This document shows, in pieces, positions 1 to 64,000 of a DNA stretch of 64,000 nucleotides. The DNA is from Fasciola hepatica (taxonomy: Eukaryota; Platyhelminthes; Trematoda; Plagiorchiida; Fasciolidae), in assembly GCA_948099385.1 (NCBI GenBank), contig CANUEZ040000024.1, positions 25,641,001 to 25,705,000 on the forward strand, given 5' to 3'. Position numbers and translations under genes: made by a program. The notes under the pieces were generated by a model that did not search any database, was not told where the DNA came from, and worked only from the letters and a program-made list of their open reading frames with translations. Every line of letters begins with the position of its first letter. The first letter of the stretch is position 1.

Positions 1-799
1 ATGAGGTCAGCTCAGGCAGTTTATCCATCACTTACATGTGAATAACCAGAGTTGGAGAACGTGCATTTGGATTTTCAGCTGGTTGTGTTGAGTAAAATAC
101 TGCCCTCAGTGACCATGCCAGTTTCCATGCCCGTGTCCCTTTTGAATGGCTCTCTTGGGAATAGTTACTTCTTCGGAGCATCATATTAAAAAATAAACTT
201 CAACCAAACCAACGGCACACATTCCATAGGCCTACCTGATGGCTGGAGACATTTTAGGCATGGCGAGGTGCCGCAGTCAGTCATATAAATGGATTCACCT
301 TTGATGTGCATGGTTTTTATTTTGACTTCCAGAAATATCCACCTGCTTCTTATGCTTTTATTTATTTCATCAGCAATTCACTGATACCCGTTCACTGTTT
401 CTCGCAACCTCCCAGTTACAATACAGCTTCAACCATTACTTCACTATATTTTATGACCGAAGTTACAAACCACATTTCCAAGATTTACTGCCGTATAGAA
501 TACGTTTAATTTTGTCTAGGAAGAGTGACTCGCCCTACCTAAAACAGTTAGGCAAGAAGAAATTAACCGTGAACTGTCAAGTATGACGAAAAAAGACATC
601 AAACGTCCGGACTAGATCTTCTTCCAACGGTACCTGCATTCCTGGAACACTGAACACAGATGGTAGCGAACCAAGCAACTCTGCGATGAGAAGGAAAGAC
701 TTCCCTCTGACAACATGGATGTTGACCACCTGACTGCTCGTTTCATTCGTTCCTCGGAGAACCCACTCCCAGATTTCCAACAGGCTAACAATTGAAAAA
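1..799. other. No gene recognised at window start
   Basis: Both strands show only short unconvincing reading frames. From about 640 the sequence may belong to the region between endonuclease and RT of the LINE that follows, but it is too decayed to assign. Confidence 0.4.
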
Positions 800-2080
800 T
801 TGAAAAATCCTCCAACAAAATGTTCAAACTCCACAAGTTCAACAAGTTGACTAGATCATATGGACCAGACGGTCGACTTTCGGCAGTACTCAAGCACGGG
901 GCTACACCTTTCTGTGAACTTGAATCCTTCCCCATTCCGGACTGTTGGCATCCTGTCAATCATTCCCATACCCAAAATGTCAAGTAATCTAAACGGGAAC
1001 CAAGAAATCTCATCACATCAGCAAATCCCTCCAAGGAATGGAAACTGGTCGAACTTTCTGTGCTTCAACGCCATCAAAACACTTTCACGATTCACACTGA
1101 CAAATACCAATTTGTGTATAAAACCCAACATTCGACGACTGACGCAGTTCATTTCACGGCAAAATCCATCAATGATTCGTATAAATCAGTTGGGTGCATC
1201 TTTCTTGATTACACAGCAGCGTTCGATAATGCCACAATCCTTGCTTAGCAAAAAGTTTAAATTTGTGGCCGTCCAACTCACCTAGTTAACTGACTGAGAC
1301 TACTTCTCGAAAACACAATGTACCGAACTTGGAATAAGAACTTCCCAGACATCTCTTAATCAGTACCGGTATTTTTCGAGGAGCTGTTCTCTCTAATATA
1401 TTTGTTCGCTACTTACATTATAAACTTAACTGTAACCCACTCAGCTTGTCTGTTCAAGTATTCCAACGACGTTGTTTTTACTCGGTCTTTCCCAGCAGTT
1501 CGGTTTAGATGAGTTTATTGAAATATCTTGCACATGACCAAAACTTTCCTGAGCAGTCTGATCTGCTGTAAAACAATATAAAAGTTCAAGAGTGCATTCA
1601 TTCTACTTGACAATCGCGTGTTACAGAAGACACTACCACCACTAATTCTACTTCTCTTGCATGTCTAGACCATGTGAATTATCTCGGTGTAATATCAGAA
1701 GGGAACTTGCACCGATCTATGCATACTGAAATTGCTGATGGGAAAGTGCGTCCTTTCTTTCAAATCTGTAATTTTGGACAGTTCAGTGATCCGCAGCTTG
1801 TTAGTTATTTTTTCGCCCACTAGTGTATAGTTCCCCCATATTCTGTTTTTCCCCGGTAAATTCTTCTAGTATATTGAAGGAGGACTACATCACTGTAAGC
1901 AAAAGCTTGCGTATCGTCTGGCATAGACTAAAAAGACCTCATGTCAGGCTTACGCAGCCATTCCGTTTGTACGGTTACCTCACTGTTCATAAGTGTCCCG
2001 ATCGGCCGAACAATCGACTATCTGTGCGAATGTATTTGGGGAAACGACATACTGGCTTTCTTTGTAGCTCAATTTAATGG
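800..2080 (+). mobile_element. Decayed CR1/jockey-type LINE, reverse transcriptase region
   Basis: Conceptual translation in shifting frames shows the RT motifs in order. A GPDG segment lies near 860. QFVYKTQHSTTDAV followed by GCIFLDYTAAFD lies at 1100-1230. A GAVLSP-like segment lies near 1390, a degraded catalytic box (KYSNDV in place of xYADDV) near 1460, and the post-RT HVNYLG segment near 1670. Many frameshifts and stops interrupt it, so it is a fossil without an intact product. The endonuclease part is not recognisable upstream. The family (CR1 or jockey-like) is judged from the PxGxxLSPxLF and YLG context and is not certain. Confidence 0.75.
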
Positions 2081-2149
2081 TTCGTTTCGACTGTTTGCGT
2101 AATTTGCTACCTGAAAGCCAAGCTCAACGATCACCAACGGCAGACTTAT

Positions 2150-2626
2150 GTTTACCATACGCAAAATGTGCCCCAACCAAGGAAGTCTATTAAGTTGGAT
2201 ACGCTGTCATAGAACATTTTCTGATCTGGTAACCAATACTTAAGTTCTGACCCCAGCATTCCTCACCCGATCATTCCATCCAATCTCAGCGATGCTACGC
2301 AAACATCGATGATCAAAAACCTCAACACGACGAACATGTTTTACACTCAGACTCCATGTTTCGCAAACGTACAACAGAACTGGGGACATCACGGCACGCT
2401 ATACACAACTTTTCCACTCCAGCTGAATTTCAGGCCGCCTCTACGAGTGCTTCAGACCAGGGTACACAGTTCGAGCCCTGGATATAAGCATGTTCATCTC
2501 CACTACAGTGCTCCCATCCGTCGTCACTCTGATGCCGAGGTAACTGAACTAATCGACAGTTGTTATTTCCAAGGTATCGGGCATCAACTTTGGGACCGCT
2601 GACGTCCAGCCTCGCAACATCATCTT
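2150..2626 (-). mobile_element. RTE-like LINE, 3' RT fragment
   Basis: This minus-strand fragment aligns by eye with the C-terminal RT region of the A-family elements elsewhere in the window (for example 35040-35500), including the segments for the post-RT SLLSW/DIRR region. Homology stops abruptly at 2626, where a 47-bp segment also found at 3437-3483 is joined. It is heavily decayed with no open frame. Confidence 0.75.
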
Positions 2627-2673
2627 GTATCCATTCGCAATGAGGATGTAAAGGATGCAGAACAGCAGACAGA
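2627..2673. repeat. 47-bp direct repeat (also 3437-3483)
   Basis: These 47 bp are identical at 2627-2673 and 3437-3483 (offset 810). The second large-repeat copy at 16.7 kb has only the internal one (17443-17489), so the extra copy marks a rearrangement junction specific to the 2.7-kb locus. Confidence 0.9.
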
Positions 2674-3780
2674 GGACGCCACATTAATCGGTGCCGCATT
2701 TTGTGCGAGAAATTTGTACTCCCTAGAAATAGTCTATGGTCGGAACATAGTTGGATGAGTCGGTCACCGATATCTGTTCGTTCGGCTAGACGCCAAATCG
2801 GCCACCTATGTACTTCTCCATTTCGTCTAGGCTTCCAACTTGAGTATTGAAATCATCAGAAACAACCATTATATCAGCAGAGCACACGCTATGGAGCAAT
2901 GAGACAACATTTTGTAGACTACTTTAGCCTCAGGAGAGTTACAGTTAGTTGGAGCGCAAACAGACACGACAACCAGGCATCGATACTTTAGTCTATTGCT
3001 GTTGACATGCATAGAACCATTCAGGCGAACCGCACACAGATGACTGCTGACTGGGATCCAGTTAAGCAGTGCATGCTCAGCTTTCATGCCCAGAGCGATG
3101 CCAACGCCAGTCTGACTAAAAGCATGAGACACAAAATCACCCAATACGCGAAAAGCGAGACGAGAATACGAGTTTTTATCTGGGGAGCGGAGTGTGACCA
3201 CTGAAATGGGGTCTTGAATGTGTATTTCTGAGACACAACACACTTCCATTTGAAAGGTTTCAAGAGATCTAGCTAGGACAGCCTGTTGCTCCGTTTGGCA
3301 AGGTATGAGCACCCTGGAAGTAGCTAAGTGAAGAGAATGCTTAGGTCAGAAAATCGATTCTTTATATTTCCCTGTCTTAGATCACTGCGTCTGCGGGGAG
3401 CTACAGCCTCACGGTCACAACTAAGTGTGGCTTCTCGTATCCATTCGCAATGAGGATGTAAAGGATGCAGAACAGCAGACAGAAGGAATGTTCAACGAGG
3501 GACCGCTCGAAATTTCTGGCCGCATCATACTTCGCGGCTGCCCACAAAATCGATCAGGGTATTTCTCGTATTTATTCGCTGGATTGTCCTCTACAGGAGC
3601 ACAGAAGTTAGAACCATATACTGCCCAACAACGTGTCCAGAGCTTGGGCTTCGTCTCGCCTCTACCCATTGACCTGTCAGGCATCATCGCATCTCCGGAT
3701 TGAGGAAGCCATTCTGCATAGGTCTTTGGGTCATGGAAGCACGCAAGCCATCACACCACGTCAATGTGGGGTCTCGTCGT
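2672..3780 (-). pseudogene. RTE-like element C, 5' fragment: endonuclease part and 5' UTR
   Basis: The minus frame at 3312-2869 encodes an APE-type endonuclease N-half with the CCVSEIHIQDP segment (the catalytic Glu in the SExxI block) and a VVSVCAPTNC segment. The end toward 3780 matches the 5' UTR start of the A family (an acgacgagac-like start and GTGTGATGGCTTGCG). The fragment breaks off at 2672, before the GDFNA block, whereas the second copy at 16678 continues into the rest of the element. No complete product is possible. Confidence 0.8.
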
Positions 3781-3784
3781 AATG

Positions 3785-4994
3785 CAGATGACAGCCCTAG
3801 CCATTCGACAGTGGGTACACTACTGGAGCTTCGAATGTCTAATACTACCACTGATTACTATAGCAGTAGTGAGATTTTTGACTTTTTCTGAATTCTCGCG
3901 AGAAAAATTGAGTTGCTTTGTCCACTTGAAAAAACGGTGAACGGCATCGGAATTTTTAAGTTATACATTCAAATATGCTATTTCTAACTACGAAGTGATC
4001 CGATAAAGCTACCTACGAAAATTGAGTGGACCGTTAGCGTTGTGTAAACCAGTGCCTCGTATATTGAACTCATGGTTATCGGGACTCCTCTAGATTAATC
4101 AACAGTACAAGACGCCAGTGAGCATCAATGGAGAGAAACCACTGACACTGCACTCAAACGGAAATCGTTCTACTGAATGCGGTTGATTACTTTGGTGTCA
4201 CGCCCTTCAAGTTCCCTGAAGGAAATTTCATATAGATCATTTTAGTCAAGATCACTGGTAGTGCTCCAAAAACTTGTTGATATTGCATCCATCATTCTTG
4301 AGTCGCAACCTATAGTGTAAGACTAACCCTCTAACAGCGTTCATTGCGCTCGACGAGGGCTGACAAATTCATCTGTTGACTCCAATCCATACCCAAAAGT
4401 TTAGGGCTGGGATTAGAAACAGTAGAATCCCGGGAAGCAGTTATTCGGGGTGGTATCACCGGTGAGTTGGCCCACAAATGCCACAACTCACTTCCAGTGC
4501 CTTTATTGTGCTTCTACTTCTCGCTGTCGAACTGCAAGTCACCATCTGAAGATCACATATGGGTCATCCTCACCGTGACATTCGAAAAGTCGCATTACTT
4601 ATAGTCAGTGACTTCTTTCAGTGAAACAAGTGTACTAGAATTGGCCAACTGAAAATCGTGATTATGTGTACCACATAAACTCGGACCACGTATGTGAGAT
4701 TGAATTATTTACGTCACTACTGTGCCAGTCTTCGTGAAATCAAATTTGATGATAAAGCTTATTCCAATACGCTTTATTTCACCGAGAACCAAAAGATATC
4801 TGTTTGTATAAACTGAAATCAGTCTACTTCCACAGATGCAAACCACTGTGAACCACACTTCCATCTAACTGGTAGGTGATTGCCGTTGCACTGTTTCATG
4901 TTCTTGGTGCACAACACAGCCATTAGTGTGTTGCAAATCATAGCTGGATATTAGATGTAGGATTATCAAGCGTCCATTCGAAGTACCTCACCGG
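3785..4994. other. Unexplained 1.2 kb inside the duplicated block
   Basis: No coding region or known repeat motif was recognised on either strand. The same stretch occurs at 17791-19000. It lies between two minus-strand RTE-like 5' fragments and could be older intergenic sequence or an unknown repeat. Confidence 0.5.
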
Positions 4995-5957
4995 CTATCA
5001 TTTCGAACGCCAACTGATCTCTGGAGTCTTATAGCATATAAACGACTGTTAACCAGTATCCAGTTCAAAAGGGCAGCTTCAGCCTTGTCAGTCAAGATTA
5101 TTCCTACACCACATTGACCTGCAGCTCTAGCTGCTTCGCCTCTTGAAGTGTGCAGGTGATACCTTGACGAGATACCAGGAGCAGTTAGTTGAATCACATT
5201 GCTCGAATCCTGGATAAGCGTTTCGCTTACGCAGCAGACATCAATGTTCAGAGAATCTATTGTGAGTGCTAGGCACGCCTGCTGACCAGGCTGCATGAGT
5301 GAACGCACGTTAAAGGAGCCGAGATTCAGAGGCTGACGAGGCATGAGCAAATGTAAGTTACGAGACTGGCGATTTTCGACGACACGATCTGACAGTGAAC
5401 CATTACGAGTATCGGGCGTGTTATTAGTCGGAGCATTATCGATAGGTAGAGGGGGCAGAAGGCAAAGGTTGAATAAAAGAGAGAACTGTGAGCAGTAGCC
5501 CACTTATCCCTACCAAACCCGCTCGACGCAATGGGCAGCGGGGTCCTGATTATCCTGCGCGACGACCGATGCAGTGTGGAATTCTTTGTAGTTGTGCAAT
5601 TCATGGGAGATGATGGACGGACATTGCTAGGGATTCCAGCTGCTAAGCAGCAACACGATTAGGATTCTCAACCAAATCCTTTAGTTCCAACGAGAACCTG
5701 TCCGTAAGGCAGTGGGGAGTGGCTGAGTGGAAGTCCATTTGCTTGGATCAATTAATCTTCCACTGATCTCACCAAATGAGTTGTCGGCTCAAATCCACTT
5801 CACCCTGGAGGATCAAAAGACTGCTTCGTCAGTCCTCTATCCATTGACCTTCCAGGTATGATTGAATGTTCGATTTGAGGTAAGCCATTTTGTATGGCTC
5901 GCTGTGTCGCTGAGGCGCGCAAGTCGTCACGCCACGTTAAGGTGCAGTCACGATGAA
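4995..5957 (-). pseudogene. RTE-like A-family 5' fragment (A7): 5' UTR plus endonuclease N-terminus
   Basis: Read on the minus strand it starts near 5957 with the family 5' end (GACTGCACCTTAACG) and runs through the leader into the endonuclease start: the PLNLGSFNVRSL block (catalytic Asn), then CCVSETLIQD (catalytic Glu) and GVGIIL. It ends abruptly at 4995. A frameshift near 5500 separates the leader reading frame from the endonuclease frame. The 5' end is kept and the 3' part is lost, the reverse of ordinary LINE 5' truncation, so a later rearrangement removed the rest. The same left edge occurs in the second repeat copy at 19001. Confidence 0.85.
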
Positions 5958-7900
5958 AAACTGAGACGATCTGTAAGACCATCTTGCTGTCTTTGCATCT
6001 TTAGGATAAATGAAATGGTTAGGAATAGTCTTACCCCTACCTGATAATGGTGATAATGATCTATGCTGAAAATGGAAACATGCTTGGCATATACTATGCG
6101 GAAGGCACTTTTCTCCTGATATAACCAAGTAGCACTGTTCGGGAGGCATTTTGCACACTCATTGTGTGAAATATTCCTGCAGGAGTGGATTCATTCAACG
6201 CCAAAACTAGTAGAATCAGATAAGTCTCGCTGTCCAGATTTATCCTGAGAATTTATTGAAGAACCATGTATTTTTGAATCAATTTGACCGTCCTTCGATT
6301 CTTTCATGCAAAGCAAAATGACAGGAATACAATTTCTTTCGAAAATCACTTATTGATACATTTGCACGGCATGACATACGGAACTCAGGAAAAGGTGTAA
6401 GATTTGGGTGCCACGTCAAGGGGATTTACCGGGCGGAGAAAGCTGGAAAACTCGAATAAACTCGTCAAGTTTTAGTTACAAGCATCACATCGGAAACACA
6501 ACCAAGCACGTTCAAAGATCAACTGAAACCAGTATGACGCGATATGTCGTACCAGAGCAATTCAGGTGATAGACAAATCTATCCGCGTTACTTTATAAGG
6601 TGTTCGGTAGCTTGAGCTAGATCCCAGTTCTTCATTGAAAGAGCCGCTAATGATTCATCCTGAAATAAGAGAACAATTAATGGATTGAGTGAAATTCGTT
6701 AACTCTATGTGCCTATCATTAGGATGCGAACATCGAATGTACATGCTTCTTGTAAACAGACAGTTATCTTTTATTACGCTCACGATTCTCGGAATGGTAA
6801 ACCTTGGGGCGAGGTCAACATACTGAGTTTTTGTAGACCAAGCAGCAAGGCGAACGAAAGAAACGGTACGGAACGCATAGACAAATGCAAAGTGAAGTAT
6901 CCAAAGTGACCGACTGTCGATGTTGCACCTGGTCATACTTTGTGATTTCGAACGAGGAAATCCGACTGCCACATGTACACAGCTCAACCGACTGATCGGT
7001 CTGGTTCCGGGGGAATTGCGACCGAGTGTAGTGATTTTCAGGCCAAAATAAATATGGAGGTGAGTACACGTGAAAGCACGAAGTAGATGAAGACGACGAC
7101 AAGAGAATAACGTTGTTGTTTGTGATGATTGCCCATTTAATATCGTTTTCAAACGTTGAATTGGTGCGTCCGATAGAAAAATAACCACATCTTGTCGGTT
7201 AACTATGAGTCGAATAAATTTAACTTAGCCCTAAATCTCACCCGTCGGTGCTAATTGTGTGCGGTGGAGTGTAAGAGTCATATGTGATACACTATTTTTT
7301 TCCGGCACCCTCTTCAGCATCATAGAAGAAAATAAAAGTTAACCGGTCTAATTCAGCGGGTGTGTTTGTTTAGGTCCATTACGCGGCAAGCCAGCCATAA
7401 GACTGGAGCTCATATGCTTCGTGGAAACCGTCGGTTGCGAACTTACTGAATTCAACCATGTAACGCGCTTTGGAGGGCCGAAATTCCTAATGGGACAGAT
7501 AAAGATGGGATCTTTTATCGTGTAAAGTCGTTTGTTTCAGCTGATAACTGAATACGTTTTTTTGACGCCTCGAAGCAGTCCACATCACCACAATCAGAGA
7601 CGAAAACAATGTACACAGAAAGGCATTTTTAGGTCCAGCAATCGATATATCTCCACCAGTCATTCATCTGGTTGATTATAAACAAACTAGGGTTAATTTC
7701 GTATCATTCATTGAACGGTTCAGATTTTGGTTGAATCACTTGTCATGAAAAATACCCATTGCATCATATAGAAGTCCAAATCGGCGAAACAATTGTTTTT
7801 CAGTAATTCATTCTCAAGCCATTTACAGATTATATAGTAGACATTAGATAAAAGATCATGAACATAGACATGGAATAAACACCAATCATGGGCAGGGGTT
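5958..7900. other. No gene recognised
   Basis: About 1.9 kb without a supported gene. A 177-codon minus frame at 7188-6655 has biased, low-information composition and no family motif. A plus-strand stretch near 6930-7050 reads smoothly but could not be assigned. Confidence 0.4.
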
Positions 7901-7937
7901 TGTCAGTCAAATTATCCTTATCATGTGATTGGTTTAT

Positions 7938-9435
7938 CTAGCTGACGCCTTCTAGGTAACTGGACGGTAGATTCATGCGGCCTTGGTCAATTTTGGGCCA
8001 GGGGAGTTGGAGTGCCCGGACCAAACGCTTTTGGGCGCACAAGTCAGGAGTCAACTTCCTTATTCCGATTGCCTCGGCTATCGCTAGAGTGCGCAACTGA
8101 ACACCTTTGCATTTGTTTGGGGGGACACGATAAAGAACTTTGAAAGCAGCTTCCGGATTCACCTGAAGTCCAGTGTCGACCAAATGCGCTAAGATTGCGC
8201 TGCTTATCGATCCAGTTTGTCCTTAACTCAACCAGCGCGGATGATGCTCTTTAATCCGAGTTGATAGCTGTCGTGCCGTTCGACCTACATAAGATGCGTC
8301 ACAAACACATCTGAAAGAGTATACGACCATTGATGAGGTCAGGATCGGCAGTCTATCCTTGTTCTGAATCTGGATTAGAGGAGCACCTCGAAACACACAA
8401 CGTAATGTGGCGGCATTGAAAGTATTTCGAATTTCTCTCCCCAGTCGACGGTTTAAGATTTCACTAACAATATCGCCTTTAAATGGCAAGCTAATATAAA
8501 GATCTTTCTTCCTTGCGGTTTCCACGGTGATTTTTGGCACTCTTTCGATAAACCGATCCGGGTAACTGTTCTCACGTAGGGTGTTTCTTATAAGCATTAA
8601 TTCGTCATCTAAAGTCTCTGCGGAACAAATTTTCCTCGATTTGAAGGCCAGGCATTTTACCAAGTTTCGCTTCTGTTGCATACTAACAAAACTGTTAAAA
8701 TTGGGATACTGGCCGCTCCATGTTTGTTTTCGGTGCACATTTCGCTGGATCCAACCATCCTCCATTCTCGTGAGAGTCACAACGAGAAATGGTAGTTGAT
8801 CGTTTATTTCGCGTTCAGTTGTAAGGCGTATTGCTTTGTGTGCCCCATTGAATAATGTTTGCACAAAATCTAGGTCACAATCAACGTCAGTCACGCAAAA
8901 TATGTCATCCACATAACGATAGTAATGTTCAAAGCTGTCAATTGTAGATTTCAGCTTGGTTCTTTCTAACTTCGTTAGGAATGCGTCGGCAAGAAATGGA
9001 CCTAGTAGTGATCCCATGGCCACACCGTCCCGTTGTCTGTACAAAGTCCCATGAAATAGGAACTGAACATCAAATGTGCATCGAAGCAAGAGCTCGCGCA
9101 AACCTTCTAGTGGTAAACCGACGTTCATATTATTCTCTTTTATGTAGTCCACCAAGAAGTCGATGGTTTCTGTTAATGGTACATTCGTGAATAGAGACTC
9201 GACGTCAAGCGAAAACATTATTTTGTCCTTCATATTGACATCTTTTATTCGTTCTATGAAATCAAATGTGTCGTTGAGACTGTGTATAGCCATATGTTTT
9301 TTGATTGGTTCCAGTAATTCAGATAACCATCATCAGGTGACTTCTAATGAAGTGATCAATTACTGGATTATTGAACTCAAGCTTGGCGTGATCCAATCGA
9401 GATTAGTGCATCACATTTTTCACAAGTCCACTTGA
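7938..9435 (-). mobile_element. Penelope-like element: reverse transcriptase plus GIY-YIG endonuclease
   Basis: The long minus frame 9293-8223 (356 codons) carries Penelope RT blocks: MFSLDVESLFTNVPL, GVAMGSLLGPFLADAF and the catalytic YRYVDDIF (two Asp). It then runs into the start of a GIY-YIG nuclease (SYVGRTARQLSTRIKEHHP). A frameshift near 8220 moves the rest of the nuclease and C-terminus into the frame 8183-7938 (VDTGLQVNPEAAFK and following). Upstream of 9293 the coding sense continues, with stops and shifts, to about 9435 (a PDDGYLSELL-like segment). The N-terminal region is missing, so the copy is 5'-truncated. Such proteins copy their RNA at nicked or telomeric target DNA. This copy is inactive because of the frameshift and truncation. 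Confidence 0.92.
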
Positions 9436-9529
9436 AGCGACCTATGCACCTCTACTGGACAAAAAAGTTAAAGTATAACGAGCAACACAAGTCAAGTTGA
9501 TGCCCTTTATTGCCTTCCTATTTAAATCC

Positions 9530-9655
9530 TGTTTTGTTCTCCGATCCCCAATCAGGTTGCCGGTTATATTTGCTATTAGTGCAGTGGACGTTCAAGGCTA
9601 TGGGGTATATCCCATCCATCGTAATCATGCACAAGTATGTAAAACATTACATCGG
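9530..9655 (+). repeat. tRNA-derived SINE, 3' body fragment
   Basis: It matches the body of the SINE copies at 10238 and 43039: gttctccgatcc, then gttgccggttat, a tagtgcagtgg segment, and the ctatggggtatatccc block. The tRNA-like head is absent and the copy is diverged. Confidence 0.7.
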
Positions 9656-10237
9656 TTACATGTATGCACCCAAAAAGCAGTGATTGTTGACCAGTAATCT
9701 GATTCTCAGTTATGATTCGCGACCAGGTTTATTCGACGAACTGTTTGATACAGCAGTAGATACCAGTGACATGGTTAGAGTATTATGTAAGGCTTAAGAT
9801 CACAGTCACAGGGATCCACTGTACTGTTTATGAGGGGAAGGCGACCATTTCGAATCTTGAACTGCTGGTCTCGATTATTCGACCTTGTTGAGTGCCAAAA
9901 AATGGACTGAGCATGATAAAACATAAACCAGAAAGACAATCGTATGCTAATTTACACAAAAAGTATTATTTTTGCGTCCTTCATTCGTGTCGGTCCATTA
10001 TTTAAATGAATGACATGTAGACCGGATGGTCGGCGCTCCTCACAAAAACGTGCCATAGACTACAAAGCGTCTGTAGTGTGGGTCACACAAACATTACCGA
10101 CAATGTCTCTCATACGGGCATGTTCAATAACCACGCAGAGGCTAGCAAAACGACTTATCATACTGGTGAACCAATTAAGGCTCCAATGGGTCAGTGACAT
10201 CAATGACCAAGTCGATACGGTTGACAATTATGTTACT

Positions 10238-10506
10238 GGTGGTGGTCGAGTGGGTTAGAGCGTTTGATTACCACCTCGGAGGTCCGAAGTTCAAATCCCC
10301 GCCACCACCGGTTACTTCGGTGGTATACAGCATTCCACTGTCGCCCGGATCGTTACCACACCTGACCTATTGGTACCTTATGTGGTTCTCTACTCCAAGT
10401 CTCAGAATCTGGTTGCCGGTTATACCTGATAGTGCAGTGGGCCTTTGTGGCTATGGAGTGTATACCCCTTTCCACTGCACTCAGGCACAGCCATGTAATA
10501 AAAAAA
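10238..10506 (+). repeat. tRNA-derived SINE, full-length copy
   Basis: The tRNA-like head has a pol III A box (tggtcgagtgg, 10243-10253) and B box (agttcaaatcc, 10288-10298). A body of about 190 bp follows and ends in a short A-rich tail after gtaata. It is the same family as the copy at 43039-43307 and at least five partial copies in this window. The tRNA-like part lacks a clean acceptor stem, and it is joined to the SINE body, so it is not a tRNA gene. Confidence 0.9.
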
Positions 10507-11087
10507 GCTGTCTAATGTATCGTGGTTCATCGATGTGTATGCTTGAGCTGCTCGTTCGGCGCCACTATTCTAAAACATAAGGCGACTATTCTGTTTATTA
10601 TTCATTACTTAAATATTGAGTAAAATGGAAGGTGTTTAACCTGTTGCCATAAGGGTCCACAGAATCACTGAGACAAGGCGACCTTCGAATTCGAGACACA
10701 AAATAGAAGAACGCGCTAGAGCAAAGCTAAGGGTGATCGAAACCACCATGTACGTGCAGTTCTCACGCTGGACACTGGACGCTGGAAGAAACACTTATAA
10801 CAACGAACAATATAACTTTTCTATCTGGAATTCTAGGTGTCATCTAAATGTACTAGTGGTCTATCGATGGTTAGCTACGCATAGAACCGTTTTGATTAGA
10901 ACGACCCCTTACCAAATACGAACATATGTGCTCAGATCGAGCAACTTTATTACAGTTTCAAATGGACCATGATAGAGCAATCGTGAACAGTGCTACAAAA
11001 ACGATGTGGTAAGACAGTATAATGAACATAATGGTTACTTACTCATCATTTCAAAAAACCGCTTTCGGATATGAGTCGTTTACTTAC
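10507..11087. other. Presumed UBE2K intron, no other gene seen
   Basis: The UBE2K minus-strand exon ends at 11088 with a donor at 11087, so this sequence should be intronic or lead to the UBA exon. No UBA-coding segment was found by eye. Confidence 0.4.
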
Positions 11088-11316
11088 TTTACCAAAGCCC
11101 ATGAGAACAAGTTTGTTGACTAGTGCACTACATTCGGGGTCATTGTAGGGACCGTTTGCATAGATTGCAGCCCAATGTTGAGCCGTTCTTTTAAACGCTT
11201 GAGGACAACTCTTAAGCTGATTTGCAACTACAGCGTCTTGCGGGTCATCTGGTTCCGGAGAGGCCAAGAGTGACTGAATGGAAAGTAGGACTGTTCTCAA
11301 AGACATTGCCGCGGCC
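11088..11316 (-). CDS. UBE2K: UBE2K (ubiquitin-conjugating enzyme E2 K), exon for UBC C-terminus and UBA start
   Basis: The exon is 229 nt on the minus strand, from 11316 down to 11088. Its acceptor is CTCTAG and its donor is AAA followed by GTAAGT. It opens with the last base of a split Trp codon, then encodes 76 residues. The conserved E2-25K segment MSLRTVLLS begins it, followed by PEPDDPQDAVVANQ, the FKRTAQHWA helix and the beginning of the UBA domain (LVLMGFGK). E2-25K loads ubiquitin from E1 and builds Lys48-linked chains in the cytosol and nucleus; its C-terminal UBA binds ubiquitin. The match to the family is very strong and the phase fits the preceding exon exactly. The rest of the UBA must lie in a further exon that was not found. 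Confidence 0.95.
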
Positions 11317-12821
11317 CTAGAGTCACAGGACAAGAATTGCACAAAAAATGATTCACTAAGCCAAAACAATTAGGATATCTCTGGCAAAGGATAACAGCAA
11401 AAAAATCGAGAAAAACTTGTATTCAGCGCGATACGCTCGTAGGTACAATGAGATTTACGACTGACACGGCACACGGTCGAGTCATGAAAAACTGAAGAGC
11501 AATAACCGCGCATACAGTAGAAAACTGTATTGTAAAAGGAAAGAATTGAGATTTATATAAACATTTGTGGCACAACCTGATTTTCTACATTTCTGCCTAT
11601 GTGCTCTGGTTTAAAGAGATTTCAACACTATTCTTATGATTTATACCGACATATCTCACCGTAAGTTACAAATACGCTACTAGCTCTGCAGCTTGCCGAT
11701 TTTCTCAAACACCAACAGACTGCCGGATGGAAGACTTCAATTATGACCGGTGATCTGCTGAGTACCATATCTGATTAGTTTAAGTTGTAGATCTGATTGG
11801 ATCACATGATGATTCCTATTTCAGGGTTAATCTTCCTCATGACAGCAAAATTTATAAGAAACTGTGTATAGTCGTTCTGATCCTGTTGCGAATTGGCAGC
11901 AGCGCACATCGGATAAATTGTGCGTGTGCAGACTCGAGGCCCCGATGTTTGACATGAAACAATACTTTTGTGTTTAGGTCACCTAGTTGTTTCCCAACGA
12001 TTGGCATCACGTCAACATACGATCTAGGGTCTACTCATCCCCGTCGCAGTAGATCAGGTACTATTCATCTATTGTAACTTACGGCTCAGTAAAGTAACGA
12101 TTTTCTTCGAAGAACAAACTCCGATGAGGTAACAGATTAGCAATGGCCGTATTTAATTACCGTATCACATTTAGAAGTGTCACGCAGAAAACTTAATTTG
12201 TCTTTGAATACCGAGCATTCGAGTGAAATAAACAGTCCTGTGAATATTTAAAAATGATGTTTTGACAGATTAGGCAGTGATCATTGAAATGAACCAGAGA
12301 GAGGAAGGGTGGGAATTGTCTAAAAGAATTTTCTAGAGGATTTTCAGTTTTCCCCTCCCTTGTTCTCCGGCAAGGAAATAGGTAAAAGGATATTTGAATG
12401 GACAGGCAAAACTTCAGTTACGTGTAATAACAATAGCGTAAGGACACTGAGTAGTGAAGGTAAAACACAGTAAATTACGTTAATTCGGACCCATGTTACG
12501 TTTGTTCCAAGATCAATTTTTTCGCTGTTTCCCCCTGAGGTTATGATTAGATGATGCGTAAGCAGTGATCCATAACAGCGCGTAGACTGGCGAAAATATG
12601 CCGTAATGGACACAATAGGTTTTGCATGGCCGGAAGTTAAAACCACTTCATCTAGTGTTAGGAATAAAAATCTCCAGCCATAAGGAGAAATACATCTACG
12701 TAGCACCGGATTTTGAACAACTAAGATATAACTTAGCGAACTTCTGAAAAAATGCAAATTTCTTACGAGGAAAAGAAACTTTCGAAGGAAACAGCTGAAA
12801 GTACCACAGCGAAAGACTTAC
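11317..12821 (-). other. UBE2K intron of 1505 nt
   Basis: This intron lies between two UBE2K exons, with donor GTAAGT at 12821-12816 and acceptor CTCTAG ending at 11317. It splits a Trp codon (TG/G, phase 2). No other coding segment or clear transposable element was recognised in it. Confidence 0.85.
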
Positions 12822-12904
12822 CATTGGTCTTTGAGGATATCCAAGCATATGACACCAGTAGCACTGCTTATATTGGGATGCCATATTTTGGTGATGAATT
12901 TTAC
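12822..12904 (-). CDS. UBE2K: UBE2K, exon with HPN motif and active-site cysteine
   Basis: The exon is 83 nt on the minus strand, 27 codons plus two bases. It encodes the catalytic centre of the UBC fold: KIWHPNISS (the HPN motif that stabilises the oxyanion) and [11 protein letters not shown], whose Cys is the ubiquitin-thioester residue. It is flanked upstream by a 34-nt intron (acceptor GGTCAG) and downstream by donor GTAAGT. The acceptor could alternatively lie 7 nt upstream (TTCTAG), but only GGTCAG gives the expected PPK-V-K-F sequence. The plus-strand open frame across the same bases is an antisense shadow. Confidence 0.96.
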
Positions 12905-12938
12905 CTGACCACTAGAAATGACAAAATAAGCGGCTCAC
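12905..12938 (-). other. 34-nt UBE2K micro-intron
   Basis: The minus strand begins GTGAGC and ends GGTCAG. It lies between a codon for Lys (PPK) and one for Val (VKF), in phase 0. Reading through it gives an in-frame TAG, so it must be spliced. Introns of 30-40 nt are characteristic of several flatworm genes. Confidence 0.93.
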
Positions 12939-13091
12939 CTTTGGAGGAAAAAAAGGATAGTTTGCCGGAATGATTATTTCCAATTGAAACTTGGCCCCGT
13001 CATACGGTGTATCAGGAGGACCTTTGATTAAACCACGCAGATTCATCAAATCATCTCCATTTGGTTTTATTTGCAATTGATTCTGTATCAT
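12939..13091 (-). CDS. UBE2K: UBE2K, exon for UBC beta-sheet region
   Basis: The exon is 153 nt (51 codons, phase 0 at both ends) on the minus strand. It encodes LRGLIKGPPDTPYDG and FQLEIIIPANYPFFPPK. These are the conserved E2 beta-strands and the YPFxPPK block that precedes the catalytic exon. The acceptor is TTTTAG just above 13091 and the donor is GTGAGC. The first codon of the exon is ATG, but the family has about 20-25 residues before this point (helix 1), so an upstream exon is expected. None was found between 13092 and the LINE at 14.5 kb. Confidence 0.94.
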
Positions 13092-14479
13092 CTAAAATTT
13101 GGACAACAAATATTCTGCATAAACATGCTTTATTTGCTGAATTTGACATATCACTAATCTCTGGAAGGCCAAGCAGAGGAAAATCACATCGGCATTCTTT
13201 GATAGTACAAGGGGGTCCTGTGGTTACCAAAATGATCCCATCCACTACACCGGTGCCTGAACACTAAACAGAACATAATAAATGAGTGGGCTGGAAACAG
13301 ATGCAATACGCCGAATTTTCTCCAGTTCTTCGACGAAACAAGTGTTGTTTGATAGGATGTGCAAATCGGGGTTTGTATTGCGCGAGGAGAGCAAAATCAT
13401 CACACCGGGCTCTATTTGTAGTTACTGTCTCACTAAACATTCTTTAGTAGATTTAAGTTGGCAATGCTAGAATAACTAAGCTCGGCCGTAGAGATAAGAC
13501 GTCCCAAAACCGATGGTGGCCTAGTGTTATGAACCTTTATCACCTCTGTGAAATACCAGTGTCGCCACCACGCGGCTCGTTATTAAGCCTGGCTACTTGG
13601 AACTCTATATGGTTCTCCACTCTAGGCTTTGGGGTTGGTTAGTGCTGATAGCTCCATAGGTACAGTGTTTCTTTGAACTGCACTCATGTATGCATAGATT
13701 AGAAAAATAAGGCACCACCCAACAGTCAGTTTAGTTCATACTATAGTAGTCCATTTGCATATTTTTTCGACGGCCCGAGTTCATCGACCGTATATGTACC
13801 ACTTACTTTCAAATATATCATCTTGTGACCCTAGCCTTACCGTTCTTTAGGTTGGCTGTGACTAAGCCACAGTTGTGATTCCCTAGCGGATTTTCCAACA
13901 AAACGCATCTATTCCCATACCTGAAGCGACAAATGAGGTTAGTGCGACACACAAGGAGAGCACGAAAACGAGTGAGAACACCGGGTATACATACCTAATG
14001 ATCGGAAACAACCCCAAAATCGGTAATCAGCTTCTGGGAAATTCTGTCTAACCGTATCTACACTGCTGATTTTCATATATATGCCAGTTCAATGAGCAGG
14101 CTGTTGGCAGCCATACTGGTGTTCGATGAATGTAAGTGTAGGATCCTGTTGATTCACTTACTGAGCCTTGTGCTCATGGAGTTTTCTCGCCTGTTTTTGC
14201 ATACCGAACACAAGCAACCCCCGCGGAAGTACGCTGATCTATGTATGTCACATCAGCCACTTCAGTTCAGACAACCATTACCTATGCACTGGGTGCAGTG
14301 GTTGTGGTTGCTATCTACTAGCGGCAACCTCAAAAAGAAATAATAAAAAAGAACAACAGTAGAAAAGGAGTAGTGGTGGAACTACAAATGTTGGTATCAA
14401 GTCGATAAAGAAAGACTTGAATACAAGAGCATCACTGATCGCGGCACCGTGTCACATCCTCCAATGTATCCAACCATAT
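13092..14479. other. UBE2K upstream intron region with a SINE remnant
   Basis: No first exon of UBE2K and no other gene could be identified. The region contains the decayed SINE at 13515-13715. The plus frame 13282-13470 and the frames near 14092-14362 have no family signal. Confidence 0.4.
13515..13715 (+). repeat. tRNA-derived SINE, decayed copy
   Basis: It keeps the body landmarks in order (gccaccac, ctatatggttctccactc, aactgcactcatg) and an A-rich end. The A and B boxes are no longer recognisable. Same family as 43039-43307. Confidence 0.65.
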
Positions 14480-17400
14480 AGTGCGAAGGTCTCTCCGGCC
14501 TCACTTAGGATGTCTAACACGCCCAACACGGCTAGACTTTTTATACCTGTCTTTCATGTCACAGACTGGTAATCCTTACTCACCTCCCAACCCTTACCTA
14601 CCTCAACGAACATTACGCGCCGATAAATCCTGTCAGGTGACTTGCGCAACAAATGTCCCAACCATCATAGCCTGGTGAGCTTGAGTGCTTCATCTAATGA
14701 TTTGGCTCGTGAACATAAGGCTTTCCGCCGAACTGAACATTGGTTATACGGTGTTCCCACCAAACTTGAGTAATGCTTTGAAGATATAGGTGTTCAAACA
14801 CCAACAATCTTCGTATATCCTCCACCCTCAGTGGCCAAGTTTTTGTCCCATAAGGAAGCGCTGGCCTGACCGCTACAGCGCACACTCGACCCTTAATAGA
14901 TCGACGGATGTCACGTCGAGGCCACAGATGACTCAGGTTGGTAAAAGCCACACGACCCTTCAGTATACTCAAAGACACCACATCTGGTATCCGACCTCCG
15001 GGTGAAATGCAGCTGCCCAAATAATAGAATTTGTTTATCTGTTCTATAGTTTTACCAGACACTGAGACGTTTGGCGTTGGACCAACCCAGTCCTGCTACA
15101 GCATCTTGCACTTTGGAGATGAAAAACACATACCGAACACTGCTACGCAGTTACTCAAGCTGTTCATAAAAGCTTGCAACCTACCTGGATCTTCACTGAG
15201 AAGAACAATGTCGTCAGCATAATCAAGGTTTAACACTTTTCCGTCTGAGAAAAGCTCAATACCGCAATCCTCGCCGGACAAAAGTGCGGTCTCTAGGACC
15301 ATATCAATCACAAAGTTAATGACAAAAGGAAAAAAGTTAAAACTCTGACGCAGACCATTTTTGTGGTACACTCGATTGATAGAGCACCGTAAACCCGAAC
15401 TCAGCTTTGGCTGTTCATGTAAAGGGAATTTATGATAGGAATAAATTTCCCAGTTACACCCTTCAACAAGAGGCAACACTAGATAACTGTGCGGTCGACT
15501 GAGTCGAATGCCGCTTCAAGATCAAGAAAAACGGAGATAGTGAGGCTAGGGAAGGCGCGCTTGTTCTAAAGGTTTTTGAAAAGTGACCATGTCTAAACAG
15601 CTTGATCCTCGAGCCAGTACTGTTCACGAGCTTTAGATAAGCGGCGGAGAATAATATCACCAAGCAGTTTAGATGCGATGCTAACCCAGCTTGTGGTTTT
15701 CACAGGAGAACCTGTTACCTTTCTTATACATCGATTCGACCATCGACTCACACCAACTCTTTGGAACCTGTTCCCTCTCCCATACGAAATGGAGGAGTTT
15801 TGTCAACTCCAGTAACAGGGCTGAGCCACCATCTTGGAGAACTGACGGAGACAACCAATCCGGTCCAGCAGCCTTATGTCGTTTAAGGTAGCCTATCTCA
15901 CAAAGAACCTTTACTTCTGATGGAAGATTGGTATCTACAGCCACAGCTATAACCATCGTACTAGTTAGCAAATCTGTCGTGGATAAAGGCCAGTTAAATT
16001 GTTCCTCGAAATGCTACACCCAACGAACTGGACGACGCTCCTGAGTCTGAATCAGTGAGCCGTTCACCTCTTTGATCAGTTCGCTAACGCCTGGCCTTCG
16101 TGGACTGGTGTTTTTGATTACGCGGAAAAGGTTGAGGCTGTTGCCAATCGCCGCAGCTTTTTCCATCTCTCTACACTTCGCAATCCGCCACTGCTCACGG
16201 TCGTTTCTCAGGCTACGAATCAGTTGGCGTTTAGGGCGTCTCCGTGCCTCATCATATCTCGAATCCGGGGGAATCGATCTGCGAATATCTAACAGCACAA
16301 CTGAGGATGCAGATATGCATCGTTTCTGTGTGTGTGTGTGTGTGTGTCTGGTTCCTGAACCTTGGACAGTATTAGCAGCCACAAACAAAGCTTATTGGAT
16401 ATCTGTCCATTGCTGTTCTGGATCCTGGGCATTTGACTGCATCGATAACTCGGTGGATAATTCTGCTTGGGAGGCAGATCGATGGTTATGTCCAGTAGCA
16501 GTCAAGGGCAACGGTTAGCTTTTGTGTTGTTTCGGCCACCGATGAGAGGTAGCCCGAAACGCGCACGGACAAGAGCGTGATCAGTATCCACAGACGTTGA
16601 TCAAAATGATCGACAGTCTCCAATTGATCCGCGCCAGCAGTAACCGATAACAATGTGGTCGATCTGAGTCCAACACTGAGGACGCCACATTAATCGGTGC
16701 CGCATTTTGTGCGAGAAATTTGTACTCCCTAGAAATAGTCTATGGTCGGAACATAGTTGGATGAGTCGGTCACCGATATCTGTTCGTTCGGCTAGACGCC
16801 AAATCGGCCACCTATGTACTTCTCCATTTCGTCTAGGCTTCCAACTTGAGTATTGAAATCATCAGAAACAACCATTATATCAGCAGAGCACACGCTATGG
16901 AGCAATGAGACAACATTTTGTAGACTACTTTAGCCTCAGGAGAGTTACAGTTAGTTGGAGCGCAAACAGACACGACAACCAGGCATCGATACTTTAGTCT
17001 ATTGCTGTTGACATGCATAGAACCATTCAGGCGAACCGCACACAGATGACTGCTGACTGGGATCCAGTTAAGCAGTGCATGCTCAGCTTTCATGCCCAGA
17101 GCGATGCCAACGCCAGTCTGACTAAAAGCATGAGACACAAAATCACCCAATACGCGAAAAGCGAGACGAGAATACGAGTTTTTATCTGGGGAGCGGAGTG
17201 TGACCACTGAAATGGGGTCTTGAATGTGTATTTCTGAGACACAACACACTTCCATTTGAAAGGTTTCAAGAGATCTAGCTAGGACAGCCTGTTGCTCCGT
17301 TTGGCAAGGTATGAGCACCCTGGAAGTAGCTAAGTGAAGAGAATGCTTAGGTCAGAAAATCGATTCTTTATATTTCCCTGTCTTAGGTCACTGCGTCTGC

Positions 17401-17786
17401 GGGGAGCTACAGCTTCACGGTCACAACTAAGTGTGGCTTCTCGTATCCATTCGCAATGAGGATGTAAAGGATGCAGAACAGCAGACAGAAGGAATGTTCA
17501 ACGAGGGACCGCTCGAAATTTCTGGCCGCATCATACTTCGCGGCTGCCCACAAAATCGATCAGGGTATTTCTCGTGTTTATTCGCTGGATTGTCCTCTAC
17601 AGGAGCACAGAAGTTAGAACCATATACTGCCCAACAACGTGTCCAGAGTTTGGGCTTCGTCTCGCCTCTACCCATTGATCTGTCAGGCATCATCGCATCT
17701 CCGGATTGAGGAAGCCATTCTGCATAGGTCTTTGGGTCATGGAAGCACGCAAGCCATCACACCACGTCAATGTGGGGTCTCGTCGT
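14480..17786 (-). mobile_element. RTE-like LINE C, near full length but decayed
   Basis: Read on the minus strand, the element starts near 17786 with the same 5' UTR start as the A family. The endonuclease follows at 17318-16680 (SEIHIQD block, GVGIAL), then the linker (16388-16020, LRNDREQWR and VRWV), then RT. RT parts are HKAAGPDWLSPSVLQDG at 15971-15681 and the catalytic NLDYADDIVLL box near 15220. The post-RT segments YLGSCISPGG and GRVCAVAVRPALPYG lie at 15062-14694, with a C-terminal remnant down to 14480. Several stops and frameshifts break it. The 5' 1.1 kb is also present at 2672-3780. LINE proteins of this type nick target DNA and prime reverse transcription there; this copy cannot. 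Confidence 0.88.
16329..16349. repeat. (GT)n microsatellite inside element C
   Basis: A short GT-dinucleotide run interrupts the region between endonuclease and RT of element C. Confidence 0.9.
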
Positions 17787-19248
17787 AATGCAGATGACAG
17801 CCCTAGCCATTCGACAGTGGGTACACTACTGGAGCTTCGAATGTCTAATACTACCGCTGATTACTACAGCAGTAGTGAGATTTTTGACTTTTTCTGAATT
17901 CTCGCGAGAAAAATTGAGTTGCTTTGTCCACTTGAAAAAACGGTGAACGGCATCGGAATTTTTAAGTTATACATTCAAATATGCTATTTCTAACTACGAA
18001 GTGATCCGATAAAGCTACCTACGAAAATTGAGTGGACCGTTAGCGTTGTGTAAACCAGTGCCTCGTATATTGAACTCATGGTTATCGGGACTCCTCTAGA
18101 TTAATCAACAGTACAAGACGCCAGTGAGCATCAATGGAGAGAAACCACTGACACTGCACTCAAACGGAAATCGTTCTACTGAATGCGGTTGATTACTTTG
18201 GTGTCACGCCCTTCAAGTTCCCTGAAGGAAATTTCATATAGATCATTTTAGTCAAGATCACTGGTAGTGCTCCAAAAACTTGTTGATATTGCATCCACCA
18301 TTCTTGAGTCGCAACCTATAGTGTAAGACTAACCCTCTAACAGCGTTCATTGCGCTCGACGAGGGCTGACAAATTCATCTGTTGACTCCAATCCATACCC
18401 AAAAGTTTAGGGCTGGGATTAGAAACAGTAGAATCCCGGGAAGCAGTTATTCGGGGTGGTATCACCGGTGAGTTGGCCCACAAATGCCACAACTCACTTC
18501 CAGTGCCTTTATTGTGCTTCTACTTCTCGCTGTCGAACTGCAAGTCACCATCTGAAGATCACATATGGGTCATCCTCACCGTGACATTCGAAAAGTCGCA
18601 TTACTTATAGTCAGTGACTTCTTTCAGTGAAACAAGTGTACTAGAATTGGCCAACTGAAAATCGTGATTATGTGTACCACATAAACTCGGACCACGTATG
18701 TGAGATTGAATTATTTACGTCACCACTGTGCCAGTCTTCGTGAAATCAAATTTGATGGTAAAGCTTATTCCAATACGCTTTATTTCACCGAGATCCAAAA
18801 GATATCTGTTTGTATAAACTGAAATCAGTCTACTTCCACAGATGCAAACCACTGTGAACCACACTTCCATCCAACTGGTAGGTGATTGCCGTTGCATTGA
18901 TTCATGTTCTTGGTGCACAACACAGCTATTAGTGTGTTGCAAATCATAGCTGGATATTAGATGTAGGATTATCAAGCGTCCATTCGAAGTACCTCACCGG
19001 CTATCATTTCGAACGCCAACTGATCTCTGGAGTCTTATAGCATATAAACGACTGTTAACCAGTATCCAGTTCAAAAGGGCAGCTTCAGCCTTGTCAGTCA
19101 AGATTATTCCTACACCACATTGACCTGCAGCTCTAGCTGCTTCGCCTCCTGAAGTGTGCAGGTGATACCTTGATGAGATACCAGGAGCAGTTAGTTGAAT
19201 CACACTGCTCGAATCCCGGATACGCGTTTCGCTTACGCAGCAGGCATC
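16678..19248. repeat. 2571-bp direct repeat, copy 2
   Basis: The partner of 2672-5242 at a constant offset of 14006. Here the left end runs on without a break into the rest of RTE-like element C, so this locus looks ancestral for that side. The right end stops at 19248 inside the A-family endonuclease fragment (19001-19248), while copy 1 continues to the family 5' end at 5957. Confidence 0.95.
19001..19248 (-). pseudogene. RTE-like A-family endonuclease fragment
   Basis: The minus frame encodes CCVSETRIRD, YHLHTSGGEAARA and GVGIIL, matching the A-family endonuclease. Only about 250 bp remain. The left edge matches that of the 4995-5957 fragment; the right edge is the end of the large duplication. 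Confidence 0.85.
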
Positions 19249-19479
19249 CGTTGTCATGCCATCCTCCAACTTATAATGTCACACTTTACCTGGAGAGGGA
19301 AGACGTCATATACTGATCCATATTAGGTTTTTTAAGGTCGTTGTATGCTTCCCATCCCAGCCACTATACCCTTGTTTTTGAGATGAATAAGGCCTAGAAC
19401 AAGGCATCAGGTTATTGATTCAACGCGACCTTTTAAGTGACTGCTAATTTCTAGAGATCCACATCGACCAAAGTAGTTT

Positions 19480-19880
19480 TCAACCGTACTGATAGGTGCA
19501 TAAACTGCAATTACCGACAGGTTCTGGAGAGAGCCCCTGAAGCTCGTCAGGAATCGGTTCACAAGGAATCAGAGTGCAGTTGGCTTTTTGCTCGGGGCAA
19601 ATGCGACAACATAGGGTTCGACACTGTCCGCGGATCCGTTGTGACAGAGCCAATAAACTGTATTCACTCCTGGTACCGTAACACACCGAGTACCGGAGCT
19701 AGGTGGCCGAACTTCAGAGGGGCAACAAATATCTACGTGATAATTTTGTAGCGTTTGCATTGTAATATTTTGGCAACCCACGTCTAGCGGCAGCTCGTAT
19801 TCCAAAAGGCTGTTTTTATAGTAGAGAATTACAGCTTGTTGTCTTGTCACTTCGAACCCGGGGGCACGAAATGCGCCGCT
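19480..19880 (-). pseudogene. RTE-like endonuclease N-terminal fragment (different subfamily)
   Basis: The minus frame has MQTLQNYHVDICCPSEVR, GTRCVTVPGV and VAFAPSKK. These correspond to the SExR catalytic-Glu block and the following strands of an APE-type endonuclease. It differs from the A and C families and may belong with the RT remnant at 28.2-29.5 kb. It is frameshifted near 19600. Confidence 0.7.
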
Positions 19881-20337
19881 TGCAAGGAAGACCGCTGTAT
19901 GATGAGAACGCTTAATTTCAAAACAATCCACTAGAGGTTTTGGAAACAATGGTGCGATGCGGTGTCCAAAGCACCGTTAATTCGAACTATTAGTGTCTTC
20001 AAATACGTATCCTGAGTCATACTAACCCGTGGAATCTACCATTGATCTTGAATTAAAGGAAAGAAAATTAGCAAAGCTGTCTACACGAAGGACGATCAAT
20101 TTTTTGGGCGTATAGTAGTTCGCGGCTATCCACGCCGAACTGCACCCGCCGTTACCCACTTTTTCGCTTTTACACGGCTATCTCTTGTCGAAGGATGAGT
20201 CGGCTCCCTGAATATTTCGAAAATTATTCCTGGATATTTTCGGGAATATAGTACCAGAGGGTCCCAGAGGCGTTAGAGACTGATGTACTACTCGATTACC
20301 CAGTCTGGAGTGGGAAGTAAGTTGAGGGTATCCCATC

Positions 20338-20470
20338 CAGTCTTCATCATCATCATCAACATCGTACAGCGTTAAACAGCACGGCAAGCACCACTGACCA
20401 CTGCCTTTCTCACCATGTTGCACGTGGAATTAGAAAGTATGAATATACAAGATGGACAGGGATTGGACCT
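20338..20470 (-). mobile_element. A-family 3' tail (A8), split from 24302-24774 by insertion of A1
   Basis: The minus strand carries the family 3' UTR (CATGGTGAGAAAGGCAGTGG and TGTTTAACGCTGTACGATG) ending in a short (GAT)n tail at 20340-20357. Its 5' edge at 20470 is exactly where the fragment starting at 24302 resumes, so both belonged to one element into which A1 inserted. Confidence 0.85.
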
Positions 20471-20905
20471 ACGACGAGACTGCACCTTGACGTGGTGTGA
20501 TGGCTTGCGCGCCTCTATGACCCAAAGAGCTATACAGGATGGCTTCCTTAAGCCGGAGATGCAATCATACCTGACAGGTCAATGGGTAGAGGTCAGACGA
20601 AGTCCAGTCTCCTGGTCCTCCAGGTTGGGGGTTGATTTGAGCTAGCAACTCAGTCGGAAAAACCAGTGGAAGAATAATTGATCCAAACGAATGGGCTTCC
20701 ACTAAGCCATCCCGCTGCCTTGTGGATAGGTTCTTGTCAGAACTAAAGGCTTTGGATGAGGACCCTAATCGTTCTCCTGCTTTGTGGCTGGACACCCTAG
20801 CAGTGCCCATCCAACATCTCCCATGAACTGCACGAATGCAAATAATTCCATACTGCATCGGTCGTCACGTAGGCTAATCAGGACCGCGCTGCCCATTGCA
20901 TCGAG

Positions 20906-22429
20906 GTGGGTAGTGATAAGTGTGCTACTGCTCAGAGTTCCCTCTCTGTTATTCAACCTTTGTCTTCTGTCCCTAACCATCCCTCTTTGCCCCATCTATC
21001 CACCCATAACGCTCCCACTGATAATACGGTCAATACTCGCAACGATTCACTGTCAAATAGTACCGGGAATAATCCTCTGTCTGGTAACTCACATTTTCTC
21101 AAGCCTCGTCAGCCTCTGAATCTCGGCTCCTTCAACGTGCGTACACTCATGCAGGCCGGTCAGAAGGCGTGCCTAGCCCTCACAATAAATTCTCTGAAGA
21201 TTGATGTCTGCTGCTTAAGCGAAACGCGTATCCAGGATTCGAGCAGTGTAATTCAGCTAACTGCTCCTGGTATCTCATCGAGGTATATTCTGCGCACCTC
21301 AGGAGACGAAGCAGCTAGAGCTGTGGGTCAACGTGGTGTAGGAATTGTCTTGACTGACAAGGCTGAGGCTGCCCTATTAGACTGGATTCCTGTTAACAGT
21401 CGTTTATGTGCTGTGAGACTCCAAAGGTCAGTTGGCGTTCGAAAGGATAGTTGTGTTAAATGCAATTTGTTTCTGATCTCGGCGTACGCCCCAGCGGACT
21501 GCAGCTCAGACTTGCAGAAAGATGAGTTCTATGATGCCCTCGCCACTCTCGTTCGCAGCAGTAAAGGTTCTGACATTGTAGTGCTAGCTGGTGACTTCAA
21601 TGCACAAGTTGGCAAACTCAGTGTGTCAGAAGCCTGTTTAGGTGGGCGTTGTGCTTTACCCGCTGAGCGCACAGATAACGGGGATAGGCTTCTCCAGTTT
21701 TGTGCAGACAATCGATTGTTCTTGTCTAGCACAAATTTCCGACACAGCTCGCGTCGCACAACGACATGGCGCTCTAACTCTACAGGTGCTTTGAGTCAAA
21801 TTGATCATATTGCTATAAGCTACAGGTGGCGCAGTTCTGTTCAGAACTGTAGATCTCACTGGTCCACGTACGTAGAGTCTGACCATGCATTAGTTTTAAT
21901 GCGATTATCTCTCCAGCTCCATGGTCATCGTCGCAAACCGCAAACCCGACTAGCCGTGCAACGTTTGTGTAATCCAGAAGTCCGCACCCGGTATGAGCAG
22001 AAGTTAGCACATGAGCTAGGATCTACGACGAACAGTAATGTAGATGAACATTGGTCTCATATCAAACAGGCGATGCACGTTGCAGCAGGTTTCGCCTGTG
22101 GTCCTGGATCCGTTGTGCATCAAAGATACTGGATCTCGCAAGAGTCGCTGAGTATAATGGAGCAAAAGCGTCAGCTTTCGAACCGAAAGGAGATGAATAA
22201 GATGCGGAGAAAGCTGCAAAGACAAGTTACGAAAAGACTTAAGAATGATCGCGAAAATTGGTGGGTCAATGTAGCCGAAGAAATGGAAATAGCAGCTGCT
22301 TCAGGTAACAGTCAAAGACTGTTCAAACTTATTCGTGACACCGGTGGACCGCGAACTCAGGTCAGTGAAACGATTTGGGATAGAAATGGAGAACCCATCC
22401 ATAGCGAACAGCAAAGGCTTGACCGGTAG
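20906..22429 (+). pseudogene. A1 endonuclease region
   Basis: APE-type endonuclease blocks are complete: LGSFNVRTL (Asn), CCLSETRIQD (Glu), LISAYAPAD, VLAGDFNAQVG (Asp and Asn), TTWRSNS, QIDHI (Asp) and SDHALV (Asp-His). A basic linker follows (NRKEMNKMRRKLQRQVTKR and NDRENWWVN). The frame ends at a TAG in place of the Trp of the RWAEYF motif. The true N-terminus (MNC near 20822) is in another frame because of the 4-bp deletion. The enzyme would nick target DNA for target-primed reverse transcription. Confidence 0.9.
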
Positions 22430-23884
22430 GCCGAGTACTTCAAGAAACACTTTAGCTGGCCGCACGTTAGTGTAGTTACTCCCGTGTCAACAACTGCGAC
22501 TCCTTGGGTGGTATCACTTGAGCCCCTATCGGAAGTAGAAGTAGGGTCATGTATTCGATTACTAAGGCGGGGGAAAGCGGCACGTCCCGACGAACTTCCT
22601 CCAGTTCTTTTCAAAATGGGTGATGAGGCGTTGATAAAATCACTTACCACCTTGATCCGTGACATTTGGAACCAGGAGCGTACTCCGTTAATATGGAGCG
22701 AGTCATTGATTGTTCTCATCTTCAAGAAGGGAATACGCAATGATTGTAGTAATCATCGTGAGATTAGCTTAATTCCGATAGTCACCAAAGTATTAGCTCC
22801 GATTTTGCTGCATCGTCTTACACCTGCTTGCGATATGAATGCCCGCGAACAGCAGGCTGGATTCCGCCCAGTTCGAGGATGCACCGACCAGATTTTTACT
22901 CTTCGCCGACTACTTGAAACGCGTCACACGCACCGCCGACCAACAATAATGCTTTTCTTAGACCTGAAAGGCGCCTTCGATTCAGTGGATTGAACATCGC
23001 TTTTCAGTGTTCTTCATCGAAAAGGTGTGCCCCAGAAGTTTGTGAACCTAATGAGATCATTGTATTCTCATACTTCTGGCCGCGTAAGGGTTTACGGTGA
23101 ACTATCCGGTCGGTTCGAAACGACCAGTGGTGTTCGACAGGGATGCCCTTTGTCTCCATTCCTTTTCAACTTCGTCATGGACGAAATAATGGAGAGTGCG
23201 CTGCAAAATCTTCAGGATGTAGGTGTCGAACTAGGAAATAGTGAAAACCTATGTGACCTAGATTACGCGGACGATGTTGTCTGCTTGTTCGAATGCACGG
23301 AACATGCTCAGCGTGCACTAGATAATCTCGCAAGAGCTGTAGCTCCATTCGGCATGCGCTTTGCACCTTCAAAGTGCAAGGTGATGTTACAAGACTGGAC
23401 GTCAACAATTCCGAGCTTGATGCTCGATGGGGAGGTGCTGTCAGTTGTCGACCACTTCACCTACCTCGGTAGCTGCGTGACGACGGATGGGAGCACAGTA
23501 GTAGAGATGAGTACGCGGATATCCAAGGCGTACGCTGGACTGAAGCACTTGTGGCGCCGACCTGATATTCCACTGAAGTTGAAAGGCCGTGTATACTGTG
23601 CTGCAGTGCGTTCAGTTTTGTTGTATGGTTGCGAAACTTGGAGTCTGCGTGCTGAAGATATTCGTCGTCTCGAGGTTTTCGACCATCGATGTTCGCGTAG
23701 TATCGCTAGGATTGGGTGGAATAGCCGAGTAAGCAACGATGAGGTCAGAAAGCGAGTATTGGACATTAATTCAGAGAACGTTCTGTCACAGCGTATCCAG
23801 CTTAGTAGACTTTGTTGGTTGGGACACGTGTTACGTATGTCAAACACATCTACCATACCGTATCCTATTCTCAGTTCCTCGTAG
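22430..23884 (+). pseudogene. A1 reverse transcriptase region
   Basis: The sequence continues in frame after the TAG. RT blocks are IRLLRRGKAARPDELPP, LIVLIFKKG, REQQAGFRPVRGCTDQI, FLDLKGAFDSVD followed by a TGA stop, then SGVRQGCPLSPFLFNFV, the catalytic LDYADDVVCL near 23260, and YLGSCVTTDG. The post-RT segments VYCAAVRSVLLYGCETW and [11 protein letters not shown] follow. The catalytic box is intact, so the only obstacles in this part are the stop codons and the C-terminal frame break. Confidence 0.9.
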
Positions 23885-24301
23885 GGGTGGAAGAGACCAC
23901 GTGGAGGTCAGCAGATAACGTGGCAGTGAGAAATGAGAAAATGTACAGCAAACTTAGCAAGAGTAGGTACCTCACGTCTTCGTGGTTGTGGTCCAAAAGA
24001 TCCGTCTACCAGTTGGCTGGAGACACTGAAGGATATGGCTGCGAACCGCGAACAGTGGCGATCGTGTTGTCACTTTCTATCGAATCAGAATGTTTGATCG
24101 ATGTGCGTTTGTACAGTTAGACTGTGTATTCCGTGTGTTGGCTACTAGGGTATTCTTTCCTTTTCCCACCCATGTAGGTCCAGTCCCTGTCCATCTTGTA
24201 TATTCATACTTTCTAATTCCACGTGCAACATGGTGAGAAAGGCAGTGGTTAGTGGGGCTTGCCCTACTGTTAAACGCTGTGCGATGATGATGACGATAAT
24301 G

Positions 24302-24774
24302 ATGGGTGGGAAAAGGAAAGAATGCCCTAGTTGTCAACAAACATAATACAGTCTAACTGTACAAATGCACATTGATCAGTCATTCTGATTCGATAGAAAG
24401 TGACAACACGATCGCCACTGCACGCGGTTCGCTGCCATATCCTTCAGTGTCTCCGGCGAACTGGTAGACGGATATTTTGGACCCCAACCACGAAGACGTG
24501 AAGCACCTACTTTTGCTAAGTTTGCTGTACATTTTCTCATTCCTCACTGCCACGTTATCTGCTGACCTCCACGTGGTCTCTTCCACCCCTACGAGGAACT
24601 GAGAATAGGACACGGTATGGTAGATGTGTTTGACATACGTAACACATGCCCTAACCAACGAAGTCTACTAAGCTGGATACGCTGTGACAGAATGTTCTCT
24701 GAATTAGTATCCAATACTCGCTTTCCGACCTCAGCATTACTTACTCGGCTATTCCACCCAATCCTAGCGATACA
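24302..24774 (-). mobile_element. A-family 3' fragment (A6), interrupted by A1 and by a (TA)n tract
   Basis: The minus strand matches the A-family post-RT region and 3' UTR. Together with 20338-20470 it reconstitutes one 3' portion of about 600 bp. Its 5' side is cut at 24774, next to the TA repeat at 24779. It faces the 3' part of A1 and forms an inverted repeat with it. Confidence 0.88.
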
Positions 24775-24777
24775 TAG

Positions 24778-24778
<1 letters not shown>

Positions 24779-24867
<89 letters not shown>
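24779..24867. repeat. (TA)n microsatellite, 89 bp
   Basis: A pure TA run at the broken 5' edge of the A6 fragment. Open frames with IYIYIY repeats here are artefacts. Confidence 0.98.
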
Positions 24868-24870
<3 letters not shown>

Positions 24871-25140
24871 TATTCATTTACACCGGCTCGAGATCAAACA
24901 AGGTGTCAACACAACGACATCAATTACGAAATAGGGGAAGGGGCGTAAAATATGGTACAATAGTTAGCCAGGGAGAGAAAAAAAGTGCCCACTTTTTGCA
25001 TTTTTATCGTACACTTTTTGAAGTTTTTTGTCATTTTGCTCTTCGGAATGACATTTTTGTGATTATGGAGCACGAGGGTTCGACAGACAGACCGCACGGT
25101 ATTCGCAACTGAATCAGTGGAATTTGTCTGCCCATACAGG
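24868..25140. other. No feature recognised
   Basis: Nothing supportable was seen between the TA tract and the minus-strand SINE. Confidence 0.4.
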
Positions 25141-25285
25141 ATTTTTTTATCACATGCTTGTGCATGGGTGCAGTAGAAGGTGTGTATGCCCCATAAACAC
25201 AAAGGCCCATTGCACTATCAGGTATAACCAGCAACCAGACCCTGAGACTTGGGGTAGAGAACCACATAAGGCCCCAATAGGTCTG
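25141..25285 (-). repeat. tRNA-derived SINE, 3' body
   Basis: The reverse complement of the SINE body: the T-rich start is the A tail, followed by tgggtgcagtagaaggtgtgt, tataaccagcaaccagaccc and gtagagaaccacataagg. The tRNA-like head is missing. Confidence 0.85.
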
Positions 25286-25584
25286 CCTTCGCATGCCAAA
25301 CACCGTCTCGCCGAGGTTTTTAAACCTCGGTTACCCTTAACCTGTTTGAGCCCGCTTGTCAATTAGTTTGTCGGCGTGTGGCCGGTGATGAATGCATCAG
25401 GTGAGGGCTGGGCAAATGGTGGAAACCGAGGGGGATGGAGGATGCCTCAAGGGACACGACAGTCTACCAACTCAGCAGTGCTACTCCTCTCAGACACCCC
25501 ATATACAGATGCATCTACGAATCAAATGAACTATTAAAATAGCTGTTTAAGCTATTTTTCACAGGCGTATGAGCTCAATGAAAG

Positions 25585-25790
25585 GGGCCAATCATATGGC
25601 TATAAAAGTCAGCTGCACTCCTGTGGATAACCGGTAACCTGGTCGTACGACTTGGATTGGAGAACCACATAAGGGCTCAAAAAGGTCAGCCATGGCAAAG
25701 AGCCCGGTGACAGCGATTCGCGGTCTATCACCAATATGGCCGACGGTAGCGAGGTCTACTAGACCACCAGAGGTTACAAGTCATAATATC
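25585..25790 (-). repeat. tRNA-derived SINE, decayed copy
   Basis: The landmarks gataaccggtaacctgg and ggagaaccacataaggg are in the right order, followed by a decayed head region near gaccaccagaggttacaag. Confidence 0.65.
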
Positions 25791-26850
25791 ACGCCAGTGG
25801 CGGACACCCATGTACATGTGAAACAAAGCAGTTTGATATTAAAACTCATTTCACGCCAAATACTCGTTTTTCGGATTCCAAAATAGTGTCGCAGGTTTGA
25901 GTAGGTAGTTAGAAAAGCCCCATTGACTTGCGCTGTCTCTCGCGAGATGCTAGATTGGAGTCGATTATGGCCTCATGAGGGCTAAAAAAGCATCCCAAGT
26001 CGAAACATTCTGATAAAGAAACCTAAATAACTTCACGAGACAAGAGTTTCAATTGTGAAGTATCACCTAATTGATACACTTATATACAGCAGTAACTCGG
26101 ATTATGCGTGAGCAGCTCATCATGTTGAACAGAGTCCAATCAACTAGGGGATTAAGTACTTATCAACTCAATCTGCCAGGCACTGTACATGCGTGTTTCA
26201 AAATTTCGCACTTTCAATACTGCACTGTCCGAGCAATTAAACAGTTATCGCTCGACCTAGTAGTCCCGTTGGCTTGAGTAATAAATGTTGCTGAATGTGG
26301 GTTTGTACATTGCATTCTGCCTACAAAACGTTCGACCAGGTTGACAGCCTGTATGTGGAGAAAAGCAAAGCGAATTACGTAGTTAGACACCTCAGTCCTT
26401 GTTCAGTCTATTGCTTTTTTTGTTTCCAAACTCTATCATTAGGGAGGATGGAACAAGGAGACCAATAGTGAAATCATGAAATCCCGGAAGTATTCGACTG
26501 CCGATACGTTTCATAAGACGAGGGTAGAATGCGAGAGTTCTTGCAAACCACCATTCAAGCGTTTCTACAATGTTGAGATGCACAGCCTTCCATGGAGCAG
26601 TAAAATGGTCCAAACAAATTCTTGAGCGATTTGAAACAAAAATTCTGAAATAATAATAGAAGCAGAACCCAAAAGCACAGCGGCTGAGCTGCCATCCATG
26701 TAGTGCATGCCTTGTTTCATATCCGTGATGGGCTAGTGCCTGCTTCAGTACTATAAAGGTGGGCATAATCCAGTGGCTTAACCATCCCAACCGGACGCAA
26801 GACAAGTACCGGATGGGTCACAGGAGAATACGGGACAAAATGGTCCACGC
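25791..26850. other. No gene recognised
   Basis: About 1 kb with only a 137-codon minus frame (26805-26392) that has no recognisable domain and an unremarkable composition. Treated as non-coding. Confidence 0.4.
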
Positions 26851-26851
26851 A

Positions 26852-27005
26852 AAAGCAACCCGCTGCCGCCTGAATAGTTAATACGCCTGATCTATGGGAA
26901 CCCTTTGTGTTTCCGTCTCAAGGCCAGGCTTCTGGTTATCCCCGATAATGCAGTGGTATGTGGCCTGTTTCTACACTGCACTCCTGTGCAAAACGTAATG
27001 AAAAG
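26852..27005 (+). repeat. tRNA-derived SINE, partial copy
   Basis: It keeps cgcctgatctatggga, ggttatccccgataatgcagtgg, ctacactgcactcctg and an A-rich end. The tRNA-like head is absent. Confidence 0.7.
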
Positions 27006-27659
27006 ACGTACTCTTAAGGTTAATCATTTCGTGTAATACTAGTTACCTTATCAAACGAGAAATATATTCACTGTTGAAATTCTTCTTTTTCTCTTGGTTT
27101 CATTTCGGTTCAGTTCCGATTGGTGCACAGGTAAAGTACGGCAGCGAGCCAGAGACTACCCAGGTTCTGGTACTATCAGCTCTTTGGATCTCCTGGTGCT
27201 GCGGCAAACGGAAAGGCCAAGCCTAGTACGGTCAAATGGTAGCAAGAATGGAAAGGAGGGTAACTGGAGCCCCTACGCCTCAATCCGAAGGGTGTACGTG
27301 ATTCTTGTTGCTAGCCGCTAGCAGCTGGTACCCAGACACCAATAGCACCACGGGATTCACTGAGTTTTTCCCATTAAGATAACCGGTAGATGCTGATAAT
27401 ATTCACCGGTTGGAATATCGTCTGACTACCCTACTCGATTTCAGAATGGGCAGTCAACCGTTTTTGATTGTTTTTACTCCCCGGGATTCAAGTGTTTCCT
27501 CTAAAGATTTCCTTCCCCTTTCAATGCCAGCAATCGGAGTTCTGAACATACACTGGAGACGTGGCGCCCAAATCTCACAGACACCTTGTGGTTTGAGCAT
27601 TTGGCGCATACCTTTCAAGAACGAGACAAGCAGCTCAAACCATGACGTGGGAGCGTGGT
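27006..27659. other. Possible LINE 5' leader, not assigned
   Basis: A plus frame at 27094-27321 and a minus frame at 27666-27454 read smoothly but show no domain. The position just before a LINE remnant suggests leader sequence. This is a guess. Confidence 0.3.
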
Positions 27660-28140
27660 GATTCAATTTGGCCTGGTGTCTTATCCGGGACGGAATCCAC
27701 CAACTAGTACAGAGGCTTGCTCCAGCACACAGACAACGGTCCCATGCTTAGAGTCCACCGTGATTTGACGGAGAGCTGCAATGTCTGCTCCGCAAAAGAA
27801 ATCGAGCCTGGCGATCTTACCGAGCAACTGCATGTTATGACGCCTTCAGACAAATCCGAAGTCCGTGTACTTCCGTGAAGACCATAAAAAGATTCATATA
27901 TGGAGGGGTTGGTGGCAAAATGCTGCACCTAAGCGATCGTCCGCCTATCTGAAGAGACTCATGAAAACGACACCCGACATTCCCGCGCTATTGGATAACG
28001 GGGTAATTGTTGATTTCAATAAAGCTGAGGCGGATGCAATGGGACATCATTTTGCATTGTTGTTCGCATGTGCAGAGTCTTGCCTACCTCGTGTATCGGT
28101 ATTTCAGCCAAATATGACGTTTTGTTATTTTTAGGTGGAT
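27660..28140 (+). pseudogene. LINE remnant between endonuclease and RT
   Basis: At 27860-28140 the translation includes HKKIHIWRGWWQNAAPK, IPALLDNGVIVDF and AEADAMGHHFALLF. This is the pattern found just upstream of RT in CR1/jockey-type LINEs (a 'nPALxxNGxxVxxxxxKAxxLxxHF' segment). Nothing of RT follows on this strand. Confidence 0.5.
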
Positions 28141-28219
28141 GACATTATGAAGCAATTGCAATCTCTGAAGCCGCGTGAATCTCGGCCCAAATTGAATTTA
28201 CTAGCTTATTTTTTTTAAA

Positions 28220-30540
<2,321 letters not shown>

Positions 30541-31254
30541 ACTTAGGAAACAGGAAAGCTTGAGCTCATCAACCCTTTCTGCCGTCATTAAACTTAATTT
30601 GCTATTTATACCGCATCCTTTTGTATCCCGCCAGTATGTCACTCCCCAAAGCATTCCCGGCGGGGGTCAATGCGGAAAGCTAAATACTTTCATTCACATT
30701 TCCACTAATAGTTCTCTGATTCCATTTCAGTTATATGACCTGATTCCAAGCCGAATAAAACCTATAAATAGTCATTCCGACTTCTTTATTCGTTTCGCCT
30801 GTGCGTGTTTGTGTGTGCTCGTTCATCGTATACCCCATGTCTATTAGTGTTCCACAGAGATCGGTACTCGATTCATTACCATTCCTGGATCAGTGATCTT
30901 CCCAGTTGTTTTCAGTCCACCTTGCTTCCTCCATAAGATAACGTAAGATTTTGTCGCGAACTTCGCTCCGACACAGATAGACAATCAGTGCAGAACGATC
31001 TGGATGTGCTAACACGTTGGTCCAACACCTGAGCCCTGCCGATAAATTTAAGTGCCCATTCTCACTTAAGTCGAGTTCAGACATCACAGGGCTGCACGTT
31101 GTCGGGGACATTGCTAAGACTAACGGCCTCTGAATGTGATCTTGGTGATGAGGCATCTGCCTCGCACTGAACCAGAGATCACACCGACAGGGCTTGTGCT
31201 TCTGCCCGGAGCATCCTCGACCCAATTCGACGTTCGTCTGGAAAACTACCATAT
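30541..31254. other. Possible gypsy 3' end and flank
   Basis: A purine-rich stretch (ggcgggggtcaatgcgg near 30659) follows the integrase and could be the polypurine tract before a 3' LTR, but no matching 5' LTR was found to confirm it. No gene recognised. Confidence 0.35.
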
Positions 31255-31440
31255 GATGCAATTTAAGTGGTGTGCACTGCCCATGTGCGTTCTCGTTTGG
31301 AGTATGGTAGTATGCCCTAACACCCATGCACTGCTTTTGAATCGGCCAACCTGGAGAGAATAGAGAGCTGCTACTCGTCCTGCTGCCGAACTATGTGGAA
31401 ACGAGTCAGCAGATCGCCTAGAAGCGACCGGACTTTTTCC
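31255..31440 (+). pseudogene. CR1-type LINE C-terminal scrap
   Basis: In shifting frames it resembles the post-RT CR1 segment 'vRPrLEYgs..NTH..RAATR...TGLFP'. Only about 185 bp remain, directly before the 5' end of element B. Confidence 0.5.
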
Positions 31441-31443
31441 GGA

Positions 31444-33175
31444 ATCCTATAGACGAGACTGCATCTCGACGAGATGTGATGGCTTGCGTGCCTCTATGAC
31501 CTAAAGAGCTATACAGGATGGCTTCTTTAAGACGGATATGCAATCATGCCTGGAAGATCAATGGATAGAGGCCAGTCAAAGCCCAATCTCCTGATACTCC
31601 AGGTTGGGGACCGATCTGAGCTAGCAACTCAGTCGATAAAATCAGTGGAAGAATAACTGGTCCAAGCAAATTGAATTCCATTCAGCCACTCCACACTGCC
31701 TTACGGACAGGTTCTCGTTGGAACTAAAGAATTTGGTTGAGAATCCTAATCGTGTTGCTGCTTAGCGGCTGGAATCCCTAGCAATGTCCGTCCATCATCT
31801 CCCATGAATTGCACAACTACAAAGAATTCCATACTGCATCGGTCGTCGCGCAGGGTAATCAGGACCCCGCTGCCCATTGCATCGAGCGGGTTTGGTAGGG
31901 ATAAGTGGGCTACTGCTCACAGTTCTCTCTTTTATTCAACCTTTGCCTTCTGCCCCCTCTACTTATCGGTAATGCTCCGACTAATAACACGCCCGATACT
32001 CGTAACGGTTCACTGTCAGATCGTGTCGTCGAAAATCGCCAGTCCCGTAACTCACATTTCTTCATGCCCCGGTTAGCCGTACAACGTTAGTGTGATCCAG
32101 AATTTCGTACCATTTATGAACAAAAATTAGTACATGAGCTAGGATCTACGATGAACAGTAACGTAGATCAGCATTGAGCCCATATCCAGCAAGTAACCTA
32201 CGTGGTAGCAGGTTTCGCCTGTGGTCCTAAATCCGATGTACATCAAAGACACTGGATTTCTCAAACGTCACACAGTCTAATGGAGCAGAAACGTCAGCTC
32301 TCAAACCGTAAAGAGATGAATAAGTTACGAATAAATCTAAAAAACCATGTTACGAAAAGACCCAAGCAGGATTGCGAAAATTGGTGGGTTAAGGTAGCCG
32401 AAGAAACGGAAGTAGCAGTTGCTTCAGGTAACAGTCAAAGACTGTCCAAACTTATTCGCGATACCAGTGGACGGCGAAACCCGGCCAGCAAAACGATATG
32501 CGACAAAAATGGAGAGCCTATTCATGGCAAACACCGAAGGCTCGACCGCTGAGCCAAATACTTCAAGAAGTTTAGCTAAACGCGCGCTAATGTAGTCACC
32601 CTTGCATCAACAACTTCGATTCCTTAGTGAGTACCACTTAACCCCATATCGGAAGTGGAAGCGGAGTCACGCATTCGAATAATAAAGCGTGAGAAAACGT
32701 TCGGTCCCGACAAACTTTCCCCAGTTGTATTCAAACTGGGTGGTGGGGCGTTGATGAAATCACTTAGCACCTTGCTCCGTGATATTTGGAACGAGGAGCG
32801 TATTCCGTTAATATGGAGCGAGTCATTGATCGTTCCCATCTTCAAGAAGGGAATACGCAATGACTGTGTTAATCATCGTAGGATTAGCTTGATTCCGATA
32901 GTCACCAAAGTATAAGCCTCGCTTTTGCTGCACCGTCTTACACGTGCTTGCGATATGAATGCCCGCGAACAGCAGGCTGGATTCCGCCCAGTTCGATGAT
33001 GCACCGACCAGATTTTTACTCTTCGCCGACTACTTGAAATGCGTCACACGCACCGCCGACCAACAATAATGCTTTTCTTAGACCTGAAAGGCGCCTTCGA
33101 TTCACATGCAACATGGTAAGAAAGGCAGTGGTCAGTGCGGCTTGTCCTGCTGCTGCTGCTGATGATGATGATACG
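31444..33175 (+). mobile_element. RTE-like element B: internally deleted, both ends kept (1.73 kb)
   Basis: The element starts with the family 5' end (gacgagactgcatctcg) and ends in a (CTG)n(ATG)n tail (33146-33172). Two internal deletions shorten it. The first joins the leader at about 32078 (after cttcatgccc) to the linker after the endonuclease (gttagccgtacaac). The second joins GAFDS at 33102 straight to the 3' UTR (catgcaacatggtaag). Neither an endonuclease nor an RT core remains. What is left encodes linker and RT N-terminal pieces with a TGA at the RWAEYF Trp and a TAA shared with A3. It could only move with help from a full element. Confidence 0.88.
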
Positions 33176-34484
33176 AAATCTTATCTGCACACGCCGAATC
33201 GTCAGCGAGCCTGAGGTGCATGTTTTCTCCCCGCTACATGTTCCCAGTCGTGTACGGGGGCATTGAATAACGTTATCGGACATACATTCAACTGATTTAC
33301 CGTCAACCCATCGCGTATCCCAGAGGGCTCTGGCTAGCACAATCTGTGTATTTTGCTTTCCGTAATCTGTTCAATTCACATGTGTCACCGGGTTTTCACG
33401 CCACATTTGCTAATTGACTGTTGTTGCGCCAGTGACTGGCGATCAAACTTAAAATTGTAGTATGAAGGAAACAATGACTAATGAGGATGAGTTGTACAAT
33501 TTTTGCCGGTAGCAGCCGCACAAGCGCGATGTATTCCGTGTCTATGCCATAGCGACAGACCCATGGATACGAAGAATGTTTACCATAGGTGGTTTCTTCG
33601 CACGTTGTCCAGGGAAACAAGTGCTATTGCCTTTCAATCGATCCCCAGGGATCATGCGCTGTGAAAGACGTTTGTAATGGACTGCTCAAAGTATACTACT
33701 TAAGTAGCATAATGGTGGCCAGCGAAATGAATGTTACAGGCATAGATGTTTCATAAGAGGTTCAATTCAACTAACCGTAGCTCAAGTGGGTGGGTAGTGA
33801 CAAATGATTTATTAATATTAACGTGGTAATATGCTCAAAACTTAGAATAAAATGTCGTCCACCTGAAACAAGTGAAGTAGCCATATTAATTTGACAACAT
33901 TATTTTCAGTTTTTCTGTTGTTTTCATTGTTTTGCGAACAGCCAAATGCTCCTCCGTACGATGATGAAAAATGAAAATTCATTGTCACAATTTATTATAC
34001 ACAGTGATACTTATTACTTCTTATATGATGACCTTTTTATGAATTTCGGTTTTTGTGACTAATCAGTACCCGATTCCGCGAAGTGATGTTCGTGGAACTT
34101 TGGTTAAAGTGATCAGTTAAATTCCATTAGAATTCTGCAGCGTTATTGCACTACCAACTACAACAAAAACTATCTCCGTTCAATGGTCATAAGTTACACG
34201 CATCATGTCAATTGACGATTTACTGTCTACTCCATTCGGGGTCGCCTGAGGTCCATGAAACTGAGAAATTAAAGCTGATAGGAGGGCATTGTTGGAATAC
34301 ATAACACCATTTTATTCAACACCTAATGAGTTTAGCGATTCCTTCATTGCACGGGATGAGGTTATTATTACTACTAACTGTCATGATATTATCTTACGAT
34401 GTATCTGAATAACTCATCATTAGTTTGCTTACTTACATTTCAGCCACCATACATTTGTAAGTAGGCAAGCAAAGCACTCATTCA
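33176..34484. other. No gene recognised (1.3 kb)
   Basis: AT-richer sequence without convincing coding or known repeat on either strand. Possibly unique host intergenic DNA. Confidence 0.4.
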
Positions 34485-34611
<127 letters not shown>

Positions 34612-34797
34612 TGTACAGCGTTAAACAGTAGGGCAAGCACCACTGACCACTGCCTTTCTTACCATGTTGCATGTTGAATTAGAAAGTATGAATAATCCAG
34701 AGGGACAGGGAGTGAAACGCGATGGTTGGGAAAAGGAAAGAACGCCCTAATAGCCAACACACCGAATACACCGTCTAACTGTACAAACGCACATTAA

Positions 34798-35859
34798 TCA
34801 ATCATTTTGATTCGACAGAAAGTGACAACACTGTTCACGGTTAGCATCCATATCCTTCAGTGTCTCCAGCCAACTGGTAGACGGATATTTTGGACCCCAA
34901 CCACGAAGACGTGAAGCACCTACTTTTGCTAAGTTTGCTGTACATTTTCTCATTCCTCGCTCTGTTGATATCCACGTCGTTTTTTCCATTCCGTGGGAGG
35001 AACGGAGAATGGGACACGGTATGGTAGATGTGTTTGACATACGTAACACATGCCCTAACCAACGAAGTCTACTAAGCTGGATACGCTGTGACAGAATTTT
35101 CTCTGAATTAGTACCCAATACTCGCTTTCCGACCTCAGCATTACTTACTCGGCTATTCCACCCAATCTTAGCGATACTACGCGAACATCGATGGTCGAAA
35201 ACCTCATGACGACGAATATCTTCCGCTCGCAGACTCCAAGTCTCGCAACTGTATAACAAAACTGAGCGCACCGCAGCACAGTATACACGATCTTTCAACT
35301 TCAATGAAATATCAGATCGGCGCCACAAGTGCTTCAGTCCAGTGCACGCCATTCGAGGTTTGGATGTACGTGTGCTCACCTCTACTACAGTACTCCCATC
35401 CATCGTCACGTTGCTGCCGAGATAGGTGGAGCGGTCGACAGTTGTCAGCACCTCCCCATCGAGCTTCAAGCTCGGAATCGTTGACGTCCAGTCTTGTAAC
35501 ATCACTTCACTTTTTGAAGGCGCAAAGCGCATGCCGAATAGAGCTACAGCTCTTGCGAGTCTATCCAGTGCACGTTGCGCGTGTTCCGTGCATTGGGACG
35601 AGCAGACAAGATCGTCTGGGTAATCTAGATCACATAGCTTTCCATTATTTTCTAGTTCGATGCCCACACCCCGAAGGTTTCGCAATGCATCCTCCATTAT
35701 CTTTTCCATGACGAAGTTGAACAGGAATGGAGACATAGGACATCCCTGTCGAACACCACTGGTCGTTTCGAACCGACCGGATAGTTCACCGTAAACCCTT
35801 ACGCGGCCAGAAGTATCAGAATACAATGATCTCATTAGGTTCACGAACTTCTGGGGCAT
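34798..35859 (-). pseudogene. A3 RT C-terminal half with YPDD box
   Basis: The 353-codon frame has [68 protein letters not shown] and a complete C-terminal region (RLRGWGPKYPSTSWLETL). Unlike A1 and A2 it has no frame break near the C-terminus. The YPDD replacement should impair or abolish polymerisation. It lacks the N-terminal half because of the upstream TGA and truncation. Confidence 0.88.
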
Positions 35860-36858
35860 ACCTATTCCATGAAGAGTACTGAAAAGCGATGTTCAATCCA
35901 CTGAATCGAAGGCGCCTTTCAGGTCTAAGAAAAGCATTATTGTTGGTCGGCGGTGCGTGTGACGCGTTTCAAGTAGTCGGCGAAGAGTAAAAATCTGGTC
36001 GGTACATCCTCGAACTGGGCGGAATCCAGCCTGCTGTTCGCGGGCATTCATATCGCAAGCAGGTGTAAGACGGTGCAGCAAAAGCGAGGCTTATACTTTG
36101 GTGACTATCGGAATCAAGCTAATCCTACGATGATTAACACAGTCATTGCGTATTCCCTTCTTGAAGATGGGAACGATCAATGACTCGCTCCATATTAACG
36201 GAATACGCTCCTCGTTCCAAATATCACGGAGCAAGGTGCCAAGTGATTTCATCAACGCCCCACCACCCAGTTTGAATACAACTGGGGAAAGTTTGTCGGG
36301 ACCTATCGCTTTCCCTAGCTTTAGCAATCGAATGCACTCACTACTATTCTTTGATTCTGTTATTCGAAACTCCCAGACTGCTGGTGTCGTATTCAGAACG
36401 ATTTATTTGACTAATAACATGGATCCTTATATTATTCGACCCACAAACTTTGGTGTCGATCCCAACGCGCTAGATGCAGCTACTCGATGGAATCACCGGT
36501 TTCGTACTCTGAACATTTATCTCAAAGACATAGACGCTGCCAATGCGGATCAATTGAACACTCTTTTACACTTTGTGGATTCACGTGTTTACAATTACAT
36601 CTCGGAATGTATGAGTCTTCCATCGAAATACTCAAGAAAATCTACCTCCGACCTAAAAACGAGGTACATGTTCGATATCTTTTGGCAACCTGTAAGTAAG
36701 AAAACGGGCAGGACGTTGATCAGTTCTTGCAGAAACTTGGACCCTTAGCAAAGGATTGTGATTTCAAAGCAGTTACCATATTGCAACATACGAACGAATC
36801 TATACGGGATACTCTTATCTCCGGTCTACAGCCCTCGAAAGCCCGAAAAAACCTTCTA

Positions 36859-36892
36859 GCACAACGCGAATTAGGCCTAATTCGCGTTGTGC
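36859..36892. repeat. 34-bp perfect palindrome at the A2 5' junction
   Basis: Two 17-bp arms (gcacaacgcgaattagg and its complement) meet at 36875/36876 without a loop. The left arm is gag sequence; the right arm is an extra inverted copy placed before the A2 5' end. Confidence 0.97.
36868..36878. repeat. Target-site duplication of A2, left copy
   Basis: gaattaggcct here and again at 40739-40749 after the A2 tail. The leading g(a) may belong to the GAT tail on the right, so the duplication is 9-11 bp. Confidence 0.88.
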
Positions 36893-37247
36893 CATCACGA
36901 CGAGACTGCACCTTGACGTGGTGTGATGGCTTGCGCGCCTCTATGACCCAAAGAGCTATACAGGATGGCTTCCTTAAGCCGGAGATGCAATCATACCTGA
37001 CAGGTCAATGGGTAGAGGTCAGACGAAGTCCAGTCTCCTGGTCCTCCAGGTTGGGGGTTGATTTGAGCTGGCAACTCAGTCGGAAAAACCAGTGGAAGAA
37101 TAATTGATCCAAGAAATGGGCTTCCACTAAGCCATCCCGCTGCCTTGTGGATAGGTTCTTGTCAGAACTAAAGGCTTTGGATGAGGACCCTAATCGTTTT
37201 CCTGCTTTGTGGCTGGACACCCTAGCAGTACCCGTCCAACATCTCCC

Positions 37248-38858
37248 ATGAACTGCACGACTACAAATAATTCCATACTGCATCGGTCGTCACGCAGGCT
37301 AATCAGGACCGCGCTGCCCATCGCATCGAGCGGGGTGGGTAGTGATAAGTGTGCTACTGCTCAGAGTTCCCTCTCTGTTATTCAACCTTTGCCTCCTGTC
37401 CCTAACCATCCCTCTTTGCCCCATCTATCCACCCATAATGCTCCCATTGATAACACGGTCGATACTCGCAACGATTCACTGTCAAATAGTATCGGGAATA
37501 ATCCTCTGACTGGTAACTCACATTTTCTCAAGCCCCGTCAGCCTCTGAATCTCGGCTCCTTCAACGTGCGTACACTCATGCAGGCCGGTCAGCAGGCGTG
37601 CCTAGCCCTCACAATAAATTCTCTGAAGATTGATGTCTGCTGCTTAAGCGAAACGCGTATCCAGGATTCGAGCAGTGTAATTCAGCTAACTGCTCCTGGT
37701 ATCTCATCGAGGTATATTCTGCGCACCTCAGGAGACGAAGCAGCTAGAGCTGTGGGTCAACGTGGTGTAGGAATTGTCTTGACTGGCAAGGCTGAGGCTG
37801 CCCTATTAGACTGGATTCCTGTTAACAGTCGTTTATGTGCTGTGAGACTCCAAAGGTCAGTTGGCGTTCGAAAGGATAGTTGTGTTAAATGCAATTTGTT
37901 TCTGATCTCGGCGTACGCCCCAGCGGACTGCAGCTCAGACTTGCAGAAAGATGAGTTCTATGATGCCCTCGCCACTCTCGTTCGCAGCAGTAAAGGTTCT
38001 GACATTGTAGTGCTAGCTGGTGACTTCAATGCACAAGTTGGCAAACTCAGTGTGTCAGAAGCCTGTTTAGGTGGGCGTTGTGCTTTACCCGCTGAGCGCA
38101 CAGATAACGGGGATAGGCTTCTCCAGTTTTGTGCAGACAATCGATTGTTCTTGTCTAGCACAAATTTCCGACACAGCTCGCGTCGCACAACGACATGGCG
38201 CTCTAACTCTACAGGTACTTTGAGTCAAATTGACCATATCGCCGTAAGCTACCAATGGCGCAGTTCTGTTCAGAACTGTAGATCTTACTGGTCCACGTAC
38301 GTAGAGTCGGACCATGCATTAGTTTTAATGCGATTATCTCTCCAGCTCCATGGTCATCGTCGCAAACCGCAAACCCGACTAGCCGTGCAACGTTTGTGTA
38401 ATCCAGAAGTCCGCACCCGGTATGAGCAGAAGTTAGCACATGAGCTAGGATCTACGACGAACAGTAATGTAGATGAGCATTGGTCTCATATCAAACAGGC
38501 GATGCACGTTGCAGCAGGTTTCGCCTGTGGTCCTGGATCCGTTGTGCATCAAAGATACTGGATCTCGCAAGAGTCGCTGAGTATAATGGAGCAAAAGCGT
38601 CAGCTTTCGAACCGAAAGGAGATGAATAAGATGCGGAGAAAGCTGCAAAGACAAGTTACGAAAAGACTTAAGAATGATCGCGAAAATTGGTGGGTCAATG
38701 TAGCCGAAGAAATGGAAATAGCAGCTGCTTCAGGTAACAGTCAAAGACTGTTCAAACTTATTCGTGACACCGGTGGACCGCGAACTCAGGTCAGTGAAAC
38801 GATTTGGGATAGAAATGGAGAACCCATCCATAGCGAACAGCAAAGGCTTGACCGGTAG
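37248..38858 (+). CDS. A2 N-terminal region and APE-type endonuclease
   Basis: An ATG at 37248 (MNCTTTNN) is the first Met of the frame; upstream in-frame sequence has no ATG. After a Ser/Pro-rich leader of about 90 residues comes the endonuclease: NLGSFNVRTL, CCLSETRIQD, SAYAPADC, VLAGDFNAQVG, TTWRSNSTG, QIDHI and SDHALV. All catalytic Asn, Glu, Asp and His positions are present. A basic segment follows (RKEMNKMRRKLQRQ, LKNDRENWW). It ends at TAG 38856-38858, where the family motif RWAEYF predicts Trp. The endonuclease could in principle fold alone, but the RT is out of reach without readthrough. Confidence 0.88.
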   Translation: MNCTTTNNSILHRSSRRLIRTALPIASSGVGSDKCATAQSSLSVIQPLPPVPNHPSLPHLSTHNAPIDNTVDTRNDSLSNSIGNNPLTGNSHFLKPRQPLNLGSFNVRTLMQAGQQACLALTINSLKIDVCCLSETRIQDSSSVIQLTAPGISSRYILRTSGDEAARAVGQRGVGIVLTGKAEAALLDWIPVNSRLCAVRLQRSVGVRKDSCVKCNLFLISAYAPADCSSDLQKDEFYDALATLVRSSKGSDIVVLAGDFNAQVGKLSVSEACLGGRCALPAERTDNGDRLLQFCADNRLFLSSTNFRHSSRRTTTWRSNSTGTLSQIDHIAVSYQWRSSVQNCRSYWSTYVESDHALVLMRLSLQLHGHRRKPQTRLAVQRLCNPEVRTRYEQKLAHELGSTTNSNVDEHWSHIKQAMHVAAGFACGPGSVVHQRYWISQESLSIMEQKRQLSNRKEMNKMRRKLQRQVTKRLKNDRENWWVNVAEEMEIAAASGNSQRLFKLIRDTGGPRTQVSETIWDRNGEPIHSEQQRLDR

Positions 38859-40322
38859 GCCGAGTACTTCAAGAAACACTTTAGCTGGCCGCACGCTAGT
38901 GTAGTTACTCCCGTGTCAACAACTGCGACTCCTTGGGTGGTATCACTTGAGCCCCTATCGGAAGTAGAAGTAGGGTCATGTATTCGATTACTAAGGCGGG
39001 GGAAAGCGGCACGTCCCGACGAACTTCCTCCAGTTCTTTTCAAAATGGGTGATGAGGCGTTGATAAAATCACTTACCACCTTGATCCGTGACATTTGGAA
39101 CCAGGAGCGTACTCCGTTAATATGGAGCGAGTCATTGATTGTTCTCATCTTCAAGAAGGGAATACGCAATGATTGTAGTAATCATCGTGAGATTAGCTTA
39201 ATTCCGATAGTCACCAAAGTATTAGCTCCGATTTTGCTGCATCGTCTTACACCTGCTTGCGATATGAATGCCCGCGAACAGCAGGCTGGATTCCGCCCAG
39301 TTCGAGGATGCATCGACCAGATTTTTACTCTTCGCCGACTACTTGAAACGCGTCACACGCACCGCCGACCAACAATAATGCTTTTCTTAGACCTGAAAGG
39401 CGCCTTCGATTCAGTGGATTGAACATCGCTTTTCAGTGTTCTTCATCGAAAAGGTGTGCCCCAGAAGTTTGTGAACCTAATGAGATCATTGTATTCTGAT
39501 ACTTCTGGCCGCGTAAGGGTTTACGGTGAACTATCCGGTCGGTTCGAAACGACCAGTGGTGTTCGACAGGGATGCCCTTTGTCTCCATTCCTTTTTAACT
39601 TCGTCGTGGACGAAATAATGGAGAGTGCGCTGCAAAATCTTCAGGATGTAGGCGTCGAACTAGGAAATAGTGAAAACCTATGTGACTTAGATTACGCGGA
39701 CGATGTTGTCTGCTTGTTCGAATGCACGGAACATGCTCAGCGTGCACTAGATAATCTCGCAAGAGCTGTAGCTTCATTCGGCATGCGCTTTGCACCTTCA
39801 AAGTGCAAGGTGATGTTACAAGACTGGACGTCAACAATTCCGAGCTTGATGCTCGATGGGGAGGTGCTGTCAGTTGTCGACCACTTCACCTACCTCGGTA
39901 GCTGCGTGACGACGGATGGGAGCACAGTAGTAGAGGTGAGTACGCGGATATCCAAAGCTCGAGCGGCGTACGTTGGACTGAAGCACTTGTGGCGTCGATC
40001 CGATATTTCACTGAAGTTGAAAGGTCGTGTATACTGTGCCACTGTGCGTTCAGTTTTGTTGTACGGTTGCGAAACTTGGAGTCTGCGTGCTGAAGATATT
40101 CGTCGTCTTGAGGTTTTCGACCATCGATGTTTACGTAGTATCGCTAGGATTGGGTGGAATAGCCGAGTAAGCAACGATGAGGTCAGAAAGCGAGTATTGG
40201 ACATTAATTCAGAGAACGTTCTGTCACAGCGTATCCAGCTTAGTAGACTTTGTTGGTTGGGACACGTGTTACGTATGTCAAACACATCTACCATACCGTA
40301 TCCTATTCTCAGTTCCTCGTAG
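38859..40322 (+). pseudogene. A2 reverse transcriptase region
   Basis: In frame after the TAG: AEYFKKHFSWP, IRLLRRGKAARPDELPP, FKKGIRND, REQQAGFRPVRGCIDQI, FLDLKGAFDSVD and a TGA (39420-39422). Then come GVPQKFVNLMRSLYSD, SGVRQGCPLSPFLFNFV, the catalytic LDYADDVVCL near 39690, YLGSCVTTDG, LLYGCETW and WLGHVLRMS. The frame ends at 40322, and the C-terminal region continues in another frame to about 40550. The catalytic Asp pair is intact. Confidence 0.9.
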
Positions 40323-40738
40323 GGGTGGAAGAGACCACGTGGAGGTCAGCAGATAACGTGGCAGTGAGGAATGAGAAAATGTACAGCAAACTTAGCAAAA
40401 GTAGGTGCTTTACGTCTTCGTGGTTAGGGTCCAAAAGATCCGTCTACCAGTTGGCTGGAGACACTGAAGGATATGGCTGCGAACCGCGAACAGTGGAGAT
40501 CGTGTTGTCACTTTCTATCGAATCAGAATGTTTGATCGGTGTACGTTTGTACAGTTAGACTGTGTATTCCGTGTGTTGGCTACTAGGGCATTCTTTTCTT
40601 TTCCCACCCATGTAGGTCCACTCCCTCTCCATCTTGTATATTCATACTTTTTAATTCAACGTGCAACATGGTGAGAAAGGCAGTGTTCAGTGGGGCTTGC
40701 CCTACTGTTTAACGCTGTACGATGATGATCATGATGAT

Positions 40739-40920
40739 GAATTAGGCCTTGACGAGGTGAACGAACTTAACAGATCTCTCGAACTGACTCATAAGCAGTC
40801 ACAATCATACACGAATAACAAATCAGCCTATTGCCGTTAGAGCCTCCCCCCCCCCAGGTCATGCATGTCTGTCACATCCCCTACTTCTTCGAAGACATCT
40901 GTCCCGGCAGCCGCCCGCCA
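40739..40920 (+). pseudogene. Ty3/gypsy gag, right part
   Basis: Starting with the second target duplication, the gag reading resumes: ELGLDEVNELNRSLELTHK and QSYTNNKSAY, followed by a Pro-rich linker near 40845-40910. It is cut by the 5'-truncated A4 at 40924. No zinc knuckle was found beyond A4. Confidence 0.8.
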
Positions 40921-40923
40921 GAC

Positions 40924-41986
40924 AAGATAATGGAGGATGCATTGCGAAACCTTCGGGGTGTGGGCATCGAACTAGAAAATAATGGAAAGCTATGTGATCT
41001 AGATTACCCAGACGATCTTGTCTGCTCGTCCCAATGCACGGAACACGCGCAACGTGCACTGGATAGACTCGCAAGAGCTGTAGCTCTATTCGGCATGCGC
41101 TTTGCGCCTTCAAAAAGTGAAGTGATGTTACAAGACTGGACGTCAACGATTCCGAGCTTGAAGCTCGATGGGGAGGTGCTGACAACTGTCGACCGCTCCA
41201 CCTATCTCGGCAGCAACGTGACGATGGATGGGAGTACTGTAGTAGAGGTGAGCACACGTACATCCAAACCTCGAATGGCGTGCACTGGACTGAAGCACTT
41301 GTGGCGCCGATCTGATATTTCATTGAAGTTGAAAGATCGTGTATACTGTGCTGCGGTGCGCTCAGTTTTGTTATACAGTTGCGAGACTTGGAGTCTGCGA
41401 GCGGAAGATATTCGTCGTCATGAGGTTTTCGACCATCGATGTTCGCGTAGTATCGCTAAGATTGGGTGGAATAGCCGAGTAAGTAATGCTGAGGTCGGAA
41501 AGCGAGTATTGGGTACTAATTCAGAGAAAATTCTGTCACAGCGTATCCAGCTTAGTAGACTTCGTTGGTTAGGGCATGTGTTACGTATGTCAAACACATC
41601 TACCATACCGTGTCCCATTCTCCGTTCCTCCCACGGAATGGAAAAAACGACGTGGATATCAACAGAGCGAGGAATGAGAAAATGTACAGCAAACTTAGCA
41701 AAAGTAGGTGCTTTACGTCTTCGTGGTTGGGGTCCAAAATATCCGTCTACCAGTTGGCTGGAGACACTAAAGGATATGGATGCTAACCGTGAACAGTGTT
41801 GTCACTTTCTGTCGAATCAAAATGATTGATTAATGTGCGTTTGTACAGTTAGACGGTGTATTCGGTGTGTTGGCTATTAGGGCGTTCTTTTCTTTTCCTG
41901 CCTGTTTAGGCCACTCTATGTTGATCTCGCATATTCACTCGCTTTATTTCCACATGCAACATGGTAAGAAAGGCAGTGGTCAGTGC
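40924..41986. repeat. Large inverted repeat, left arm (1063 bp)
   Basis: It pairs with 45204-46266 base for base without indel (coordinates sum to 87190 at both ends). The spacer is 3217 bp and holds a SINE, a Penelope remnant with its own inverted repeat, microsatellites and an RT remnant. Confidence 0.93.
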
Positions 41987-42020
41987 GGCTCGCCGTGCTG
42001 GTTAACGCTCCTTAATGATG
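40924..42020 (+). mobile_element. RTE-like A-family copy A4, 5'-truncated, YPDD box
   Basis: Begins inside the RT (DKIMEDALRNLRGVGIELENN) and runs in one open frame to 41829 with LDYPDDLVCSS, YLGSNVTMDGS, LLYSCETW and the full C-terminus (WGPKYPSTSWLETLKDMDANREQC). The 3' UTR follows to about 42000 with a poor tail. 40924-41986 is the inverted partner of 45204-46266. A4 and A5 share details that A3 lacks (a Glu-to-Lys change near the C-terminus in one frame, and the same 3' UTR), so they are closest relatives. Confidence 0.9.
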
Positions 42021-43038
42021 CAACTGTAACATCAGGATTACCAAGGAAACGGACGAGATGTGGTACTATGGAGGACTTGTAGGTGTTAGCACGAGCAAAC
42101 AAGTGCTTAAAGCGGAATCTGGTAGACGTAAAAATGAATTTACTGTGACCGAGGCAAAGGGGCTGAGACTCCTTAGCCAACATTTACGGGAGAACTCTGT
42201 ACATGAATTGATGTGTTGGCATATTGTAAAATGGGTTAACTGACTTCGAGATATTCCACTGCCTCTTAGACTCATTCCGCGAATTCCTATCAGAACAACA
42301 GTGTGACAAAGACTGTGGCAATGCTACCATGAAAGTTATTGCCACTGAGTTGGGAATGCTCTGAATTGCCAATCAGTGCACGTATTCATGTCCCCTTCGT
42401 TCTTTGGTTTGTTATTTATGCTAGAACAATGCATTATAATAAATGGTCTTGCATAAAAGAGAGAAAGGGTCTTAGGTAATACATTAACCTGTTACTTCAG
42501 GAATATTTACTCGTTATATTTACACCAGTTTTGTGTGCGTAATCTTTGGTCATACTGTTTCCGGTTATTAGGAAGGCGCCGTGAACACTTTCGAACCTTC
42601 CAAATGCTCTTTTATATTAAAATAAGGAAAGAGGTTTGTGTTAAATCTTAGTTTGTTCCACTACTTAGAATATTTCTTAATGAAAAAGCGTCATTGGTAG
42701 TAGAGACAATCACTTAACTTTGTCGCATGGATTCCAAGAACAAGAACGTACTCCCTTGGTTTTTACTGCGCTAGTCACGTTATAATGACTACTTTAATAC
42801 TGAACGTCATTAGTTATTAACTAAATTACATATCGGTATTAATTCTCATGTCCCCTTGGAAGTTTGAAACGCAGGTTATTTTTTAGTATACTTGCTAACC
42901 CGTTGACGCTGCTGTCTTCTAACGTACGCTTGGTGCACACTAGGTACATGTTGTGTTGTGCATCGTGGAACCATAAAAATAATGAGGAAGGGCTAATCAG
43001 CTGGTATTTGAAAGCGTTTCCCGAGGAGTAACTACCCC
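42021..43038. other. No gene recognised (1 kb)
   Basis: Short opposing frames of 60-70 codons near 42066-42372 have no family signal. Could be remaining gypsy or host intergenic sequence. Confidence 0.4.
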
Positions 43039-43307
43039 GGTGTTGGCCGAGTGGGTTAGAGCGTTTGCTTACTACCTCGGAGGTCCGAGGTTCGAATCCC
43101 CGCTACCACCGGTTACTTTGGTGGTAGACGGCATTTCACTGTCGTCCGGATCGTTACCACGCCTGACCTATTGGAGTCTTATTTGGTTCTCCACTCCGAG
43201 TCTCAGGGTCTGGTTGCCGGTTATCCCCAATAGTGCAATAGGCCTTCGTGGCTATGGGGTATATACCCCTTCCACTGCACTCATGCGCAAGCAAGTAATA
43301 AAAAAAT
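43039..43307 (+). repeat. tRNA-derived SINE, best-preserved copy
   Basis: The tRNA-like head has A box tggccgagtgg (43044-43054) and B box ggttcgaatcc (43089-43099), both near consensus for pol III. The unrelated body (ggttactttggtgg through cactgcactcatg) ends in gtaataaaaaaa. Total length is about 270 bp. It is closely similar to 10238-10506. Retroposition would depend on a LINE partner; the tail does not resemble the GAT tail of the A family. Confidence 0.92.
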
Positions 43308-43367
43308 TATAGAAGAAACAAGATAACAAACAAGCTCATTTCCAGTGACTTCATCCTCTGGCTTATA

Positions 43368-43371
<4 letters not shown>

Positions 43372-43452
<81 letters not shown>
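43372..43452. repeat. (TA)n microsatellite
   Basis: A pure TA run directly outside the left inverted repeat of the Penelope remnant. Confidence 0.97.
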
Positions 43453-43455
<3 letters not shown>

Positions 43456-43467
43456 GTACATATTTCC

Positions 43468-43576
43468 GGAAGAAGAGTGTTTAAAGTATCAAATTAAGAT
43501 TGGTTAATCAATGTTGTCGGTGTTATGCGGTGGGCAGTTGGTGGTTCGTGGTTGGGAAAAATCCGGTGTAGAAAGT
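43468..43576. repeat. Inverted flank of Penelope remnant, left
   Basis: Matches the reverse complement of 44048-44172 with a few small indels (shared core agtatcaaattaagattgg and tccggtgtagaaagt). Confidence 0.9.
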
Positions 43577-44047
43577 ACATCTGGAGTAAGGCGATTGAAA
43601 AGTCACGGTCGAAGCCATCTTGATTTCGTCTCCCATTTTCCGATCGCATCCAGTGTAGCTGAAGTGACTTGACAAATCGCTTGTGTGAACAGAGCGATGG
43701 ATTTAACAGCTTAATCGTTATTGCCTTTGTTGTTCCCAAAATGGTTTGACGAACGGCCTTTGAACAATTCACAGGTACTTTGTAAATTATCTTGAAGGCT
43801 TAGTTGTCCACCTGGTGCCCTGTGTCGACAAGGTGCGCTACGATTGCCCTAGTCACGGTTCTTCTAGTTCCTGTCCTCAGCCAAGCCGGTTTGTGTTCCT
43901 TGACTGTTTGGGACAGTTGCCGTGTCGTTTTGCCTACATAGCTTGCCGAACATGAGCAAACAAATGACTAGGTTGCCATGGAGGAGTGAAGGATAGGCAT
44001 TTTGTCTTTGAGATTGATAGGAATTATTGACCGGGTAGTGAAGATCA
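43577..44047 (-). pseudogene. Penelope-like element, GIY-YIG end
   Basis: The minus strand encodes KDKMPILHSSMAT, then CSCSASYVGKTTRQLSQTV and KEHKPAWL (GIY-YIG nuclease start). After shifts come VAHLVDTGHQVD and a C-terminal segment NPSLCSHKRFVKSLQLHW. This matches part by part the C-terminal half of the element at 7938-9293. The RT is gone. The fragment is framed by inverted repeats and dinucleotide tracts. Confidence 0.88.
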
Positions 44048-44172
44048 ACTTTCTACACCGGATTTTCCCAATCACGAACAATCAACTTTCCAACCTGTTC
44101 CGAACCGCATAACACCTACAACATTGATTAACCAATCTTAATTTGATACTTTGAACACTCTTTCTCTTCTTT
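44048..44172. repeat. Inverted flank of Penelope remnant, right
   Basis: The partner of 43468-43576. Penelope-like elements are known to carry terminal repeats that can be arranged in inverted order, which would fit. Confidence 0.9.
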
Positions 44173-44197
44173 CGAGAATATACACTTGCACTTACAC

Positions 44198-44699
<502 letters not shown>

Positions 44700-45147
44700 T
44701 ATTACGTTATTAACCATCTTCCGAAAGGAAATCCAGGCCTTAGGACGTCATACAGTGCCGGGCTACGATGGTCTTCCCCCGGCCTCTTTTAAGAATGATG
44801 GGGTGCCTCTCGTTAGAAAACTTCATATTTTGTTCTCGACAATTTGAATTTCCGAACAGGTTCCCTCCTTGCGGGGAAAGTCGATTGTTGTCCCTGTCCT
44901 TAAGAAGGGCCCGCGCAGTGACTACACTAACCGTAGAGGTGTAAGGCTTACCCCAATAGCGTCGAATCAGCTTGCTTGTCATACTTCGCAGTTTGTATCA
45001 AACAGGTGGAGAGCAGACTCTCGAACGACAAGTTGAGTTTCGTGCCGGTCTTGAATGTACCGATCAACTCTCCACTATCCGACAGCTGCTAGAGCACCGA
45101 TAAACTTTTTAAAGATCAACGACCATTGTGTTCATAGACATTCGCGG
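44700..45147 (+). pseudogene. RTE-like RT N-terminal remnant
   Basis: The translation gives VPGYDGLPPASFKNDG, KSIVVPVLKKGPRSDYTN, VEFRAGLECTDQLSTIRQLLEHR and TTIVFIDIRGV, the first RT blocks of an RTE-like LINE. It is broken by frameshifts. It stops where the tail of A5 begins. Confidence 0.78.
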
Positions 45148-45156
45148 GGTCATCAT

Positions 45157-45196
<40 letters not shown>

Positions 45197-45203
45197 GCAA
45201 CCT

Positions 45204-46266
45204 GCACTGACCACTGCCTTTCTTACCATGTTGCATGTGGAAATAAAGCGAGTGAATATGCGAGATCAACATAGAGTGGCCTAAACAGGCAGGAAAAGAA
45301 AAGAACGCCCTAATAGCCAACACACCGAATACACCGTCTAACTGTACAAACGCACATTAATCAATCATTTTGATTCGACAGAAAGTGACAACACTGTTCA
45401 CGGTTAGCATCCATATCCTTTAGTGTCTCCAGCCAACTGGTAGACGGATATTTTGGACCCCAACCACGAAGACGTGAAGCACCTACTTTTGCTAAGTTTG
45501 CTGTACATTTTCTCATTCCTCGCTCTGTTGATATCCACGTCGTTTTTTCCATTCCGTGGGAGGAACGGAGAATGGGACACGGTATGGTAGATGTGTTTGA
45601 CATACGTAACACATGCCCTAACCAACGAAGTCTACTAAGCTGGATACGCTGTGACAGAATTTTCTCTGAATTAGTACCCAATACTCGCTTTCCGACCTCA
45701 GCATTACTTACTCGGCTATTCCACCCAATCTTAGCGATACTACGCGAACATCGATGGTCGAAAACCTCATGACGACGAATATCTTCCGCTCGCAGACTCC
45801 AAGTCTCGCAACTGTATAACAAAACTGAGCGCACCGCAGCACAGTATACACGATCTTTCAACTTCAATGAAATATCAGATCGGCGCCACAAGTGCTTCAG
45901 TCCAGTGCACGCCATTCGAGGTTTGGATGTACGTGTGCTCACCTCTACTACAGTACTCCCATCCATCGTCACGTTGCTGCCGAGATAGGTGGAGCGGTCG
46001 ACAGTTGTCAGCACCTCCCCATCGAGCTTCAAGCTCGGAATCGTTGACGTCCAGTCTTGTAACATCACTTCACTTTTTGAAGGCGCAAAGCGCATGCCGA
46101 ATAGAGCTACAGCTCTTGCGAGTCTATCCAGTGCACGTTGCGCGTGTTCCGTGCATTGGGACGAGCAGACAAGATCGTCTGGGTAATCTAGATCACATAG
46201 CTTTCCATTATTTTCTAGTTCGATGCCCACACCCCGAAGGTTTCGCAATGCATCCTCCATTATCTT
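45204..46266. repeat. Large inverted repeat, right arm (1063 bp)
   Basis: The inverted partner of 40924-41986; see the left arm. Confidence 0.93.
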
Positions 46267-46422
46267 TTCCATGACGAAGTTGAACAGGAATGGAGACATA
46301 GGACATCCCTGTCGAACACCACTGGTCGTTTCGAACCGACCGGATAGTTCACCGTAAACCCTTACGCGGCCAGAAGTATCAGAATACAATGATCTCATTA
46401 GGTTCACGAACTTCTGGGGCAT
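45361..46422 (-). pseudogene. A5 RT C-terminal half with YPDD box
   Basis: The 353-codon frame is the same as in A3 apart from isolated differences, including the YPDD substitution and the intact C-terminal region. An upstream TGA after FDSVD separates it from the first RT blocks. Confidence 0.88.
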
Positions 46423-46689
46423 ACCTCTTCCATGAAGAGTACTGAAAAGCGATGTTCAATCCACTGAATCGAAGGCGCCTTTCAGGTCTAAGAAAAGCAT
46501 TATTGTTGGTCGGCGGTGCGTGTGTTGCGTTTCAAGTAGCCGACGAAGAGCAAAAATCTGGTCGATGCACCCTCGACTTGGGCGAAATCCAGCTTGTTGT
46601 TCGCGGGCGTTCCTCTCCCAAGCCGGTGTCAGACGGTGCAGCGAGATCGATGCTAATATTCTGGCCTCTTGGAATGTTCCCAAATGGTT

Positions 46690-47695
46690 GTGTGTCTGCT
46701 TCAGCCTCTGCTGAGGAAGTCCTACTCACTGCTTTCTCGTGGCGGAAATTCTCAAAAGTGAGAGGACGGTTTCCACCAGGTTGTCTGACTAACAGTCAGT
46801 CTAGGGAAGATGGTTAAGCTGTGAATCCAAAACAACCACGGACGGCGTACCACACTATGCTTACGGGTATCTGTGGTGGAGAGGTGTACCGGGCGCCCAA
46901 GATGCCTGGTTTCCATTCGCGTTTGCGTGTCCAGATTTGAGCAGTCAAACTGTGGTCAAATGCCTGTCATTTGCTCCCATCGGTCGGAACATCGGGATAC
47001 ATACATTCAGACAGGCTCTTTTGTCCGACATTTTGATTCAGAGAAAGGGGTCGCCTCAAGCCGCATCACCCCATATAATCCAGAAGGAAATGGCTAAGTT
47101 GAGCGCCTGAATGGAACTTTGGAGAACTATTATGTTTGGGGCCGGAATAAAAGCAGCTTTCTGCCGAGGACTGGGAGTTCGTTTTGGTTGATGCTTAATA
47201 TGCATTGCGATGATTATTTTGCCCTGCGACCAACGAAACATTCATGAACGTTTGTTACGTTATGATCGAAGGTCCACAATGGGCACAACTCTTCCTACCT
47301 AGCTTGGCACTCCTGGGAAAGTCTTCTCGAAGAAGAACAACAGAATGACTAAATATGACCCTGTCGTAGAGGAAGTTGAACTGTTGCACTGTAATCCATA
47401 CAACGCTCATGTTCGACTTCCAGATGGAAAGAAAGATACCTTTCCTGTACGTCACTTGGTTCCAAAGTGCATTGAGAACAAACATCAAGACATCGCAGCC
47501 GACTCTGGCAAAGAATGAGACTGACTTGCCTTCGACAGTTGAATCTAATGTACAAAACTGGGAAACATCCGAAACACAATCGGCATCTAGTCGGTGTTGG
47601 GACATGCATGACAAACTCATCACTATGGACAAACTCACTCGACGACAAAAACGTGTTCACTCTTACCGTTTAAAAAACAGAGAAGCTTAGCAACA
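46690..47695 (+). pseudogene. Ty3/gypsy integrase and C-terminus, second fragment
   Basis: In several frames: FAFACPDLSSQTVVKCLSF, YIHSDR (second catalytic Asp), SSRITPYNPEGNG followed by a stop and VERLNGTLE (Glu block). Then come PTKHS, NRMTKYDPVVEEVELLHCNP, YNAHVRLPDGKKD, VPKCIENKHQDIAADSGKE and a Ser/Thr-rich end to 47689. It resembles the fragment at 29.7 kb but preserves the Glu block that the other has lost. Multiple stops and shifts inactivate it. Confidence 0.85.
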
Positions 47696-47759
47696 ACAAC
47701 ATACATTATACTGACCACTGCTCTTTCCAAACTTGTACCATTCGGTTTTAGTTTGATTA

Positions 47760-48320
47760 TTCAAACACTACCCTCGCACTTCTGTGCTCTGGTTTCGGTT
47801 ACTGCCTTCCAGCATCGTCGAATCCAGGGCGAAAGGATTAGAAGCACAAAATGAAAGAGATCCAAAAAAACCAAAGTAATAAGCGGGCAATAAAAGGACA
47901 AAGAAATAGTCCGAATGCAACTACGCCACTGGCCGCAACACCCAGCCATTTCACTTGATGTCTCCAACCTTTTGGTAGGTGAGTTGCGTGGATCCCTACC
48001 TGGAAGTCTAACACGTCCTACTCGGCCAAGTCCATTGGTCAAGGTTTTCATACCTTTTTGCCATGTGATGGACTGATCGCCTCGATCTGCCTGTGAAAAC
48101 AGCGTATACCGAGGAAGGGAAATGCGTAACACATGTCCCAGCCGCTTAGTCTGTTTAGACTCAGTACTTCATCCAGAGACTGACCTCTGGTTCCAAACAC
48201 CTTACGTCTAACCTCAGCATTGCTGGTACGGTGTTTCCACCATACTTGGGCAATGCTACGGAGACATTGATGCTCAAACACCGATAATCTTTGTCTATCT
48301 TCTACTCTTAATGGCCATGT
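47760..48320 (-). pseudogene. RTE-like LINE 3' fragment
   Basis: Minus strand: VFEHQCLRSIAQVWWKHR, SNAEVRRKVFG and, after a shift, DQSITWQKGMKTLTNGLGRVGRVRLPGRDP. These are the post-RT and C-terminal blocks of a C-like RTE element, 5'-truncated near 48320. Confidence 0.82.
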
Positions 48321-49439
48321 TTCTCAGCGGAGGCGAACTTCGCTGCCGTTCCTGTCGATAACAGTCCGGTTGACTCTTCCAAAATGCGCTTAGAGATCAT
48401 CCTTGGTCGAGGTTGTTCAACCCCTACAGTCAACATCTTTCCTGGTTGGTATTTACGCAAGGAAGAGACAACCTGCTGACGTGCGAGAATTCATCAAGAA
48501 CACTATTTCGGAACCAACCTAAATGCAGAATAATGGCCTTTAGTTCAAAAACATCTCTGGCCTCAATGAAAGCTATCTTTCATGGTTAGAATAATCGCGT
48601 CAGAGCGACAGATTAGTTTCGATACGATTGGTCTGTAGTGTTAAGATGGGAAAGAGTGAAATGAAAAGAACGACGGATTTGCTCACGACCCCCCCCCCCC
48701 TCCTTCACTTTCTCTGTCCTCCTAGAGGTGGGAGGGCGGATGGCGCTCAATGGTCGTTACGTGCGTGATTCGTTGAGAAGGAACTTCAATTCCTGTCCAT
48801 GAATAAAACGCGCGGGAATCATTCACACCTGTTGGTCCGCAGGCACGCACGCTGTTTGGTCACCAAGTATATGCACGGCGATGGTCAACGGTGACTAGGA
48901 ACACGCAGCACGTAATTTTCGCAGTGAAGAGTAAATGTGCGAACTCCGTGCAGGGTTTGCCTCACCGGAGTTCACTGGCCGCTGACGTGTTGAAAGAGGT
49001 AGATGACAGCATCTTTAGGAGTAAATTAGACAACTAATTGGTGCCGCAGTGGAGTTTTACTCAACCTTCAGTCAACATCAACGAATGAATTTTGAAGAGT
49101 CTTATACGAGTGGACTCTCTGTCTCTATTATGAAGAATGAACGAAAAACCCAGAAGAGAACGCGCAAAGCTCAGTCCACGAGCAACTGAAAGTTCAGTGC
49201 TACTTTTGGGGTGAATTTTGGAAAACTGTGAAGATCAGTTCCACAGACGCAAGGTAAATACAATGTTGCTTCGAACAACCGAAAGTTGATTGCTGACCAA
49301 ACATTATATACTAACGAATGCTGAGCAAGTACGGGTGAAAATTCGGTGTCAATAAACTCACCTCATCACTTCTGAGGAGTTCTGATAGCTCCTTTTGGAT
49401 CCTCTTTGTAGCAATGGTAGACATATCAGCAGCCTAACG
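48321..49439. other. No gene recognised (1.1 kb)
   Basis: Contains a poly-C run (48690-48702) and no supported coding region. The right end may be leader of the CR1-like LINE. Confidence 0.4.
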
Positions 49440-49671
49440 ACCGCGGCGGCGGCGAACTGATCTACCCCGGAGCGTTTTGAACGAGCGCTTTTCTCTAGGT
49501 CAGTTCAGGTCAGTCAGTCCATAGTCTTCAGTCAGTCAGTTTTCAGTCTTCGAGTAAATGGGGGCCAAGAGTCGTCTCCTATGGGCCTCATCACAAGGTA
49601 CTCCATCAACGTGATACGTGGAATTATATTTTCTGTGGTTGTGTCATTCTGTGGGCTATAATTTGCCCACA

Positions 49672-50818
49672 ATGCCTCCAAAAAGAGTCAAAAATATTGC
49701 ATCCAAGTGACTAGTTTGTTCGAAAGTTGTTCGCTCACGCGACAAATCTCTTCAGTGTGATGGTTGTGATGGTTGGGTCCATCTTGAGTGTTCTGAAATA
49801 AGTATTGATCTTTACGAAGCCCTGGACAAATGCCGTGCAAAGTTGCTCAAGGTGCTGTGCATCAAATGCACCGAGCTATCAACACCTGTGTGGCCCGCAA
49901 AGCAGTCGGCGGAGATGGCTCTTCCTGTCACAGATACAGCAGCGTCATCAACTTCGTCGTCGTCATCATCATTAGCACCATCAATCAGTTCATCGCCATC
50001 AATAGCAGCAAAATCAGCGGCGTCGTCATCGTCTTTTTCTCCGCCAACATCACTCTCACCGTCATCATTGCCGTCAGAAGGGGAAATTCCACCGAGGTAT
50101 CTATTCCCGACTGTGCTACGTATGCAGAGGTGGCATCAACATCGGTCGCTGAGCCAACCGGAACAAAGCGCCGCCAACGCCAGAAGCTACCTAAGTCTGC
50201 CTGCCATAATGCGGACCCAGTTGGCACTGATGTGGCCACGCAAGCACTAGACGATATTATAGGAACAAAACCCAGCCGACAGAGCACCACCGCGGATAAA
50301 AGTAGACCGGCCTGGATAACAACTGCGGATCGTCCACGAAGAGCGCCACCGTCGAGGAAACAGTGTTTCCTAATAGTGAACGTGCCTGAGAAAAAGGAGA
50401 CCACGGCACAGGCACGTCTGGACCACGATATTGCGAGTCTCCGGAGTATACTAACAAAACTCTTTGTCCCCGGGGAGGAGGAGACCGCGGAGAAGTTGCG
50501 GGTAAAATCAGCATTCCGAATTGGCAAAGCTAGTGACGCTGAACGCCCCCGTCCACTGAAAGTAGTGCTGGACTCTGAGGAAGCCTCCACTTCTGTGTTA
50601 GGAAGATCCCACCGGCTAAAAGGCAAGCAAGTGCGGCTGCATCGAGATCTAGACCCTGCGGATCGTGAGAAGTATAGAAATGTTTTGATTGAACGACGTG
50701 AACGAATGGAACAAGGGGAAAGGGACTTGATCATTCGGGATTTTCGGGTGCAGAAACGGCGCCCTCACTTCCGGTGGAGGCCGCTGATGCTAGTGTCCCT
50801 GTCAGTCCCCCCAAGCTA
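49672..50818 (+). pseudogene. CR1-like ORF1: PHD-like zinc finger and RNA-binding region
   Basis: An ATG at 49672 opens MPPKRVKN, then a TGA at codon 13 (probably from CGA), then VCSKVVRSRDKSLQCDGCDGW, VHLEC and VLCIKC, a PHD-type Cys/His pattern. A Ser-rich stretch follows. The frame then changes near 50090 to TGTKRRQRQKLPKS and a C-terminal domain at 50350-50760 (CFLIVNVPEKK, FRIGKASDAERPRPLKVVL, LHRDLDPADREKYRNVLIER). PHD-containing ORF1 proteins are known in CR1 LINEs; they bind element RNA. Confidence 0.82.
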
Positions 50819-51223
50819 GGACGCCCTGAACAAACGGATGTGGGAGCAGGCCGAGACAGCGTCGTCATCCTGTTGTCTAACGTCCGTGGTCTGCTGAACA
50901 AGAGGGATGACCTGGAACACCTGCTGCAGTCCAGCTCACCTACTATGATAGCATTGACGGAGACGTGGCTGAGTAACAATGTTCTAGACTCTGAGGTGTC
51001 CCTCCCTGGCTACACCCTATTCCGAGTCGATAGGAACTCTATCAGAGCTGGTGGAGGCGTAGCATTGTTCGTACGATCAGACATCCCAACCGCGCAGTTA
51101 GAGGCATTCGCAGACCTGCAAGGATTCGGTGAAGCCATCTGGTGCCGCGTCAAGCTTACCGCCGGGGCTTTAGGACACTTGGAGCCATTTATCGGACACC
51201 TGCGGTCACTCCTCCAGATATGA
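50774..51223 (+). pseudogene. CR1-like endonuclease, N-terminal part only
   Basis: VILLSNVRGLLNKRDDLE (Asn block), MIALTETWLSNNV (Glu block), LPGYTLFRVDR and GGGVALFVRSDIP. A 1-nt shift leads to LGAIYRTPAVTPPDM, and then the sequence jumps directly to RT (QEWKKAVVVPLYKGG). The GDFN, SDH and linker blocks are deleted. Confidence 0.85.
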
Positions 51224-51239
51224 TGAATTTATTGAGGAG

Positions 51240-52632
51240 ATGGGCGTGCAAGGAAGTCTACCTCAGGAGTGGAAAAAAGCAGTTGTTGTTCCGCTGTACA
51301 AGGGTGGGACAAAATCCACCTCGGCCAACTACCGCCCAGTTAGCCTCACTTCCGTAGCTGGAAAGGTCATGGAAAGGCTGGTGGCTGTTCGTATACGTGA
51401 ACATCTGGAGCGCTGTCAACTGCTATGCGCAGAGCAGCACGGTTTTCGGCGGAACAGATCATGTCTGTCAAACCTGTTGACCGCCCGTGAAAGTTGGTCG
51501 AACTCCAAGGCCGAGGGATATGTCACGGACGTCATCTTCGTGGGCTTAAGTAAGGCGTTTGACAAAGTTCCTCACAATGGGCTGTTGCTGAAACTCCGGA
51601 CCATGGGCATCTCAGGGCCCATGCTTCACTGGATTGAGGATTTCTTGGTCGGGAGAACCTTTTCCGTGAGAGTTGCACAATCCCAGTCCGCGTGGTATCC
51701 AGTTGGCAGTGGCGTGCCGCCAGGTTCCGTGCTAGGACCCCTGTTGTTTCTAGTGTTTGTAAACGACCTACCGCAGACCATTCGATCCCAATGCCTTATC
51801 TACGCCGATGATCTCAAGATCTGGCGCACCATTCGATCGGCAAAGGATCGCGAGATACTACAGGAGGATCTGCAGGCCCTCGTCAATTGGTCGACCACCT
51901 GGGGTCTACCGATAAACGTGGACAAGTGCGCGAGCATGAGGATTGGTGGCCCACAACTATACTTCCGGCTACTGCCTTTGGAGTATAGTACTCCATCACA
52001 TGCAGGAGGAAAAGGATCTCGGAGTTGTTGTCACCACCAATCTGAAGACAAGAGCACACACTGAGAGAGCGTGCGCCTCAGCGTGGAAGATACTTGGTCC
52101 CATCCGCCGTTCATTTGGGCCTCTACCCCGGGACACTTTCCGACTGCTTTATGTCTCACATGTACGTCCTCGTTTGGAATATGGCGGTCCAGCTGTCTAC
52201 CCGTGCACGGCGGCGGAAGTAGCCAAACTGGAACGGGTGCAACGTGCTGCCACACGCCTCGTGGCCGGACTGCGTGGGTTCAGCTATGAGGAGCGCCTAA
52301 AAGTCACCGAGGTGTTTCCCATTGCCTATCGACGGCTTCGAGGCGACCTCATCTATGCCAGGCGCATAATCCGCGGTGAGTTGGGCCGGGAACTACAGGC
52401 GAAATTCCCGCTCAGGAATAATAATCGTACCAGAGGACACACCCTGACGCTTCGTAAGGTGCGTTCCACCGGCTTACCGGCCATCTATCGATTGTCAAGG
52501 AGGGTGACCAATCTCTGGAACGCTCTACCGACCGAAGTGGTGGAAGAGGAAACCGAGCCATTATTCAAGAGGAAGTTGGACCAGACCTTGAAGGTTTATT
52601 GGCGGAGCACCGACATCCAGCCGAGTCAATAG
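51240..52632 (+). pseudogene. CR1-like reverse transcriptase and C-terminal region
   Basis: 51240-52064: VVVPLYKGGTKSTSANYRPVS, EQHGFRRNRSCLSNLL, VGLSKAFDKVPHNGLL, PPGSVLGPLLFLVFVNDLP and the catalytic LIYADDLKIW near 51800. A frameshift near 51950-52010 moves the rest to 51943-52632: KDLGVVVTTNLKT, YVSHVRPRLEYGGPAVYP, LERVQRAATRLVAGLRG and a C-terminal TNLWNALPTEVVEEE. All RT blocks are present. Only the frameshift and the upstream deletions inactivate it. Confidence 0.9.
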
Positions 52633-52739
52633 AGTACGATGTGATGGGGCTCATACGGGATGACTTCCCACTGCCCTTTACCTGAAGACTGAAGACTGAA
52701 GACTGAACTCGGCTTTATGCCGGTGCTTTGTCAATGACC

Positions 52740-54160
52740 TTACGGGGTATGGTCTAAATTCCTCTCGAAAATTGTCTTGTTCTCCTCTTCCTCCACATCT
52801 GTCGGTACAACTTTCCAGAGGTTGGCCACTTTCCTCGGTAGTCGATATTCGGCCGGCATGCCGGTGAAATGCCCTCTTTGGTCAACATTCCGGCATATGA
52901 ACTCCGACCACTGGTCCGGGCCTGTAATTATCTGCACATTTCCCTTTTTCCATGATCTTCAACGTCCTTTGGTGCAACACTCCTACTTTTTCTGTCTTTT
53001 TATTGTGAGCCTCAACACACAACTTTTTCGAAATCCAACACTAAGCAACACTAAAAGGTTACCAATAGGTCTTTCATCCAGGCACCGTCTCGCTTTCGAA
53101 TTCGGAGTTTCTTGGAACTGCACCAACCAGATCTGACTGTGAGAAACAAGGCATTTTAGCAGCCTCAACACCTTCACTTGGCACTTGTCGCAACACCGCC
53201 CTAGGTGATTGGACCAACGATTGTCAAACCGAACTGGACTGAACACACTGGCCGACTATGGCCCTTTGGCGCTCATATACCGGTTACAAGAATGGTGGAC
53301 AACTGTGGGTTTTTGTCATACCTTGTTTTGTTTTTATTTCTACTGCACGTACCCTTTAGACTTATTTTCTGAACACACCCCTCCACTTATCGTACTTCGC
53401 TACCCTCCCCTTGGATACTGTTCGCATTATATTGGTTTACCAAATAAATTAATTAGTAGTGCAAAGGCCCGACTCACCACAGATGGTGCCCCTGGCACAG
53501 ACAAGGTCACCCCTAAGAAGCCCTTAGGTAACGCGAGACAGCCCGGTAGATTTGGACGCTCCCCATAGCCAAGCACAAGTAGTCCATCCACTAAGCTTAT
53601 ACCAGCGCATTTCACTCTTCCCAGTTTGGCTACCTCGGCCATCATGTAGAGATAAACAGCCGGACCGCCACACTCCAAGCGAGGGCGTACATTTGAGGCA
53701 TAAAGCAATGGAAAGGTGACCCCGAGTAGAGTTCAGAATGGACGGCGAACTGGGCCTGGTTTTCCCCATGCTGAGGCTCAGGTTCTCTCGGCATGTGCTG
53801 GTGTCTTCAGATTACGGATGTTGACAACACCGAAGTCTATATCCTGAGGCGTGAGACGGGGTGTGCACCCCCGAGGGAGCAGTCAGATGAGTCGCTGGGT
53901 CTGCCAATAGTCATACAAGCTCATTTGCCCAGGTTTATAGGTAAAACCCGGGTGGTCGACCTACTGACCAGCGCATGGGGATCCCGCTGTGGTGTACGAT
54001 CCTCTGCCAGTCGGATGACACGCCAGATCCTTGGGTCTTCAGCGTTGATGAGGCTTTTAGGTCCGAGAGTCTGTGGTATGTCGTTCGCAAACGCTGGGAA
54101 CAACTCAGTTCCCAGCTCTGAACCTCGTGGAAAGCCCCCACTCACCAGGCGCGTCCATAT
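52740..54160 (-). mobile_element. CR1-like LINE, decayed inverted relative
   Basis: Three minus-strand blocks match the neighbouring element: MPAEYRLPRKVANLWKVVP at 52937-52740, NVRPRLECGGPAVYLYMMAE with VAKLGRVK at 53708-53600, and SLINAEDPRIWRVIRLAED (a degraded YADD region) at 54145-53921. Between 52940 and 53420 nothing matches, so an insertion or heavy decay is likely. It lies tail to tail with 49440-52708. Confidence 0.8.
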
Positions 54161-54561
54161 CCCCGAAGATGGAATAACAGCTTCGACATGTCTTGGTCAC
54201 TAAGGCCCTCTTGGCTGGGACCATAGAAGTAGCGAAGTATCTTGGGACAAAACACGGACGTTGCCCACGGGCATGGCATACAAAAGATCCAAGGGGGTAG
54301 CATGTAGTTCAACCTCTGCCTCGATGCCCGGTTTATCCTGGACATAATAAACTTCGCGTCTCGACATGATACACACATCACACGGGAGACTTGTATGAAT
54401 GTCGAAGGGCATTGCAGTGATGCAGTTGGCAGCGAGTGCGAACCTTGGAGGGATTCATCCATCATACAGCAACAAGTAATCAACACGAACATTCGATCCA
54501 GCGCCATTGAGGCCGACAGACGGACAGTGGTTCACGGGTCACCCAGGGCCGACCAGTGGCA
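54161..54561. other. Unassigned flank of the BEL insertion
   Basis: Minus frames here (for example LHATPLDLLYAMPVGNVRVL near 54280) read like old element protein but could not be assigned. Confidence 0.3.
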
Positions 54562-54566
54562 CTGTG
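54562..54566. repeat. BEL target-site duplication, left (ctgtg)
   Basis: ctgtg directly before the left LTR and again at 61176-61180 after the right LTR. Five base pairs is usual for Pao/BEL. Confidence 0.9.
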
Positions 54567-54932
54567 TGTAACAGCCGGTCGTGGAAAATCCCCCTATTTC
54601 CCTCGCGATTCAGTGTTCTTCCCAACATCACTCATTTGCCTACACTGTTGACTTGTCTTGTCTTTTTCTGGACCAATTTTTGTTTGTTCGCGCCCAGAGC
54701 GCTACTTTGGCACATCCTTGTTCAGGACCTGCGTGACGCACGTGCTGTTTGCTCACACGCTGCTATTCGGTTTCTCGTTGTTGAGTCCTTGTGGTCGTAT
54801 TATTGAGGTTTGTATATTTTTTATGTCATTGTTCATGTAATAATCTAGTATCGTAGAATATCACGGATAATCGTCTTTTGACTTCGGGATCCGTTGCGAA
54901 TTTGGCTACGCATTGCTCAAGCTTTCGTTACA
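54567..54932 (+). repeat. BEL left LTR
   Basis: 366 bp, starting tgtaacagccggtcgtgg and ending ttcgttaca. It serves as promoter and reverse-transcription repeat. Confidence 0.97.
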
Positions 54933-54973
54933 ATACTCAATAGATCAATTTGGAACGAGGAAAAACACGCAAA

Positions 54974-55806
54974 ATGCCAAGAAAAGGATCAAAAGCAGTG
55001 GAATCCGGACAGGAAGTAACACGGCAAGTCTCTGGGGAGGTTTTGGTACATTTGATTCTTTAGTTAATGCTAGATCGTCTAGTCCTGTCAGTGCTAGTTC
55101 ATGTGTTAATGAGAGCAATATTGATCGTAAGGATGTCGATTTATATAAGCTGAGAATACTAGACCTAGAGCAGCAGTTACTATCGGCTAGACTACAGGCG
55201 CAGGAAGCAGAGAAGAAGTGTACACAGAAAGAGCGAGAGCATGAGACCAGCGACTTCGACACTTCCGATAGATTAGGGTGCAATAAGTTAGGGAACCCCA
55301 CGCCGGTCGCCGACTACAAACCACCATCGGTCGATCTGCCTAGAGTGGAACTAACGGGTTTCGACGGGCGAGCTGTGCAATACTGCAAGTTTGTCAAGCA
55401 GTTCGAGACGTTCGTTGAAAATAAGGTAACCGACCCTGGGCAAAGGCTTCTCTACCTTACTCACTACTGCCGAGGCCGAGCAAGAGAATCTATCGACGGG
55501 TGCACCATGCTCGACCCAGAACAAGGCTTCACAAGGGCAAGGAAGATCCTAAGGGACTTGTTTGGCCAACCTTTCAAAGTAGCCCGTAACCTAATAGAGG
55601 GCGTGATGGTAGAGGCAAAGAGAACCAAGGGCGACGTCTACACCATGGCTGACCTGGTGATTAAGATGCAAAACTGCTCAATAGCCCTAGACCATTTAGG
55701 TTACAGGGCTGACCTAGACGCCATGCAAACTTTGGAAGGCATAGTCCGTCACCTCTCTCCCGAACTACAGGGTCGGTGGGCGGAAGAAGCAGAACGGATA
55801 AGCTGA
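54974..55806 (+). pseudogene. BEL gag, N-terminal part
   Basis: The first ATG after the left LTR (54974, MPRKGSK) is one frame off from the main gag frame, so a shift near 55040 is likely. The main frame shows a Ser-rich stretch, then a coiled-coil-like segment (YKLRILDLEQQLLSARLQAQ) and the BEL gag core (LPRVELTGFDGRAVQYCKF, RLLYLTHYCRGRARESI, ARKILRDLFGQPFKVA, ALDHLGYRADLDAMQTLEGI). It stops at TGA 55804-55806 in the middle of the domain, with clear continuation in the same frame. Gag forms the particle that packages the element RNA. Confidence 0.9.
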
Positions 55807-58800
55807 AGCGACAGAGAAGCCAACTTCGAAGACCTGACCGATTACTGGGACAGGCAAACGAAGATAGCTGACAGCAGATTCGGCCAACTCATCCGGGACA
55901 GCAACCGACCAAACAAGCCCAGTACTAGCAAGGCTCAAACCCCTGTACGGGAACATCCAAAGTACCAGCCTTGGACCAATACACACGTCATTTCACGAGA
56001 TGCTACGGCGCAACCCAATTGCAGATCCTGTGGTGCTAGCCATGGCTTACCAGAATGCCCCAAGTTCGGCAACGCCACAGTAGACGAACGGTGGGGAATG
56101 GCGAGGATGGCAGGGGCATGTTTTATCTGTCTGAACAAAACGCACCGGGCAGCAGCCTGTAGGACAAGAAATCGATGTGGTTACGAGGGCTGCACGGGCA
56201 GACACCATCGGCTGCTGCATCAGGCGAGAGTAACCATATCCGAGGCGAGTACCAAGCCCAGTGTGATTTGTTCAACGTCACGATCTGCCAGTAAACCGGT
56301 ACGTTTAGGCGTAGTGGCCGTGGGAGTAGTGACTCCGACTGGGGTAGTCAAGGCGTTGGCTTTCGTTGATAGTGGATCCGACACCACTTTAGTGAAAGAG
56401 CGGTTTGCCGACAAACACCAGCTGGCTAAAGGTGCGACGTCGTTGGCAGTGAGCACGGTGGGCGGAACACAGGTAATGACTGCCGGTAGATTAAGGCTGC
56501 AACTCATCTCTCTAGACACTAACGAGGAAATTGAACCAACGGAGGCATTCTTGTTAGCGGATCTCCCTATGCGAGCACCAAGGTTGGTCAACGCAATCTT
56601 GACTCGGTGGCCCCACCTGCAGGATGTAGCCGTTGTAGACTGGGAAGATGATGAAGTGGATCTCCGCATCGGCTGCGACGTGCCAGAGGCGCATTGGGTG
56701 CTTGACCAGAGAGTGGGCGACCGCCAGGCACCTTATGCCGTACGCACGGATCTGGGGTGGATGTTATACGGTCCAGTAGGGGTACGCGGTTCCGTGAATT
56801 ACTTACCCGCCGAAACGGACCGCATAGAGTATCATCTGCAATGGCTGTATGAAAAGGAGTTTCATGACATTGGAGATGAAAGACCATCGTTGTCTCAAGA
56901 GGATCACTCCGCTCTACAAACGGTACGGCAAGGCACTAGAGGCCTCAGAAAGCAGTTCGAGGTTCCCCTCCCATGGCGCACATCGGTCGACCCGTGGACG
57001 GACAACAGAAATTATGTTCTCCAACGATTACTACGACAAAAAGAACGCTTCATTCGAGACCAGAATCTGTGGGAACGATACGCGGATTTGATGAAGCGAA
57101 ACGAGACCCTCGGTTACGTTGAAAAGGTGCCTGTTAACACCGACAGCAAAAGGGGTATCTGGTATCTGCCTCACCATCCGGTTATCAACCTCAAGAAACC
57201 CAATAAACTGCGCGTGGTCTTCGACTGTGCGGCCAAGTTCCAGGGCAAGTCGGTAAACGATCGCCTACTACAGGGGACTGACTGGACCACACCACTGATC
57301 GATGTTTTGTGCCGTTTCAGAGTGGGTAAAGTGGCTTTGTCTGCCGACATTAGGGAAATGTTCCATCAGGTGAAGATTTCGGTAGGAGAACGAGATGCTT
57401 TGAGTTTCCTGTGGTGGGAAGGGAGCGACCGGGACAACGCAGTGGTGAATTATAGGAGGACCGTCCACCCCTTCGGAGCCATATCGTCACCATTTTGTGC
57501 AAACTACGCCCTCCGAGAATCAGCGAACAAACATGGCGATCTAGTACATCAGACGGTGGTAGAAAGCGTCAGCAGGAACTTCCACGTCGACGACTACCTT
57601 GGGTCATTCGATGATGTGGAATCAGCTCTAGAGCAGTTCAGGGGTCTGACGAGATTGCCGGAAGAGGGCGGCTTCCATCTAACTAAATGGATGTCGAACG
57701 CTTCAGAAGTGCTGAAGGTCATCCCGTATCACGAAAAGGCCGAAAGGGTAAGAGATTTGGACGGCTCTGCACTTCCAATCGAGCGCACCTTAAGGATGCA
57801 ATGGGACGCGGAAACGGACGATTTTGTTTTCGAACTAAACGTTCCCGAGCTGCCAATAACCCGTCGTGGCATACTACCTGCCGTCTCAAGTTTGTTCGAC
57901 CCGCTCGGTTTCGTCTCACCATGGCCGCTACCCGGAAAGATCTTGCTGCAGCGGCTGTGCCGTAAGAAAGTTGATTGGGATCAGTCACTGGACCGAGGGG
58001 ACCGGTTGGATTGGGAAGAATTTTTGAACACACTGAAGAAATTAGGGGACATAAGAATCCTACGATGTTGGACTCCTGGCCATACGACGCGGACTGGAGA
58101 ACTAAATGCCTTTTCCGATGCATCCAAAGTCGGTTATGGAACTGTGGTGTATGGACGATGGTGCGCAGGAGATGGACAATATACCATGAGGATCCTGTTC
58201 GCCAAAGCCCGCGTTGCTCCACTGAAGTCGGTCTCAATCCCACGCCTTGAACTCAGCGCAGCCGTGTTGGCACTCAGGGTGGTGCAAGCTGTGAAGAGAT
58301 GTTTCGATCTATACATTTGGTCGGTGAGCTTCTGGACGGATTCAACGATAGTACTTTACTATATCAACAACGTCCGGAGCCGGTTTAGTACTTTCGTTGC
58401 TAACCGGCTCACGATTATCCACGATGAATCAGCCACGCACCAGTGGAATCATGTCAGGTCTGGCGATAATCCGGCCGACCTGTGCTCCCGAGGTGCGAAC
58501 AACTTCAGGCAACTGGACACGTGGACGAGAGGGCCATACTTCCTGCACTTGCCCAAACGGGACTGGCCCGCGTTCGAATTAAAACCTCCTACGGAAGTGG
58601 AACTGGAGATCAAAGGCGTAGTGATGGTGGCCAACGTCGTCGAAGCGACATCCATTCTATCGCGACTGGTCAGGTTTTCTTCCTGGATGAAGACGCTTCG
58701 TTCGCTAGTTTGGTTAACCAGGTTCAAGAGAAATTTACTAGTCATGAAAGGGCTACGGCCCTCAGGCCGGATACGGGTCGCCCCGATAGGTCCCGATGAG

Positions 58801-59100
58801 CTACAAGCGGCAGAGTACGATATTTTCAGAATGACACAACGCGAGGCTTTCGCCAGAGAGCTCAAGAGAGCGGAAGAAGTGGGGCCGACCAATAAAGACA
58901 TACCATCTCCAAGAGGCGAGCTGAAGCGTTTAAACCCCAAACTCATCGACAGACTGCTGCGGGTGGATGGTAGGCTGACCAACGCGCACGTGAACTTCGA
59001 CACAAATTATCCTAATCTGCAACCTGCGAGACAACCTGTAGTAGAGCTAATGATTCAACACGTCCACGCCGTGGAGGGACATGCGGGGAGAGTCACGTGA
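55807..59100 (+). pseudogene. BEL gag C-terminus and pol: zinc knuckles, protease, RT, RNase H, integrase start
   Basis: In frame after the TGA: SDREANFEDLTDYWDR, then Cys-rich knuckles (CRSCGASHGLPEC and CFICLNKTHRAAACR, 56020-56160). The aspartic protease is FVDSGSDTTLV (about 56365). RT has FDCAAKFQGKSVNDRLL, LSADIREMFHQVKI, HPFGAISSPFCANYAL and the catalytic FHVDDYLGS (57580-57605). RNase H follows: NAFSDASKVGYG (about 58110), SIPRLELSAAVLAL, FWTDSTIVLYYI and NPADLCSRGA. The integrase zinc region starts (VHAVEGHAG) and the frame ends at 59100; the rest is in the -1 frame. From 56098 the frame is open for 1000 codons. Confidence 0.93.
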
Positions 59101-60149
59101 CAAGCGTCATCCGAAAGCGTCTTTGGTTGTTGAGAGGACGAGAGACTGTAAAACGTGTAATCCGACGGTGTGTGCAATGTAGGAGACGCAATGCCACAGC
59201 AGGCAAACAACACATGGCCCCACTACCAGAATGCAGGGTGACTACGGGCTGGTGGCCGTTCAGTGACACCGGGTTGGACTATTTCGGGCCCTTGTGGATC
59301 AAGTGCGGGAAAAGATTAGAAAAGCGATACGGATGTATCATGACGTGCATGAAGTCACGTGCGGTACACCTAGAGGTCGCCCATTCGATGACGACCGATT
59401 CGTTTCTACGGGCCTTGCAAAGATTTATCAACCGAAGAGGCGTACCGGCCGATATATACTCCGATAATGGATCGAACTTTGTGGGCGCTCACCGGGAATT
59501 GCAGCGTTGGCACAAGAACATAAACAGGGACGAACTGCAGGATCGAACCGTGGCCTACGGCATACGATGGCATTTCAACCCCCCACAGGCCGGCCACCGA
59601 GGCGGCGTATGGGAACGCATGATCCGGTCCGCCAGACGGATATTGCTGTCAATCATGGAGCAGCAGCCGCCTGACGACGAGACGCTAAACACTGTCACGA
59701 CTGAGGTGGAGCGAATCCTGAACAACCGCCCCCTGGTTCCAGTAAAGGACGGCGACCCCACCCACCTGGCGCTCACCCCAAGCGACTTATTGACGCTAAG
59801 GTCGAACGAGGGTTTCCAAGGGCCGGTAAACCTTCGTGGGAGCTACCTCCACGGGTGGAAGCAAGCGAACTATCTGGCCAAGGTCTTCTGGAGGCGAGGG
59901 TTGCGAGAGTACCTACCGGCTTTGCAGACTCGACAGAAGTGGCTGGCCAAAACAAGACCATTCAAAGCTGGGGAACGCGCACATTTCAGCACTTGGTCTT
60001 TGGGAGTAGTTACGGGAACCATCAAAAGCACTGACGGAATGATAAGAACGGTGAAGGTGAAGACAGCTAACGGAGTGCTCATTCGTGACATACGCAGTAT
60101 TAACTTACTCGAGAGCGAAGACGGAGGAGCTGATAACCCTGAGGCCTAG
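59097..60149 (+). CDS. BEL integrase
   Basis: This frame overlaps the end of the pol frame by four bases in the -1 register, at CACGTGA. It encodes the zinc-region Cys pair (RRCVQCRR) and the DDE core: SDTGLDYFGPLWIK (Asp, about 59272), IYSDNGSNFVGA (Asp, about 59455) and HRGGVWERMIRS (Glu, about 59605). A C-terminal domain follows (FKAGERAHFSTWSLGVVTG to LIRDIRSINLL). It inserts cDNA with a 5-bp stagger. The join could be a programmed shift, but the missing base inside the zinc domain looks more like a mutation. Confidence 0.92.
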   Translation: MTSVIRKRLWLLRGRETVKRVIRRCVQCRRRNATAGKQHMAPLPECRVTTGWWPFSDTGLDYFGPLWIKCGKRLEKRYGCIMTCMKSRAVHLEVAHSMTTDSFLRALQRFINRRGVPADIYSDNGSNFVGAHRELQRWHKNINRDELQDRTVAYGIRWHFNPPQAGHRGGVWERMIRSARRILLSIMEQQPPDDETLNTVTTEVERILNNRPLVPVKDGDPTHLALTPSDLLTLRSNEGFQGPVNLRGSYLHGWKQANYLAKVFWRRGLREYLPALQTRQKWLAKTRPFKAGERAHFSTWSLGVVTGTIKSTDGMIRTVKVKTANGVLIRDIRSINLLESEDGGADNPEA

Positions 60150-60809
60150 TAAACCTTTTCACACCAGTCATCGAGGTGGATAAAGAAACACCATATATAC
60201 CACACGGTCTCCGTGAAACACGTTACAGTGCTCGCGGTCTTTCGTTGACATTACAGAAGGTTCTTTCCGATATGTGGTGATGAATGCGATCCCATTGTAT
60301 ATCCCGATACATACACACATGCACGGCGCACTCTAAATCCCGTAAACCCATCAAACATGTGACAGTGTCTGTTGTTTTGCTTTTTGTTGACGTTACCGAC
60401 TGCCCCTCGCATGTGTGGAAGTAGCGGAGCTCAGGTCACACACACATGCTACATTTTACTCGTTTTCTTGCCACACGGTCTTTTGTTGACATTGCATAAA
60501 GTCCTCCTTTGATGTGTAGTCATACCTGTGATTTCATTGTACACCCCGGCACACACACACACTCAAGCACATACATCCAGGACCAGACGGCCCTTTAAGA
60601 GGACAACATCTATGTGATCCTTCACACCCGCCATCGGTCATTTGGTCTCGTGGAAGATGCAGACTAGCCTCACGTCTATGTAGCCAATGGGTTAGGTGCG
60701 ACCATTAGACGCGCGCACTGACAGCAGGGCCTAGGCAGGTAGAAAGAATCAGCACCTTTATACCAAAACCTTGACTCTGCTAAGGATCCAGGAGGATTTT
60801 GGTGGGCGG
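60150..60809 (+). other. BEL 3' non-coding region with internal repeats
   Basis: 660 bp without coding. Two diverged repeats of about 90 bp (60234-60325 and 60476-60570) share cggtctttYgttgacatt, a tgtatatccc/tgtacacccc segment and a CA-rich end. A third ttttgttgacgttacc lies at 60381. The purine-rich ggaggattttggtgggcgg just before 60810 is the likely polypurine tract. Confidence 0.8.
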
Positions 60810-61175
60810 TGTAACAGCCGGTCGTGGAAAATCCCCCTATTTCCCTCGCGATTCAGTGTTCTTCCCAACATCACTCATTTGCCTACACTGTTGACTTGTC
60901 TTGTCTTTTTCTGGACCAATTTTTGTTTGTTCGCGCCCAGAGCGCTACTTTGGCACATCCTTGTTCAGGACCTGCGTGACGCACGTGCTGTTTGCTCACA
61001 CGCTGCTATTCGGTTTCTCGTTGTTGAGTCCTTGTGGTCGTATTATTGAGGTTTGTATATTTTTTATGTCATTGTTCATGTAATAATCTAGTATCGTAGA
61101 ATATCACGGATAATCGTCTTTTGACTTCGGGATCCGTTGCGAATTTGGCTACGCATTGCTCAAACGTTCGTTACA
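60810..61175 (+). repeat. BEL right LTR
   Basis: 366 bp, matching the left LTR except near 61164. It is followed by the second ctgtg. Confidence 0.97.
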
Positions 61176-61180
61176 CTGTG

Positions 61181-61940
61181 TGCGATCGGCTAGCTACCCT
61201 GCTGACTTCTGTTTTAGGAGCATAAGGGCACTAGGAAAACAGCAGATGCGAACTATGGGACAAAATTTTCTCACTGCACCCAGGGAGACATGGCCGGCAT
61301 CGCCAGGATACAAGCCCTCACGCTGTGATATTTAGACAAAGCCCGTTCTACAGTTCGCTAAACCTACGGGAACCCGATGCTTAATTCAGAAAAGGTTTTA
61401 TTTCCGGACTGCACTAGAGTGGTAACAACCACGGTATCGTGGACGGCATTCCAGTTACTGCTGACTCAATCAAAGGTTTACGATTAAGAACCGGGTTATA
61501 TGTAGGGAAATTAGGGCCGGGCTAGTTGGAGCAATCTAAAGTCGAAGTTCTGCGTCAACTTCGACTACACGCCTTCCCATATGAGACAGGTGAGCAGTGT
61601 AGGACCCACAATAAATCCAGGAAGAGCTAGCTTTTTGATAGTAGTATCCGAAAATGGAACCCAGTACTAGCTAATGGACTACGGGGAGTCAAAGTAAAGG
61701 TGAGGAATTCAAACCTTGATTAAAAGACGGAACGTTTTACAAACGTTTCTGGCAACTACTGTCTAAAGAAATGTCTGAAAAATCACTTACATCGAGAAGA
61801 AGAACAGGCAGATTTGAACCACTTCTTGGATAGCAGTCTTGGACGATTTCGGTTGATTGAAGGAGCAGCAACATTGGAGCATGTGGTTGCTGTTTGTCTG
61901 GTGGGTCGGTTCCGAAATGCTGCTGCAGGCAAATAAATGG
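61181..61940. other. No gene recognised
   Basis: About 760 bp of flank without assignable coding. Its proximity to the next fragment suggests older BEL sequence. Confidence 0.35.
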
Positions 61941-62200
61941 TGATTCCCCTTCCAGCAGTGGAGGCTCGACCGGGATGGATTTAAATTGTGGAGATCAGAG
62001 TTGACTATTTTGGTTCGTTTTTCATACGACAACTCGAAGGCACGCAGATAAGGTATGGATTGCTATTGCCTTTATCGTCCGAGACAGCTGATCTCGAAGT
62101 AACACGACTACCAATTCATTCCTGATGGCCTTACAGATATTTATTGCCAGGCGAGGGGTTCCACAATCTACGACCTGATGATTTAAAGGTTGTTGAAATC
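61941..62200 (+). pseudogene. Decayed Pao/BEL integrase fragment
   Basis: In shifting frames the sequence reads VDYFGSFFVRQLEG, YGLLLPLSSETADLEV and ALQIFIARRGVPQS, the pattern around the first Asp of a BEL integrase. It lies 770 bp after the young BEL copy, which may therefore have landed in or near an older one. Confidence 0.6.
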
Positions 62201-62584
62201 CAAGGGTTGCGGGGACGGAGGAGCCCCGGAATCATGCTCAAATACGGGGTAAAACCGTAGCCGGAGGAATAGGGGTGGCGCATTGTTCCACCCTGTGCTA
62301 GTCATTGAGGTGGATTTCGGGGAGGACCGATACGATTGGCCAGAAGAATACGCACGACTCCTATTTCAGAACAGGTCCTCCATGACTAGCCCCTGGATGC
62401 CTCACTAAATGTAGTAAAGCGCACACTGAACCATAGGACTCCGGTGTCGATTGTCCGGATCCCAAAGGCGAATCAGCCCTCACTCCAAACGATCCGCTTT
62501 TGTTGTGACCAAATTCGGGATCAGTTGCTTTAAAAACTCTTTAAATAGCATACATCACAGAATGGAGGCAAATTAGTTGCTTGG
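62201..62584. other. No feature recognised
   Basis: Nothing supportable before the hairpin. Confidence 0.4.
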
Positions 62585-62820
62585 GAAATGTCATGGTAGA
62601 ATTTTATTGCTCAATAACACAGCGTAGTCGAGATCGTTGGTAGGTTGTCGACGTTTCGGTCACCACGGGTAACCTTTTCAAGACTGGTTTTACAACCAGT
62701 TTCATTCGGTTGTAAAACCAGTCTTGAAAAGGTTACCCGTGGTGACCGAAACGTCGACAACCTACCAACGATCTCGACTACGCTGTGTTATTGAGCAATA
62801 AAATTCTACCATAACATTTC
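62585..62820. repeat. 236-bp near-perfect hairpin
   Basis: Arms 62585-62697 and 62708-62820 (113 bp each) pair with a single mismatch (C62592 against A62813) around a 10-nt loop (agtttcattc). Each arm carries a cgacgtttcggtcacc or ggtgaccgaaacgtcg segment. The core ccgaaacgtcg resembles sequence commonly seen near Penelope-type termini, but no Penelope coding was found beside it. No other copy occurs in this window. Confidence 0.97.
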
Positions 62821-63301
62821 ACATGGCGCATCGATTTTTCGATACACTCCGAACCGATTTCAGTTCTGACACATTAATTGGGAAAGGTCTTCTAGAAAAT
62901 TCGGACGAGGGAGCAAATACCAAAGCAGCAGCCTCAAATAAAGTAGATCGCCAAAGAAATGTTGTTCAGTTTTCATGTCGTCATCCTTGCGGAGTGCTAA
63001 CTTCCGATCCATTTTCCCGCCTACGGTTCACGCTCTGGACGACGATATCCATGTCAGACGACCCACATGAAAGCCGCGAATCGATCGCACATACTCACGC
63101 AGCCATTAATTTTTGTGCCTTGTGGCGTTTGGATCAAGCGGCCGCCTAAACATTCAAGCCGTCGCACCCACAAGCAAACACAACACTAAAAACTTATGCA
63201 AATCCTGCCCATGCATAGACACACAAAAGTTTGACGATACTGATACCCCATTCAAAAAGGCGCTGACCAGTCGAACATCAACCCTTCACGAACAGTTCTG
63301 A
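62821..63301 (+). other. Unassigned plus-strand frames beside the hairpin
   Basis: A 108-codon frame starts 3 bp after the hairpin (62823, MAHRFFDTLRTDFSSD) and overlaps another of 62 codons with several Cys (NLCKSCPCIDTQKFDD) that ends at 63301. Neither matches a family I know. They may be N-terminal parts of a Penelope-like or other element, or chance. Confidence 0.3.
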
Positions 63302-64000
63302 CTGTAAGTTTGCCCTATGGCTCTATTTACACTTGACCCGGACCCACGTACCAGCTCATATGTTTGTGTCCCTGCTATCACGAAATTGTAGTATAGAAGA
63401 ACCGGTGTTCTTCTTCGAGGAATGACTCGTGTTCTTCTTGAAACAGCAAAATTAGAAAACGGCTTATGAGAGAAGGCATTGTAAGTGCATCATAAGAGCC
63501 TCACACCTACAACAGTTGGACGCCAATGTGACTGCCAACGGCCTGCTCACTAGGCTGTCCTCGCCGCAAGATGTTCGAGCCTACACAAATACCATTTCAC
63601 GGGTAACTTGTTGTTACGCCAGCCAAAAAAGTCAGCCGTTTCATCCTTCAAGCCTTGTCACAACCGGCTGATTATTCGACACGACCTTTATTCCACCAGG
63701 TTAATTGTTAATGGTATATATCTTGACCGGAAACAAGACTTATGAACAAAGCATGATCACGGAGTAGAGTTACACAACAGTATAAAGTATTCACAAGTTT
63801 CGAAGGTCGGGCCCGTACATCTCAGTAACAATGCGATGGGACTAGAAGGTGTTTAAATCGACAAAAGTGCGAAAGGTCAGCGCGGGAAGTGCAGAGCTGT
63901 TGGACCCGGGAGTAGGCTATTGCAGGGAGTTTTTCAGACAAGAAGCTGCTTGTTAAAGTGTTAGCAAAGTGTGAGGATGACGTATTACACACGGGGATGG
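63302..64000. other. No gene recognised at window end
   Basis: No coding or known repeat signal on either strand. Confidence 0.4.

Follow-up and report, generated by a model that had tools for sequence, protein, structure and literature searches.

The window, that is, the whole stretch of 64,000 nucleotides of Fasciola hepatica DNA analysed here, contains a nearly perfect hairpin near its right end, a BEL/Pao LTR retrotransposon, a fragment of a Penelope-like element (PLE) and several long repeats (Table 1). The best named relatives of the PLE and BEL/Pao proteins of the window were flatworm proteins (Sparganum, Spirometra, Schistosoma, Trichobilharzia, Dicrocoelium and Calicophoron). Inspection of the hairpin confirmed the geometry described in an earlier sequence-only reading, with 113-bp arms (62585–62697 and 62708–62820), one mismatch and a 10-nt loop; the arms could be extended to 116 bp with 2 mismatches. 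In a window-wide hairpin scan it scored 110, and the remaining 14 of the 15 best listed hairpins all belonged to one AT repeat and scored 58 or less. Folded as RNA, the hairpin gave −210 kcal/mol (z −35), and none of 200 shuffles was equally good.

It was found that the arms of the hairpin did not coincide with the borders of the element. Both mismatches of the 116-bp arms lay inside a target duplication, and the shared arms of the element itself (62593–62697 and 62708–62812) were identical at 105 of 105 positions. The last 7–8 bases of the left duplication match the element past its end site A by chance, so that the arms appeared longer than they are. The right copy continued to 62877, beyond the end of the hairpin. 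The insertion was therefore placed at 62593–62877 (285 bp), between the two copies of a 12-bp target duplication that differ at one position. The short sequence that had been noticed at the ends of both arms is present, but the left one belongs to the target duplication. A check for target duplications at the ends of the 113-bp arms gave only two scattered 5-mers, whereas 11 of 12 bp agreed at the corrected edges. The insertion is small and fairly recent, and the genome holds many of its kind.

Table 1. Features of the insertion and other repeats and elements in the window (sites A and B are the template end sites described in the text)
Feature	Position	Strand	Remarks
Left target-site duplication copy, TTGGGAAATGTC	62581..62592	+	11/12 identical to right copy
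Inverted pseudo-LTR copy, 105 bp	62593..62697	-	Outer end at template site A; without tail; 105/105 identical to direct copy
Direct pseudo-LTR copy, 180 bp	62698..62877	+	10 bp native upstream, shared 105 bp and tail
10-nt 'loop', AGTTTCATTC	62698..62707	+	Native upstream of direct copy in most other copies shown
Hammerhead-like motif, direct copy	62724..62753	+	Stem TTGAAAA / GAAACGTC; core unlike active consensus
One-sided tail, 65 bp	62813..62877	+	From template site A to B; holds ORF start ATG of parent element
Right target-site duplication copy, TTGGGAAAGGTC	62878..62889	+	
BEL/Pao LTR retrotransposon	54566..61175		LTRs 54566..54932 and 60809..61175, 99.5% identical; Pao peptidase, integrase and DUF5641 above cut-off, DUF1759 just below
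PLE fragment, 5'-truncated, other family	7989..9329	-	One internal stop codon; 56–59% to unnamed metagenome proteins, about 53% to tapeworm proteins
Direct repeats	2669..5242 and 16675..19248		99.1% over 2574 bp
Direct repeats	20471..24302 and 36897..40740		97.6% over 3845 bp; hold non-LTR-type endonuclease-RT frames
Inverted copies	40921..42000 and 45190..46269		99.4% over 1080 bp

The parent element was recognized from longer copies in the same genome, in which one RT/GIY-YIG frame ends shortly ahead of the arm and the next one begins shortly behind it. In 9 of 30 fetched loci (L036–L039, L047, L048, L053, L059 and L061), of which L036–L039 look like mutual duplicates, a Penelope-type RT/endonuclease frame with the orientation of the arm was found upstream of it. 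Locus L080 carries a natural open frame of 828 codons that begins in the pseudo-LTR; of this frame 827 residues were scanned, and both RVT_1 (1.5e-10) and GIY-YIG (9.6e-6) were above the Pfam cut-offs. These domains were detected on copies of the family rather than on the non-coding window copy. The pseudo-LTR flanks the L080 frame on both sides (sense-strand 3752–4257 and 6504–7004), which fits (partial) tandem copies. Because RT/GIY-YIG frames adjoin it, the arm was assigned as the pseudo-LTR or 5' untranslated region of a PLE. The RT frame of the L080 type matched PLE-like proteins at about 30% by tblastn, and its placement is one of similarity. As judged from protein comparison (31% identity over the aligned part), the family of the hairpin differs from that of the PLE fragment elsewhere in the window. 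Protein frames of the arm itself, compared with 120 PLE proteins, gave matches at chance level only.

Two further observations concern PLE copies outside the window. The four PLE ends of L036–L039 have the same flanks and lie, two each, on contigs C231 and C199 in opposite orientations; they are segmental duplications or haplotype copies. At L041, L056, L058 and L063, copies of the family were located no more than about 1 kb from PLE frames of a different kind (45–58% to the proteins used in the search), as if they had inserted near or in them.

The arm was searched for in the assembly of the window itself (1.5 Gb, 656 contigs), in which the window occupies 25641001–25705000 of contig C24. Scoring of 40 out of 1297 first-look candidates gave 58 matches to the right arm, which is a lower bound. 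A 22-base motif from the arm had 1213 exact copies (590 + 623), and its reversed control 0. By exact pattern, 79 close head-to-head pairs were found at a spacing of 56–86 and 22 at 87–117, so that the genome holds at least 101 of them. The sequence-only reading had proposed that many copies with paired arms in the same genome would define a family, and such copies were indeed abundant. Among 100 of the 1213 motif places counted by hand, there were 11 opposite-strand neighbours at less than 1 kb, all of them head to head and none tail to tail. No tail-to-tail pair was found at a spacing of 56–86 either; but the motif lies 57 bases from site A, so tail-to-tail spacing would be ∼114 or more and this range is too short for a fair control.

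For quantitative comparison, 65 loci were passed through one script, namely 19 fetched earlier and 46 from the hairpin pattern, the latter being drawn from the 50 of 79 places listed, less four already in the sample. After removal of one duplicate and of two long copies without a close pair, 62 distinct head-to-head pairs were obtained. In 56 of them, one unit ended at site A (reference 424–447) and the other at site B (495–521), and none of the 62 had two A ends or two B ends. An end outside these sites was seen in the other 6 pairs (L055, L068, L100, L109, L117 and L118); a second matching piece of L109 reaches 497, and it may be an A/B pair too. The outer ends of the two units corresponded to different template positions in all 62 pairs. 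In the longer copies with parts of the ORF, the inverted units of L080, L081, L082 and L086 ended at 435–438, and the match of L087 stopped at 401.

Target duplications were common among these insertions. Flanks that agreed exactly over at least 8 bp were observed in 44 of the 62 pairs, compared with 8 of 3782 mismatched pairings. When both units were at least 95% identical to the reference, the fraction was 31/34, with lengths of mostly 11–14 bp, which include any overlap with the unit ends. Such overlap amounted to 1 nt or more on the inverted side in 38 of 45 cases and on the direct side in 35 of 45. A smaller earlier set with loci of all kinds gave shared flanks in 16 of 29 (5 of 812 in the control), and the five longer copies with ORF parts (L080, L081, L082, L086 and L087) shared flanks of 12–15 bp. 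Comparison of the flank with the template beyond site A revealed no excess of matches (2.1 of 8; control, 2.2).

The inner ends were also clustered, at 315–339 in 56 of 62 direct and 51 of 62 inverted units, as would be expected if both cDNAs had run off at the 5' end of the RNA. The joints varied between copies: 47 pairs had an overlap of 1 to 13 nt and 15 a filler of 1 to 12 nt; the larger values stem partly from older copies and may be an effect of alignment. Overlaps of 2 nt or more were present in 37 of 62 pairs; among randomly simulated joints the share was 17%. A snap-back loop had no room at 19 of the 47 overlap joints, and 13 among those were exactly symmetric; the other 28 (18 of 32 among younger ones) were compatible with snap-back. 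At five positions polymorphic among source elements, the two arms agreed in 33/36, 56/59, 49/58, 55/57 and 51/54 pairs, while the background disagreement elsewhere was 209/5410. The arms thus share source variants, which implies one RNA, one source, or copying of one arm from the other.

With RT/GIY-YIG frames adjoining the arm, many paired copies and flanking target duplications, the suggestion of a solo pair of inverted Penelope pseudo-LTRs was supported, and the PLE identity made the other two suggestions, a foldback DNA element or an unknown small mobile unit, superfluous. A transposase-moved foldback or MITE-like element would account for a long inverted repeat with a target duplication. 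It would be at odds with arms whose outer ends lie at unlike template positions in every pair, with no like-ended pair among the 62, with joints that vary between copies, and with an arm that belongs to a longer RT/GIY-YIG element; this explanation is already largely refuted. An assembly or read artefact, which a nearly perfect palindrome might suggest, has still less probability, considering that the flanks differ, that a target duplication is present and that dozens of copies each have their own flanks and joints. It is also improbable, although less so, that the host retains the locus as a hairpin-RNA source of siRNA. The perfect stem would suit this function, and inverted repeats are the supposed origin of siRNA in Drosophila virilis Penelope (PMC3136932); but the copies differ in age and have flanks unrelated to one another, as expected of insertions. 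With this published parallel, siRNA output from the hairpin is plausible, and siRNA might arise as a by-product.

The main rival explanation is self-priming, in which the end of the cDNA folds back and copies the first arm. This idea has been published for the inverted PLE copies of Adineta vaga, where it is stated for an antisense template (PMC3846280). It would explain the source variants common to both arms, the excess of overlaps of 2 nt or more and the palindromes at the joint. Nevertheless, no loop is left at 19 of the 47 overlap joints and 15 joints contain filler, and self-priming gives no reason for the sharing of stop sites A and B by 56 of 62 pairs; we regard it as unlikely. Together with the target duplications and the constant division of sites A and B between the two copies, the joints without a loop favour two cDNAs primed on two cut strands.

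We therefore propose, with a probability of roughly 0.7, that the hairpin is a head-to-head solo pseudo-LTR pair of an endonuclease-bearing PLE, made by priming from both cut strands of the target. The PLE enzyme would cut the two target strands ∼12 bp apart, and each cut end would prime reverse transcription of the 5' region of one PLE RNA, one strand using site B and the opposite strand site A. The two cDNAs, which would be separate molecules, would extend almost to the RNA 5' end and then be joined head to head, usually via a short overlap. Cutting and extension of both strands and starts at two adjacent internal sites, as reported in vitro for an Anolis PLE (PMC11167929), agree with this scheme. 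Several observations speak against priming on two strands: 28 of the 47 overlap joints (18 of the 32 younger ones) also permit snap-back, one of the polymorphic positions differs between the arms in 9 of 58 pairs, and 6 of 62 pairs have an end outside sites A and B. Moreover, the Anolis PLE in vitro had no strand difference in start site (PMC11167929), whereas the two copies of a pair here use different sites. Going beyond the window copy, we lean somewhat towards the view that PLEs of this type insert by default via paired target-primed reverse transcription: a single RNA would be the template of two cDNAs, one begun at fixed site A from one cut strand and one at fixed site B from the opposite cut strand, and the cDNA ends would anneal. 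If this is true, a single reaction would yield the solo hairpin, as its shortest product, as well as the one-sided tail and the inverted pseudo-LTR.

A motif in the arm stem (Table 1) has the layout of a minimal hammerhead, and the two arms were the only places in the window fitting a hammerhead-like descriptor. The active hammerhead consensus is CTGANGA. This was absent among the 25 commonest readings listed for 100 motif contexts in fetched loci of the same genome, of which 57 read AGTC TTGAAAAAGG. The motif core departs from the active consensus at the positions aligned by eye as C3 and G8 (position names from PMC11167929). Speculatively, a U3–A8 pair might replace C3–G8. A literature search on the hammerhead C3–G8 pair yielded no relevant paper, and one with the motif letters yielded nothing on retroelements, as judged by titles. 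No Rfam model, hammerhead included, matched the window at gathering level. Loose Rfam searching of the hairpin gave 11 matches, 10 to long-stem microRNA models and one to a bacterial sRNA, all below gathering scores, which were taken as an effect of the perfect stem. The tail could be folded into a stem-loop with z −2.9 in L053 (2 of 200 shuffles equally good) and z −1.1 in the window copy, which has a substitution (25 of 200). Pair counts over the T units showed mostly unchanged pairs and double changes in isolation only, and thus gave no evidence of selection on the RNA.

The head-to-head structure itself is of a known kind, and the value of the present family lies in its many young, readable insertions and their ends. 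According to PMC3846280, Penelope families of Adineta vaga also have head-to-head inverted pseudo-LTRs with a one-sided tail, as well as target duplications, palindromes at joints and solo pseudo-LTRs. However, the tail is 31 bp there and about 65 bp here, and the target duplications are 8–10 bp there and mostly 11–14 bp here, end overlap included. The Fasciola family further differs in having more than 1000 motif copies, many pairs without any ORF, and joints that often misfit self-priming. The Poseidon-type PLE of Anolis carolinensis likewise has a GIY-YIG + RT frame, with two adjacent internal start sites, close to where the ORF begins, which correspond to the tail, and its enzyme cut and extended both strands in vitro (PMC11167929). 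Its start site did not differ between the strands in vitro, whereas each pair here uses one site per copy; and its hammerhead motif, also near the ORF start, contrasts with the motif core here, which is without the active consensus letters. The same 2024 study described second-strand synthesis and later steps as still to be validated. A quantitative footprint of end sites, joints and duplications was not found in the open-access literature searched. The more than 1000 motif copies and dozens of readable pairs make the completion of PLE insertion measurable from genome sequence, and the two sharply placed end sites, the target duplications and the variable joints are the material for this measurement. 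Inverted repeats within copies are also known from Drosophila virilis Penelope, where they are thought to feed 21-nt siRNAs (PMC3136932, PMC12910113). If transcribed, the hairpins here would be ready sources of double-stranded RNA.

Outside the fluke genome, the motif in a head-to-head pair was also observed on L005 and L029, two GTDB contigs labelled as bacterial MAGs. Like the window copy, L005 has a one-sided extension (∼31 bp), and an 11/12 target duplication was found at its shorter arm (11 or more was reached in 6 of 1000 shuffles). The similarity of the two stretches to the window copy was little outside the motif. No PLE frame was found on the fetched stretches of L005 and L029, and a protein search with the L029 frame gave no match. 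The hairpin stretches of both are probably of animal origin; the MAGs presumably come from termite guts. The GTDB pattern scan had returned 32 stretches, among which L005, L007, L020 and L029 appeared animal-like by eye; the others were taken as mostly chance matches in bacteria, judged by GC and appearance. Three or more further stem pairs beyond the pattern GG..CC were present in 4 of 5 animal-like motifs and in 0 of 29 others (L034, a copy of L033, was left out of this count). The pattern scan of viral contigs gave 0 matches; with a looser pattern, two contigs were obtained that share one stretch, which was taken as phage. Comparison of PLE proteins with viral contigs gave 64 pattern stretches, and that with GTDB contigs 50; none of them was confirmed. 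The animal-like hairpin stretches on contigs labelled as gut bacteria were L005:1-1400, L007:900-1015 and L029:3300-3780; beyond about 1400 the GC content of L005 becomes high, and L007 stops at the centre of the hairpin, suggesting chimeric or contaminated assemblies.
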